NCBI GenBank assembly: GCA_036768485.1
Contig: JAVLUZ010000154.1
Location: 35,635,769 to 35,699,768, forward strand
Reading direction: 5' to 3'
Length of the DNA: 64,000 bases
Source: Mermis nigrescens
Lineage: Eukaryota; Nematoda; Enoplea; Mermithida; Mermithidae
Shown: positions 1 through 64,000 of the stretch, one piece after another
Position numbering within the stretch: position 1 is the stretch's first letter
Layout: each line of letters starts with the position of its first letter
Notes under the pieces: model-generated
What the model saw: only the letters and a program-made list of their open reading frames with translations
Databases searched by the model: none
Told to the model about the DNA's origin: nothing
Position numbers and translations under genes: made by a program

Positions 1-1995
1 ATTCTTTATCGCCAAATATTTTTGGCCAAGATGGGGGAAGCGGCTGCCCCCCTCGCCCTCCCTTTCTTAAATCCGCCCTGTACCTAAATAAATTTAGCAA
101 AAGTGCAAGCTTTCTAGCCATTTAATAAATTGCGAAACTGTTTGAAAAAAGATGCAGAAAATGGTTCTGAGTAGGATTAGACAGCAGTAAAAAGTGAAAA
201 AGCTTAATTTTAATCATGCAACGAGTCTTTGAAAATATTTCTGACAGTTTGTCGAAAACCTGGAATATTGCTTCGAGAATTCATACAAATTTAACATTCT
301 AAATATGTTGTATGGGAAAAAATAGAGCGACCAAGCGCGATTTACTTAGTTTTGCCCAAACCTGCAATTTTTGTGGCTTTCATTTTCAATTAAGCCATGC
401 TTTCACATTTACAGTCAATGACTAGGATTCATATGCTGAACTTTTCTGCGCCATTTATTGTAATTACGTTAAAACCCATTCCTCAAAAAGTCAACTGAGT
501 CATGTAATTAAATTAAATCAATCTTAAGTATAGCTTACTTTGCAGGAGCATGTACATTACTTTAGAATTATGGAAGCAAACTCTAAGTACTATATTGTAT
601 GCTAAAACTGCTTCCTATGTACACAAGGTATATATCAACAAGATAAATATCAGTGCCCTTCAATTTTCCAATCCTGAACTGCTAAGAAAATTTTCTTGCT
701 CTCTTAAATCTCATGGAAATTCGTAAACTGGCTTTGTATGGTACAGTGAGCTTGATTTTCGTCCCGTCAATGTCAATTTTGTTTTGTCTATTTCAATTAG
801 ATTATTGTTGTACTTTTTTGTCGGAAGTTTGCATTTCATGTTCGAGTACTTTCTGCATTCCATATGCTTCAGCGTATTTTTTCTTATGTGCTATTGTTTG
901 AATGCATAAAAAAGATTGTGCTTTTTATGATAAAACTGTTTGATTCGCGAATACCATTTTTCATGTGTGCTTTGTTGTGTTTAGGAGAAGGGATGTGAAT
1001 CGTCTCTGCTGCCCCATTTGCCATCATAATGTCTTTACTTTTTTCATAATGCCAATGTAGCGTCAAATCAGTTTTTATTGACGCACGGAAATATAAAAAT
1101 GTAGGCATTTTGCCGTCTTTTCATGAGAAAAGTATAAAGTTTCCAGTAGTTGTGCATTATTCTAATAGTCCTCTATAATTTTATAATTTGGTCTCAGTTA
1201 TGGGCAGAAACAATGTCATACACAAACATCTGGGGACAAAATACGAAAATCACTTATTTTGATCACTTAATTGAGTACGGTTTTAATTCAGCAAAAATTT
1301 TCTTGCATTTGTTTAAAGGAACGTTCCATTTTGATTTCTCATAAACCTTCGTTTTTGCGTTTTTTTGTAGATTTTTTGAGCTTAATCATTAACTTTTTTG
1401 AGGATACCAATTTTTTTCAGTTCGCAATTAAGCCTTTCTTTCACTTTACACTCTTCATTTTACATCATTTAAAACCATTTTATGATAATTTTTCTAGCAT
1501 TTTCTCCAAAAAGCATTTCTATCCATTCTATTGCGTTAATAAATTCACACTGCATTCTTTCTAATAAAATCTACTTTTTAAATCAAGAGCGAGTTTATAT
1601 TTGATAACTTGAATAGTAAAAATGAGAAAATAAAAATACATAGAAAATTAGTAAAAAAATTTTAAAAGTAATTATATAAATTAAAACTATTTCATCTATT
1701 GAGTTTAGATTTACATAGATTCTAGATTTTATTAAATTAATTCATCAATTTAAGTAATAAAATTAAAATTTTTATTTTCTTCTCGATACTTTGGGATAAT
1801 TTCTTAACCCGTATGATTCTTATTTTTCAAAAGTATTTTTCTAAATTTTCGATCACCTTTCAGAATCATATATTGTCGAATCGGGTAAAAATAGTGAGTA
1901 GGTGACAAAAAACATAGACAAATCATGGGAAAAAACTAAGTGTTGCTTTGGATGATTTAAGTGACTGGAAAAATTTTTAATATTTTGACTGACCC
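1..1995. other. No supported gene; AT-rich spacer
   Basis: Both strands carry only short low-complexity open frames without recognisable motifs. I see no TE termini, tRNA-like folds or long repeats here. The first 80 bases contain C-rich text similar in flavour to MITE ends elsewhere in the window, but no pair of termini could be defined. Confidence 0.6.
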
Positions 1996-2093
1996 AAGAG
2001 CTACTTCGATTTAGTGAATGTAAACTTAAGCGTCTGCAGATTTTAAGAGCTACTTCGATTTAGTGAATGTAAACTTATGCGTCTGCAGATTTT
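1996..2093. repeat. Two-copy tandem duplication, 49-bp unit
   Basis: The unit beginning AAGAGCTACTTCGATTTAGT occurs at 1996 and again at 2045 with one clear substitution (TTAAG versus TTATG). It is a recent local duplication about 35 bp before the first R1 MITE. No coding role is visible. Confidence 0.85.
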
Positions 2094-2127
2094 ATGGAAA
2101 AATTAAATCAATTGATCACCCCGCCAC

Positions 2128-2379
2128 CATACATGGGCAGCAAGATAATTCTGAGGGGGTGTGCAAAATTTCTCAAAGATCAAAAAATGACCTTAAAAAT
2201 GGTGGTATGGCGAAGAAAACACCATTTTTTGACGTTTCTCATCGAGCACTATCCATTGGCGTCAAAAATTGCGAAAAAAATTTCAAAAATGGAATTCTGG
2301 GATGGTATTCTGTTTTTTTGTGGATGTATTTTGATTCCTTGTTGGGTACATACCCCCCAAACCCCCATGCCCAGGTGTG
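2128..2379 (+). mobile_element. R1 MITE copy 1 (hAT-type, non-autonomous)
   Basis: The element begins CATACATGGGC and ends GCCCAGGTGTG, an imperfect 11-bp terminal inverted repeat. It is flanked by an 8-bp target duplication with one mismatch (CCCGCCAC at 2120-2127, CCCACCAC at 2380-2387). The interior has the family core: a GGTGGTATGG stretch, a GACGTTTCTCAT motif, a run reading AAAATTGCG, and G-rich then C-rich ends. Open frames crossing it are by-products of the repeat. Confidence 0.85.
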
Positions 2380-2478
2380 CCCACCACATGTAATTTCATT
2401 TTTTGTGTTTTAATGCGATTTTTCTGGATTGGGGTGGATCTATAATGTTAAATAATTATTGTTTTTGTCAATTAGTGG

Positions 2479-2565
2479 CAGAGGTAGGCAGCACTGATAT
2501 TCTGGGGTGCAAGATTTTAAAAAGGTAAGAAAAGGTCTTAAAATGGTGGAATGGCGATGAAACGC
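2479..2565 (+). mobile_element. R1 MITE fragment (5' end only)
   Basis: Starts with a degenerate terminus (CAGAGGTAGGC) followed by the family 5' region through a stretch resembling ATGGTGGAATGGCGATG, and then similarity stops. There is no matching 3' terminus, so this is a truncated copy about 100 bp downstream of copy 1. Confidence 0.6.
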
Positions 2566-3372
2566 ACTGCATCATTTGTTAAAATAGTGTTTACCTACAT
2601 GCATACACATGCGCCACCTAAGAAGCACCAACATGCGTGAATAGCAAGCAACCTGTATACCTACTCAAACTTGAATGCCCTAATTTGGTTGCTTTGAACT
2701 GCCAGACATATGCCACGCCATCCAGGTCTTTGATGTGCCGACCCAACCAGTTGCCTGGCAACCGGGTGTGAACGGATGTCTAGCCGGTTGCGCCCGGACC
2801 AAAAAAATGGTTGGCAACCAGATGCCTTCCAACCGAATGTGTATCGTTAGTTGTGTTCTTGACTGTATATAAGGGAAAAGGGGGATGGCGCCCTCATCTC
2901 CAATGGAAAAAATTTTGAAATGTAGGATATAGCACAGAAAGATAGCATTTCATTGTCATAAAGTCTTCAAACTTTTGGTGCTCCGTGCTGAATATGAAGT
3001 ATTTTTCATGATTTTGGCTCAAGCGCGACCAATAAATGGATTTTCACAGCCTTTTGAATAAGCAAAATAATTTCTTGAAATTATTCAGATTTCACAAAAT
3101 TAATGGACAGAGCGTATCAAAAAACGTCGAAGAATGAGGTTTTTGCAAGCTATCCCAAAGAATTTTCTGAGATAAAGATCAATTTATATTACTTCCACAG
3201 CCCCCCCCCCACCTCGGCCAAATCCCAGATACGGATCTGCCTATACATATGTCTTTATAGTTTTTCTTTCAACGCAGTATTCAGTAATAATTTGCAATAG
3301 TTTCTAAATTGAAACAATTCTCATTTCACACTAATTTCAAATGGGCAGGGACCTATTCACGGGGGTGGGAGG

Positions 3373-3622
3373 AAAAGGTGGGCAGCACCAAACTCCTGTG
3401 GAGATGCAAGATTTTTCAAAGGTCAAAAAAATGGTGATATAGCAAGGAAAACAGCAGTTTTAAACAATCGTCATTGAGCACTATCTATTGGCATCAAAAA
3501 ATATTGGAAAAAACAAAAGAAAATTTTAAAAACTTAATTTTGAGGGGGGTATTTTGGTTTCTGGGTGGGGAGGAGTATTCGACCTTTGGTGAGGGTGTAC
3601 CCTCAAACCACCCCCACATGTG
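3373..3622 (+). mobile_element. R1 MITE copy 2
   Basis: Degenerate 5' terminus AAAAGGTGGGC and 3' end ...CACATGTG are bounded by a perfect 8-bp duplication GTGGGAGG (3365-3372 and 3623-3630). The interior matches the family core, including the GCACTATC-x-TTGGCATC region. The preserved duplication shows an independent insertion although the termini have drifted. Confidence 0.85.
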
Positions 3623-3939
3623 GTGGGAGGGCAGCTGACTCCCTCCTCAGCAGTAAAAAATACTTCGATACTTTCGGTGGGTAAGGCAATGCATGTAAAG
3701 ATGAGAAAATTGCATTTATTGCCAGAAAATCATCAAATTTTTGACGCCCTGCAAAGTATTTTCTGCGGTAAAGTTGGTTATCCCCATCCATCCAGAGCCA
3801 GAAAATTTTAGACCCCGTTTTGAGAAAAATTTTATTTTTAGGGCCATTTTTGACCAAAAATTAGAGGTCATTTACCTTCCCAAAAATTGCCAGGGGACCC
3901 CCACCACCACCAAAACTACTGAGCCATTAAGTATGCGCA

Positions 3940-4195
3940 GGCCTATATCCAGTATGCAGGATCATACAGGCACAGCATGGGATGCTTCATAGTGCTTGGG
4001 ACGATGTTCTACCTTTCTAGAGCATAAAAACATGATTAAAATCCGAGTAAATTAAAAAGTCGGAACACATTGAACAAAATATTGTCAAAACATGAGAATA
4101 ATTGCGCGAATTTCCAAAATTTTGGCACTTTTGAGCAAATAGATAGCTAAAACGTTTAAAAAAGCCTTTTCTGCAAATTTTTAGAGCCCATATAA
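3940..4195 (+). repeat. Probable R2 MITE remnant
   Basis: Contains the R2 interior order seen in clearer copies at 4614 and 36719: CATACAGGCACAGCATGGG, a segment like GACGATGTTCTACCTTTCTAG, AGCATAAAA, a GAGTAAATTAAA stretch, then TTTTGAGC..ATAGATAGC. No 3' terminus or target duplication could be fixed, so the limits are approximate. Confidence 0.5.
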
Positions 4196-4613
4196 CCAGT
4201 TAACACAAAGCATCAAAAATTGAAAGCATAAAACATATATGTACCTGGCACAGGAATATGGCTCAAGGAAGTGTTTTTTTTGTACTCGGCAAAGACAGTT
4301 ACCTCCTTTCTAAATTTGGAGCTCTCACCTGTCTGGTCTGAACTATTTAGATTAATCTGATAAAAAATGAATGTCTTGAGGCACCCTGATACATAAATGT
4401 GCAGTATATACACGTAGGTACATATACTCACTTGTACAAGCAAAATTGTCCTACCAGTGGAATTAAGCCATGAAGCATCTAGGTTAGATATTCACTTGAG
4501 CTTAGTGCTAATAAAATAAGTGTACCAAATAGACCTACATCTTGCATGCTCTGCAAAATTTGATATAATAAATTATGCACTGCAATATCAAGATAAACGT
4601 AATACTACGTAGG

Positions 4614-5257
4614 CATACATGCACAGCATGGGAATTCTGAGGGGGGTGAAATTATAAAGTGCGTTTTTTTGGTCCAAAAAGGGTAGGTACGCGTCAAAAA
4701 TATTGTTCTTCAGCGTTTCTGACCAAAGGTGGGCAGCACCAAAATTCTGGGGAATGGGGGGTGAAAAAATTTCTGGAGGGGGTAAAAAAATTTTTAATGG
4801 TCAAAAAATGGTCTTAAAAGTGGTCGTATGGCAAAAAAACACCATTTTTTGACGTTTGTCATTGAGCACTATCCAACGGCATCAAAAATTGCTAAAAAAG
4901 CAAAAAAAAATTTTCTGGGGGGGGGGGTTATTTTCATTTCTGGGTGGGAGGGGGGTATTTCAACTTCTGAGGGGGTGCATACCTCCCAAACCCCCCACGC
5001 CCATGTGTGTTTCTGACGATGCTCTATCTTTAAAGCATAAAAACAAAAAAATTTCAAAAAATTAAAATAATTATGAACAAATTGAACAAAATATAGTCAA
5101 AACATGATTGTAACAGCGCGAAGTACCAAAATCATCTTTTGTACAAATTTTTAGACAATTTTTGGGAACTTTTAATAAATTGATAATTCTGAGGGGTGAA
5201 AAAATTTTGCGGGGGAAGGGGGTGAAAATTTTTCTAGGGTTCCCAAGATTATGTGTG
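4614..5257 (+). mobile_element. R2 MITE with an R1 MITE nested inside
   Basis: Termini CATACATGCAC and ...ATTATGTGTG are flanked by TACGTAGG (4606-4613) and TACGTATG (5258-5265), an 8-bp duplication with one mismatch. An R1 copy (4724-5009) with its own perfect duplication sits inside. Without it, R2 is about 350 bp. Both families have CATAC termini and 8-bp duplications and so probably used hAT transposases. Confidence 0.75.
4724..5009 (+). mobile_element. R1 MITE copy 3, nested in R2
   Basis: Begins CAAAGGTGGGC and ends GCCCATGTGTG, with a perfect 8-bp duplication TTTCTGAC at 4716-4723 and 5010-5017. The R2 sequence continues across the insertion (CAGCG...GATGCTC), so R1 was active after this R2 copy landed. 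Confidence 0.9.
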
Positions 5258-8200
5258 TACGTATGTACATCTTATTAGGTGAGAAGCCTGTATAAATATT
5301 AGTCCAATTGAGCAGTGAGCATGCACATAATTAGCTCGGCGCATCCAAGAGAGAGAGAGAGAGTCAGTGCCAACTTAATTGAAGAAAATAATTGTTTCTC
5401 ATAAGGCTCACAATTCCCAAAGAAAAATAAAAAAAATCCAGAAATGCGTCTGAAAACCGCGAGGTTTTTGATTACTTTCTGAACCATTAAATATAATTTT
5501 TCACGCCAAATTTGTTTTTACAGGTAGCATTTGTTACATACGTAAACCGCCACTGACACCTAGGTTAAAAAACAGACTATGTGCAAATGAAAAACCTGCA
5601 AATCTTTATTGACCAGCTGCTAGCTTGAACAGTAGGTTTTTGTATTTGAGTATGAAACAAGAAGAATAATGTTTGAAATCTTCAAGAAATTCAAATTTTG
5701 GCATCACCTAATTTTTTTCGAACAACACAAATGCAGTATTGTCATAGTGACTCACCAACAAGAAACAGCAACTTAGCTCAATCCCTCGTCCTCATTATTT
5801 GCACAGCTTGGGCGAACATTTTTAAGAGAGCTTCACAAATTAGTACATTGGGCAATGAAAAATATAATCATCAATCAGAAGTACCTAAATATTCCGTGCT
5901 ATTCTACTGTTAACTATCCGGAAAATACGTTTTTAGGACACGCTTCAATCCTCAGGGATTTTTTGAATGTTTTAGTTCTATATCATATTCCGAAGTTCTG
6001 TAGCTGAGTTAGTACTCCCTTGCGAAATCACCTAAGTATTTTAATTTCTCATAGTAATCTAACAGCTCTAAAAGGCTGTCTAGAATCCATTCAACAACAA
6101 AGTTTAATCAGCCATTAAAGGCAAGCACGAAGCTCTTCAGCCAGGCATGCTCAACATTAAGTTCTTATTACCTAGATATTAATCAGCAGCGGCATAGCTA
6201 ATACTAATACTAATACCTTATTCGGAAAAAAACACAAGGGTAAAATTGCTGGCTTTCTGAATTTGGGAAGGGATCAAAGATTTTTCAGACAAATAGGTAT
6301 CTATCTTATATCTCAGCAACCTCGTAGCGTTGTAGATAAACAAAAATTGGCGCTTTTGAGCTGCTCACAGTGGTATCTATGCATAAAAAATTTTTAAAAA
6401 ATTTAGTTTATCCAAATTATATTAAGAAATATTTAAAAATGCTGTATATGAGTAAAGAGGTGCAAAGCCAAAACATTTATGCTGATTTAGTTCAAGAGTA
6501 AGGTGAAATACCTATCCGGTCTATCAAACAAGCATTGAGAATTTTCAATTTTTCTCTTTGGGAACCCTTGTGAAAGTTCTTTATACATCCAAACCGTCCT
6601 CCCACACACAGCTATGCCAGACACTGAAGGGGGAATTCCCCCTGGGGAAAATTTTGACATGTTCAAGAACTGAGAAATATAGTTGCATGATGCTGTCCTG
6701 TGACATAAAATTAAGAAATTTGGCGCTTTGCACCGATTTCTCCTATATTTTGAGTTCCTATTGTTCTATTGCAGGAAAAACCTAAAAAATTAGCAGTTTG
6801 CGCACATTGTAAGCATTTTTGCGTCAAAAACGTATAAAAATTTGAAAAAATTAATTTTTTTTATTGCTTAAATAATACAGGACTGATGTGAAAAGCCCAA
6901 AAAACAGGTAATTTACGGCCACACCTATTTTTATGGATTTTTTAGACAAAAAAATTTCTGCATCCCCCCAGCAAAAATCCTGAATATGCCTTTGTCGCCA
7001 GAGAAGGCGGAGAAGCGTATCAGCTTTGCTAGCATTGCGGCAAAGCAATGACTATTTTGACTACAAGCTACAGTATATTGCACTATAGGCTCCTGATTTG
7101 TGTGAAAGCAAATGCTTAAACTAGTCACCATTTTAGTGGCAAATCTTCATTGTACAGCGATAACAACATGGACGTATTGTCAGTGATGAAAACTTGGTCA
7201 ATCTTGCGATCAATGACTTTTTTGCCGGCAGTAGTGGACTTCGGCTTTAGAACTTCTTGGATGAAGCACTCATCTTTACCTTCTTTTGTGATGTATCAGA
7301 AGATTTTCTGGAATTTAAGAAAGTTTCAAAATAAGTATGCAATAATTACTCAATTACTTGGGTGAATTACTTCATGAATTACACACCATTATGAATTTAA
7401 GCACTATTGACACATTTTGTGCATTAAAAATTGAAATTTGTTGTATTCTGAATGGAAGCAAGTGAGTTACACCTACATATGTATAAGTAGCAAATGAGTT
7501 CGAGTGAATGATTACATATATGATAAATTTCTGAGATACCAGTTTTTTTCTTATGATAACAAATATTCCTGACTGAATAAATTTTATTTTACTTTTGAGT
7601 TTACCTTCTGGCTTCAGGCTAAGCTTTCCAAGACCCTAAACCTTCAGCGTCTAAACGCTAGTCAGTCTGATTGCTTATCTTACTCTCACTTTCCTTCATT
7701 CTAAGATCAGCCACAGTCAGTAGTACTAACAAAGCTAAACCTTTTCCACAATTCATATAGAACAAAATGAAAGCCAGTTTGATACCAACCTTCAAAAAAG
7801 ATCTTATAAAAAGCATTTGTTTTAAAAACAACTCTATTTTTTGGGGAAAATACAAAATAGGCTATTAACAACAAAGGAATAAATCATCAACCTCGCCTTG
7901 CTTACTGTAATTCTCTGAAGGTACATATATACAAGTGCCCATTAGGTCATTTTACACAGCTGCCGTATGGTGTGCATGTGGTCAACACCATAACTCTGAA
8001 AATCATATTTCATAATGACATGTTGCACAGAAGCAGCATGACCTCCCAGCAAGGCGTAGTTCCATTGGAAACAGTAGAAATCCTTGTTTGATAAATAAAA
8101 GAGCTACAAAGGGTTGAATGTTATGTACCTACAGTACCCTATGACAAATTACATGGGTAATTTATGTTGCAGAAATAAATTTTAGGGGATTGGGTTGCCT

Positions 8201-8792
8201 TCTAACCATAGCTTTGTAATCTATGATCAATTGAAGCCTTACATAGCTTTTCTGTTGGCAAGAAGATTATTCAGTCATAAATTTTGAAGTGCAGGATACC
8301 ATGATTACCTTTTAGTTACACTCTAAATTTTGGTTTTTTGTAAAAACGAAAATTGTTTGCCCTTCTGTTCTGATTTTGAACTGAGACCATACTGATTCAG
8401 CTTTTTGGGTAATGCGCATGGGAACAAGGCATAACTTTTCTTAACTATTTGCTAATACAACTACCTGTATGATGAAAATAAAAATTTTGCAGCGCTTCAC
8501 ACCGTACTGATACACTTTTGTATGTTTTTATTGTCAAAAACTCAGCAATTAGGCAAACTTCTCTATGAGTGGTCGACAACCTAAATTTTATCACAAAAAT
8601 TGTCACTATGTGTTAATAGATATTGTAAGCAAAAACTTATGTTCACAAAATGTACAAAACTTTTTGGGACATTTTTTGTACATGTATTGTCGGGCCTTGT
8701 ACAAGAATTTTCTCCTAAGATTTTTACTTCTTGTGTCAAAATGGCATATTTTATAATAATCATTTGCGGTACCAGGTGCGCTTGAAGTAAGA
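5258..8792. other. No supported gene; non-coding spacer
   Basis: About 3.5 kb with only short open frames on either strand. There are small simple-sequence tracts (GAGAGAGAG near 5350, ACTAATACTAATACT near 6200). A stretch at about 6930-7010 resembles the edge of some dispersed repeat, but no termini could be matched. I see no conserved protein motif. Confidence 0.5.
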
Positions 8793-9125
8793 ATGATTCC
8801 TCCGAGAGATAGAGTGCAAAGAAAAACAATGAGTGCCTCTGCTTGGATGCACAATTACTCTGAGGTTATTACCAAAAAAGCGCCAAATAGTTGCCAGTGG
8901 TACTTGCCAAGCTTTATGACCAGAGAATTGATTTCCCGCACATATAAGGAGTTGCCGCAGCACAAATATATTAAGCAAACACAGTTCTATAAAGTCCGGC
9001 AAAAACATTTCAAGCATGTCTCTATTGCCAAGGTAGTCTTATCTGATTATCAGGTACATAGGTGTGATAAAACTGTCATTGTTACTCGATTTTTTATTTA
9101 CTTCGAAAAAAAGGGAAATTTGTGA
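8793..9125 (+). pseudogene. Exon-like coding fragment, unknown family
   Basis: An open frame of 110 residues whose middle reads like real protein: a WYLPSFMTRE stretch, then YKELPQHKY and FYKVRQKHFKH, then VVLSDYQ and HRCDK. This composition and spacing resemble the N-terminal region of uncharacterised transposon-encoded proteins I recall from insect genomes, but I cannot name the family. Neither neighbour frame continues it, so it is best seen as an isolated remnant. The start at 8793 is only the first Met in frame. Confidence 0.35.
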
Positions 9126-9749
9126 AGTTTGCATAATTCTTTTCTAAGCACTGCAGCTAGTGGCCGTTGTTTTTATCCTTCTACACACATGGTTGTGGGC
9201 ACACATTTATGTGGGAGACCCCCAGAATGGAAAAATGAGAAATTTTAAAATGAAAAAAGAGACCCAATGAAGGCTAAAAACAGATGAAATTCTGATTATT
9301 CTTCATAAATGCTTGAAATAGACCGCCCATGTTGTGCATCTATGGTCATGGGGTTTTGGGAGATCAGACACCAGAATTGACACCCCCTCAAAAAAATGGC
9401 GATTGACCCCAACATTGATTTTTTAATGTTGTCTTGCAATTTTGTACTATCCTGATTAGCAGATCTGGTTGCTGTCAATGTATAATGTTATGACTGCATA
9501 ATTCATTTCCTGGCTGTGGAAAGCCAATAACTGAAACTGCTGCAAAAACCAGTTTTTTCTCATTTTCATGATGTATGATCTGGGGGCTGGAGGTCATCCT
9601 GCAAAGAAGTTTTTTTCGATTTTTGATTTTTGACTTTTTTATTTTTATTTAATTTTTTAATTTTTTTATTTCTAAATATTTTTGACTACATTTCGTTCAA
9701 TTTAATCAAATTTTTTTTGAACTTTTTGCATTTCCATGGAGAGTAAAGG

Positions 9750-9950
9750 TCAACGACCTAAATATGTTTTAGCTGTTCTCATCAAGATCGTTTGGCTCTG
9801 AGATTTGGGGTTTTCTAATTCCTTTTCCTTCCATACTTCCATTTCCACATGTTTTGCAACGTGATATTTGTAATTCTCTTCAGTAAGATGAGCTCTACCT
9901 TCCCAGTAGTATCCCCACATTGTTTCGGTTGCACATTTATTATTCAGCAT
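9750..9950 (-). pseudogene. Possible coding remnant, 66 residues
   Basis: A short frame on the minus strand with protein-like composition (MWGYYWEGRAHLTEENYKYH, then a charged helix-like stretch WKEKELENPK). No partner frame, promoter or known motif was found nearby. It could be a fragment of a transposase or host exon, or chance. Confidence 0.2.
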
Positions 9951-9964
9951 AAAACCACTAAGTA

Positions 9965-10095
9965 TGCAAATAACCCCAGTGTTATAACCCCCAGTGTTAC
10001 AAACCTTAATGTTATAACCCCTAGTGTTATAACCCCAGTGTTATAAACCTTAATGTTATAACCCCCGGTGTTATAACGACCCATGTTATAACCTT
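9965..10095. repeat. Short tandem repeat, unit about 16 bp (GTTATAACCCC...)
   Basis: About eight diverged copies of a unit like GTTATAACCCCNAGT, each containing the palindrome GTTATAAC. Related words recur at 20850-20880 and 21040-21070 inside the Maverick-like element, so the motif may belong to that element. It has no spacer structure like a CRISPR array. Confidence 0.7.
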
Positions 10096-10341
10096 GGCTC
10101 TTAATTCTCCTTGTTAAATTATTCTAACCAACCTACTTTTGGTGTGACGTTTTTTGTTTGACTCTTGAAAATGGAAGCTCTTCATAACGAATAAAAACCA
10201 AAATATTCTCTCAACTGAATTACCGAGAAAAAGTGAAATGCCAAAAAGTGTGCTCGGATTGGGAAAAATGTTTAGGAGGACAAAAGAAACTGGCCCTTCA
10301 ATCCCAACCTGACTCTGATTCTGAACAACGTGCATGCTCAC

Positions 10342-10607
10342 CATACGTGGGCAGCAAGAAAATTCTGGGGGGTGCAAGATTTTTTTGAAGGTCGAAAAAT
10401 GGCCTTAAAAATGGTGGTATGGCGATAAAAACACCATTTTTCGACGTTTCTCATCAAGCACTATCCATTGGCATCAAAAAATTGCGAAAAAAACGAAAAA
10501 AATTTTCAAAAATTGAATTCTGGGGGGGGTATTTTGATTTCTGGGGGGGGGTATTTTGGTTTCTGGGGGGTGCATACCCCCCAAACCCCCCCCCACGCCC
10601 AGGTGTG
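10342..10607 (+). mobile_element. R1 MITE copy 4
   Basis: Begins CATACGTGGGC, ends GCCCAGGTGTG, with a perfect 8-bp duplication ATGCTCAC at 10334-10341 and 10608-10615. It lies directly against the 5' edge of the open frame at 10608-11254 and probably interrupted that gene. Among the best-preserved family members. Confidence 0.95.
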
Positions 10608-11254
10608 ATGCTCACTATGTCAGCTTCTCCCCGAGCAAAGAAGAATCCAGCGTGGTTTTTGCTCTGCAGCAAGAAAATCCAAAGGATCCCAGGGAACTCA
10701 TTAAATTTATTCAAAAAACTAATCCGGGCTGCTTGCGCATAAATTTCCAAATTTCTTTGAATTCGTTTTGGTTTGATGTTCTCGAAGCGTTCCTGAAAAA
10801 TGACACAAATCAAAAATCGATTTATTTGTACTTTGCGCGCTCTCTGGAAGTTAAGTATCAGAAAGCAGTAACGTACGATATCGAGAAATTCACAATGCGA
10901 CTTTCCGATACTGACCGCATCCCGTTTTTCCTGTTTTCCATTTTTAATCCAGAAATAATTCGTTTTTCTGGTCTCAAAATGAACATTGATTTTTTGGATC
11001 GCTTAAGCAAAAATATCGTGCATTTGACTCGCCTCGAGTTGTGTACGTTTGATTTCTTTTTGTATCACACGATAAGTGTTGAACGCCAATACGTAGCTAT
11101 TCTTGTTCAAATTGCACAAGTTTTTAAATCACAAAGACAGTGTTGCGTTTTTACGTTTGAACGTTTTACCGTTGTTTTAATTGATCAAATCGAATTTCTT
11201 GAATTTGTTGAAACTTTCAACGAAAACGAAGAGTTTTTGCATATTTGCGCTTGA
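10608..11254 (+). CDS. Unknown protein, possibly leucine-rich/F-box-like; 5' end cut by a MITE
   Basis: About 215 residues remain after the MITE junction, with no convincing upstream start. The chain is rich in Leu, Ile and Phe with spaced LxxLxL-like steps (RFSGLKMNIDFLDRL, HLTRLELCTFDFF). A block near residues 125-185 resembles one in the minus-strand protein at 15543-16346, so the two may be diverged paralogs. It ends just before a plus-strand TATA box and the TBP-like gene, and so is probably part of the same element. No catalytic motif is visible and the function is unknown. Confidence 0.55.
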
Positions 11255-11310
11255 ATAAATAAAAACGAGTATGAACACGTCTGAACAAGTTCCACAGGGG
11301 AGGGGGTCCC

Positions 11311-11318
11311 TATATAAG
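11311..11318 (+). promoter_or_regulatory. TATA box (TATATAAG) of the TBP-like gene
   Basis: The only clear plus-strand box in this part of the element, about 36 nt before the ATG at 11354 and after G-rich sequence. Confidence 0.6.
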
Positions 11319-11353
11319 TAGGGGGCATAACCTGAAATTTCATTCTGCCAAAA

Positions 11354-11880
11354 ATGAAGGTCTGCAATTTAATAGCATCTCTGGACTGTAAATGTCCTTT
11401 GGATTTAAATAAGATCATTTTGGAATGCGAGGAAATGGTTGAGACTAAACCTGCGAGATTCCCTGGCCTTAGCCTAAGATTTCACGACCCCAAAGCTACA
11501 GTACTTTTATTTTGATCCGGCAAACTAGTATGCACCAGCACAAAAAATGAGGAGGACACCCGCCTTGTATTCATCAAACTGATTGAAATTTTACAAAAAT
11601 GCGGTTTCAACGCCAAATTCACCAAATTCTCGATTCACAATTATGTAGCGACCAACGGGGTTGGACATCCAGTAGATCTGCGCAAGGTGTACAAGAAATG
11701 TTGAGGAAAAAACTGTTTTTTCGAGCCTGAAATTTTTTCTGCCTTGAAATATAACGTTTCTCGTGTCACTGCACTGATTTTTCATACCGGCAAGTACTGC
11801 TTTACTGGCTCAAAATACATATGCTATCTATATAGAGCTGATCTTATTGTGCGTACTTTATTGCAAGGTTGTATGCATTA
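11354..11880 (+). pseudogene. TATA-binding-protein-like factor (two TBP lobes), with two in-frame stops
   Basis: The frame from ATG 11354 to TAA 11880 spans 175 codons and matches the duplicated TBP fold. Lobe 1 (about residues 1-80) has NLIASLDCKCPLDL, ARFPGLSLRF and a LVCT step; lobe 2 (about 85-160) has IHNYVATNGVGHPVDL, FEPEIF, ALIFHTGKYCFTG. These correspond to the repeated PxxFPGL and SGKxxxTG elements of TBP. Codons 54 (11513-11515) and 117 (11702-11704) are TGA; both interrupt otherwise continuous homology, so this copy would need readthrough or is dead. TBP homologs are known from eukaryotes, archaea and some large DNA viruses; I know of none typical of Mavericks. The gene has its own TATA box. 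Confidence 0.8.
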
Positions 11881-11913
11881 ATAGTAAAATTATTCTCTTA
11901 TAGCCTTATTCAT

Positions 11914-12304
11914 TATGCGTCCTGATTCGAGAATTCTGGAAACGTCTATTTAGTTAGCGGGACAGTTTTGCCCAAAAGACATTAAAATCCGAATAGTTCA
12001 TCGATTTTTATTTGTGGAAGCATCTCGAACCGAAGGAGTAAAAGGCCTTGTTTACACAAAATTCATGTTCAAAACGTGCAAGAAATTGCTGAAAAATACT
12101 GACACCAAAAATTTGAAAGCTTATCTCGCCAAAAATATGGTTCGAATTGGCCATGCTCCCAAACTTGCGGATGAAATCGAAATCGATAAACGCTTAGCTC
12201 AAACTGTGAAACAGGCCCCGCCCCCTGCTCAGGAACGTTACATGAATGCGGTAGAGATGGAGAACTTTTTCAAAGAAAGCGGCATTATACTGCCTCACGA
12301 TTAA
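11914..12304 (+). pseudogene. Unknown gene downstream of the TBP-like gene, one internal stop
   Basis: From ATG 11914 the frame reads 130 codons with a TAG at codon 13. The open part from about 12014 encodes a basic, mostly helical protein (TKFMFKTCKKLLKN, KLADEIEIDKRLAQTVKQ) ending NFFKESGIILPHD. A CTATATAG sequence lies about 80 nt upstream. No family was recognised. It shares strand and spacing with the TBP-like gene (33 nt gap) and may be co-expressed with it. Confidence 0.5.
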
Positions 12305-12776
12305 CGTGATTATAATTGCATCTCGTGAAATGCTGTAAAATTTCGTTCTTAATGAATCGAAATAAGTAAAGAGTAGTTAGTGTAACTAATAAAGCTATAC
12401 AGCTTAAGGGTTCATTTGAGATTGAAGTCAGCTCTTCCTTGAGCCTGCACTTAATATCGGTTTCCAGACACCTCCCCTCGATTTTAGTGCTTCCATTGAA
12501 ATGCTCGTCAATTTTCAAGCAGTTTTTGCAAAACGGGCTGAATTTCATTAAATCGAGATGGGGGTATTTTTCAGTGAATTTTTCCCAATCAACAACTTGA
12601 AAATCACAACTATTCTTAAGTAACACATATCTAAGTGTCTAGGAAACTCTGCCAATTCATGCAAGTTTTCGCACACAATTTTTGTGCTGTTTTCCAAATC
12701 TTGGCAGTTTTTGGGCGTTTGAAGCTGAGAAGAGAGTTAATAAAAACTGAATTAAAGTCATTCTCATATTATACAT
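12285..12776 (-). pseudogene. Secreted/type I membrane protein gene, copy 2 (broken)
   Basis: Starts at ATG 12776 with a signal-peptide-like stretch (MTLIQFLLTLFSASNAQ). It continues through a Cys-containing middle in a shifted frame (VCENLHELAEF), returns to the first frame near 12626 (DFQVVDWEKFTEKYP, CKNCLKIDE), and ends with a hydrophobic segment (SCIALLVTLTTLYLF) suitable as a membrane anchor. Two stops in the middle mean frame changes, or missed small introns, separate the parts. TATAAATA lies 56 nt before the ATG. The tail overlaps the gene at 11914-12304 on the other strand by 20 nt. Function unknown. Confidence 0.5.
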
Positions 12777-12831
12777 AAATATATGAGTTAGGCAGATAGG
12801 TAGGTATCAAATTGCAGGTACACATGCCTTC

Positions 12832-12839
12832 TATTTATA
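12832..12839 (-). promoter_or_regulatory. TATA box TATAAATA, secreted-protein gene copy 2
   Basis: Reverse complement of TATTTATA, 56 nt before the ATG at 12776; identical in sequence and distance to the box of copy 1. Confidence 0.65.
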
Positions 12840-12902
12840 GCTCTTCCATAACGAATGCTTTTGGCAAAGATCATACCTACACGAGTAAAACAATAAAACA
12901 AC

Positions 12903-13339
12903 TCACGATATGTACCTACCGGTAAAAATACTGAAATCAGCCAAATCGTGCAAGTTTTCGCACACAACCTTTGTGCTCACACCTGGGCGTGGGGGGGGAA
13001 TTGGGGGGGTATGCACCCCCCCAGAAGCCAAAATACCCCCAGAAATCAAAATACCCCCCCAGAATTCAATTTTTGAAAATTTTTTTCGTTTTTTTCGCAA
13101 TTTTTTGATGCCAATGGATAGTGCTTGATGAGAAACGTCGAAAAATGGTGTTTTTATCGCCATACCACCATTTTTAAGGCCATTTTTCGACCTTCAAAAA
13201 AATCTTGCCCCCCCCCAGAATTTTCTTGCTGCCCACGTATGTTTGTGCTGTTTCCGTGCTCGTAGCATTTCAGGGCAGTCGAAGCTGAAAAAGTAATGGA
13301 CAAAATTAGTGGTACCAAAGTCATTCTCATATTATACAT
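12903..13339 (-). pseudogene. Secreted protein gene, copy 1, split by an R1 MITE
   Basis: ATG 13339 opens with a signal-peptide-like sequence (MRMTLVPLILSITFSASTA) followed by CYEHGNST. The MITE at 12978-13241 then intervenes, and the frame resumes with TKVVCENLHDLADF before ending at 12903. A good splice donor (CCG/GTAGGT) follows the last coding block near 12923, so this may be a first exon. It is the upstream duplicate of the gene at 12285-12776, and the NST-K-VCENLH block is the part most conserved between them. Function unknown. Confidence 0.55.
12978..13241 (-). mobile_element. R1 MITE copy 5
   Basis: Begins CACACCTGGGC and ends GCCCACGTATG, with a perfect 8-bp duplication TTTGTGCT (12970-12977, 13242-13249). 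It is inserted in the coding part of the duplicated secreted-protein gene. Nearly identical to copy 4 in reverse orientation. Confidence 0.95.
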
Positions 13340-13394
13340 AAGTATATAAGTTAGGCAGATAGGTAGGTATCAAAATGCAGGTACACATGCCTTC

Positions 13395-13402
13395 TATTTA
13401 TA
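13395..13402 (-). promoter_or_regulatory. TATA box TATAAATA, secreted-protein gene copy 1
   Basis: Lies 56 nt before ATG 13339, the same distance as in the duplicate. Confidence 0.65.
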
Positions 13403-14047
13403 GCTCTTCCGTAAGGAATGCTTTTGGCTAAGATCATACCTACACGAGTAAAACAATAAAACAACTCACGGTACCTACCGGTAAAAATACTGAGCAATGC
13501 TTTGCAATAGGCACACGATATGATAAAAACCGTCATTGTACGTTACAAAGAAGTGTAAATCATATTTTTAGCATTTTAAAGAACAAAGATGTTTTATGCA
13601 GAACTAATGGAATTTGAAAGAACGTTTAAACTCAGTAATAGTATAAAAATAAAAATTGAGATGGAAAACATTCATTTTGGTGGCCGCAAGTATTAATCCA
13701 CACAAGTTTAAAGGCTAGCGCATAATTACTGTCGTACAACGACGGATAAACGCACAAAAAAGATCGACTAATTGACGATAATGAAAAAAAAGTTACGCGT
13801 GAACCTGAGATTGCACTTTCGAATTAAGACAGAAAAATCAAGTAGCTAGTTTAGTTTTTATGTAAAACAGTAATTCACTGCTCAGGCAATACCATATATT
13901 TTAACCATTCTACATATAAGGAATTTTAATTTTCAGATCCACCCACTGCGGAAGAAATTTAAAAAAGAAATTTTAATGTTTCTCAGAAAATTACCGCTCA
14001 TATTTTCCGTCAAATGACCAAACTAGCTACCTAACAATACAAACTAT

Positions 14048-14269
14048 TTAAAACTCCAAATGCGTTCTGGCCAATGCAGTTATTTCGCTCTGCGTTTTTC
14101 TACAAAAGCGAAAGTTAGGATCCGGGAAAGAATCTTCATGAAGACCAAAAAAATTATAGTCATGTATCATCTCCTTGATTTTTCGCTCCGCCTCAAGGAT
14201 TTTTTGTACCTGTTTTGAGTCTAAGTGTTCAACACTATTGCGACGCATCCTTTTGGCGTTTTTCCCCAT
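14048..14269 (-). CDS. Small basic protein, unknown
   Basis: 73 residues from ATG 14269. The N-terminus is strongly basic (GKNAKRMRRNS), followed by a charged helix (KQVQKILEAERKIKEMIHDY) and a tail FFGLHEDSFPDP. Composition is protein-like and the GC content is higher than in the flanking AT-rich DNA. A TTTAAATATAAG sequence about 25 nt upstream could act as a weak TATA element. No family recognised; it lies inside the probable limits of the Maverick-like element. Confidence 0.4.
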   Translation of the reverse strand: MGKNAKRMRRNSVEHLDSKQVQKILEAERKIKEMIHDYNFFGLHEDSFPDPNFRFCRKTQSEITALARTHLEF

Positions 14270-14284
14270 TTGGCCCTGAATTTT

Positions 14285-15540
14285 AAGCTTATATTTAAAA
14301 AAACTATTTTAATTATAAAAAGAAACATTTTTACGCGTTAATTTTAATTAGCAAAACAATAATACCTAACCAAAAAAACAAAATCTATTCTCTTTATTGG
14401 TTGAAACTTTTATTAATCTAAAAACGCAGCTTCATTTACGAGCTTCCTCCTTTCTTCAGTAGAAAAAAATAAATGTAATGTAGGTACTCTTACTTAATTA
14501 ACTGAATTACATATTGTAATAAAATTTATCATTGGTATTTTTAATAATACCAAAATGAATTCATCCGTCGGATATATCGGCTCTTCTTCTTTCATGCTTC
14601 TTTTGCTAAGTTTGACTTTCGTGCTGCTTCAGGCTTCAAATATAATTTTATATTAGGTATAGGTACGAAAAAATAACCCCATACCCCCTACCCAGTGTGC
14701 ATGTATGTAAATGTGTAATTATATAAGTTTACTTCATACTTCTGAACTATTGACGTTTTCGACACGGTGCGCCTCTTCATCTGCCTTTGAGCTTATCTCT
14801 GCCTGTCAATATATTTATTCACCTATTATTTATATGTATAATGTTATTATAAATTTAAAATTTGTTACATTTGTTGTCCAATGTACTTCGCCATTAGCTC
14901 CTATCCTTTTTTCAATATCCTGAGAAAATGTGAAAAATATTTAATTTTGCCTTTTTGTTTTAAATAATATTCAATTACTTCGTTTGTTATTTGACAAAGC
15001 GAACCGTTTTCAAACAGTACAGTGTAAATATCGTTTTCGTATGTTACCTAAAGTTATATTAAGATATTAAAAATTTGTTAAGAATTAAAAATATTCGAAA
15101 AACTACGCTTTTAGATAGTTCCCCATCCAGGTAAAACTTGACTACAATGCCGATTTCTTCGGTTTCAATCAGCTTCTTTGAAGCAAAATTGTTTTTTTAA
15201 ACAAAACTTGGAAATTATATATTTAAATTTTAAACCTCATGCACTATTGCATTGCCGTTCAATAGAAAATCGTTCGCAGAGCTAGAGTAGTCTACTTCGT
15301 CGATATTTTCGTTCGCCATTAAAATATACAGAAAATGTACAAATATAATTACAATTTCGCTAATTCGTCCTAAAATCAAAATGAGGATTATTCGTTATTT
15401 GCGCTGCGCTAAGCATCTCACTCACTCATTAGCGCCTATCCCTCTTATTATTCACTACGCACACTAAAAATTTAACAGGGGTGACCCCCCTATCATACCC
15501 CCTGCTCCTTGTACATGTAATATATTTTTTGAACAATTTT
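14285..15540. other. No supported gene
   Basis: AT-rich sequence with only short low-complexity frames. The PolB palm region would be expected left of 16698 but is not recognisable here, so this stretch may mark a deletion or degraded sequence. Confidence 0.5.
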
Positions 15541-15542
15541 AT

Positions 15543-16325
15543 TTAGTAAAAATTGGACATGTCATCATCCATTTGAGTAATATTTTTAAATGTAATCATA
15601 TTTCGTTCATCGAAATTTTTCGTAATCCATTTTCGCGCGGAAATCGGTATTTTTACGAGAATTTTATTACTCACAAAAGCGTAGTGATTTCGAAGCACGT
15701 TTTCTAAAAGCGAATTGTCCGAAAAATAATGCGAACCGTCAAAAATGAACTCAAAATCGTGATTTCTCGTACGTGCATTTTTGATAATATAGCTAAACGT
15801 ACGGCGCGACATTAGCTCGCAAGGTTTTTGCATGAAAAATAAGGTCAGCAACAATTTTTTCAAGTTAGGCAGCGATGTTAAGACAAGATCTATCGTATTT
15901 AAGAGCATTGTATTCAAATAACAGTGGTATGTGAATAGTTCTGTAGGCTGCAGCAAGCGAAGAAGTACAACGAACCACGAATCAAATTTCGAATTTTGAA
16001 TTACCACACGGTGAACAGAAAAAACATTTGTAACATTGACCAAATTTTCAACAGAACGTGCGTCCAAAATCAGAGTTTTTACGCGCGCTTCATTTATTAT
16101 CGCTAACCAAGTTTCATTTATATCAACGCCAAGTATTTTAAGCGTTCCGGGCCTGCAGCGTTTCATTATCTCCAGTAGCATGCTACCAACAGGATCCGTC
16201 ATATCCTGGGACGAATCTTCGCCGGGTCTCTGTCCCAGGAAGCTGATTTTAGGCCAATTCTTAATTGGGAATTTTTCCGGATCATTTTCAAAATTGCCGG
16301 GAGCAAAGAAAATTCTTAAGTGAAA
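15543..16325 (-). CDS. Unknown protein, leucine-rich/F-box-like
   Basis: About 260 residues. The frame is open from 16346, but a splice-acceptor-like ACTTAAG at 16319-16325 precedes the first protein-like sequence (FFAPGNFENDPEKF), so the true start may be an upstream exon. The body has repeated Leu/Ile steps (GTLKILGVDINETW, VKTLILDARSVENL, LPNLKKLLLTLFF) typical of LRR-like proteins, and a C-terminal ISARKWITKNF. The NLKKLLLTLFFM region resembles HLTRLELCTFDFF in the 10608-11254 protein. No enzyme motif; role unknown. Confidence 0.5.
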   Translation of the reverse strand, partial: FHLRIFFAPGNFENDPEKFPIKNWPKISFLGQRPGEDSSQDMTDPVGSMLLEIMKRCRPGTLKILGVDINETWLAIINEARVKTLILDARSVENLVNVTNVFSVHRVVIQNSKFDSWFVVLLRLLQPTELFTYHCYLNTMLLNTIDLVLTSLPNLKKLLLTLFFMQKPCELMSRRTFSYIIKNARTRNHDFEFIFDGSHYFSDNSLLENVLRNHYAFVSNKILVKIPISARKWITKNFDERNMITFKNITQMDDDMSNFY

Positions 16326-16697
16326 ATAAACTTTTATTAACAACAAAAATTTAAACTTCCGATTAAAAATATTTAGCTAAAAAATAGTCTGAATAAGAAT
16401 ATTTAGCTAAAAACACATTTCCCAAAAAAATGTGAATATCTGTTTTTAAGAAAAGCCAAACATTGAGGTGAATAAATTTTTCAATTTGAAAATAATAAGT
16501 TTTTTAAATATTTATTCAACGTACAAATCATACATTCTTACTGTTATAAAAATTATTTTTAAGGTTAATTAGTATATTAAATAAATAACTACTATTTTTT
16601 CTAAAAGATATATTTTTATATAAATTATGAATATTTTTAGCTAATTTTTGCATAAATACTTAACTTATCTTAAATATGCATATGATATTCTTCTTAC

Positions 16698-19600
16698 CAG
16701 TCAAAAAATGCCGCTCGGGCTTCCGATTTCATTGAATCGGGGCCATAATATTCAGAATCGGGCGGCGGGCCGATGTAGTCCCGATTCGCGGAGGTATTGA
16801 AGAAGTGAGGGAAGTAGCCTTTCTTCAGCTCCGTTTCGCTGAAGGTTTTCGGGAACGCGCTCAAGGGCATGGGTAGGAAATTGAGCGTGTCGATCACCCG
16901 AACTCCTCCAGCCTCCAACATGAGCATCTCCAAACCTTAAGAAAATAAAGTTCATGATCAGAAAAATGTAGTATTTACGCTTTTAATAATTATATTTTTA
17001 AAAATCATTTTTTGCATAAAAATTTTCGAAAAAATATTATTTCCAAAAAATTGTTGTTTTAAATAGTTGTTTTTTCATGAAAAAATAGGGAAAATTTTGT
17101 TTTTGGGTCTAGACTAATAGTGAGTACTTAATAATTTTTTATTGTCTACGAGTTAACATGCTAATATTTTTGAAAAACTTTATATATTTTAAATAATTAT
17201 TTTACATGTTTTATGGTAAATATTAATTTCTAGCTTGAATTACTAAATTATTACTATTTGCGTTTTTTATTCATAATTGTAATTATTTTATTTTCTTAGC
17301 TTCTAATTTTAGGCTCACCTTTCGTTACTACTTTAGGCGGAATGGTCCGCTGTTCGTGCAAATATTCGAGGAGGAACTGCGAATCGAAGCCGCGCGCGTT
17401 ATGGGCCAGCGCGGTCGCTCCACGGTTCTGCTCCGAAAAGAGCCATTTTCCGAATTCGTTCAGGCAATTTTCCCCGAGAAAAAGATGGCGATTTTGGCCA
17501 CCGCAGTTGGCGCAAAATCCCAGCTCCTTGCCCCTGCATTGATCGCACAACCGGTAGGCGATGCAGCAGTTCGGTATATGCTTGAAGATCGGGCCGTTGA
17601 TATTTTCGGACATTTGCGTATCCTGGCGCGTTTCAAAATCGAAGAAAATGAACACGGGCCGTTTTTTGTCCGATCAGGTGTCCTCCTCCTTGAGGGGCTG
17701 AAATGAAAAAAGACGCATTAAATTAGACGTTCTTCAAGTATGCTTAGGAGACCCCGGTTTTTCAAAAAAATAATTTTGAAAAATTTTTAAAATTACATAA
17801 AATTAGAACAAAAATGCAGATATTATATGTTTTTTATGCTGTTTCCTTTAAAAAAATGCCATAAAATTTTCAGAAAAGGATCATGGGACCCGCCTGAAAC
17901 CCCTATACTGTGGGCATACATGATATATGCATAATAAAGTTCTTATATCTTGCATGCTTCACTCTAATCTTTTTCTTCCTTTTATTTATTTATTATTATT
18001 TTTACAAAATTTTCTTTATTTATTTTTTTTCTCATTTTTTTGTCGTATTGATGAATTACTACATATTATAAGAGCTTTAAAAATTACCTTCATGTAGCAT
18101 TCGTGGCCTTCTTTGTCTCCATTTTCATTGCACGTTTTACAATGGAACTGGAAGCATTTATGTCTTTTCGCATGGGAGGTCTGCACCAATTGGTCGCAGC
18201 CTTCGCACCGTTTGATGCGGTCGCAAACGGAGTAGACCTTCTGGCGTTTACCGCTTTTCGGTTGGCCCATTTTGTGATTTAGGAAGCAATGCAGGCTTGG
18301 AAAATACCTTAAATTGGAAAAAAACGAAAGATTAGTAGATTGCAAGCAAATAAAAATTTTCAAAATTTCCGAGAATAAATTTTGGCTTTTTTGGCTCGAA
18401 ACATTTTTTCATTTACCTATTACAATAAATTTCGGTTCAATAGGCTGTTTGAAAAACGATTTTTATCTAGTAAATACATACTCAATTGAAATAAATGCAT
18501 TTATATAAAAATTTATTACGATTATGTAGTATTTATATAATAATGTAAAAATTGCTTATTGCTTTCAGTATATTACATTTTTTGAATAAAAAAAACTTGT
18601 GCAAAACTATATTATAATGTATAGATAAAAATGAAAAATATTTGTTTCTTATTCATGCAAATATTACAATAATTATTTTTAAAAGAAGTAAAAAGCTAAA
18701 ATTACGCTTTAAAATAGATAATAATAATAATAATAATAAATATAATAATAATGTATAATTAAAATATTTATTCACCTATTGCAGTCTTCGCATTTGTTCC
18801 ATTCTTCTTTGAGGCACGGTTTTGGTCTATTGCAGCCGGGGCACCCCTGCCTGTTGCATTTGTGGTCTTCCTCCTTGCTATAGCCATGATCGCATTTGTC
18901 GCAGTAATACGATCGAGCCATGAAAGCGGGCATTTTAGTAATCACATCGTAGTGATTGTCGTGGAGGTAGATATGCAAAATTTTTTCCGCAGCCGGACCT
19001 TTGTAAATTAGACTGTTGAAGTGGTCCTCTGAATAAATCTTGATCTGGTAGCTGGGGCCCATAAATTCCTGTATTTTTTGGGCTTCTTCTATCCCGCAGA
19101 AATCGGTAAAATTTTCCAGTCCCGAGTCTACCATTAGCTGCTGGGCTAGGAGTTTTTGCAAGGTGGCTCTGGTTTGCGCCCGTAATCTTATGGTATTCCA
19201 CTGCGGATGCTTGTCCAGTCGGGCTTTTGCCACAACAATTGCTCGGGCCAAACAGAGATTGTCAGCGTTTTTTATCTAAAGTTCCAAAAGAAAATTTCAG
19301 AACTTTTGAAATACTAGCGATTTTAATATCTGTGATTTTTCTCAGTTATAATGGGAGAAAAATGAGGATTTTAGAATTCCCCCTGGGAAAATTTTCAAAC
19401 ATAAAAATTCGGATTTTTCCAATGAAACGTTGCTGATTTTTCATGTTTTAAAGAGAAACCCTGAAAATTTTAGATTTGCCCAGAAAGACTAATAAAAATT
19501 TTGCTTTTATTGTTTTTTTTTTTGCGGATTCAATACTAAAAACGCATATTTTTCAAAATTCCATGTTTTTGATTAATTTTACGTATCGGAGTTTATATTT

Positions 19601-20756
19601 ATTTGGGTTAAGTTTGCTCAATATGCGTAAGATATACGTATTAGTTTCTTTTTACCATAGAACATGCATCATTACTGTTTAATTTCAAAAATTTGCTTTT
19701 CAGCTTCTATTTTTTCTTTAAATTCAAGCATAATTGACTTAGCTTATTTCTGTATAGCATTCTTATGCTACGCAAACACGGAGTGGAAATTCCACCAGGG
19801 AAAATTTTTTACGCAAAATTAAGTATTTTACTGCTTTTAAAACAAAAGTTCCTATTTTTTAAGCTAATTTAAGCTAAAATTCAAATTTTCTGACCTGTAT
19901 GAAGCAACCTCCATGAGGACCGGTATGCTTATCAAACCATTCCTGCCAGTTTACGATTCGCGATCGCGATGCTTCGTAGGGATGCATTCCCCCTTTTCGC
20001 GATTCCACAATGACCACTTTTAGGGTCATTTGCTGATCGAGGCTGAACTCCTTTTTAGACTGTTGGATCCGCTCGATGACGTTCAATATGCGATCCGCAT
20101 TCATCGATTCTACCGGGGCAAAGGCTACCAAAACGCGAGAATCGAGGCTCGGATGACTCATCTCCAGGCCTACTCGATCACGGGGGTTGTGCCCGGACAA
20201 AATTCGTTTGACGATCGCATCCAAGATCACAGGAAATAAATTCGCACTGATTTTATCAAAATTCCGGAATTGGATACTGTATGAAGCCGCTTCCGCGTTG
20301 AATCTTTTGACTTTTACTCGCGATTGTTCACCAATAGTAAAATAATTTTCAATGGGGCCGATGCCACCCCCGGTCTGGTGCCCGATTTTGCTGTTGAAAA
20401 GCGTATGCCAAAAATTCGGGGGTTCCAAAATTCGCTCGTTCTCTAGGCAATAAATTCAAATTGGCATAATTCTCGAAAATGAACCATAAAATTTTCGAAT
20501 CGGTTTTCCATAATTCACTGTCAACCAAAAGCTGCAAATTTTGGTAGGAAATTTCGGGGAAAAGCAGTTGCTGCGAGGAGCTGGAATCCTCCATTGAAGT
20601 AGCCCAAAATTGCTCAGTAATTAAATTTGCCCATTTGCGTTCGGTAATTATTTTCCAAAGCTTTCCGATTAAATGCGAATTTCCGATCCATACATTCGAT
20701 TCGATTATTTTTTGGATCAGATCTCGGTTAACAGGAAATTCAAAGTGCGATGCCAT
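16698..20756 (-). pseudogene. Maverick-type DNA polymerase B, N-terminal and exonuclease part, five exons, truncated
   Basis: ATG 20756 lies 66 nt after TATAAATA. Exon 1 (20756-19895) has a frameshift near 20430-20445. Exon 2 (19275-18776) has LCLARAIVVAKA and paired Cys motifs (YYCDKCDHGY). Exon 3 (18295-18088) is Cys/His-rich (RCEGCDQLVQTSHAKRHKC). Exon 4 (17697-17319) holds exonuclease motif I FFDFET and motif II NARGFDSQFLLEYL, plus an in-frame TGA at 17674-17676. Exon 5 (16935-16698) has VRVIDTLNFLPMPL and PHFFNTSANRDYIGP. Introns (619, 480, 390 and 383 nt) have GT and AG borders and keep phase. Exonuclease motif III and all palm motifs are missing. Family PolB acts as the protein-primed replicase; this copy cannot. 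Confidence 0.85.
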
Positions 20757-20821
20757 TTTGCAATAGTCGCTGAATTTTTTATTTTTGGGACCATGAATGA
20801 CGAATGCTTTATCACCCTCCC

Positions 20822-20829
20822 TATTTATA
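20822..20829 (-). promoter_or_regulatory. TATA box TATAAATA upstream of PolB
   Basis: Reverse complement of TATTTATA, 66 nt before ATG 20756, in sequence without other coding signals. It supports that start. Confidence 0.65.
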
Positions 20830-21129
20830 TGTTCACTCTGGTGGTGATTACACCGGGGGTTATAACCCTGGGGGTTATTTTAAATATAATATGAAATATG
20901 ACGCAATTCAGTGCAAGATCGGGCAAGATTGGTTGAAATCAACCAATCAGAGGCTAGTAGGTAATGCACGTTTTAACTTGCTTTTCGAAATTGAAGCAGG
21001 GAGGGGGATATGATGAATCATGCAAGTATATGTAAATTTACCCCTGTGGTAATAACCCCTCGGGTAAATTTCATCCAATCAGAGGCGAGTAGGTACTTAC
21101 TTTTCAAGTAGAATGTGAAATTGTACTGA

Positions 21130-21638
21130 TTAAGTGCTTTTTGATTTACCTGTAGGTTCATACATATAAAACACTTCATCGTTGTAAAGTTTTTGGGCTG
21201 CACCCATCCCTACCGTATCCTCAGGTGCCGCACTGCTTTTACTAGGCCTACCACGCTTTTTTGGAGTTGTAGTGTCTTTTATTTCTTGTAAAGCACTTGT
21301 GTGAGGAATTTCGGTTTCTTCAATTTTCAAAGACAGCTTTTTTGACCTTGCTCTTGTAACTACTGCTTCTTGTACGGTTTCTTGTTTAACCTCCTCGGGC
21401 TGTTCTACCAGACTAACTGGTTTCGCTGGCTCGGGAACGATATTTACAGTAATAGGAGTAGTTAAAGCCCTTTTACGCTGCTCTTCTAAGACGTTTTCTT
21501 TATGCGCTGCATTAATATATTTATGTCATTTTGTTCTGAATTTCCTTTTTTTACTTTTCAATAATCGCTCTTTATCCGATTCAATTTGTACCTTAGCACT
21601 AATTACAGGATCTTCCGTAAGTTTAGATTTTTTCATAA
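21130..21638 (-). pseudogene. AT-hook protein, one internal TGA
   Basis: A frame from ATG near 21638 (MKKSKLTEDPV) runs to 21130 as about 169 codons. It is interrupted only by a TGA at 21526-21528 between RKFRTK and HKYINAAHKENVLEEQRKR. The chain is highly charged and ends with an AT-hook-like core PKKRGRPSK followed by GMGAAQKLYNDEVFYMY. AT-hooks bind the minor groove of AT-rich DNA, so a chromatin or packaging role is plausible but inferred. It lies between PolB and the gene at 21689. No strong TATA box precedes it. Confidence 0.55.
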
Positions 21639-21688
21639 GCGAGTCGAAAAATTGCTTGGGATGACATACATTTTACAAACACTGTTAT

Positions 21689-22015
21689 TCATTTAGACAA
21701 TGCTTTTTTCAAGGCAGACAAAAGTTCAAAAACAAATTCTGGCGGTTCCGCTATTAATACTTTTTGTTTATCTTTTTTGCTCGTAGACGGTACTGCAATC
21801 AGGTACAGACTATGTTCGAATTTCTTACAGTAATCTGGACGTTTGGAGCAAAACGTACCATTGAGATGACGCGCAGATTGAGTCAAAACTGAAAAAAATT
21901 CAGGGGGTGCCTGTTTTATGAGCAAATGTTGCAGGTTTGTTTTTATATTTTTGGTACCCAGTAAACAAAAATAAGATTCACTCGATTCAATCTCTTTAAA
22001 AACCCTAGTTTGCAT
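21689..22015 (-). CDS. Unknown Maverick-associated small protein
   Basis: 108 residues from ATG 22015, which is 44 nt after TATAAATA (22059-22066). The protein has a compact alpha/beta look (SSESYFCLLGTKNIKTNLQHL, HSLYLIAVPSTSKK, FVFELLSALKKALSK) and three Cys residues. The reading frame is intact. Its place beside the ATPase is typical for small, poorly characterised virion or regulatory proteins of these elements. Family not recognised. Confidence 0.6.
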   Translation of the reverse strand: MQTRVFKEIESSESYFCLLGTKNIKTNLQHLLIKQAPPEFFSVLTQSARHLNGTFCSKRPDYCKKFEHSLYLIAVPSTSKKDKQKVLIAEPPEFVFELLSALKKALSK

Positions 22016-22058
22016 ATTTAGGCATAATATTATATGTTTTTAAAAAATATGTTTTTGG

Positions 22059-22066
22059 TATTTATA
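22059..22066 (-). promoter_or_regulatory. TATA box TATAAATA for the gene at 22015
   Basis: Located 44 nt upstream of ATG 22015 and overlapping the degraded 3' end of the packaging ATPase. Confidence 0.65.
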
Positions 22067-22576
22067 GTTTTCCTCACAAAGGTCTCCAAATAATCATAGG
22101 CTTCTCATCCGCAAAAATATTCGATCGCAGTTCTGTTTTTAATGGAATCTGAGAATACATCAATCAAAAGATAAGCATGGGGGTTTTCATGCATTGTTTT
22201 CAAGTAGGCTTGCTATACATTTATGGTGTCCAAAAACGGTAAAAAGTATAGCGAATGCATCGCTTTTTACGGCAAGGTCAGCTAGGTCATCGCATATACA
22301 TACATTAACAGTGCCTGGCTCAGCCGACCAATCGTTTTCTATTTCATCTAAGGATAAGCCTTGCACAAATTTCATGTATCGGAATTTTTCGAGAACTTTT
22401 TCGAAAAGCGGCTGCCACATATTGTAAAAATATATCATTTTATTCTTTTCCGGCTTGAAAGGCCATTCTGTTAATAATTTTAGAAGAAAATATGTTTTCC
22501 CACTTCCCGTAGCCCCCGAAATTACAAAATTAGCAGGCGCTCAAAGAAAATTAATGCTCCCATCTACCTGCTCCAT
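22060..22576 (-). pseudogene. FtsK/HerA-type genome-packaging ATPase, broken
   Basis: From ATG 22576 the frame encodes MEQVDGSINFL, a TGA at 22541-22543, then a Walker A motif VISGATGSGKT. After a compact middle comes a Walker B-like VNVCICDDLADLA and FTVFGHHKC, the sensor region of A32/HerA packaging ATPases. The frame stops at 22187, and a C-terminal block (AYLLIDVFSDS) follows in another frame to about 22060, implying a deletion plus frameshift. In the family this motor fills preformed capsids with DNA. It lies between the protease and the gene at 22015 in the usual morphogenetic cluster. Confidence 0.8.
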
Positions 22577-23095
22577 TGCTGCATACACAAAGAGTGCTGA
22601 TTGTTTGTACAATAGCTTAGAAGTTCTAATGACCTGAATTCTTTTTGAAACCAATAGCAAATTTGATTATTGTTGTCTGACTTATTATTTGAAAATTTGC
22701 GTAATATACTATTTATAGATTTTTGCCGGCACAGCTCCATGGCAAAATAAACGCAGTATAAGCCGCAGACGTTTGATGGACTGTAACACTTTATCCGAAA
22801 CAACAAGAAAAGAGGAATCGGAAAAGAAATAACTTATTGCATCTTCTACGCATTTTCCGTAAGTTGCAGGAATTTGTGCTAAACTATCGAAAAGTAAGCA
22901 TTTTTTATGTCGAAAAAGCAGAATCCAATGCAGACCTGTTTGATGCAAAGATGTGGCCGTGTCCACTATAATGAAAAATATTTGATTTTTGGGTATTTTT
23001 ATGTCTAAAACGTGATCACAAGAGTGCACACCTCCAAAATATTTGTTGCATACGCGATCTAGCTTTAAAATAACGTTAATCTGATTAGCATACAT
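22564..23095 (-). pseudogene. Adenain-like (C48/C5) cysteine protease, frameshifted
   Basis: ATG 23095 starts MYANQINVILKL. The catalytic His region is HQTGLHWILLF, followed by LLFDSLAQIPATYG, the acidic residue and strand expected for an adenain/Ulp1 fold. The nucleophile region SNVCGLYCVYFAMELC lies in a second frame (22564-22806), so a single-base shift within 22709-22806 separates the His/Asp part from the Cys part. In the family this enzyme matures capsid proteins. It directly follows the major capsid gene (5 nt gap). The Cys and its CGLYC context are preserved despite the shift. Confidence 0.8.
22710..22717 (-). promoter_or_regulatory. TATA box TATAAATA inside the protease 3' end
   Basis: Lies 134 nt before the ATPase ATG 22576, further than the other boxes, so the assignment to the ATPase is tentative. 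Confidence 0.4.
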
Positions 23096-23099
23096 GTTT

Positions 23100-25244
23100 T
23101 ACGGTATAAAATCGAGAATAATGTTCCTCCTCTGATCAATACTTTTGACATTATCCCAGAGCATATACAAAATTAGCGTGTAACTATCATTGAGCGAATT
23201 GACACCCCACTGTCCTGTAAAAGTAACCACCCCATTTGACCTGGTTGGGATTCCTCCCTCTTCCGGATTCAAATCAAACGGGACAATCTGATGCCCCTAT
23301 CTTGAAAAATCATCCAGTGTGATACCCGTATCGGGATCTGTAAAAAGTTTTTGCACAATGCGTAAAGAATTGATGTACGGGTCCATTAATGATTCGCTAG
23401 GTGTGTAGGCTATGGAGGGAACAGGCGCCCATTTACTTCAACTTGGGCTCTAATGCATTTTTTTAATGTGAGATCAAAGGGGTTTTCTGCATAATGGCCT
23501 AGCAACGCATTAGACATAACTAGTGATATTATTACGAGTCTCTGACCATTATGTAGCACAAAATTAGCCAGTAAAGTTTGACCTGTCCTTAAGTGAGTAG
23601 TTCTAACTGTAGCATGATTTATATTATACTGTATGGGTTTGTGTTGCAGTGCTCGTTCAATGCTCAGAATCCCGCTATTAGTTAAATTTATGTGCCTTAT
23701 TTTTAAAACGATTTTGGTAATAACAAGTTTTTCCGCAGCATTTGCAGTTCCCGATAAAACATGAAAAACTGTAGGCGAGGGCACTAAAGTTAAAGAAAAT
23801 TTCACTCCCGGAACAATGAGTTTTGTTTGTAGGAGAAAATCGCAATGGATGCGCCCAGCCATTTCAACAACCTGACTTTTTGCAAATTTTTCTACGCGTT
23901 TATTGAATGCGCGGTTGGAATTAGCTGCAGTTGCTTCAAATTTACCTGCCAAGTCCTTGAAAAACATTTGAGGGATCCCTATAGCTCCTTTTTTTGCTGC
24001 AGATGAGTATGTGAAATTGCTTTCTATATATGCCCTGTACGGATACGTGTTTGTGGCTTGACTTACAATAACATAATTTGTCACGGAAGAGTAAAACAGT
24101 TTTCTCAGAAATAGTTATATTTAATAGTTTTCGTGGATACTTATCACGCGTTTATCAAAATACTATGTATAATTGCTAGGTACAAAGTCCGTTTTTTCTT
24201 TCAGTGTTAGAATTCTTCCGTGATTACTTATGTACATTTATTTTCCCCCAGACTTTATTTACTCTCAAAGATTTTAAAGCAATGTGTTTGACCCTTATTA
24301 TTTGATGATCAAACATGACCTAACTTGATTGAAAAGCGATTCTAGTCAACAAATGTAGCATCTCCAATGCTAAACTTCTGGCCCAAACCGGAAAAATCCG
24401 AATAATAGCTTACAAATTCCCCAAGCTTATTTACTCTTAAAGTTACCTAAAATGGGTCATTTTACTCAAACTTGACTCCGAATAAATTCAAAATATTTAC
24501 CTTTCCAAATATGTAAAATTCATTACATGTAGAAAGTATGCAGGGTCGTAAAAGTCAGAAGAATCATACTAGCTAATAGATTAGCTAAACACGACAAAGA
24601 TGAATTGACCAATAAGAGTTGAGGTAAACAAGCCTAGCCCCACCCACAAAATTGGTAAATAAAAGTGATAAGCACCATGGCGAAGGGTCTTTTTTCCTCT
24701 GTAGCTCGGAGTCGAAGAGTTAGTTGATAGTTTTCTGACCTCGGCTGTACAGTTGTTCGTGTTCGCATCTTATTAATATATTTTTAACTGATTTTATTCC
24801 GAGACTTACCTACGCGGATTGTCACCTCGACTAGTACGTACTGTTCTATAATATTATTGTGTATAATATTAGCTGATTATTAGTAAGTAATAAAAATAGT
24901 TGAATAAGCTAACGACGTACTAGGTTACCGTGACACATTTGCTTTCAGTACGATATCTCTGAAAATTGCATGTAACGTTAAATTCACGGGGGCGCATCTA
25001 GCATCAGCCTTTAGCTGCGCTCCACCCCCTCAACCAGTTTCGCACTGACTTTTAAAAGAAAATTGGGGTCGGTCATTTGGGTAAAAGTTTCAGGAATATC
25101 AAACTGTATGGGATCCCCCTGAATTAGAGGACCCATAGGATAATATTCAATCTTGCTTTCACCCATTACAGACGATTGCTCAATTGTGCTAACCCCCTGC
25201 TCAGTACCTACAGTATTCATTACAGTTCTATGTCTTTTTACCAT
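23100..25244 (-). pseudogene. Major capsid protein (hexon-like double jelly roll), split by a solo LTR
   Basis: The N-terminal part (from ATG 25244) has YYPMGPLIQGDPIQFDIPE, the first-strand signature of Maverick/adintovirus capsids, and KVSAKLVEG; a frameshift follows in a C-run near 25022-25026. The solo LTR at 24079-24935 then interrupts the gene. The main block (24081-23410) has NTYPYRAYIES, VLKIRHINL and GHYAENPFDLTLKK. The last block is in another frame with a TAG at about 23300 and ends near 23103 (SIDQRRNIILDFIP). Removing the LTR with one 4-bp duplication restores phase at that junction. The family protein forms the capsid shell. Confidence 0.8.
24079..24935. mobile_element. Solo LTR inserted in the major capsid gene
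   Basis: Starts TGTCACGG and ends CCGTGACA, an 8-bp perfect inverted repeat with TG...CA ends, 857 bp long. The flanks AATT and CATT form a 4-bp duplication with one mismatch, typical of gypsy-type integration. It contains no coding capacity. A TAATAAAA-like stretch near 24890 could be a polyadenylation signal. No partner LTR or internal region is present, so it arose by LTR-LTR recombination. It is not the same LTR as at 41205 or 49620. Confidence 0.8.
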
Positions 25245-25473
25245 ATTTCGAATTTCTTAATGCGTAAGAGTGACAAAGTTTCGGTTTTTTTGATTTATGA
25301 ACCCGTTTTTTCTTAGTATTTATAGACTTCTTCTTCCACCCACCCCCTACAGGCACAACCCCCAAACTTTTAACTGTACGCTTTTTCCGTTTTTTAGCAG
25401 GCGATTCAAGAAACTGGCCGAAACCAGCTCCTTGCTGCTGCTGCTTTGATACCCCAAATGGTTGAAAAGACAT
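25228..25473 (-). CDS. Small very basic protein (possible DNA-condensing core protein)
   Basis: 81 residues from ATG 25473. The N-terminus is QQQQG-rich (SKQQQQGAGFGQF), then a Lys/Arg cluster SPAKKRKKRTVKSLG, a GGGW turn and a second basic run KKKSINTKKKRVHKSKKPK. The end overlaps the start of the major capsid gene by 17 nt. Basic core proteins between capsid genes are usual in adenovirus-like and Maverick genomes, so DNA binding in the virion is a reasonable inference. The frame is intact, with two possible nuclear localisation signals. Confidence 0.6.
   Translation of the reverse strand: MSFQPFGVSKQQQQGAGFGQFLESPAKKRKKRTVKSLGVVPVGGGWKKKSINTKKKRVHKSKKPKLCHSYALRNSKYGKKT
25317..25324 (-). 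promoter_or_regulatory. TATA box TATAAATA upstream of the major capsid gene
   Basis: Lies 73 nt before ATG 25244, inside the coding sequence of the basic protein, so promoter and gene overlap. Confidence 0.6.
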
Positions 25474-25477
25474 ATTG

Positions 25478-26257
25478 CTACAGAATGGATGATCTACGAA
25501 AATGAAATTGGATTATAAGAGGATTGGAGAGATACTTGATAATATTTTTGTTGTCTATTGTTAGTGAAATGAAGATTGACGAAACGTAACTTCTTAGTAT
25601 TCGATAGTACGATACATTTTCATATTTATAGTTTACGAAACCACTCAAAGTAGATGAAAAAATGTACATGCAAATGATTTGTTTATTATACGAACCATAT
25701 AGCACAGGTACTGTAAGATCAGTTTCAATGCAAAATATAGGGTTTGGAATATCAATTTTTCTCGCTCCTTTGATCCTGCTTGTTTTTGTGGGGAACAGTT
25801 TGGGGTACGCCGTGTTGGGCTGAAATCCCAACACATCCGCAAGATAATCTGAACTGAACATTACTCGAGTGTTTTTAATATTCAAAACTGCAAAATTATC
25901 TTCATCAATATCTAAGCTAAAATCCGTCTTTATGCTTTCTGGAATAGCAGAGTTTACGTGTTGAACCAAATCACTTGGACTCAGAGTATTCAAAAACCAA
26001 TTACTAAAAAAGCTAAAAAAATTACGAAATGTTTTATCATCCGAGTTGTCCGGAGAGAGGTAGCGTATGTCGTTTTCATGCATAAAAGGGGTTTTCATAA
26101 TTATCTGCTTCACGCCGACCTCCCACTTGTTTGGAAAATCCAGCGGTTTTTTCAAATCAAAAATATAACCTCTCCCATACTGCTGTGCTACGCATGTGCT
26201 GTCGTTTGAAACAAACCACATGTAAAAATCACTAGGTCCTGTTGCGAAATCATCCAT
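25478..26257 (-). CDS. Minor capsid protein (penton-like single jelly roll)
   Basis: 259 residues, intact frame from ATG 26257, which is 43 nt after TATAAATA. The N-terminus (FYMWFVSNDSTCVAQQYGRG) leads into FDLKKPLDFPNKWEVGVKQI, the 'natural edge' strand motif of Maverick/adintovirus minor capsids. Later VLGFQPNTAYPKLF and the C-terminal ISLTIDNKN and IIQFHFRR match the end of the fold. In the family it occupies the capsid vertices. It stops 5 nt before the basic-protein gene and is one of the best-preserved genes of this copy. Identification rests on motif memory, not a search. Confidence 0.7.
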   Translation of the reverse strand: MDDFATGPSDFYMWFVSNDSTCVAQQYGRGYIFDLKKPLDFPNKWEVGVKQIIMKTPFMHENDIRYLSPDNSDDKTFRNFFSFFSNWFLNTLSPSDLVQHVNSAIPESIKTDFSLDIDEDNFAVLNIKNTRVMFSSDYLADVLGFQPNTAYPKLFPTKTSRIKGARKIDIPNPIFCIETDLTVPVLYGSYNKQIICMYIFSSTLSGFVNYKYENVSYYRILRSYVSSIFISLTIDNKNIIKYLSNPLIIQFHFRRSSIL

Positions 26258-26299
26258 TGTTCAAAAGTTTTGAGTTCTTCTATGTTCTAAATGAAATGG

Positions 26300-26307
26300 T
26301 ATTTATA
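26300..26307 (-). promoter_or_regulatory. TATA box TATAAATA upstream of the minor capsid gene
   Basis: Lies 43 nt before ATG 26257, in the short gap between the integrase and minor capsid genes. Confidence 0.7.
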
Positions 26308-26372
26308 GCTTTACAATATCAGAAACCCACGAGTCAAATTTAGGCGGGTAACCTCTCCAGCGCACCAAATAA

Positions 26373-27300
26373 TCAGTTTTCTTGCCTTTTTTTACGAATT
26401 TTTATAATTTTTTCAATCACGAATAAATCATCTGATTTTGAAATAATTTTCTGCAACTCGGTTTCGTAGAAAACACCCTCTAATTTTTCCCCCTTTTGAT
26501 CTTCGAGAGTATAAACGGGTGGTGTGCGAGCGAACTTCTCCTTAACAATGAAATATTCTTCGGTCCACTTGGACCAGAATCCTTTTTCAAATGTGCGTTT
26601 CACTTTACTTATACAAACTTTATCACCAATATCAAATTTAAAAACAACGTTCGGTTTATCAATTCTGAATGCTTTGTTCAAAATTTCTCTTTCGTTTTTA
26701 TAGGTAACATTAGTGGGGATGTACCAATGGTCCTATGAAAAGAATTATTATAATTTTTAATCAAATCGAGCAAAATGTCAATATATTTAAATGTATTCTT
26801 TTTAGTGAAATATCTCCACATGCGTTCTTTAAGTGTACAATTAAACCGCTCAACAATACTGAAATTCCTTGTTTGTAAACTCAGTTCCCTGATCCGTTTG
26901 CAGTTTATATGGTTTACGGCCCGAAGATTTGAAAATTTTCTGAAAAGATGCAATAATTTCTTTACCAGTTTTTGATTTAAGTGGCACTGCCCATGCATAC
27001 TTTGAGAAAATGTCAATACAATTGAGTAGGTACTTAAAATTATGATTGTGGTCGTCTAACAATTGTAGATCAAGCAAATCCGCTTGCCTGCTCATCAACC
27101 CCACTAACTATTACCTTGTTACGCGAATAATGTTTCTTTGCAGGTTTGTGTAGTGTGTATGTGGGTTGCTTTTCCAGCCATGCTTTAACCTTTTCAAATT
27201 TTGTAGCTGGACGTAACTTTTTCACTCGAGCAAAAAGTTGATTTGCCCCCGTATACCCAGTTTGAGGGTTGTAATATAATTCTGTCAACAATTTATCCAT
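26373..27300 (-). pseudogene. Maverick retroviral-type integrase, multiple frameshifts
   Basis: Four overlapping frames carry one protein. 27300-27070 is the N-terminal helical region (MDKLLTELYYNPQTGYTGAN). 27104-26850 holds the first catalytic Asp (RQADLLDL), CIDIFSKYAWAVPLKSKTG and the second Asp in QTDQGTEFTNKEF. 27016-26678 holds the third acidic residue in IVERFNCTLKERMWRYF. 26681-26373 is the C-terminal domain (FKFDIGDKVCISKVKRTF, GFWSKWTEEYF). This DDE integrase inserts family elements with 6-bp duplications. At least three shifts make it inactive here. A weak TATA-like ATAAATATT lies about 30 nt upstream. Confidence 0.85.
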
Positions 27301-27451
27301 TTTTACATTTTTTATTTTATTTTTTAATATTTATGCTCTTATTGGCCGATCAAACGGATCGTTTCCGGCTCCCACCACGTGGAGGTTAAGAGCAACGGGA
27401 GCCTGCGTTTTTAGAAAATGCACAGTTTACTGTAAATTCACAATAAACGAT

Positions 27452-27763
27452 CTACTTGTTGCAAAATACATTATCATACATGTTTTCCCACATGTTCTTT
27501 CCATTTTGATCAAAAGCCGCATACAAGCCACACAAAGAATCAACATCTTTGTTTAAAATGGCTGCTTTCAGTCTCAATGCAAAAATCCAAAATGCTTCGC
27601 GTTTATCAATTTCGCGCTGTTCCTCTTTAAACGCATCACTTCTGTAACCCCAGAAACAGGAACCTATACTTTGAACATTTCTGACGCTCAAGTAGCGATT
27701 GTTTGCTTTTTCAATAAGCTTTCGGATAAAATGATGGTACGCTAGTTCACCGGGTGAAGACAT
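27452..27763 (-). CDS. Unknown Maverick-associated protein
   Basis: Start chosen at ATG 27763 (MSSPGELAYHHFIRKL), 49 nt after a TATAAATA box. The frame extends upstream to 27808, but only with a non-ATG codon and between box and ATG. This gives 103 residues: helical, with SVRNVQSIGSCFWGYRSD, KEEQREIDKREAFWIFALRL and NMWENMYDNVFCNK. No family recognised. The intact frame beside a decayed integrase may mean chance survival of a short gene. Confidence 0.6.
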   Translation of the reverse strand: MSSPGELAYHHFIRKLIEKANNRYLSVRNVQSIGSCFWGYRSDAFKEEQREIDKREAFWIFALRLKAAILNKDVDSLCGLYAAFDQNGKNMWENMYDNVFCNK

Positions 27764-28026
27764 GCTTTCTTTTTTAAAAGCTGCATATATAATATACCTA
27801 GCGCGCACCCATATTTATAGACGTAGTAAGCTGTTTTGGCCTTCTCCCCCTCAGCCTGCTGATCAGAATAGCGCTTCAGCACTCTTTTGCCCGCTTCTTG
27901 CATGGCTCTATTAAACTCGATGCACCTGGGGCACATTTGGACATTCAAGTACCACCTGCCAGAATTTGTTTCGAAAAAGTCCCTTTCAGAACTATTTTTC
28001 TTGCAAAAATAGCAAACCTGGATCAT
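27742..28026 (-). CDS. Zinc-ribbon-like small protein
   Basis: 94 residues from ATG 28026. CYFCKK near the N-terminus pairs with MCPRCIEF about 28 residues later, giving a CxxC...CxxC arrangement of a small zinc ribbon. A helix NRAMQEAGKRVLKRYSDQQ and a hydrophobic tail YGCALGILYMQLL follow. It overlaps the next gene's start. It follows the tiny ORF at 28034-28152 by only 7 nt, so the two may share the TATA box at 28203. Such proteins bind nucleic acid or protein partners; no specific role can be given. Confidence 0.55.
   Translation of the reverse strand: MIQVCYFCKKNSSERDFFETNSGRWYLNVQMCPRCIEFNRAMQEAGKRVLKRYSDQQAEGEKAKTAYYVYKYGCALGILYMQLLKKKACLHPVN
27812..27819 (-). promoter_or_regulatory. 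TATA box TATAAATA for the gene at 27763
   Basis: 49 nt before ATG 27763, embedded in the 3' part of the zinc-ribbon gene; it argues for the shorter start. Confidence 0.65.
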
Positions 28027-28033
28027 TAGGGAC

Positions 28034-28152
28034 TACATGGGCCGATCCAAGTTTCTCCCACATAGCTCTATGGCCGGTTTGATGGACCGGCCATAGGACT
28101 TCTTCTCCTCATCCAGAAAAAGACGCTCTTGGATTTCCCTGATTTCTTCCAT
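28034..28152 (-). CDS. Tiny charged ORF, 39 residues
   Basis: ATG 28152 follows a TATAAATA box by 51 nt and encodes MEEIREIQERLFLDEEKKSY, then a basic part ending NLDRPM. A charged amphipathic helix is likely. It ends 7 nt before the zinc-ribbon ATG. Spacing to the TATA box equals that of larger genes in the element, which is the main reason to count it as real. Confidence 0.45.
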
Positions 28153-28202
28153 TTTCTCCTTATTGTACTAAATAGAGTAGTTAAACAGTAGACCATTATT
28201 AG

Positions 28203-28210
28203 TATTTATA
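28203..28210 (-). promoter_or_regulatory. TATA box TATAAATA, rightmost of the element
   Basis: 51 nt before ATG 28152. It is the last clear box at this end and helps set the right limit of the element. Confidence 0.6.
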
Positions 28211-28844
28211 GATTTCAGGGGAGGAAGGTGCTTATTTCGGTCAATTCTTCCAGTTTCCTTCAATTTAAACCCCATTAATAGTGCAATAACACGCTAATAT
28301 TTATAATGTATGTCCCGGCGGTTCTTCTACTATATGGAACCGTTATCCGAGCCGTGTGTAAAGTAAAAATGGTTAGCTATTGGTTCACTGCACTCGGGCA
28401 GCTTAAGCCTGTTTGGCACGTCACGCCTGCTAACCTATGAACAGGTAACTCACCTTTTCTTCATCCCGCTCTTCTTCTGCCTGAAAAATACAAAAAGTGT
28501 AAAGAACACTTTACACTTTGGTTTACACTTTACACTACTAGGTCGCTTTACAGTTTGGTATTTTTAAAATTTCCCCCGGGGAATTTCCCACCCATGGAAA
28601 ATTTTGGGCAGGCCCAGGCATGTTCGGGCAAGTCTGGGCACGTCTGACCCCCCGGCACCCTGGACCACTCACCCCCAACCCCCTCGGGCACGTCTGGACA
28701 TGTTCATTATAATTGATTATTATAACTGATTTCTTGTTATAAAAAATAAAAATCTATCTAGGGACCCAGGGTATACTACTAATCCGGTTTGCAGCTACAT
28801 GTTAGTGATATAAAGTATGGAGCTTGGCTGAGTTTAACATCAAA

Positions 28845-29204
28845 ATGTGGGGCGAATACAGTAGTCGTCAGTTTTCTGAATTGGTAGTGATTCCTAAAAC
28901 GCTTTATGAAAAACATATTTTGAAACATGTTGACAGAGTGGCTTGGTCAGAATGCCAAAACCCAGCCAAGACTTCATATTTTACACACTCTAACGATATG
29001 GATTTAAAGCACTGGGTGCAAGAGGCACTGAACAATGGCCGATGGATAGACTATGAAGGCGGGAAAATTCGCGTTTTAAAATATAAATTCCCGCATCCGA
29101 TTGGAATAGCCAATACAAGACCAGTCAGCCGGCTACTATTAGCTTTCCGTTTAACATATTCGAAGAAAGCTTTTGTTGCAAAGACATGTTATCCTATTGC
29201 ATAA
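28845..29204 (+). CDS. Unknown protein next to the Maverick-like element
   Basis: About 119 residues from ATG 28845 (MWGEYSSRQFSELVVIPKTL). A TATAAAG sequence lies about 30 nt upstream, and a short upstream ORF starts at 28817. The first 85 residues look like a real domain, with FSELVVIPKTLYEKHILKHV, WSECQNPAKTSYFTHSND and WVQEALNNGRWIDYEGGKIR. The tail after FPHPIG is less protein-like, so an intron or frameshift may follow there. No family recognised. It could be the divergent end gene of the Maverick-like element or belong to the repeat array on its right. Confidence 0.4.
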   Translation: MWGEYSSRQFSELVVIPKTLYEKHILKHVDRVAWSECQNPAKTSYFTHSNDMDLKHWVQEALNNGRWIDYEGGKIRVLKYKFPHPIGIANTRPVSRLLLAFRLTYSKKAFVAKTCYPIA

Positions 29205-30917
29205 GCCGTTTGCTACCTGCTCCCATTTTACCTAAACCCAACGGCCCTTTTAAGGGCCAAATTAGCGGTGGGCAACCACCATTTCTTTTTAATCGTGTAG
29301 GTACATACCGCACAATATGTATGTTCATTCCTCGGTGGGCGGGGCTTCGTCAATCGGCGCTTAGCGATCAATCGGCGGGTGGGCAGCCTATAACACAAAA
29401 CATAGCTGTATATACTTTGTGTTGCGGGCTAGGGAACCAGGCTTAACTACTCACCACTGTTAAGGGTAAGCGAACGTGCTTAATTGGCGTCTCACATTTG
29501 ATTCCTGGTACATTTTCAGACTTTAGAAAATATCAAACTTCTGCAAGGCTCTAGAAGTAAAGTTAATTTGAAGTGTAAACTTTACACGACCACAGAGTGT
29601 AAAGAAAATTTCAGTCTGATTAGTAATTCTGCTATCACTCTGATATTACGATCAACATTTATGAGTAATTAAGTCTCCACAATGACCCGAGGACAAATAA
29701 ATATCGGATGTAAACCATTTTAAACCACTGTTGAGTGCAAACACACTGGCGTATCACATTTGGTTTATAGTTTATTTTAAGACTTGAGATTATGTCCAGA
29801 CTCATAACCCAGAACTTGGCAGAAAAAACGAGACAGATCACGTTTAAGTCCCCCATTTTTTTTTGACTTTACACCTCCCGAAAAATCTAAATATTAATGT
29901 AAACAAACGCAGTTTGCTGTGACGCGTACCTCTTAGAAAGTATTTTATTTCTATACTATTAGACCTCGCCCGTCCTCTGAACAGAGAAAGTGACGAACAA
30001 AAAAATTGACAAACACGTATTTTCTACTGTCTACCACATTGTAAACTTTTAAAAATCTAAACTTAGCGCCCCATTCAGTGTAAATCAATTAGGTTTTTGC
30101 CAGTTTGTAGCCCTTTGATTGTGGTACGTTTGTATGTGCCAAATTTATGTTCCGCAAAATATTTGATACGATTTGTCAATCAAAATACGAAAAAAACCCT
30201 GTTTCTTCGCCCATTTTACACACTTCAGATTTCGAACTTTACACCCCATAAACAACTCAATATTGCATTTTCTTGAACGCGGCTTGCTTCGACGTGTAGC
30301 CCTTGAAAGTTAATTTATTTTTATATTATTTAATTTATTCCAACTCATAACTGAAAAAGTTGGCAGAGAAATCTTAGACAAAATCTGTTTTTTTTACTCA
30401 TCTACTAAAGTGTAAAGTTTAAACCCCCGGTACTAACTGCGTATTGATTGTAGAAAAGTTTGCTGTTAAGCGCAAGATAGCCCTTGATCCGTAGTATATT
30501 TCTGTCAAAAAATTTCTTAAAACTTATGACTGGAGTTGTTGGCAGACATAAACAAGTCGAAAACTCGAACAAAATGTGTCTTTTAACCGACAGATTTTCG
30601 CACTCTTTACACTCCCATCCGAGAACAGAGGCGAAATTCAAAAAACAAAAAGTGTCATCTGCAGGATTTTCTCCTACAAATTTATGATATTCAATTGTTT
30701 GAAGAGTCAAAACTGAATTGTCCACAAGCCCGATAAAAAAACCCTAAATTTGCTGTATGTTAATCCGTTATGCCAAAACTTTACACCTTCTTTACACAGT
30801 CAGTTTTGAGTGTAAAGAAAAACAAAAGAAGACAGGCAGCAAATTTTTTAATTTTTCTCTCTTAAAAAATACCGCAGCTCCCAGATGTGTCCCATTATAG
30901 CTGTAGGGGGTGCACAG

Positions 30918-31185
30918 CACACCTGGGCGTGGGGGATTTGGGTGGTATGCACCCCCCCCAGAAACCAAAATACCCCGCCCCCCAGAAATCAAAATACACC
31001 CCCAGATATCAATTTTTGAAAATTTTTTTCGTTTTTTTCGCAATTTTTTGATGCCAATGCATGATGAGAAACGTCGAAAAATGGTGTTTTTATCACCATA
31101 CCACCATTTTTAAGGCCATTTTTTGACCTTCAAAAAATCTTGCACCTCGTCCCCTTCCCCAGAATTTTCTTGCTGCCCACGTATG
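30918..31185 (-). mobile_element. R1 MITE copy 6
   Basis: Begins CACACCTGGGC, ends GCCCACGTATG, with a perfect 8-bp duplication GTGCACAG (30910-30917, 31186-31193). It is inserted in the left arm of the large inverted repeat, so it post-dates formation of the array. Confidence 0.95.
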
Positions 31186-31999
31186 GTGCACAGGTGTTGG
31201 GAGTACCCAAGTAGGTTATAGGTACGTGCTAAGGCGCTACCTATGATTAAATACTGACCCTAAAATAAAATAGTAAACATAGATTTGGAGTTTTACAAAA
31301 CGGTAAATAAAGAAGCCAGCGGTTTACATAACCTAAATAGATGAATAAGTCAAATTGAGTGCATGGTTTCGCTAGAAGAATTTAAAAAAATGAAAAAGTC
31401 AGTATTCAGAAGCTTTGAACCCATTATCCTTTTTTAAATCCACATGCGAGAACGGATACGTCAGCCAATTGCACGAACTCAACATATCGGCGGATTTTAA
31501 TACTTAGTCACTCATGATTTTGCTGTAATGTGGACAATAAATAAAAATCTGAAATCCTTTCCCTACTTTCAAACATCATCCTACGAATTACGCTGCAGGT
31601 TCTTCAACAGGCGACATATATATAGGAGCTTATGATTAGGTGCCTGTCTATCAACAAAATGCAAGTTAATTGAGTCTCGCAGCAAATATTTTAGTTTGAT
31701 TATACTATTCTGAAAAATATAAATCATTCTACTGAAGTTTAAGAATAATGCATTTAGGATAATAAAAATAATTATTTTTTCAAAGACAAGTCAAAAACCT
31801 CTGAAATAAGAAAAATCTGATCAAACAATATGCAATACGGAGTTATCTATTGACATTAGAAAATAGTTGTATAATTCAAAGTTCATATCTTCTCAGACGT
31901 CATCTGTAGAAAAGTCTAAAGGTTCGATTCGTTATTCTGACCTTACGGAGAACATTTTTTTAAATTCATCATTCACGACGCTCTTGGCGAAAAAAATAT

Positions 32000-32990
32000 T
32001 TCAGTGTAAAGCTTACACCTGCGCTAATAACGCAACACTGATTGTAAAGAAACAAAATAAATTTAGACGTGTAGCGCTTAGGACGAGGCACATTTTAAAA
32101 TAATTACCACATTCTGTCTAATAAGTGGAGAATATGACAGGGAAAAAATATTTTTCTGTCCCAGACACTTTACAATAAGCCGCCTCTAAATTTAAAAATA
32201 TTACTTTTTCGAAAAAAATAAAAAATACTTCCCTAGATTTTATAACTGTCTACCTTTTGAAACCAACCAGACTGCATAGAATGTAAAACTAAGTTAGATA
32301 TGCTTCTGCACATAAAATTAGTAAAAACAAAACCGTCTACTTTACACTCCTGTGCAAAAACTAATGAATTTAAAGAAATTTTAAGACCAGGTTCGTAACC
32401 TAATAATCAGGGAAAACATTTTTCAAAAAAATTGGCTCTTCGCCGATCATTTGGGTTTTTGGTGTAAACTTTACACTTGTGCTAAACACGCAATATTGCT
32501 TGTATAAAAAAATAAACTAGGATCTGTAATGCTAAGGCCAGGGCACATTTTGATGCATAATTTTCATGTTCCGTCTACTTAGCGGAGTAGCTGAATAAAT
32601 TTTGTCTTTTGTCTCAAAGCCTTTACACTAAAACGATTTTAGATCAAGAAATATTGCGTTAAAAGAGAAAAAGTCTAAGCCTCTACATTATAGAACCAAT
32701 TGGACTGCACAGAAACCAAAATTGAGTCAGATAAGCTGAAAACACGCAAAGTGTAAAAAAACCCGTATACTTTACATTTTTGTGCAATAATTATTATGTG
32801 CAAAGAAATTTTAAATTCAGATTCGTAATTTACAACTCGGAGGAAACATTTAAAAAAAAATTGACCCTCCACAAATTATTCGATTTTTCGGTTTACACTT
32901 TACACACTCATTGCTAACTCGGTATCCAATTGAAACAAAAGAAGACGGGCATCAAATTTTCTTAATTATTCATCAATTAAAAAATCCGCA
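32000..32990. repeat. Direct tandem repeats, about 430-460 bp period
   Basis: Blocks such as GTGTAAA...TTACAC, GCTAA..ACGCAA, GGGCACATTTT / GAGGCACATTTT and CTGTCTA/CCGTCTA recur at about 32003, 32463 and (partly) 32891. They also match 30780-30900, linking the core to the inverted arms. Confidence 0.6.
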
Positions 32991-32999
32991 CCTTCTAGG

Positions 33000-33700
33000 T
33001 GAGTGCCGTTGTTGCTGTGAGGGGGCCACAAATTTCGCACTCGCTATGATAAACATATAAGAAAAAGGATGGCCAAGTATATTATAGGTAGTGTTATCGT
33101 GCTAGCTATGATTATCTCGTGACTGGCGAGCTTTATATGTCCATGTTGTGCCAGCTGAGGTCATGAATGCAGTAAAACCTGCATTACAACAAGTGCCTAT
33201 AAATATGAATTTAAATCGTGAAATAAGTTATAAAAATGAAGTCCTTTATTCGCTTCTGCTCTCAGCTCGGTTTTGTGTGCAGATACACGGACTTGGCACA
33301 CGTTGCGGCTTATTTTTGGAACCGGTTCACTGAGCAGCAAAAGGGCGATTGGAAATCCGTCGCAAGCTCATACAGCTGGGAATACGACCTGACCGGCAAA
33401 TAGAAAATCCTTGGCTTCTGGTTTTTCGCCTTACAGTTAAAGCACGCTTAGATGATAAAGGAGCAGCAGTTCTTCCGGCACGTTTGGCGTGGCATTCGAC
33501 CGGCACATTCCCAAACATGGGCTGAAAACAAGACTAAGAATGAAATCCTGTACATTATTGAATGAATTAAAAAAAGTGCAAGGACCACTTCCAGCTTCCC
33601 CCTGCGAACACACTTCAAGACAGATCATGCTATAACAGGCGCTGCGGTGGGAGCTCCCTAGCAAACCCCCTCCTTTCAATACCAAACAATCTATTTTACT
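33000..33700. other. No supported gene; spacer between repeat arms
   Basis: Short overlapping frames on both strands, none with recognisable motifs. A GTGAGGGGGCCAC stretch at about 33017 resembles the GTAGGGGGTGCAC context at 30900, so part of it derives from the array. Confidence 0.4.
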
Positions 33701-35089
33701 GCCTATACTTTAACAGTTGGATCCTGAGATAACGTCAGGGTGCAGATTTTTACGTTATCGCCTTTGTTATAACACAGTCTATCCTACAGTGTTGTGGTCG
33801 AGGATCACGGCCTATACTACTTGCGGTTTTTTTAAAGGCCTTTTTTGTTTTTGTGACACTTTTTCGTTTTTGTTTACAATCAAAACTGGGTGTTTAATGA
33901 GCCTGTAAATTTTTGGCGTAACCTTATAACATATAAAAACTTCTGATGGTAGTCGGAACAATTTTTAGACAACTCAGCGTAAACGCCTCTTACAGTTTAA
34001 TGATTTAGAGTTGCAGAAAATGAAATTCTCTACAAACGCTATTTTTTTCAATTTTTGAATTTTCCATGATTTTAAAATTTCTTGAGCAGGTAAAGAGTGT
34101 GAAAATCTGCGTGTGTAAAGACATATTTTGGTCGCATTTCGGTCATTTTTAGATCAGCCAACAACTCCGGTTATGAGTCCCGTAATATTTCTCTGTGATA
34201 GGAATGTACTAGGACCCAAGGGCTATCTTTGGCTTACTTGCAAACTTTTTTACAATAAATACGGAGTTAAATGCAGAATTTTTAAGCTCACTTTGTAGTG
34301 GATAGCGTAAAAGATGGGTTTTGTCTCAAATTTTTCTACCAGCTGCTTCGCTCGTAAGATGGAACGAGTTAAATATAATAAAAATGACGTACATTTAAAG
34401 TGCTACTCGTCACAGCAAACCGCGTCTAGAAATATCAAATATTAACTCATATATGGAGGTGTAAAGTTCCAAATTAGGGTGTAACGTTGAACGAAAAAAC
34501 TGTTTTTTCCGCTTTTTTTAAATTATTCCTTATATCAAATCGGATGTGGATCAGAAGTTCTTCACACACAAACGTACTACGATTTAAATGCTACAAACCC
34601 GTCTAAATTAAGTTTCTTTACACTCAGTGGGGAATTAGGTTCAGAATTTTTAAAGTTTACAATGTGGTTTATAGTAGAAAAATACGTGTTTGTCCCTTTC
34701 CCTTTTTTTGTTCGGCTTCTATCCATTCAAAAGTCGGGATAAATCAAATAGAATAAAAAAAGAACTTTCTAAAGGAATCATGTCACAGCAAATGGTGATT
34801 ATTTATATCAATATTGAGACTATTCGGGAGGTGTAAAGTCAAAAATTGGGGGTGTTAAACGTATTTATGTCTTGTTTTTTTCTGCCAACTTCTCCGATTA
34901 TGAGTCTGGACACGATCAAAAGTCTAAAAATGTACTAGGAATAAAAGGTCATACGCCACTTGGGCGCGTTTATTTACACTCAATAGTGGTGCAAAATCGT
35001 TAACGTCTAATTTTTATTTGTCTTCAGACGAATGAGAAGAGTCAATTTTTTGATATATATAATCGTAATATCAGAGTAATATCAGAATT

Positions 35090-35500
35090 ACGAATCCGTC
35101 CTAAATCTTCTTACCACTCCGTGGTAATGTCAAGTTTACACTGAAAACTGATTATATTTCTAGAGCGTTGTATAAGCTTTGTTTTTTTCAAAATGTTCCA
35201 CGTGATGTCAGAATTACGAATCGGACTATTAGTTTTCTCTAAATCCTGTAGTTATGTAAATTATAAAATTGAATTATTGCAGAGCATTTGAACGTACTTT
35301 TATTTCGAAGTATGTTCCGTAAGGTCAGGATTACGAATCTGACTGCAAGCTTTCTACACACCTATAGCAATGCTAAGTTTACAACTAAAAATTAATTGTA
35401 GATGAAAAAAGTCGCAAAAGCCCGACTTTTTTCAAAATGTTCCGTGTAACGCGCCAAAGTTACGAATCTGACTTTATGTGCTCTTCACTTCTAGTATTTG
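35090..35500 (+). repeat. Short tandem repeats, about 120-130 bp period
   Basis: Three or four diverged copies of a block like GTTCC(R)YGT..TCAGAATTACGAATC(C/T)GACT, at about 35080, 35195, 35315 and 35440. Each is followed by a TCTT..AC segment and an AAGTTTAC-like segment. They extend the right arm of the inverted array outward. Confidence 0.6.
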
Positions 35501-36718
35501 CGCAAATTTCGCGCTGAAAACACGATCTATTTGTAAGGTAAAAGGTGATCCTGTTCAAAAATATAATGCTGTTCAGAACAATATTGTTTTTGCTGTTGTC
35601 ATTATAGTGGCATGTTAACGTATGGGTTTATTGAGTGATTTACTCAAATCATGCTAATTTAAAGTAGTGTACTAGCAGGAGAAAAATGCTACGATGAAAC
35701 AAAAAGGACGAATATACTTGGATTTGCGGATTATTGAAGACATAAACGGAGGGTAACAGGAAAAAGTCACTTATGCGTTCAAAAAATCATAAGAATCTGC
35801 TAAATATCAGAATTCTCTAAGCAGCACAAAAATCGAAGTATATTCTGCGGCTTCGTGAAAAAGGAGGCGTCATCTCAAAATACTTTTCATTAGTGTTTGG
35901 TGAAGAGCTTGGAATGAAACCTTGGCCTATGTTAAGTAGCCAATTTAGCTGGAGATCAGTAACACATTTTAATGACAATATTTACTCAATATTCAGTTAA
36001 AATGGCTCAAAAGGTGAATTATGACATTTGTATCATGCTATTTACTATGGCTCTGCAGTTACACAACTTATGCTTGCGTGATGAAATGATAAAGATAGTT
36101 ACTTCCTCCTGCTTCGGCATTTTACATATTTAAGCAATTCAGATTTCTGTTCTATCAATTAATATGATATTCTACAGTATGACGAGTTACTTGTTGACGC
36201 ATGCCAGTGTCAAGTTGCACAAAAGCATCAAACGTTTAAACCGTTTTTGTAGCCTAATTTTTGTGAAGAAATTTCAAAAAAACCGCAAAGTTAAATGAAA
36301 CAGACTATACGTATTTGCACGGTTATCTCGCTCATACTTCTTGCGCCGTGTGTCCTTATTTCTTAGGTGCTATCCTGTTTTCGCATGTTTAGTGCTTTAC
36401 AGCACTTCAATACATTTGCAACAGTGGTCGTTCGGACTTGTATTTAGTTAGAGTTAGTAAACAGAATAATTTTCGTATTCTTTAATTTGATTGATTATTT
36501 TGATGTTTAAAAAATAAAGTATTGCATTATTTATTTCTCAAACTAAGGCGACAGCCATACATATGCAGCAATAAAATTCATGCGGGTCTGGTTTGGTGAA
36601 ATAGCCGAAAATATTACTTTAAAAAGAATTATGGGGCTTAGAGTAATCATTAAGGGTTTTTCATCAGCTAGGGGTGCAAACCTCCCTGAAACCCCTTACG
36701 CCAATTTGTGGTCAAAAC
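35500..36718. other. No supported gene
   Basis: AT-rich sequence with no protein-like frame. At 36550-36710 a stretch beginning CATACATATGCAGCAA and ending ACGCCAATTTGTG looks like a very degraded R1-type element, but its flanks do not match each other. Confidence 0.45.
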
Positions 36719-37114
36719 CATACATGCACAGTACAGGAATTCTGGGGGGGGTGAAAACCTAAAGTGCCTTTTTTGGGCCCAAAAATGGACGGTATGCGTT
36801 AAAAAACATTGACGATACTTTATCCTTCTAGAGCATGAAATCATGGAATAAATTTCGAAAAAAGTCGAATTAATTGACCAATATATCGCTTAAAACATAG
36901 ATATATGGCGCGAGGCGCCGAAAATTCGGCGATTTTGAGGGAATAGATAGCCAAAAAACCCTTAAAAGACGCTTTTTCTACCAATTTTCAGGTAAGTTTA
37001 GTAAACTTTTGAAAAATCGCCAATTCTGAGGGGGTGGGGTAAAAAATTTTTTGCCGGGGGTGAAAAATGATTCTGCGGGGGGGTGAAAACCCCCAACCCC
37101 CAAGATCATGTATG
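36719..37114 (+). mobile_element. R2 MITE
   Basis: Starts CATACATGCACAG, ends GATCATGTATG, 396 bp. The flanks GTCAAAAC and GCCACAAC agree at 6 of 8 positions and are probably the diverged target duplication. The interior order matches the R2 copy at 4614 (AGTGCCTTTTTTGG, TTCTAGAGCATG, GGCGCGAGGCGCC, ATAGATAGCC, then G-rich ends). Confidence 0.7.
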
Positions 37115-37327
37115 GCCACAACTAGGGATCGGACCGAAGGAAGATTTTGGCCGAAGCCGAAGCTTCGGCCGAAGGCCGAATATTAGGCCAGCTTCGGCCA
37201 AAGCCGAAGCCGAAGGCCGAAGCTACATAAAACATAGGAAACCCCCCCCTTCACGTATTGTCGGCCCCCCACAATCTGGTCACTACTGCACTGCATTACC
37301 CATGAAAAATTAATCACTCCATTTTAT

Positions 37328-37645
37328 TCAAAACTCTTCTTCAAAATCATTATCACTATCATCATCATAATCATAAGTAACATCAGCAGCATCAAGATCA
37401 AAATTTAAAGATTCAACATTTTGTGCATCATCATTCATGTGGGTCAATCTGTACGAATTATGGCCAATTGCTTTTGAGTTGTGCTTTAAGAACAGCAGTT
37501 TTTGAACGTTTTCAGGCTTTAAGCAAATTCGTGCTCCGTTAGCTATATCACGTGCTGATTTGAATTCCCGCTCATTTTCCACGGAACTGATAGGCGCACT
37601 TAGATATTTGAGCGCCAGCTGTTTATAAAACAAAAAGAAATGCAA
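37328..37645 (-). pseudogene. hAT transposase C-terminal (dimerisation) fragment
   Basis: About 100 residues with LALKYLSAPISSVENEREFK, the hAT C-terminal dimerisation signature (AxxxLSxPxSSxxxER), then NGARICLKPENVQKLLFLKH and an acidic tail. The catalytic core is absent. It is read toward the 3' end of the element at 37123. Confidence 0.8.
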
Positions 37646-37849
37646 AAGTTAGGAGGGCCCCAGTCCAGTTGATAGGGAATCAATAAATTTAAACATTCTT
37701 CAAAATTGCCCTAAATTGCAGTCAAATTTCGACAAATAAGTCATTTTCAGAAAAAATAAAACTGACATAAAAAGTGCACTATTTCTTTATGTAAAGAGGA
37801 ATCATTATCAGTTTTATTGCAAAAAACATACAAACAAAATATGCAACAT

Positions 37850-38004
37850 GTTCCAAGTTTAAGCAAACTAGACGTTGTATACGTTTTTGCACTAGTTCCA
37901 CCTCTGGAAAACTTTAAACCACATTTACATACCGCCTTGGATGGATCATCACCACAAATAGTAAAAAAGTTCCAAACAACAGAGTCAGCTGATTTAGGTG
38001 GCAT
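37850..38004 (-). pseudogene. hAT transposase N-terminal BED zinc-finger fragment
   Basis: Starts MPPKSADSVVWNFFTICGDD and continues KAVCKCGLKFSRGG. This is the aromatic Trp-Phe and CxC beginning of a BED-type zinc finger as used by hAT transposases to bind their ends. The expected downstream His residues are not reached before the frame drifts. It is joined by deletion to the C-terminal fragment. Confidence 0.65.
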
Positions 38005-38223
38005 TGTAATGGGTATATCACATTAACCCGAGCGAGCCGAGAAATGGAAACAATCAAAAAAACAAAACACGCATACAGTAAGTCAATGAATTATGGTAGA
38101 ATGCTCAAAGATTAGTAACTTGCTTTTTTGAATAAAAAAATTCTTCGGCCTTCGGCCATTTTTTGACAGCTTCGGCCGAAGTCGAAGCCGAAGCCGAAGC
38201 TTCGGTCGATCCCTAGCCACAAC

Positions 38224-40155
38224 TACCTACTGTAGGCAGCAGAATATGATTCGATTGCTGTGTTGTTCAGAGAAATTTGATTTTTAGCACATTTTTATGA
38301 TTTTTTGAGCGCAGGGTGACTTTTTCCTAGTGCCTGATTTTATTTCTTTTATAATCCGCAATTCTAAGTATATTCGTCCTTTTTGTTTCATCCGTGCATT
38401 TTTCTTTGCTAGTTAAGTAATATTTTGCGAATAACCGAGAGTCTTCGGGTCACTTGCATAGGTGGGCAGCACCTTTTTCAATAGTCAAAGAAATGGCCTT
38501 AAAAACGTTTCTCATCGAGCACTATTTATTGGCATGAAAAAATTACAAACAAAACGAAAAAAATTAAAAAAGTGAATTATAGGGGAGGGGGTATTTTAGT
38601 TTCTGGGGATGCATAAACCCCCCAATCTTCCACGCTCAGGTATGGTCACTTAGTTTTGTGTCGAGTCTGCGTCTATTTTGCGAGTTTCGGACGCGTGATT
38701 TTTGTCAGCGTATAGGTTCTGTGATGTGCGCATTTTCAAATATTCAGCGTGTTTCCTGCGCCGTATAAAGTGCACGACGAAAGTAGACTTTTGATTAAAG
38801 GTTTCTGTTATAACGAAGTTTTTCATGCTCCCTTTTAACACCAAGCTCTAGAGCTAAATTTCTTTCAATTGTCATTTTCTCTCGGCGACACTTAACTCTG
38901 GTGGGCAATCCCAACGATTTTGATGATTAGCTATTTTTTGTTATTTGGACTGCTTATTTATGACTGGGGTTAATATTGCGATTGAAGTGTGTCCTGGACT
39001 CTGGCTGGGGGGGAATTAAGGCCCAACCTGCCTATCTAGTTGTCTAAAAAGCGGACCGGGATATTAATTTATCAGTGGATTATTTTGAATATTTTTAATG
39101 TACATAGGTCGGAATTGTGTCGACATATTATACAGAAATCTCAGTCTCGAGAGTTGTCGTGTCAGAGGGTTACACGAGGAGTAATTCATGTTTAAACGCG
39201 TTTTTTGTATGAAAAAGCCCATCTCAAACAAATTTTCACCATTTTTATTCAATCTGACGGACTACAGACATGAGAAATTTTGATTTTTTTCGGCAAAATA
39301 ATTGCGCTCCGAAGTTTTCTATCTGAAGCGTTTCATTTTCGATATTGGAGCAGTGATTCCTGAGATTTGCTCAACAAAGCTTAAAGGTATAAATACTTTT
39401 TGAGTGATCATCAACTACATTGTATTTTAAGACTTACAGTAAGCTTATTACTGTAATGTCTAACTTTAAAGTGCACACGGTTGGAGGCTCTTAAAGCGCT
39501 GATTATAAAATGCTTACGATTTATTATTGTTTTCAACTCAAGCATAGTAAGCTTTCAAATGCTAAGTTTGCCATTAGGTGAAAACGACGTGAAGTGCTTC
39601 TACTCAGTTATTACTGTTTGATGTGAAATGCTTTACATACTCAGTTATTGCTGTTTTTGGAGTAATTATTCTGGAATATGCATTTTTGCGAGAATTATTT
39701 TTTTGAATAGTTCCGAATAAAAAAGTACTACAATGTATAAGCTTAGGCACTTCTAGTGGACGTCCATGCAAAAAGAAGAAAAATTACATTTCGGTTTTGT
39801 AAACGCTAACCAGCAAATACTAATAAACAATAAAAAGTTAAAAATAGACCACTCAGTTTGTACTAGAACGCTATTTTTCATCTGAAATTTTTTCGTAAAA
39901 CCACTGTAAATAGTACAAAACGTAAATTTTTCATTGCTATGCAAGACGTGGCAAAATCGATAGCTAAATTGAAGTAGTCTAAATTTAGACACATAATTCA
40001 GATGAGAAAAAACATAAAAAATTCCGTCGATTAAGTGATTGACTAGAAGGCCGTTCTAGTAACAACATTAAACGGAGGGGGTATTGTCACTCTCTTAGTT
40101 CAGCTTAAAAAGTTATTACAAAATTTCTGGAATTATTAACTTGCGAACATATGTA
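38224..40155. other. No supported gene apart from one MITE
   Basis: Apart from the R1 copy at 38457-38644, only short AT-rich frames occur. No motif, TE terminus or RNA-like fold was recognised. Confidence 0.5.
38457..38644 (+). mobile_element. R1 MITE copy 7, internally shortened
   Basis: Begins CATAGGTGGGC, ends GCTCAGGTATG, with flanks GTCACTTG and GTCACTTA (7 of 8). At 188 bp it is about 70 bp shorter than the family norm because the 5' interior is deleted. Confidence 0.8.
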
Positions 40156-40799
40156 CATACATGCACTCGCATAAAAATTCTGTGGGGTCAGGCACACACA
40201 TAGGCGTCGGGGCGGGGGGTTTGGGAAGTATGCACCCCAGAAGTTGGAATACCCCCAGAAATCAAAATACCAACCCCCCAGAATTCAAATTTTGAAAATT
40301 TTATTCCCTTTTCTAGCGATTTTTTCGATGCCATTGGATAGTGCTCGATGAGAGACGTCGAAAAATGGTGTTTTTTTCGCCGTCACGACAACTTTCAAGA
40401 CGCATTTTTTGACCTTTGAAAATTTTTTGCACCCCCCCCCCCAGAAATTTTTTCATTCCATCCCCAGAATTTCGGTGCTGCCCACCTATGGTCAGGCAGA
40501 AAAAAATTTTAGAAAGTGCACTTTCTGGGCATGCAAAACGATAGGTGTTCGTCAAAAGCAATCTTTTTCGGCGTTGGGTAACGCCCGTTCTTTCTATAGA
40601 AAAAAAGCATGAAAAGCTGTCAAAAAAATTTGGAAAACGAGTAAATTAAACCAAATATAGATTAAAAAAATGTGCGTATGGCGCAAAGTGCCAAAAATTT
40701 CGTAACTTTTGAGCCAAAAATGAGCTAAAAACGCCTAAAAAGGCACACTTTTTACAATTTTTACCGAAAAATAGATAATGCTGGGGGAGGGATAGCGGC
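40156..40799 (+). mobile_element. R2 MITE broken by two R1 insertions
   Basis: Starts CATACATGCACTCG, is split by R1 copy 8 (40195-40490), and resumes with GAAAGTGCACTTTCTGGGC and ATGGCGCAAAGTGCC in R2 order. R1 copy 9 enters at 40800. The R2 3' terminus beyond 41056 was not found. Confidence 0.6.
40195..40490 (-). mobile_element. R1 MITE copy 8, nested in R2
   Basis: Begins CACACATAGGC, ends GCCCACCTATG, with a perfect 8-bp duplication GTCAGGCA (40187-40194, 40491-40498). Confidence 0.9.
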
Positions 40800-41056
40800 C
40801 ATACGGTAGGCGGCACCAAAATTCTGGGATGGAGGTGCAATATTTCTCACAGGTCAAAATATTAGTCTTCAAAATGGTGGTATGGCAAAAAAGCACCATT
40901 TTTCAACGTTTCTCATCGAGCTCATATCCATTGGCATCAAAAAATTGCAAAAAAACAAAAAAATTTCAAAAATTGAATTCTAGGTTGGGTATTTTGGTTT
41001 CTCGGGGGGAGGGCAGAGGTGTATACCCCAAACTCCTTCCCTAACGCCGAGGTGTG
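40800..41056 (+). mobile_element. R1 MITE copy 9, nested in R2
   Basis: Begins CATACGGTAGGC, ends GCCGAGGTGTG, with flanks ATAGCGGC and GTAGCGGC (7 of 8). Confidence 0.85.
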
Positions 41057-41204
41057 GTAGCGGCTATCTGCGGGGGTCAGATGCCATTCTAAGGGTCCTA
41101 CGCCCACACATCCAGCGCGAAGGATACGTAAGCTTGCAAATCAGAAAGGAATCATCATTTTACGGTGTGGCGAAATAAATGTGAGATTGTTTCAAGCGAA
41201 ACTG

Positions 41205-41424
41205 GTGGCATGCAACCTATTATCACTAAACTTTTAGAGGCAGACTCGTTTATTATTTCGACTATTTCAGCCGTCCATTGAACTAGGTTATCACACACAC
41301 GAATTGAATTGCAGAGTATGAGCGTATGAAATAGGAACATTGCATGTTGGGTGGTTGACACGATAAAACAGATAAAACGTGCTCTAAATAATTATAATGA
41401 ACGAACCGAAACCTTTTTTTGTTA
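41205..41424 (-). repeat. 3' LTR of the gag-env-pol element
   Basis: Shares GGCATGCAACCTATTATCAC and everything through CGAACCGAAACCTTTTTTTG with the right LTR. Adjacent interior sequence 41425-41448 is the polypurine tract on the minus strand. Confidence 0.9.
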
Positions 41425-41519
41425 CATTTCTTTCCCCATAAAGAAAAGTAAATAAACTTTTTGTGTTTTTGTTGTTTAAGAATAAATATGATGTGTACAT
41501 AAATACAAGAACAAGGGCG

Positions 41520-44500
41520 CTAAAATTCCTCTTCATCCTCATCCTCGCTAGCATCCTTTTGAGGCATTTGATAAGCCTTTAGTCTATTGATGTGTACTTT
41601 GATAAGTTCCATGTTAGGCTTTCGCATATCTTGCAGCCAAGCATTTGGAAATTTCATCTTCTTTATGACATATGGTCCATGCCAACTATGTGCTAACTTT
41701 TTAACTTTTCCAGGCGCTACCGCAGGTGTTCTCAATAAAACTGTTTGATCAACTGCAAAATGTCCAGCATTTTGATCTCTGTCATATTGGCCTTTTTGGT
41801 GTTCTTGGGCTTTTTCAATATTCGTTTTTGTCAGTTCCCATGCCTTCGTTAATTTCAGTTGTAATCCTGTGCTATAATCATCAATATCGACATATTGTTC
41901 ATTAATTGTAGTCGAAAGAGCTACATCGATGGGCAGTCGTGCATGCCTTCCATGAATTAAATAGAAAGGCTCATATCCAGTGGATTCATTTTTAGCAGTT
42001 CTGTAGGCAAAAAGTGCATATGGAATGAAGGAATCCCAGTCTTTCTGATTTGAGGAAACATACATTGATAGTGTCGTTGCCAATACTCTGTTGAATCTTT
42101 CAACAAGTCCATCGCATTGTGGGTGATATGGTGTTGTATATATTTTAGCAGTTCCACATAGTCTACATATTTCTTTGACAAGCTGTGATGTAAAATTGCT
42201 GCCTTGATCAGATAACAATTTCTTTGGAGCTCCGTGTCTGCACACAATTTTTTCCACAAATACCCTAGCAATTGTGTCGGCCTTCATATCTGGTAATGCG
42301 TATGCTTCTGGCCATTTTGTGAAATATTCACAAAAAACAACTATAAATTTGTTTCCGGACATGGTTAATGGCAAAGGCCCTAGGATATCAACGGCCATAA
42401 GTTCAAAAGGTTCGCAAATTGGGATTGGAACCAAAGATGCTTTAATGTATTTTGAAGGAGGTTTCCTTCCTGCACAATCTAAGCATTCTTTACAATGTTT
42501 ATAAATATCACTAGCCATTTTAGGCCAATGGAATCTTTCTTGCACCTTCTCCAACGTTTTCTTGAAACCTAGGTGGCCTGCGAATAAATCATCATGAAAA
42601 CGTTCAAGGATTTCGTTAATCAGTGCGTAAGGTAAAGCAATAGCCATTGCATTACTTTTGTCTCTTATGAAATAAAGCACGCCATTGGATAGAAGGTAAT
42701 GCTTCATAATATAGTCGAGTCGACTTTGAAAATTTCCATCTGTAGGAATTTCATTTTTCTCCAGATATCGTAAGATGATTCCAAGTGATGTGTCTTCTTC
42801 TTGGTATTCTCTTATAGTTTTGTATTTACCTTGTACAGCACATATTAGAGCTCTTGATAAGGCATCTACATTTATGTTTTGAGAACCTGGTTTGTATTGA
42901 ATTTCTAATGTATACTCTTGTAGTATCAGTGACCAACGAACCAATCTAGAGTTTGCCATATTTGTTGATGTCAAATATCGTAATGGCGCATGGTCTGTTT
43001 GTAATGTACAAGGGCGGCCATAAATGTATGGTCGAAAGGTTTTTAGTCCCCATATGATGGCAAGGGCCTCTTTCTCTATGGTGGAATAATTCTTTTCGGC
43101 TTTATTTAAGCTTCTACTTGCAAATGCAATCGGTCGTTCACCAATTTCTGTATCTTGTGAAAGTATTGCTCCTAATCCACTCCCTGAAGCATCTGTTTGT
43201 ACTTTGAATTTCTTATCAAAGTTGGGATAGGCTAGAACTGGGGCTGTTGTCAATAAATTTTTAAGTTCTAGAAAAGCTTTTTCTGTCAGATCAGTCCATT
43301 TAAATTCAGTATTCTTCTTCAGTAGTTTGAATAGTGGACTAGCTATTGTGGAGAAAGATTTTATAAAACGTCTGTAGTATGATGCTAAGCCAAGAAAGCT
43401 TTTCAAGCTCTTGATGTTTATTGGCCGTGGAAACTGGTTGACAGCTTCGATTTTCGCTTTTTCAGGACACAAACCATTTGCTGTTATGAGGTGTCCAAGA
43501 TATAAAACATCAGGACGAGCAAATGTACATTTCTTCAAATTTAGTTTTAGATTTGCTGCTTTCAATCTGTTGAAGACTTCTTGCAAATCTTGAACATGCT
43601 GAGATATACTTTGTGAGCATACCAATATGTCATCCATATAGACAAATACATTAGTCCATTGAAGATCTTTCAATACTTGCTCCATTAGCCTTTGAAAAGT
43701 GGCTGGCGCATTTGAGAGTCCAAAGGGCATCACATTGAACTCATAGAGTCCCATAAAAGTTGTGAATGCAGTTTTATGCCGATCTTTTTCATCCATTTTT
43801 ATCTGCCAATATCCACGATCTAAATCAAGTGTGGAGAAAATGGCACATTTTCCGATGTTATCAAAAATATCATCGACTCTTGGGAGAGGGTAGACATCTT
43901 TCATTGTTATGCTATTTAGCTTTCGATAATCTATGCAAAAACGTTCAGTATTGTCCTTTTTCTTTGCTAGCACAACTGGGCTAGACCAGGCACTATTTGA
44001 AGGTTGGACAATATTTTGTTTGAGCATTTTCTCAATATTTTCCTTAATTGTTTGTCTTTGTGAGTAGGGAACCCTATATGGCTTTTGCTTGATAGGCACG
44101 TGAGTTGAAGTTGGGATAGTATGTTTGACCAAATCAGTAGATGTTGAAATATCATTTGAATGATAAAATGCATGATAGTTCTTGAACAAAAAAGCCTTTA
44201 TATGCGGCTTAAACTCTTCTTTAATATTTTCAAGCTTTGATGTGACAAGCATTTCAAACTCTGAGTAGGCAAGTGACATGTTGCTTGTTTGCACACTTTG
44301 TAGTGTTCCAAAAACTGTGTTTCTGTATACAGTTATTGGACTATTAGTTGGATTGATGACTGGTAAATTATCAATTGAGATTTTTGATGACTGTATTATG
44401 GTTGGTATGTAGAGAGGTCCAAATGATGAAAATTTGTAGTCTGGAAGAAATATATGTGGAGTTATTTCTTCAGCTATTCTCTTTGTACTATTTGGTTGAA

Positions 44501-47500
44501 TTTGAATGAGACATAATGTACGTGGTGGCATTATAATAGTTTTGCTGCTTTTCATTGAAACAGCTTCCTCAGCACCATTGTTCATAGGTACTAGAAGTGG
44601 TAAAGTTTCACTTCCTGTTGACATCCATCCGTCTGTAAAATTAAATTGGAGGCTGCCTTTTCCAAGCTTTTTCAATATATCAATGCCTAGAACTACCGAA
44701 TGAGGACAATCTGGCATAATGTAGAAAGGAAATTTACTTCTGAATTTGCCAATTTGTAGATTTAGTATGACTTGTCCGATTGTAGGCACATTGTGTCCAG
44801 TGAGTGATATTGCATTCGAGTTTGCAGGCATCGTTGTTAATGGTTTTTGCAAGGACTCAATAGCATCTAGTGTATTTTCATTGATAAGGGATATGCTTGC
44901 TCCAGTGTCAATTAATGCTATACATGGAAGATTTTGTAGCATAATGCAAACTGTAGGCTGATCTGAATTTCCTACAGTATAAACTAATTGTTGTTGACCC
45001 TGATTCATAGGTTGAAGCTCGATATCACGCTCATTGTCTGCACTTCTGCGTTTCATATGACAAATGCAGCATTTGAAAAACTTCCAGCAAGTTTGGAAAA
45101 ATGGATAGATGAAGGAAAATCCATAGCAAATGCAAAGTACAAATGCTATTATGAGTACCGCATTTAAAATTGTCTGAAATTTCCCACTAGTGAAAAATTT
45201 GATGATATTCCAAATTAAGCCAAATGGATCCGTTCTTCGTTCAATGTAATTTTCAGTGCCTTCTTGGATATTTCTTAAAGATCTTTGTAACGTTTTTGGA
45301 TCAAAAACAAGATGATTTGTATTATCAACAAAGTGATCAAATTGTTCTTGCAAACGTTCAAAATTAAGAATCATTCCTTGAAGCATAGCCAGATTTGTTT
45401 TCTGTATTGAGGTTGATTCTGGCATAACTGGTGGTGCATCAAAAATTATTGTTGGGTAGTGCTTTTTCCAAATTAGCTCCAGAGAAATATTTTGTACATG
45501 AATATTTCCATTTGAGCTTTTCCAAGTTTGAGAATTATGATCCATATGGATACCAGGTATTACTTGCTCACAAGGGATTTTTGGCGATGACTGAACAAGG
45601 TCATTGCTCCCTGGTAACACAAAATATGTGGAGCCGTTAAAGTCCTGTGCTGGTAAAAAAGCATAGCACTCATTTTTGACTTTGTAGTCCCAGAAAACTT
45701 GTGAGATGTTTACTGGGGCACATTTCCATACTTTAAGTACAGAACCAGCAAAATGGGCAAATATGTCATTTCGATCAAAAAGAGCTCTTGCTCCAAACGT
45801 AGCATCTAATCGAAAAAATTGCCAAATTAGCTTAAGTTGTGTTGAAGCTATATGACATAGATTCAGCCATACGTCACGAAATTCATTTATTTGTATGTTT
45901 TGTAGCATCGCTTCGAGATACTGTAACTTGGAATTGATTGGATCATCATCTGAAGCGGCTGTTTTAGATGCTCTATGCATTGACTGTTTTTGCAGATTGA
46001 TTAAATTTTTCATTTTCGGATCGGTCTCATTTATTTTGACCAAATGTGGTGCTAATTTAATCATAGCATATTTGTCTTTTGGTGCTAATGCAACACCTTG
46101 ATCTGTTAATATATAATAGTCTGGCAGGCATGATTTAGCAGCTAATACTGTCTTATTGTGCAAACATGTAAATGCACCCTGAATCTTAGGCAAAATAAAA
46201 TAATTTCCTATTGCCTGTATATCATACCATTCACGTTTCAAATATGCACATGGCATTTCCAGACTTCCATTCCAAACTATAGTACCTTCCATCATTTCAC
46301 AATAACTATTATAAGCTTTACAAGCTGATACGTCGCCTAGGCTGCTTACAAGCATTTTTTCATCATACGTCCCAATTTCGCCTCTCAAAATAACAATATT
46401 CGATTCTGATGTGCATACTTCATGGCAACAATACGAAAAATACGGCTTCAGCGTAAAATTCGATTTAAAAAGGCCTTCTGCAATTTTTATAAGCTCAACT
46501 GAGTTCCATACTCGATAAGCCACTATTAAACTGCATTCTGCAGGACTTATATGCACATTAACTTCATTTTCTGACACGATGCCTTTTGAGCCAAGTATTC
46601 CTACACTTGTGCATATAGTTTTCCTCTTAACATTGCATTTCCAAGCTTCTTTTAAAGCTGGATCATGATTTGGCACGTATAGTTGCACAGTTTCAGTAAT
46701 AATCTTTCCTGCCTCAGGCGGAATACATTTTATGCTTTCTGGTACGTGATAAGCAAGTCCATGCTTTGAAATACCACAAATCTGAAAATTTTGACCGACT
46801 GACATGGCTACTGGCACAAGCCAAAATGCTAATGCTACGAAAAACAACATACTTGGCTTTATGTGTGAACTCAATGAGCTAGCAGTGCGTTTGATATGTT
46901 CTTCATTTTGAGGCTTTTCTGTCTTTTTGCACGAAAATACTAAGTTTTGATGGTTATGATGTGAACCACCTTGACCTTCGGGTAGTTGCGTTTGTTGAAG
47001 CATGTCTGTCAAAGTTTTGACTTGATCCTTCAAGTTATTATTTTGCTCGCATAAAAATGCAAGCTGGTCAAAAGTATTTTCTTGTGTGTCAACAGCATTT
47101 ATTTTTGGAGCATTGGGCTGACGATTGTAATACTTTGACTGTGTTTGATAATTTGGTCTTGTTGGTACATAGTATCTGTATCGGTAATTTTGAAATTTTT
47201 GATTGTTTCGACATTTTGCTGCTATGTGACCTGGTTTGCCACAATTGAAACATATAGGGCGTCCGTCAGTAGTGCGATTATATGTAACTATCGGTTGTTT
47301 AGGCGAGTTTCTGCTTTGAAAACGAAATGGAACTGATTTATTCAGAGGTTTTTGTTTATTGGTGTAATTTGTAAATGATGAAGTTGTCTGATATGATTGT
47401 GGTGTATTTAACACTGAATTTTGTAGCGCTTGTCTATTGAAAATTTTTAGCTGAGCTTCAGCATTACGTGCAGCTATTTCAGCTTCTTCAAAAGTTTTAG

Positions 47501-48044
47501 GGTTGGCCGTCATTACTACTTTCCATATCTCTGGTAACAAACCAGCAATGAAAAATCTTTTCATCAACTGATTTCTTACGTCGTGCGAGAGTTCAGCATA
47601 TGCTTCAGACGTGAGTTTTTGTACAGATACTGCATAGTCCAAAACTGGCTCACCTCTTAGTTGTCTACGTGAATGTAATTCAGATGATTTTATTTCTGCA
47701 GCATGAGCAGGATTAAATCGTGCTCGTAAAGTGTCCGTTAAGTCTTTGAAAGTCATTGTTGGTCTTTGTGCCGCAGGGATTCCATTAAAAATTACTTCGG
47801 CAGCATCTCTGAGAAACGTAGGTAAAATTTTTCGTTTGTAGTCGTCAGTCCATTCTAGAGCCTGTGAATATCGGTTGAAACGGTCGAGCCAGAGGTCGAA
47901 ATTTTCCCCTGTCCTGCCGTAGAAAAAGTCCTGGTCGGCTTTTAACGAAGGCATGGAGAAAGGTCGCTTTGACGTTGATAAAGTTTGTTGAATCTCATCC
48001 AAAGTATCCTGAATCATTTGCATTCTCGCTCTCCTTGTTAGCAT
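41520..48044 (-). CDS. Gag-Env-Pol polyprotein, about 2174 residues in one frame
   Basis: The first ATG of the open frame is 48044. Residues about 1-240 are Gag, with a CCHC knuckle CFNCGKPGHIAAKC near 266. About 396-985 is an Env-like ectodomain: a signal-type segment MLFFVALAFWLVPVAM, many Cys, N-glycosylation sequons, a second membrane segment near 955-983 and a Cys-rich cytoplasmic tail. Pol follows: protease IDTGAS near 1045, reverse transcriptase with YMDD near 1468, RNase H (TDASGSGLGA), integrase HHCC near 1816, catalytic DDE near 1884, 1945 and 1981, and a GPY-type end near 2121. Env normally lies after Pol in insect errantiviruses; here it is between Gag and protease without a stop. 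Confidence 0.9.
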   Translation of the reverse strand: MLTRRARMQMIQDTLDEIQQTLSTSKRPFSMPSLKADQDFFYGRTGENFDLWLDRFNRYSQALEWTDDYKRKILPTFLRDAAEVIFNGIPAAQRPTMTFKDLTDTLRARFNPAHAAEIKSSELHSRRQLRGEPVLDYAVSVQKLTSEAYAELSHDVRNQLMKRFFIAGLLPEIWKVVMTANPKTFEEAEIAARNAEAQLKIFNRQALQNSVLNTPQSYQTTSSFTNYTNKQKPLNKSVPFRFQSRNSPKQPIVTYNRTTDGRPICFNCGKPGHIAAKCRNNQKFQNYRYRYYVPTRPNYQTQSKYYNRQPNAPKINAVDTQENTFDQLAFLCEQNNNLKDQVKTLTDMLQQTQLPEGQGGSHHNHQNLVFSCKKTEKPQNEEHIKRTASSLSSHIKPSMLFFVALAFWLVPVAMSVGQNFQICGISKHGLAYHVPESIKCIPPEAGKIITETVQLYVPNHDPALKEAWKCNVKRKTICTSVGILGSKGIVSENEVNVHISPAECSLIVAYRVWNSVELIKIAEGLFKSNFTLKPYFSYCCHEVCTSESNIVILRGEIGTYDEKMLVSSLGDVSACKAYNSYCEMMEGTIVWNGSLEMPCAYLKREWYDIQAIGNYFILPKIQGAFTCLHNKTVLAAKSCLPDYYILTDQGVALAPKDKYAMIKLAPHLVKINETDPKMKNLINLQKQSMHRASKTAASDDDPINSKLQYLEAMLQNIQINEFRDVWLNLCHIASTQLKLIWQFFRLDATFGARALFDRNDIFAHFAGSVLKVWKCAPVNISQVFWDYKVKNECYAFLPAQDFNGSTYFVLPGSNDLVQSSPKIPCEQVIPGIHMDHNSQTWKSSNGNIHVQNISLELIWKKHYPTIIFDAPPVMPESTSIQKTNLAMLQGMILNFERLQEQFDHFVDNTNHLVFDPKTLQRSLRNIQEGTENYIERRTDPFGLIWNIIKFFTSGKFQTILNAVLIIAFVLCICYGFSFIYPFFQTCWKFFKCCICHMKRRSADNERDIELQPMNQGQQQLVYTVGNSDQPTVCIMLQNLPCIALIDTGASISLINENTLDAIESLQKPLTTMPANSNAISLTGHNVPTIGQVILNLQIGKFRSKFPFYIMPDCPHSVVLGIDILKKLGKGSLQFNFTDGWMSTGSETLPLLVPMNNGAEEAVSMKSSKTIIMPPRTLCLIQIQPNSTKRIAEEITPHIFLPDYKFSSFGPLYIPTIIQSSKISIDNLPVINPTNSPITVYRNTVFGTLQSVQTSNMSLAYSEFEMLVTSKLENIKEEFKPHIKAFLFKNYHAFYHSNDISTSTDLVKHTIPTSTHVPIKQKPYRVPYSQRQTIKENIEKMLKQNIVQPSNSAWSSPVVLAKKKDNTERFCIDYRKLNSITMKDVYPLPRVDDIFDNIGKCAIFSTLDLDRGYWQIKMDEKDRHKTAFTTFMGLYEFNVMPFGLSNAPATFQRLMEQVLKDLQWTNVFVYMDDILVCSQSISQHVQDLQEVFNRLKAANLKLNLKKCTFARPDVLYLGHLITANGLCPEKAKIEAVNQFPRPINIKSLKSFLGLASYYRRFIKSFSTIASPLFKLLKKNTEFKWTDLTEKAFLELKNLLTTAPVLAYPNFDKKFKVQTDASGSGLGAILSQDTEIGERPIAFASRSLNKAEKNYSTIEKEALAIIWGLKTFRPYIYGRPCTLQTDHAPLRYLTSTNMANSRLVRWSLILQEYTLEIQYKPGSQNINVDALSRALICAVQGKYKTIREYQEEDTSLGIILRYLEKNEIPTDGNFQSRLDYIMKHYLLSNGVLYFIRDKSNAMAIALPYALINEILERFHDDLFAGHLGFKKTLEKVQERFHWPKMASDIYKHCKECLDCAGRKPPSKYIKASLVPIPICEPFELMAVDILGPLPLTMSGNKFIVVFCEYFTKWPEAYALPDMKADTIARVFVEKIVCRHGAPKKLLSDQGSNFTSQLVKEICRLCGTAKIYTTPYHPQCDGLVERFNRVLATTLSMYVSSNQKDWDSFIPYALFAYRTAKNESTGYEPFYLIHGRHARLPIDVALSTTINEQYVDIDDYSTGLQLKLTKAWELTKTNIEKAQEHQKGQYDRDQNAGHFAVDQTVLLRTPAVAPGKVKKLAHSWHGPYVIKKMKFPNAWLQDMRKPNMELIKVHINRLKAYQMPQKDASEDEDEEEF

Positions 48045-48324
48045 AAAATTAGTGAATAATTTAGCCCAATTGTTCAGCCGAGTATTAATATTAGTATTCC
48101 AGAATGGCGAATACAATTTGAATGATTAATTAAGGCCAACAAATCAAATTATCGCAACTATTTCCAACAATATTCAATAAGTGCCTTTAATTCAAAGCTA
48201 ATCAAACTGATTTCTATAGCCACTAAATAACAATAATTTTTTATTGTCCAAATTCACACAAATTCCTCCAACAGCTAAAGTTGAGGCTTAAAACCACGTA
48301 TTCAAATACATAAAAATGGGCAAC

Positions 48325-48340
48325 GTTTGATTGGCCCCCA
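48325..48340 (-). other. Primer-binding site of the gag-env-pol element
   Basis: On the minus strand TGGGGGCCAATCAAAC starts 6 nt after the LTR edge. It begins with TGG as required to pair with a tRNA 3' CCA; the tRNA was not identified. Confidence 0.6.
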
Positions 48341-48346
48341 AAATAT

Positions 48347-48567
48347 GTGGCATGCAACCTATTATCACTAAACTTTAGAGGCAGACTAGTTTATTATTTC
48401 GACTATTTCAGCCGTCCATTGAACTAGGTTATCACACACACGAATTGAATTGCAGAGTATGAACGTATGAAATAGGAACACATTGCATGTTGGGTGGTTG
48501 ACACGATAAAACAGATAAAACGTGCTCTAAATAATTATAATGAACGAACCGAAACCTTTTTTTGTTA
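48347..48567 (-). repeat. 5' LTR of the gag-env-pol element
   Basis: About 221 bp, nearly identical to 41205-41424 (one T-run length change, two substitutions and a 2-bp indel by eye). Confidence 0.9.
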
Positions 48568-49619
48568 GCTTCTCCTATCGCGGTTCGCTGGTTCCAAAAC
48601 TCAGTCCTGTCGAATGATACCCGAGAGGTACAAAGACAGTGTGCACATCTTCAAACCGCAAAAATCGCACATTCCCGGCAACCTATCAAAATAAATGTTC
48701 TTACAGAAGTGTCAAGAATGTTAACTCGACCGTATATTAGGAATTTTGTAGTTGGCGGACCGATTGTACAACCCTTGAAGAAGCGAGAGGTTTGATTACC
48801 AGAATACGATTCAAACAACAGTGAAGACGTCGATTAAGGTGAGAATTGTGTTTTTATGCGATATCAAGTAGGACCTTTTAATATAAAAGTTAAAACAGAC
48901 GGAGATGAAACTTGAAAAATAAAATTTTTTAAGTTTATTTCAATCAAAGGGCTTTTCCGTCTCTTTTTTCAACTTTTATGTTAAAGATACCTGCTTGAAA
49001 ACGCACAAAAACGCCATATTTTTGAAATTTGCAAAAATGGATGTATTCTAAAATTCGCCCCCCTTTTTCCATTTTCCGGCTTTTGGAAAAATTTTGTAAT
49101 TACTGATTTTTCAATTTCTTAAAATGCAGCAATTTTTCGTGTTTCAATCATTGCGAGCATCGCTAGAAACCCAAAACTGGCCGCGAGAAACCGAGGTTTT
49201 CATATGCAAATCAGCCTGATTTGCATAGTATGCAAATTAGGCAAATTTGCATATTACAAACTTGTTCAGGGCATGTCTTGGGTTCATAGTGCTGCTCCTG
49301 ATGATAAGAAGCCCAAAAAGCGCTGTTTGAGGCTTCAGATGGTGTCAGGGGATGATCTAAGCCTAAGCCAAAGATTAGGCAAAAATTGCTTTCAGCTCAC
49401 TTTGCTTGCCTGCAATATTCGCCCCATCTGACTCAGGCTTACATCATCCCCTGGCGCCAATTTGAAGGCACATAACTAAGCCTAAGCCTAAGCCAGTGCT
49501 AAGCTCAACTTAATGATTAGAAAACATGTTGTTTACACCACTCAGTATTCTTCTAATCCTCCAGTTCGTCGGGCCTTTGTCACAATTATAAATTAGCAAG
49601 TGCAATTGGAGCATCAAAA
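48568..49619. other. Spacer between two LTR elements
   Basis: The first 230 bases hold an open plus-strand frame with protein-like text (VRWFQNSVLSNDTREVQRQC), and a good splice donor AAG/GTGAGA lies near 48839. These could be a host or TE exon cut by the retroelement, but no partner exon was found. The rest has simple words such as TTTGCATA and AAGCCTAAGCC and no gene. Confidence 0.4.
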
Positions 49620-50696
49620 TGTAAATGTAGCCGGTTCGATCTGGGTCTACAGGATCATCACAGATACAAACCGTACTAACATTCACCTGCGAGATTTACC
49701 TAGGTACGTAGGTACTTAAGTCTGCGCTTAGTGCTGGCCCCGATCGCGCGGCTCTGAATGGCTTTCGATCTTTGGACCCTTACAGACCTTACGGCTTCGA
49801 TCCCCTCAGCCCTAATATTGCTGGCTGCTTCTCGTCGGGTGATCTCAGCAGCTACACCCTAAGACCTAAGGCTACCTACCTAGTCTCGGTATTTGCCGCG
49901 GAGGTCAGTTGACCGATCTCAAGCTCAAGTTGTTTATTTAACTTATTTTCAATCAGTGCCTGATCAGAAATGTTTTTGGTTCCTAATATGTGTAGCACGC
50001 TGAACAATGAAAACAACAACAACGAGCTCTACGCATGATCAATCATCCTAAAAAATTAAATAATATTTTTGATCAATTTTTGGCTTGAGAAATAAATTAT
50101 GATTTCCAAATAAAATAAACTATCATACGAAATTTACCTATCAGTCCACTAGATGGGTAGAAGTCCTCGACGTAGGGATAATGGCCGACCTAACCTTGGT
50201 ATAACCAAAAACCACTGGGTAGGTTTTCTCTAATTTTAATTCGACGCAGAAATCACGGCCTACAGCCGGACAACAAAATACGCAAAAGAAAAACGATAAT
50301 GTACAGAGTGTACAGTCGAATAACCGGCCAACAAAAAACCAAAAAGCCAGACTCTAATACAACAATGTTACGTATACTGGCCTCAAGGGCCATTACAGTA
50401 AAACAAATAAAGATCAAATTAACCTAATACTGATAAGCCTTTATCTCAGATCGAATATTCTCGATTGCACAAGCGGTATGCATGAAACGATTACTATTAT
50501 CATACACTTAACTCTATGCTACCGGACAAGTATCTAAATGTTTTTTATTATTGAAAAATTGGGGAAATAATGGGAAGACCAGCAGGCATAGCCCACAGTG
50601 CACTATCATATGATAGCTACTAGTATTGGCTATGAAGAGTGGCTATCGCGAACTGCTAAGGCAGGTTCGCCTATACGTGTAACTCTCGCAGTTACA
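49620..50696 (-). repeat. 3' LTR of the giant gypsy element, about 1077 bp
   Basis: Starts TGTAAATGTAGCC and ends CGCAGTTACA, giving TG...CA ends. The match with 63250-64000 runs to the window edge. On its right, CTCCCCCACGTATAG is the reverse of the polypurine tract. Confidence 0.9.
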
Positions 50697-51247
50697 CTCC
50701 CCCACGTATAGAAAAAAAAATTTGAAACGAAGTGGAAAATTTTTTCGGGGTTACACCATACGCCACTAGCGTCGGCGACGCTCTACAACTCGGCTCTCTG
50801 GCGTTCGCAACGCCTCAACTCTGGCGTCTGCAACGGCTCATCCTGAGCGAACGTGAAAAACAGAAAATAAAAAGAACAAAAAAATAACAAATATCGATAA
50901 CCGGTAACGGTCAGACGCATGACCTCGTTCGCACTCAGGAAAACTCTCGAGCAACACTGACAATGGCGCTAGGGATAACTATATTGTTGCCCGAGTAATG
51001 ATGAACTCTAGTCTTGGACAGCATAGCATAATATTCGATCTCGCTGCCCAAGTAGCCTCCTTCAGTCCCCGGGTAATGAGAAAAATTTTGAATTGAAAAA
51101 TTTGTAGATTGGGTATAAATTAACCCCTTGTCCGTTAAAGAGTTAAGGTACCATAATAGTAACACCGCTAATTGAGCAAAAGACGAATTAAAATACGGAA
51201 TGATAAGGCAAAATTATGCTGAGCAAAGAATTAAAGACACTGACGAC
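50697..51247. other. Untranslated 3' region of the giant gypsy element
   Basis: Between the 3' LTR and the inserted MITE; contains CTCTGGCG-type repeated words at 50760-50850 and no open frame that continues ORF3. Confidence 0.5.
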
Positions 51248-51508
51248 CACACCTAAGGTGGGTTTGTGGGGGTATGCACCCCCAGAAACCAAAATACCCC
51301 CCCCAGAAATCAAAATACCCCCCCCAGAATTCAATTTTGGAAAATTTTTTCGGTTTTTTTCGCAATTTTTGATGCCATGTGGATAGTGCTTGATGAGAAA
51401 CGTCGAAAAATCGTGTTTTTATCGCCATACCACCATTTTTAAGGCCATTTTACGACCTTCAAAAAAATCTTGCACCCCCCCCAGAATTTTCCTTGCTGCC
51501 CACGTATG
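51248..51508 (-). mobile_element. R1 MITE copy 10, inserted in the giant gypsy element
   Basis: Begins CACACCTAAGG, ends GCCCACGTATG, with a perfect 8-bp duplication CTGACGAC (51240-51247, 51509-51516). It is younger than the retroelement insertion or travelled with it. Confidence 0.92.
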
Positions 51509-51699
51509 CTGACGACTTAAAATACGAGGTAACAATAAAAACGAGAAAAATGGCAATTATGCGAGATAATGAGGAAAATACGAGCACCGTCAAAGAAAAA
51601 ATTTTTACAGCAAGAAAAAATGACAAGAGAAAAAATACACAGGAAATAAACGATACACGAAGTCCTGGAATCCACATCAGGATGAAAAACGAAAAAATT

Positions 51700-54321
51700 G
51701 ACGAAAAGCTGCTGGTCAAATTCGACGCCGTCGCAGAGTTCCAAAAAGTTCAGTACGTCGAACTTGATAATTAATAACGATCCTGATAATTGGCCTTCGA
51801 GCCATGCGGTTTCCCGCAACGTCTTTGATGTTGAAAATATTCTTGATCCGATTCCGGTTCGCGACGCGTATTCGAACGCTCACGATACTGATATGGCAAT
51901 TGCCTACGCCCGTACATGTGTTGGCGTAAGCGTCAATGTGGATCGACTGGTCGATCGTCGTCCTCAAAATCGTCGTCGTCCTCGTAGTCTGTCCGCGTAA
52001 CGACGCGGTATAGGTGGCGGCGGTGGAGCAAATAATTGCTCCGGCGTAAAACCGTAAGATTGATCACGTGAAGGTTCGCGTGGACGCTGTTGTTGCTTGC
52101 GTAACAGGCCACGGTTTTGGCAAAAGTGGACCGGGTCGAGGTTGCCAGGGCTGGATAGCCCCCGCTGGCTGGCTGACTTTGTTCCAACGGTGAGCGATAC
52201 AACTGGTCCCATTGTTGTCGTTGACGGGATTGTGACCGGCCCCGATGAGTTCCGCGGTTTGACTGTGGCGGACGGCGGTATTCATAAGGCTGCTGCTGTT
52301 GCGAGCGCGACAGATGACCAGCATCGGCCTGAGAATACGCCTCGGAACGCTCACGCGATTCCGTAAATTGCTGCTGTTGCCGCGGTTGGGTCTGCGGTCT
52401 TGTGTATTGCTGTACATGTGGTTTTACTTGTGTCTGCGGTTGTGCTTGCGATTGTGAACGGTGATGCGTTTGTGCGTAAGCGTTGCCGGGACGACTGCGG
52501 GTCTTGCCGCCCTCGATCCTCTTTGGCCTAAACGCGCCTTTAACTTAGCTGCGACTTCAGCTTGGACGAGCCTTCTGACTCGTTGTTTTTCCAAATTCTC
52601 TTTAACCGACGCAAAGTGTGCTTTCGGATTTAGTATCGTAAAAACGATTCAATTTGGCCTTGTGTTCGTCTTCTGACATGTGACGAACTTCTGAAGACTC
52701 AGCAAGAGAACCGCGGCGCGTAACTTTGTCGCACGCCGTGGCATTTCCGTTGCCAAATTCTCACGATCGCGTTTCAATCGTCATGCGTGTTCTACGCATT
52801 TCAATTTGTGCTTCCAAAGAAAGATCGACTTCTGGCATATCAAGGCTCGCTGCGGATCCGCTCGGGTCCTGCGAGGATGCCTGTTGCCTTTCTCGACAAA
52901 TTTTCTCTTAATTCGCCTTGGATTCGGTGTTTGAGGTAAAATACAGATTTTTGCTGACCTCTGAAACGATCGAATTGAACAGGAACTTCGAGTGGCGGGT
53001 TGGTAGCTAACCGAATTTGCCTAATCATGTTATGCAAAACATGAGGACTTTCAATTTGTGCCGTTAAGTCCGGGAATTCCGGAAAAGCCTCACGTGGCGA
53101 TGGCGTGTAAGATTCGCCAAGGAACGCTACGCGCAACATGCGACGTAACTGTTCCACCATGCGCCAACCTATTCCGGCATTGCCGTAGGCGTACGCGAAG
53201 AAATGGAATTTCCTATCTAAGAATTCCAAAAGCGCTGTAGCGCGCATGACGTCTATTGAAGAAAAGACCGTCATGTGTCGATACTCCGAATCATATAATG
53301 ACTGAAATTCTCGGAAAGTATCGAAAATATCGACCATCTGACGTGTCGATATTAAAATGGGCGCTAGGTGATCCGGCGCTGGTGACATTCTGTGCGGATA
53401 TAAATCCGGGCGAATCTGATGTGTAACGCCGTCGATCACCTCGCTCGGTGCGTCAAGGTGTGGGTGTACGACCAAATACTCGAGCGGAACCTCGTACAAC
53501 ATCATTCCGGTTGTGATAAAAAACCGTATGCGCACGAAGTATTGGTTGGGGTAAAATAATCGGTTAAACACGCTCATTTTGCTAATAAACCAAGGTGCGG
53601 GCTCATGATCGACACCAGCCACAGGCTGTGCGATTGTAGGCCACACTAAAGGACGCGAGGGCGAGTCAGTCGAAGTCGCGTACTGCAAATGGATTGCGTA
53701 CACTCGATCGAAGTACACTTGAGCAGCTTCGACCAACTGATCGTACAAACGCGATCCTGCGACCTCACCCAAATAGGAACGTAAGTCGTGCAAAACGACT
53801 GGCGCAATAGTGCACGGTGGTCCGCGCGTCATATTTTCCATCATGGTGAAGAAATGCTGTACGTAGCGCGAGCGATTTTGTACTCTAGCGCTTTCATTCG
53901 CGGACATACGTTCGCGAATAGCTTGAATGTGCGCAGGTATTGCGACTTCCATATTTGATGATTGGCTTTGCGTAGCCTGTGGTTGAATATTTGCCACGGT
54001 ACTAGACACACCCGTCATGGCCATAGAAGCCGTAAAACGAGTATCCGGTGCCAACGTACCTTGTGGCACGGGCTGAGACGTGACTTGCGTGTATAATGCT
54101 ACTTGTGGTACTTCGTGTGCAGCTAATGTACGTTGTGGTTGCGGCGGAAAACCAATAATTTCAGTCATGATCACGTCGGGCTCAGACTCACGCTCTACCC
54201 GACCCGGCTGCGAAGTCGGCAAAGGTGCGAGCGAACTGATGCCCAAGGGCGCTTGTTGGTCCGCCGCAAGCGATTGCGAGACAATCGGTTGCGAAACGGT
54301 AACAATCCCTTTTCGAGCCAT
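51700..54321 (-). CDS. ORF3 of the giant gypsy element, unknown; open to 52840, then frameshifted tail
   Basis: ATG 54321 begins MARKGIVTVSQPIVSQSLAA, and the frame is open for 493 residues. After a Gln/Ser/Pro-rich N-terminus of about 130 residues comes a folded-looking region (RYVQHFFTMMENMTRG, FNRLFYPNQYFVRIRFF, SLYDSEYRHMTVFSS, FHFFAYAYGNAGIGW, HNMIRQIRLATNPPLE). Downstream, shifting frames to about 51700 encode Arg/Gln-rich text (QPRPGPLLPKPWPV, DYEDDDDFEDDD), probably a basic nucleic-acid-binding tail now broken. It overlaps the exonuclease ORF by 134 nt. No transmembrane segments, so not an env. Function unknown. Confidence 0.6.
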
Positions 54322-55936
54322 TGCTCGCGCGTGTTACACGCGGTGGCGACAAGTTAGCTTGTCTGTCCGCCTCGGCGTCAGATAACGCCATCACTAAACG
54401 TTTGGGAGATAAATCGTCATCCTCAGTGGAAATCGATGGTTCAACGTCAACCATGGGCGAATCGTATGGAATATCGGTTTGCGACGAAAACACAGAAGCT
54501 GGAGTGCTCGAGCTAGTTGGTTTTGACTTAGGTTCCGTGTCAGGCGCATTGACCGGGCCCAAAACTGGGTCGGCAACGGTCTGCGATTCCTGAGTATAGA
54601 ACATTGGATTCTCGAAAACATTAACGTGAGCCATCGCATCCGTTACAGAAGCGATGGTAGTGGCCGCAGCTATGGCCACTGGCGGTTGCGGAGCTGGGCA
54701 ATAAAAGTCCTCAGCTAAGATTAACTCTTCGCCATTCGAATCAACTTCAGCGTCAGCAGCTGCGCTGGTCGACTGTCCCTGAGGTGGCTTACTAGTCGAC
54801 AGCGGTATGCGCACCTTAGCTTTAGGACCGCTAGCCTTAATATACAGTTCATCGCCTGTAAACGAAACCGACATGGGTTTTCTATCGTCAGTAATGCGAT
54901 TATCTTGCGTGCACCCTTCTATCAATATAAACACATCGATAGTTATGAGGGCGTCCATCGCTAGATAATGCTGCATGTCCCTAGTTAAGGGTAAGCTCCA
55001 CGCCTGTCCGAAGTTATCAGGCGCGTTCGGATCAATATACATGTCAAAAAAGAATTCGGCCAAGCGCTTTAATGAGTGTGACTGCGCTTTAATGCGTAAA
55101 CGACGCGTAAACGTTCTCGCCAATGGCTGAATATCAATGAAATTTGCAATGAATGGATCTTTCCAGTGCAGTTTACTGCGAATTTCTGCATCCGGTATTG
55201 CCACAATTTCCTCGAAAGTTGGCCCATAAACATGGAAATACGCAAGTCGATCTTGCGTTGGGTCATAACAAACCATATATACGTTAGGTAAGCGCGTTTC
55301 AAGCAACTGGTGAAGCCCGAACGGAGGTTGCGGGAACTTCGCTAGATCCCAACAGAACACATGGCCGTTCGCGCTCGCAACTTGGACGTAGCGTACGAAT
55401 GGGCCATGGAGGTCCTGGTAAGTGGGACATAGTTGCTGATAACGCAAGTCCCAGGTCTTATAATGCCTGCCTTTTCTGTCATTCACAAATTCGGAATCAT
55501 AGCCTAAGAATAAAGTGCCATTTGTCATATTCGATGGCTGAATTAACGCCAAAATGGCGGCAAACGACTTCTGGTCATCGGAGATTATGACGGTGGGTAG
55601 AAGTCTGTTCTTTGGTACGCGAGGGGTTACCAAAGGAAATCTACCAAACCGATTCGCCCACCAGAGTTGCTGGTCGTTAATACGCTTTTTATGATTTACG
55701 ATTTTATGTGCTGCTTTATGCTTTATCCATTTTGCGGTAAATGATTCTAGACCGCCAACACGACTATTATCGTTTTGGGGTAACGGGTCTGGTACGACCA
55801 AGCCCCGCTCCAAAGCCATACTGGTCAATGCCGAACGAAACTCATCTAGGGACGCGGGATCACGCCCCTCAAATTTGCATCGGCGACCAGCTGCTTCCAA
55901 CAATGCCTCCTTGCTAGGGGTACCTTGTGCAGCCAT
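54188..55936 (-). CDS. DEDDy 3'-5' exonuclease-like ORF in the giant gypsy element
   Basis: 582 residues from ATG 55936, overlapping the integrase end by 91 nt in another frame. Residues about 140-345 match the RNase D/WRN exonuclease fold. Motif I is FLGYDSEF (D147, E149). VYMVCYDPTQDRLAYF carries the motif II Asp (D229 or D225). FIDIQPLART and SHSLKRLAEFF are the usual connecting helices. Motif III QHYLAMDA gives Tyr324 and Asp328, the DEDDy form. The C-terminal 230 residues are acidic, Pro/Ser-rich and probably disordered. All four metal-ligand positions appear present, so an active nuclease is plausible. I know of no standard gypsy element with this gene. Confidence 0.7.
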   Translation of the reverse strand: MAAQGTPSKEALLEAAGRRCKFEGRDPASLDEFRSALTSMALERGLVVPDPLPQNDNSRVGGLESFTAKWIKHKAAHKIVNHKKRINDQQLWWANRFGRFPLVTPRVPKNRLLPTVIISDDQKSFAAILALIQPSNMTNGTLFLGYDSEFVNDRKGRHYKTWDLRYQQLCPTYQDLHGPFVRYVQVASANGHVFCWDLAKFPQPPFGLHQLLETRLPNVYMVCYDPTQDRLAYFHVYGPTFEEIVAIPDAEIRSKLHWKDPFIANFIDIQPLARTFTRRLRIKAQSHSLKRLAEFFFDMYIDPNAPDNFGQAWSLPLTRDMQHYLAMDALITIDVFILIEGCTQDNRITDDRKPMSVSFTGDELYIKASGPKAKVRIPLSTSKPPQGQSTSAAADAEVDSNGEELILAEDFYCPAPQPPVAIAAATTIASVTDAMAHVNVFENPMFYTQESQTVADPVLGPVNAPDTEPKSKPTSSSTPASVFSSQTDIPYDSPMVDVEPSISTEDDDLSPKRLVMALSDAEADRQANLSPPRVTRASNGSKRDCYRFATDCLAIACGGPTSALGHQFARTFADFAAGSGRA

Positions 55937-58900
55937 GGGTCTGCAAAAGGAAAAACATTAGATAATGGTACGGCATGTGCTGTTTTAGAACCATTTAATA
56001 AACGTACAGGCGCGCAGTCCTTAGCTTTCTGTTCCCTGCCCGGTAAATCCTCAAAACTTATGACAACTGCCGGGGCAAGAGGGCGATGTGGTAATTTTAC
56101 CAACACAAAATCGCCAGGGACATACGCGTGTTTTTCCACAATTAAATCAGAGTAAGGTAGTTTAGGTTCAGGCAGAAGTCTATTCCTATGAACGTGATGA
56201 ATGATGAGAGGATTATAGACATATGCGATTTTCGCAGTTTCAGGCGTAGGTAAGTCAATAATTCGGTATGGCCCAACACGCTTGGGTGATAGTTTACCGA
56301 TTTCAGGTTGAATGACTGAGGTATTATTAAGATAGACTATATCCGAGAGATTAAAATTTGTGTGCGTTACGGATTTATCATATTGCGATTTTTGCTGCTT
56401 ACGCGCTTGCGTTAAGTTTTGAGACGCGATTTCATGCAGATCTTGCAAAGTCAGCTTTAAATCAATGACATATTTTTCCGCAACAGATGGTAAATTCGGA
56501 TTTATTGCGAAGTCATTTATAAGTAAAGTGTCAAGAGGAAATGCTGGTTCGCGACCATAAAGCATTTCGAAAGGAGATATATTAGTCGATGATTGTGGAG
56601 TCGCGCGGTATGCAAATAATGCAAAAGGTAGAAATTGCTCCCAATCATACTGGGAACGCGCACTCAGCTTAGACAAACAATCAATCAAAGTTCGATTATA
56701 ACGTTCCACCAACCCATCACACTGGGGGTGATATGGGGTTGTAAATATTTTCTGAACGTTTAATAATTTGCAAACTTCCGAAATGAGGGTAGATGTAAAA
56801 TTTGACCCCTGATCTGTCAAAAATTTTTTGGGAACTCCATAACGTGGTATGATTTCTCTTAGCAATAAATTTGCAATTGTTGTTGCTTTTATGTCAGAAA
56901 CAGCAAAAGCTTCCACGTATTTTGTAAAATAATCCATAAAAACTACAATTTGGTCATTTCCGGAGGGGGATTGCGGCATATGCAAACAATCGCACGCAAT
57001 GAGTTCAAAGGGCGCGGATACTTTGATTGGTTGCAATGGAACGGATGTGGAATTTAATGCGACCTTACGTTGTAAGCACACATCACAATTCCGACACCAC
57101 GCGATCACATCATTTTCCATGCGCGGCCACCAATAACGCATTTGTATGGCGGGCAAAATTTTGCGCGATGAAAAATGAGCTCCGAAAATAGAGTCATGAA
57201 ATTCCGTTAATATAAAACGACGCAAAGATTTGGGTATGACTATTTGATGAACGACAGTTGGTGAACGCTTAGGTTGAAAACGACAAAAAAGTACATCGTT
57301 TACGAGAAAAAATTCGTCACAATATTTTTTCGTTGTTAAGTCATTCAATGCGATGCGAATTTTATGCAATTCATCATCTGCACGTTGCTCAGCGAGTAAA
57401 CGCGCAGGTGTTAGCATTTCAGCTTTTTCGGCATCGGTAAGTAATAAGCGTTCGCGAAATGTAGGTGGTTTCGAATTGGTAGGATCGGTTTGCGCAGTAG
57501 GATTATTATTTTGCGCATTTGGATGATTAATTGGTGCAGTAGGCGCATTATCGCACGATCGGTCAGGTGGAACCGATTCATCATCTGACTCAGAATCTTC
57601 GGATTCTAAATTTGCGATGTTAACGATATTTTTGCGCTCTACTTTATATTTGCGTTCTGCATGATCATATTTAGGATGTCGTGAAAGAAGATCAGCTGCG
57701 CAGTTATATGCACCAGGAACATAAACGATATCATATTCGTATTCCTGTAATTTGAGACCCCAACGGCGTAAACGACTCGATGGGTCTTTCACGTTTACTA
57801 ACCAGGTTAACGCTTGATGATCAGTTTCGACAATAAATTTTTTACCGTAAAGATAGTGTCGATAATGCTTGATGGCCCACACTACCGCTAACGCTTCTTT
57901 TTCTGAAGTAGCATAATTACATTCAGCAGAATTTAGCACGCGACTAGCGTAGCTAAGAATAAAACGATTTTTGGATGGTAAATGTTTTTGCGTCAAAATA
58001 GCACCTAACGCATAGTTACTTGCATCAGTTGTTAAAATAAATTGGTGCTCATCATCGAATTTCGGTAATTGTAAAATAGGTGGGGACGTAAATGCTTTCT
58101 TCAGAAGCTCAAAGGCGGTTTGGTGTTCAGCCTTCCAGCAAAATTCGACATCTTTACGAAGAAGATGGAATAATGGTTTAGCGATTTTAGCAAGATCCTT
58201 AACGAATTTCTTAAACCATTGGACTAAGCCAAGGAATTTCTGCAAGGATTTAACGGTTTTCGGCACGGGAAACGAGATTAAGTCTGCGACTTTGGACATG
58301 TCAGGAGCGATGCCCATTGCACTTATGCTGTGGCCAAGAAATTTTACCTCTGCATGCGCAAGATGGCATTTATCAGGCTTTACACGTAAGTTTGCCTTTT
58401 TAAGAGCAATGAAGACGTTTTCAAGATCTTTTAAATGTTCTTCGAAAGTACGTGAAAAAATAATTATGTCATCGATGTAAACGAGACAAGATTTCCAATT
58501 TAGACCTGCGAGCACAAGCTCCATTAGTCTTTGAAAATCTGCGGGTGCATTTTTTAAGCCAAAAGGTAAAACTTCAAATTCGTAATGACCAACAGGACAT
58601 ATAAATGCTGTTTTTTCGCGAGATTTATTATCGAGTGGAATTTGCCAGTATCCAGATTTTAAATCGAGTGTGCTAAAATATGCGGCATTGCCTAAGGTGT
58701 CAAAATAATCATCTAATTGCGGAAGAGGATAAACTTGCGTTTTAGTAATGTCATTTAACCGTCGATAATCGACGACTGGCCTAAGGGAACCGTCCTTTTT
58801 TCCAATGAGAAATAATGGACTTGCCCATGGGCTAGTAGTAGGTCGAATAATTTTATCCGCAAGCATTTCATTTATAATTTTCTGCATAGATTCTCTTCTA

Positions 58901-59037
58901 GAATGCTCAACACGATAAGTTTTTCCAACAACGGGTGGATTATCCCCTGTGTCAATATGATGTTTCATCAAGGGGGTACGACCGAGAGGTTCGTTTTTTA
59001 ATGCAAAAATTGAGTCGTATTTTAAGACAAAGTTCAC
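55846..59037 (-). CDS. Pol: reverse transcriptase, RNase H, integrase (giant gypsy element)
   Basis: 1063 residues from 59037. Reverse transcriptase has SPLFLIGKKDGSLRPVVDYR, FSTLDLKSGYWQIPL and YIDD in LVYIDDIIIFSR near 190. RNase H has TTDASNYALGAIL and VETDHQALTWL. The integrase HHCC domain is HDSIFGAHFSSRK to CDVCLQRK, with the catalytic core IACDCLHM, FLTDQGSNFTS and HPQCDGLVERYNRTL. A C-terminal SPKRVGPYRII is the GPY/F-type module. The frame is intact. Upstream, the protease-linker frame ends at 58952, so a frameshift of about one base near 58990-59037 joins them. Confidence 0.9.
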   Translation of the reverse strand: MNFVLKYDSIFALKNEPLGRTPLMKHHIDTGDNPPVVGKTYRVEHSRRESMQKIINEMLADKIIRPTTSPWASPLFLIGKKDGSLRPVVDYRRLNDITKTQVYPLPQLDDYFDTLGNAAYFSTLDLKSGYWQIPLDNKSREKTAFICPVGHYEFEVLPFGLKNAPADFQRLMELVLAGLNWKSCLVYIDDIIIFSRTFEEHLKDLENVFIALKKANLRVKPDKCHLAHAEVKFLGHSISAMGIAPDMSKVADLISFPVPKTVKSLQKFLGLVQWFKKFVKDLAKIAKPLFHLLRKDVEFCWKAEHQTAFELLKKAFTSPPILQLPKFDDEHQFILTTDASNYALGAILTQKHLPSKNRFILSYASRVLNSAECNYATSEKEALAVVWAIKHYRHYLYGKKFIVETDHQALTWLVNVKDPSSRLRRWGLKLQEYEYDIVYVPGAYNCAADLLSRHPKYDHAERKYKVERKNIVNIANLESEDSESDDESVPPDRSCDNAPTAPINHPNAQNNNPTAQTDPTNSKPPTFRERLLLTDAEKAEMLTPARLLAEQRADDELHKIRIALNDLTTKKYCDEFFLVNDVLFCRFQPKRSPTVVHQIVIPKSLRRFILTEFHDSIFGAHFSSRKILPAIQMRYWWPRMENDVIAWCRNCDVCLQRKVALNSTSVPLQPIKVSAPFELIACDCLHMPQSPSGNDQIVVFMDYFTKYVEAFAVSDIKATTIANLLLREIIPRYGVPKKFLTDQGSNFTSTLISEVCKLLNVQKIFTTPYHPQCDGLVERYNRTLIDCLSKLSARSQYDWEQFLPFALFAYRATPQSSTNISPFEMLYGREPAFPLDTLLINDFAINPNLPSVAEKYVIDLKLTLQDLHEIASQNLTQARKQQKSQYDKSVTHTNFNLSDIVYLNNTSVIQPEIGKLSPKRVGPYRIIDLPTPETAKIAYVYNPLIIHHVHRNRLLPEPKLPYSDLIVEKHAYVPGDFVLVKLPHRPLAPAVVISFEDLPGREQKAKDCAPVRLLNGSKTAHAVPLSNVFPFADPWLHKVPLARRHCWKQLVADANLRGVIPRP

Positions 59038-60164
59038 GAATTTGTTGCTGCTGTCTAGAATTAACGGCGGAGCCGTTTAAAGCTTTATTTATTGATGCAA
59101 AAAGTTCTGGTGTCCTATCATCCAAAGATGAAACGTGTGACACAACTTCGGCATCAGTGGTTAAAGAACCTATTATTTCACCAGAGTCAATGCGAATTGG
59201 CGCTTTAGAGATGTTACAAACGCGAACAGGTATTAAAGGTTGTGAAGCATCGACTATAGACGGAGCAACAAAAAGTGAAGTTTTTTCCATAAAATCGGGA
59301 TTTGGTTCAAATAATGCGAAGTCAAAATTGCAAGAACCATGACTTATATAGCCAGGTGTAATTAATTCATGCCTAGGTTGTATAATAACAGGCTCAGGTA
59401 ACGAAACATGCACACACACAACACCAGAGGTAGTTGCGTTGGGTTTCGCGCGGAAATTGCAATTTTTCGTGAGATGAAAGTAAATTAACCTTTATGCCGT
59501 TTATGAAAGCACAACGCTCAATAGGATTAACCCACATGAGTGCGGATTCGCAAAAATCATATCCTAAGAGCATGTCTTCCGGCAAATGATCAATTATAGC
59601 TACTGAAGTAGAGATAGATTGTTCCGCAATTGTTAAAGTCATATTTACTTTATAACGAACGACTGCGGTGATTTCGCCTACACCATGTACGACTTGTGAA
59701 ACCTGTTTAGGTGGTAAATTAAAACCAAGACGTAAGAATGCAGACGTGGTCATCATGGTGACCTGTGAACCCGTATCTATGAGAGCAGGTACGTCAACGC
59801 CATGAACTTTAACGAGAATGGTGGGTAAATTTGTCCCAGCATGGCTTACGATAGGAATAGTAGGATCTAAGGTCTTAGACGGAGGTAGATTGATTTTCTC
59901 ATAAGTTGCAAGACGACGTTGTAGACGTTCGTACTCTTCAAGAAATTCTTGCGACGCGAATAAATTAGGACGCGCGCTAGATTCTGGCCCTTTCGCAGTA
60001 ACCGTGTTCACATCATGAGGAGATGTAAGGGTTGGCTGCGGTGGGGGCACATTTGTGGCGGGTTGGTTATCAGCCGTATATGTGACATATGGACGATTAA
60101 AATTATTGTCGTTGCGATAATTCGAGTTATAGTATGTTCCACGCTGTTCATTTGGAAATTGCAC
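58952..60164 (-). pseudogene. Protease and linker region of the giant gypsy element, frameshifted
   Basis: The frame 60164-59394 holds the aspartic protease: VPALIDTGSQVTMMTTSAF and the flap/second strand HLPEDMLLGYDF. A second frame (59419-58952) carries the linker to RT (VIIQPRHELITPGYISHG, IDSGEIIGSLTT). The frames overlap by 26 nt at about 59400. It is downstream of the Gag zinc knuckle as in other gypsy elements. Either a decayed junction or a programmed shift would explain the break. Confidence 0.75.
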
Positions 60165-62664
60165 AAAAGGTGTATTTTGGCGCGGTTGATTATTATAACG
60201 ATTATCGTAACGCGAATTTTGATAATTAGCACGCGAATTTTGGTAATAATCATTACGATTTTGCCGAAAATTCGATCGTGATTGCTTTGATTCAAAGCGA
60301 TTATCATTATTCGCATAGTTAGATGAACGATGTTGACTAGAGTTACGATATCGTGATTGAGATCGCTGCCTATTTTGCGAATTCGAACGCGATGGCGAAC
60401 GATTTTGTCGCGAAAAGAACGCGATTGGCTGCGATTGCGAGCCATAGAATTGGTATTCCGATCAGCTTGGTTATTATAATTAGCGTTATTAGACGTTTCT
60501 TGCCTTTGACGCGTGAAACATTCCTCATAAATGTGACCTATGCGCTTGCAAAAGGTACAATATCTACGAGAAGAATTTTCTGGTTTCTCAGCACGCGATG
60601 AGCGATGAAACGTTCTATGACGTGAACGATTTGAATCATTTTGGTTAGATGCGCGAGGAGTATCTTTAGGTACTACGCTGCCTACGGGAGCAGCTGTTAC
60701 CGATACATAAGGCGTTACTGCCTTTTTATCCTCAAATTCTTTATTAGCAAATTCAGCGCTAAGCGCATTGTCCAAAAATTCAGCTAATGATGCTCTAGGT
60801 TTTTTGTGATATGCCTCTTTCGAAATGTGTGGTAATAAACCTTGTTTTAGTTGATGTCGCATTAAATTATTAAAATGTGGCGAGTCAACTTCAAGATAGG
60901 GATCCGATTTAATTAACTCTTCGCGAAGCGAGAGATAATAAGCTTTAACCGATTCGTTAGGCTGCTGTTTGTGCGACAAAAACGATTGAAGAGCGCACCG
61001 GTGTCCATCGGACAAAATTCGGTTATTAGCGCTTGCTTCATTTTCGAATAAGATTGTTGTATATCAGCAGGTAACAAATGGTATAAACGCAAAACATAAG
61101 GGTCAAGAAATCCAGTTGCGAATTTTAGACGATCAGCCTTGTCAATATCATAGGTATTGGCAAGCGATTCAAATTCTGCAAAATATGCTTTTATATCCGA
61201 TTTATCGCCATCAAAAAATTTTTTATTTGCAATTGCAAATTGCATCTGCTGCAAAAATGGTCCGCGATTCAAGGAATCAGCGAGACGCGAGTCACCACGC
61301 GAGCTTCCAGATGAAGAACCTGAACTATGGCGGTGACGTCGTCTGCGCGATCGACTTTTGCGACGCGAGCGACGACTGCGCGGGCGATCATAGCTGCTAG
61401 ATGAGCTGTCGTCAGAGAATTTGACATGTTTTTTCCTACTAGACGATTCAGATAAGGGAGCAGATTCGTTTTGCAGATGTGCAGATTCATTATTAATGCC
61501 AGATAAGTTTATCTCAACAGGTTGCATTTCGATATTAGAAGAATGCAAAATAGGATTATTAGGTGGTATTTCCACATTTATAGGATTAGGTACATAATTA
61601 TTTGGTAAGATTTCGCCTTGAGGTGGAAAGTACTGCAGCGGTGGTGGATTCAGTTGCTGCTGCGAGTTCGCAATAGAAGGATTAGGTACGAAAGAAGGTG
61701 CATTACGATTTAAGGGCAGCAAAGGCCGAGATCGCGACGTCTGCAAAATCGATACCGACGGCTGCGAAATCGTAGGTATATTCTCCGAAAAACCCGAGTT
61801 TTGCACTGGTTGCAAACCCGTGTCTACAGGATTCTGTGACAAATTAGAAATCTCAGGCGCGCGATTCGTACGATTTTGAATGATATTTTCGGGAACAGTT
61901 TCCGAAGGTGAGCGTGAATTTGATGCGCTGTTGCCAGTGGACAACAATGAAGATGCCCTATGCGTACTTTGCGCACGAGTCGCACTTTGCGCATTAAATT
62001 CAGAAAAATTTGCGCTATCGATTGAGTGGTTAACGCGCTCAGATACATTATTTTCTATGCGATTCAGAACTGGTTGGGGTTTAAGCATAGTGCTTAGCTC
62101 CAAACGCAGTTTACGCATTTCATCCGCATTTTCCTTTTTATCTTGATCAACGCGCGTAGAAAGATCCGAAAATTGCAAATGAATAGCTTGTAGCGCTTTC
62201 AAAATAAGATCATTAGTCACATTAGCATTAGCACGCTCTCTGTCGGCATTCATGCTGCGACTATGATTACTTTCTACGTCAGAATCGGGATTTTCGCGCT
62301 CCGAACTGGTTTCAGGATTATTTGCCGTGTTAATGGTAGTCGTATTATCAATCATTGTATGATTTGATGAATTGTCAATATTAGGGTCCGATCTAGTTAA
62401 CGAAGTTTGATTAATGCGAGATCGCATGGTACTCAAAGATAGTTCATCTTCAGACTGTGTATTACTCGCGGCATGTAGTGACGCGGGTAATTTATCATTA
62501 TTCGCCTTAGTCGTTACGTCTCTCATAATTGTGTCATTACTCGCAGAATTACTCGCGCTATTAGAGTCAACAGGCGCGGTAGGTAATTGGCGAGCTGAAG
62601 TAGGTGGCGTAGAAGGTTTTTTCAATTTAGCGGGCGGTGTCCGCAAAACCTTTTTTCCTGCCAT
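60008..62664 (-). CDS. Gag of the giant gypsy element (two overlapping frames)
   Basis: ATG 62664 starts MAGKKVLRTPPAKLKKPS. The first 380 residues are low-complexity (Ser/Asn/Thr-rich), followed by an RS-rich basic block (RRSRRKSRSRRRRHRH) and the retrotransposon gag domain (FDGDKSDIKAYFAEFESLA, YHLLPADIQQSYSKMKQAL). The frame changes near 61000; the next frame continues with NESVKAYYLSLREELIKSD and a knuckle CTFCKRIGHIYEEC. A further shift near 60400 leads into the protease frame. Gag packages the RNA genome. The long N-terminus is unusual for gypsy Gag. Confidence 0.8.
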
Positions 62665-63249
62665 TTTTAGGTATCAAAAATGTCGAAAAATGTGACCTTG
62701 GGTAAAATAAATTTCAGTACGTCGAAATTTTTCCCAAAATAAATGTTTCGAATTTGGCCTTTGTCGATCCGAAAAACAGGTTTTTCCACGTAAATAGTAC
62801 TTCCTTACGTGAAGTAAGATATACCTGACGTGAAATGATCGAAAACAGGTAGGACTAAGCCTAACGCGCAAAAACGTGTACGTGGTTAGAAAAACAGGTA
62901 GGTAAACACCCAAATGACGGAATTTCGTCGTCAAGAGAGAAAAATGATGAATCGTCGCCTGTGGGTCGACGTTTATAGAAAAATGCGAGCGTGAGAGCTG
63001 CCTTCGTCGATAAAAGTTTCGACGGAAATAGAAAAATAACGATGACTTTACCACGATACACAAAATCTTTACCACGGACGCTTACTTAAATTGCGCACTG
63101 CCACGATCGCGGTCGATACAACAACAAAGGTGAACGAAATGTTACACATTCTTAGATGGCCAAAATGATAAATTTTTGGATCGAAAAATAATTTTACGAT
63201 GATTGATCAGCTCGGCTGTAGCTAGCAGCCTAAAGGAGGGAACGTCCAA
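62665..63249 (-). other. 5' leader of the giant gypsy element
   Basis: Lies between the 5' LTR and the gag ATG. The minus strand begins TTGGACGTTCCCTCC at 63249, giving a primer-binding site one base from the LTR. The remainder has only short frames. Confidence 0.6.
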
Positions 63250-64000
63250 TGTAAATGTAGCCGGTTCGATCTGGGTCTACAGAATCGTCACAGATACGAA
63301 CCGTGCTAACATTCACCTGCGAGATTTACCTAGGTACGTAGGTACTTAAGTCTACGCTTAGTGCTGGCCCCGATCGCGCGGCTCTGAATGGCTTTCGATC
63401 TTTGGACCCTTACAGACCTTACGGCTTCGATCCCCTCAGCCCTAATATTGCTGGCTGCTTCTCGTCGGGTGATCTCAGCAGCTACGCCCTAAGACCTAAG
63501 GCTACCTACCTAGTCTCGGTATTTGCCGCGGAGGTCAGTTGACCTATCTCAAGCTCAAGTTGTTTATTTAACTTATTTTCAATCAGTGCCTGATCAGAAA
63601 TGTTTTTGGTTCCTAATATGTGTAGCACGCTGAACAATGAAAACAACAACAACGAGCTCTACGCTGATCAATCATCCTTAAAAATTAAATAATATTTTTG
63701 ATCAATTTTTGGCTTGAGAAATAAATTATGATTTCCAAATAAAATAAACTATCATACGAAATTTACCTATCAGTCCACTATGATGGGTAGAAGTCCTCGA
63801 CGTAGGGATGGTGGCCGACCTAACCCTCGGTATAACCAAAAACCACTGGGTAGGTTTTCTCTAATTTTAATTCGACGCAGAAATCACGGCCTACAGCCGG
63901 ACAACAAAATACGCAAAAGAAAAACGATAATGTACAGAGTGTACAGTCAAATAACCGGCCAACGAAAAACCAAAAGCCAGACTCTAAACTACAACGTTAC
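63250..64000 (-). repeat. 5' LTR of the giant gypsy element, partial
   Basis: 751 of about 1077 bp are visible, from TGTAAATGTAGCC to the window end, matching 49620-50370 with scattered substitutions. Confidence 0.9.

What the first reader, a model, noticed from the sequence alone, without database searches (positions are those of the whole stretch)
41520..48044. LTR retroelement with Env placed between Gag and Pol in one unbroken ORF
The element has near-identical LTRs and a single frame of about 2174 codons. A signal-type segment, a Cys-rich sequon-bearing ectodomain and a membrane anchor (about residues 396-985) sit after the Gag zinc knuckle and before the protease DTGAS. The known order in errantiviruses and retroviruses is gag-pol-env. 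An intact frame in a young copy argues against a chance fusion. It raises the question of how Gag, Env and Pol are separated, for example by splicing the env out as an intron, by signal peptidase and protease cleavage, or by alternative promoters.
Basis: partly seen in the sequence, partly recalled or inferred. Interest (0 to 1): 0.88.

Follow-up and report, generated by a model that had tools for sequence, protein, structure and literature searches.

The report
Retroelement with Env inside Gag-Pol polyprotein
An invertebrate-type genome carries a large, old family of virus-like jumping elements whose membrane-fusion protein sits in the middle of the one long protein they encode, between the particle protein and the copying enzymes, instead of at the end where such elements are described as having it.

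The parts
48347..48567 (-). 5' LTR
   Evidence: Direct repeat of 41205-41424, 97.7% over 222 columns. Sister copies suggest LTR starts TGTAAC.
48323..48340 (-). candidate primer-binding site just inside the 5' LTR
   Evidence: By eye; not matched to a tRNA, inference only.
46860..48044 (-). Gag segment (ORF residues 1-395)
   Evidence: Retrotrans_gag 2.5e-7 at residues 72-169; zf-CCHC 6.2e-6 at 264-279.
46791..46859 (-). internal signal-type segment (about ORF residues 396-418)
   Evidence: 19-residue hydropathy up to 2.22; A-M-S before a likely signal-peptidase site at residue 415 (-3,-1 rule, recalled; no predictor run).
45189..46799 (-). Env ectodomain (about ORF residues 416-952)
   Evidence: 16 ectodomain Cys invariant in 13 of 13 representatives.
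46248..46664 (-). class III fusion-domain-like part (P0002 residues 66-204)
45549..45938 (-). Monjiviricetes_fusion (PF24664) match, P0002 residues 308-437
   Evidence: E 1.4e-12, 46.9 bits against a cut-off of 27.
45093..45188 (-). membrane anchor (ORF residues about 953-984), followed by a positively charged tail
   Evidence: Hydropathy up to 2.48; net charge +3 in the 20 residues after it.
44661..44963 (-). aspartic protease (LIDTGAS)
   Evidence: RVP 1.1e-7; same frame as Env without a stop in 20 of 20 fetched loci.
43491..43964 (-). reverse transcriptase (YMDD)
   Evidence: RVT_1 1.1e-38; nearest solved chains Ty3 RT and Ty3 Gag-Pol, E 5.5e-71 and 1.3e-70.
42912..43223 (-). RNase H
   Evidence: RT_RNaseH 4.3e-40.
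42120..42632 (-). integrase (H2C2 and rve)
   Evidence: 1.8e-20 and 6.6e-10.
41520..48044 (-). single Gag-Env-PR-RT-RH-IN reading frame
   Evidence: printed in four pieces.
41205..41424 (-). 3' LTR
41427..41439 (-). candidate polypurine tract
   Evidence: By eye; inference.

Best explanation
An LTR element of the Ty3/Gypsy group, one of a diverse and old lineage in this genome, makes a single Gag-Env-Pol precursor. Shown: the order, the shared frame, the signal-type and anchor segments, the class III glycoprotein, and the conservation across families. Inferred: Gag is made in the cytosol; the internal signal then brings the ribosome to the ER and the ectodomain passes into the lumen; the anchor stops transfer, so PR-RT-RH-IN is made back in the cytosol. 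Signal peptidase would free the Env N-terminus from Gag, and the viral protease would cut in the stretch of about 64-124 residues between anchor and protease active site. Gag and Pol would thus end up inside a budding particle and Env outside, as in flavivirus-type polyproteins (analogy recalled).
For: Env and PR share a frame with no stop in 20 of 20 fetched loci. Gag and Env share a frame by tblastn in 16 of 19 loci with a gag match. Of the 3 exceptions, L015 and L016 are near-identical copies of one family broken at different points, and L016 keeps the zinc knuckle in the Env frame. Signal-type hydropathy peak above 1.7 in 12 of 13 representatives (1.58 in the other), and anchor 2.08 or more in 13 of 13. 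Five families have no in-frame Met near the signal core: nearest upstream 69, 34, 33, 32 and 78 codons in L012, L016, L019, L026 and L027. Env-removing in-frame splice pairs score no better than codon shuffles in 8 of 8 loci testable (57-199 of 200 shuffles reach the observed score; 6 of 14 rows skipped). Anchor-to-protease-motif distance 64-124 residues in the 12 of 14 rows with a motif match. Env dN/dS is 0.10 for L024/L025; Env and RT distances correlate, r 0.92, 0 of 2000 permutations. A single-frame Gag-Pol-Env precursor is known in belpaoviruses (PMC9094657, passages).
Against: No RNA, peptide or topology data. A 1:1:1 Gag:Env:Pol ratio would be odd for a particle, so extra regulation is needed. 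Only 6 of 20 fetched loci keep one unbroken frame from gag into the integrase region; in 8 of 20 a pol match lies in another frame than Env, and in L024 the first part of Gag does too. Six of 14 rows do have an in-frame Met within 15 codons before the signal core (L009, L014, L017, L018, L020, L025), the window's own family among them, so separate initiation is possible there. L027 has Gag in another frame, and in L026 no gag was detected. Charges around the signal are weak (net +1 before, 0 after). The splice scoring uses matrices typed from general knowledge.
Confidence: 0.62

Rival explanations
1. Env is removed as an in-frame intron, giving Gag-Pol from spliced RNA and Gag-Env-Pol from unspliced RNA.
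For: Gag, Env and Pol are in one frame, so an intron of suitable phase could leave Gag-Pol intact; Cer1 uses splicing for its extra protein (PMC10309623, passages).
Against: The best in-frame donor-acceptor pair around Env is reached by 164 of 300 Markov sequences in the window, and by 57-199 of 200 codon shuffles in the 8 loci testable (7 families, the window's among them; 6 of 14 rows skipped).
Confidence: 0.12
2. Env or Env-Pol is translated from a subgenomic mRNA (spliced leader, internal promoter or internal start) at an ATG next to the signal segment.
For: ATG at 46850 with A at -3 exactly before the signal segment; 6 of 14 rows have an in-frame Met within 15 codons upstream of the signal core.
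Against: Best leader donor scores 0.43 and best acceptor upstream of the Env ATG 1.27 on a scale where the best in the element are 6.5 and 6.3; five families lack a nearby in-frame Met. The product would still be Env fused to PR, since no stop follows Env in 20 of 20 loci.
Confidence: 0.2
3. A chance fusion or assembly chimera in one copy, with no biological meaning.
For: This copy lacks a target-site duplication.
Against: The same order and frame occur in other copies on other contigs and in further families; GC3 is 0.27-0.30 in all four segments; Env is under purifying selection in the one usable pair.
Confidence: 0.01
4. The middle domain is a retained but non-fusogenic membrane protein used for intracellular targeting of particles, not for infection.
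For: The copies sit in the genome as repeats; transfer between hosts was not tested.
Against: 16 ectodomain cysteines are invariant in 13 of 13 representatives of 12 families and the class III domain is recognisable; Env dN/dS is 0.10 in one pair.
Confidence: 0.25

Closest known systems
Ty3/Gypsy elements (Metaviridae)
   Same: Gag with CCHC knuckle, PR-RT-RH-IN order, nearest solved RT is Ty3.
   Different: ICTV states that Env, where present, is encoded downstream of integrase (PMC7879559, passages); here it is between Gag and PR.
Atlas virus and other nematode belpaoviruses
   Same: One unbroken Gag-Pol-Env polyprotein frame with a captured negative-strand-RNA-virus glycoprotein (PMC9094657, passages).
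   Different: BEL/Pao RT, class II phlebovirus-like Gc at the C-terminal end, no following Pol.
Anakin (BEL-Pao with chuvirus glycoprotein, mosquitoes)
   Same: LTR element with a captured chuvirus glycoprotein (PMC7642597, passages); chu-type glycoproteins are among the fold matches here.
   Different: BEL-Pao; in the passages seen there is no statement of Env placed before Pol. PMC10084718 (passages) reports no clear capture by Gypsy.
Cer1 of C. elegans
   Same: Ty3-like, no stop between gag and pol (PMC10309623, passages).
   Different: Its extra ORF (part of CERV) lies after pol, is made by splicing and does not resemble retroviral Env.
TelKA elements of bdelloid rotifers
   Same: LTR element with a mononegaviral fusion protein (PMC5408684, passages).
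   Different: Paramyxovirus F type, described as an ORF3 downstream of pol.
Flavivirus and alphavirus structural polyproteins (recalled, not tested)
   Same: Capsid, then internal signal, then glycoprotein, in one precursor.
   Different: Unrelated viruses; analogy of layout only.

Membership tests
Ty3/Gypsy (Metaviridae) | PR-RT-RH-IN order with Ty3-type RT | tested here: met
Ty3/Gypsy (Metaviridae) | LTRs and target-site duplication | tested here: met
   LTRs in the window copy and in L009, L011 and L012, 3 of 20 fetched cuts; by eye a 5-bp TSD in L009 and 4-bp CATG in L011; window copy without TSD.
Ty3/Gypsy (Metaviridae) | Env, if present, downstream of integrase (ICTV description) | tested here: not met
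   Env lies between Gag and PR; ICTV text.
Errantivirus | gag-pol-env order | tested here: not met
Errantivirus | baculovirus-F-type Env | tested here: inconclusive
   No F family listed; the viral families matched are class III types.
Class III viral fusion glycoproteins | sequence match to a class III family | tested here: met
   PF24664 13 of 13, BDV_G 12 of 13, Glycoprotein_B 3 of 13; profile against PDB gB 4.5e-5.
Class III viral fusion glycoproteins | class III fold | tested here: met
Class III viral fusion glycoproteins | fusion activity, bipartite fusion loops | not testable with these tools
   needs expression
Belpaoviridae | BEL/Pao RT | tested here: inconclusive
   RT nearest to Ty3 among solved chains, but no BEL/Pao RT was compared directly.

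The most novel reading that the evidence does not exclude
A whole lineage of Ty3-like endogenous retroviruses has permanently built a negative-strand-virus class III fusogen into the middle of its Gag-Pol precursor. It uses a membrane-threaded Gag-Env-Pol polyprotein, with signal peptidase as the Gag-Env cutter, so that Env, Gag and Pol are delivered to one membrane in one molecule.
Probability: 0.5. Interest if true: 0.9.

Novelty: new variant of a known kind. Interest (0 to 1): 0.83.

Why it matters
Retroviruses and env-bearing LTR elements are described as gag-pol-env, with Env on its own (usually spliced) message or at the end of a frame. A conserved lineage with Env in the middle shows a different solution to assembling particle, enzyme and envelope. 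It makes the question of how one precursor supplies all three testable, and it is a capture of a class III fusogen by Ty3/Gypsy elements, which the 2023 arthropod survey did not clearly find (PMC10084718, passages).

Tried and rejected
Chance fusion: rejected by the family-wide order. Env-duplication scar at the Gag-Env and Env-PR borders: local score 28 against a null mean of 31.8, reached by 1428 of 2000, nothing there. Structure of Env without relatives: mean pLDDT 36, not used. Whole-protein fold claim: dropped, since only residues 66-204 align well. Close relatives in IMG/VR, GTDB contigs and phage records: none confirmed. An env-less relative: one place where gag is followed by RT after 665 bases (L034, with a twin of the same gap) has no Env and no protease motif, so it reads as a deletion. 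Host by SL1 RNA: no match, and the control rang nowhere, so uninformative. LTR pairs were found in only 3 of 20 fetched loci, since many cuts end near the pol 3' end; with three more pieces, a 163-base pair was found for L018/L039 and none for L020/L040 or L015/L041.

Limits of the counts: the genome tool scores only its best candidates (74 scored of 1805 for Env, 105 of 1700 for Gag, 73 of 4090 for PR-RT), so absence from a list proves nothing. I merged the 80 Env rows into 71 places and left 9 secondary rows out. Of 105 Gag rows, 54 pair with a listed Env and 51 do not. I fetched the stretch beside 6 of those 51: five have Env, one is the deleted copy. Of 76 PR-RT rows I used 72 (4 secondary rows left out), and gave that comparison 50 of the 51 unpaired Gag rows: 31 of 72 have a listed Env within 1.5 kb upstream, 11 only a Gag, 30 neither; of the 41 without Env upstream none printed an Env within 6 kb downstream. 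Of the 30 I fetched the upstream stretch of 4: three have Env, one stretch read mostly N. Near-identical copies differ too little to give a dN/dS, and pairs other than L024/L025 are near saturation at synonymous sites (the next eleven give ratios 0.22-0.46 with dS above 1.7).
Full report
What is there. On the minus strand of the window one frame runs from 48116 to 41520, with an ATG at 48044. Read in four pieces it gives Gag with a Retrotrans_gag domain and one CCHC knuckle, a 590-residue middle part, PR-RT, and RNase H-integrase. LTRs of about 221 bp flank it, differing by two substitutions and two small indels. The middle part starts with a hydrophobic signal-type segment and ends with a membrane anchor; no other stretch reaches that hydropathy. 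Codon third-position GC is 0.27-0.30 in all four segments, so nothing suggests a recent foreign patch.

It is a lineage, not an accident. The window lies in a 524-Mb assembly. A search with the middle part returned 80 rows, which I merged to 71 places; 53 of 71 lie in open frames of at least 1100 codons and 19 of 71 in frames of at least 1900. Of 71, 49 have a listed gag match directly upstream on the same strand (gap 1-1159 bp), 22 have none listed, and none has gag only downstream. In 20 loci fetched at about 10 kb the order is gag, env, PR-RT and, where found, RH-IN; gag was not detected in L026, and RH-IN was not found in L010 and L013. Env and PR share a frame with no stop in 20 of 20; Gag and Env share it in 16 of 19. 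The exceptions are L015 and L016, near-identical copies of one family broken at different points, and L027, where the shift lies near the signal segment. Six of 20 (L009, L018, L019, L020, L022, L028; five families) hold one unbroken frame from gag into the RH-IN piece; the other 14 are interrupted somewhere or lack a piece, and in 8 of 20 a pol match lies in another frame than Env. Clustering by identity leaves 12 families 25-61% alike; L024 and L025 (86%) count as one. Five of five further gag places without a listed Env do have Env next to gag.

Selection and inheritance. Sixteen ectodomain cysteines are invariant in 13 of 13. The only pair not near saturation at synonymous sites, L024/L025, gives dN 0.073, dS 0.728, ratio 0.10. 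Env and RT distances correlate (r 0.92, 0 of 2000 permutations) and 6 of 10 tree splits are shared; 4 of 10 RT splits are not in the Env tree. Env seems to have travelled with Pol since before these families split. Only one outgroup lineage was at hand (two similar RTs), so monophyly against env-less elements is not tested.

How it probably works. No stop follows Env before PR in any of the 20 fetched loci, so wherever translation of Env starts, the product runs on into PR. Splice pairs that would remove Env in frame are no better than chance in the window (164 of 300 Markov sequences reach the score) or in the 8 of 14 rows testable (6 rows skipped for lack of a knuckle or protease motif). Five families have no in-frame Met within 30 codons before the signal core, which speaks against separate initiation as the general route; but 6 of 14 rows do have one within 15 codons, the window's family among them. 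I therefore favour co-translational threading of one Gag-Env-Pol precursor, with signal peptidase and PR as cutters. The positive charge after the anchor (net +3 in 20 residues) fits a cytosolic Pol; the charges around the signal say little. In L014 the RT frame is -1 to the protease frame, with a 166-base overlap that holds an in-phase run of seven A. Nine places have the same Env score to within rounding and open frames of 1386 (seven) or 1184 (two) codons, so the shift may be shared, but only L014 was read. There Gag-Env-PR would be the main product and RT-IN a frameshifted minority, which would ease the stoichiometry problem.

Against known kinds. ICTV's Metaviridae profile puts Env downstream of integrase. 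Single-frame precursors exist in belpaoviruses with Env last; negative-strand-virus glycoproteins have been captured by BEL-Pao and rotifer elements, downstream of pol in the rotifer case. Nine full-text searches surfaced no report of Env between Gag and Pol, judged from the 12-20 rows listed by each and the passages read; the library lacks most subscription journals, and Repbase was not available. Only passages were read of the cited papers; of PMC12440569 I read the first of five parts of the text.

Host. Unnamed. A COX1 match on the window's own contig (C61) reads 450 codons without a stop under the invertebrate mitochondrial code, so an invertebrate is likely. A nematode is a guess from the look of the sequence.

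On going back over the calls I corrected the number of loci in the splice test (8, not 9), added the 6 of 14 rows with a nearby Met, the 6 of 20 fully unbroken frames and the 8 of 20 with a shifted pol match, and softened two membership rows.

Noticed in passing
49618-50344 / 63248-63975 (LTR repeats), 52840-62664 (ORFs): A second Ty3-like element (RT 47% identical) in conventional order, with an extra ORF downstream of pol (54188-55936) that matches a 3'-5' exonuclease only below the Pfam cut-off (PF01612 E 0.026; no PDB or NCBIfam match) and shows DxE and YxxxD motifs by eye, reminiscent of the DEDDy ORF3 of bdelloid rotifer elements (PMC5408684, passages).
   Followed up: partly
16697-28032: ORFs that look like a Maverick/Polinton: below-cut-off DNA polymerase B (0.012) and Pox_A32-type ATPase (1.6e-4) matches, plus protease- and integrase-like ORFs by eye only.
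   Followed up: partly
L014 6734-6899: Protease-RT overlap in -1 frame with an in-phase AAAAAAA run; nine places with near-identical Env scores have open frames of 1386 or 1184 codons.
   Followed up: partly
2155-2289, 10367-10550, 13036-13215, 30955-31145, 40273-40381, 40843-41009: Short dispersed repeats in both orientations (63-99% alike), MITE-like; one lies about 200 bp outside the 3' LTR side of the element.
   Followed up: no
BFVD hits: Uncharacterised entomopoxvirus proteins (W6JPK9, Q9YVZ3) rank third and ninth as Foldseek matches of this Env model, suggesting class III-like proteins in insect poxviruses.
   Followed up: no
G000:C61:36162539-36163888: COX1-like stretch, open for 450 codons under the invertebrate mitochondrial code, inside a 48.8-Mb contig: a recent mitochondrial insertion or a misjoin.
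   Followed up: partly
L034 and a twin place: Copies of this gag clade in which Env and the protease motif are missing between gag and RT (only L034 was read); they read as internal deletions.
   Followed up: yes
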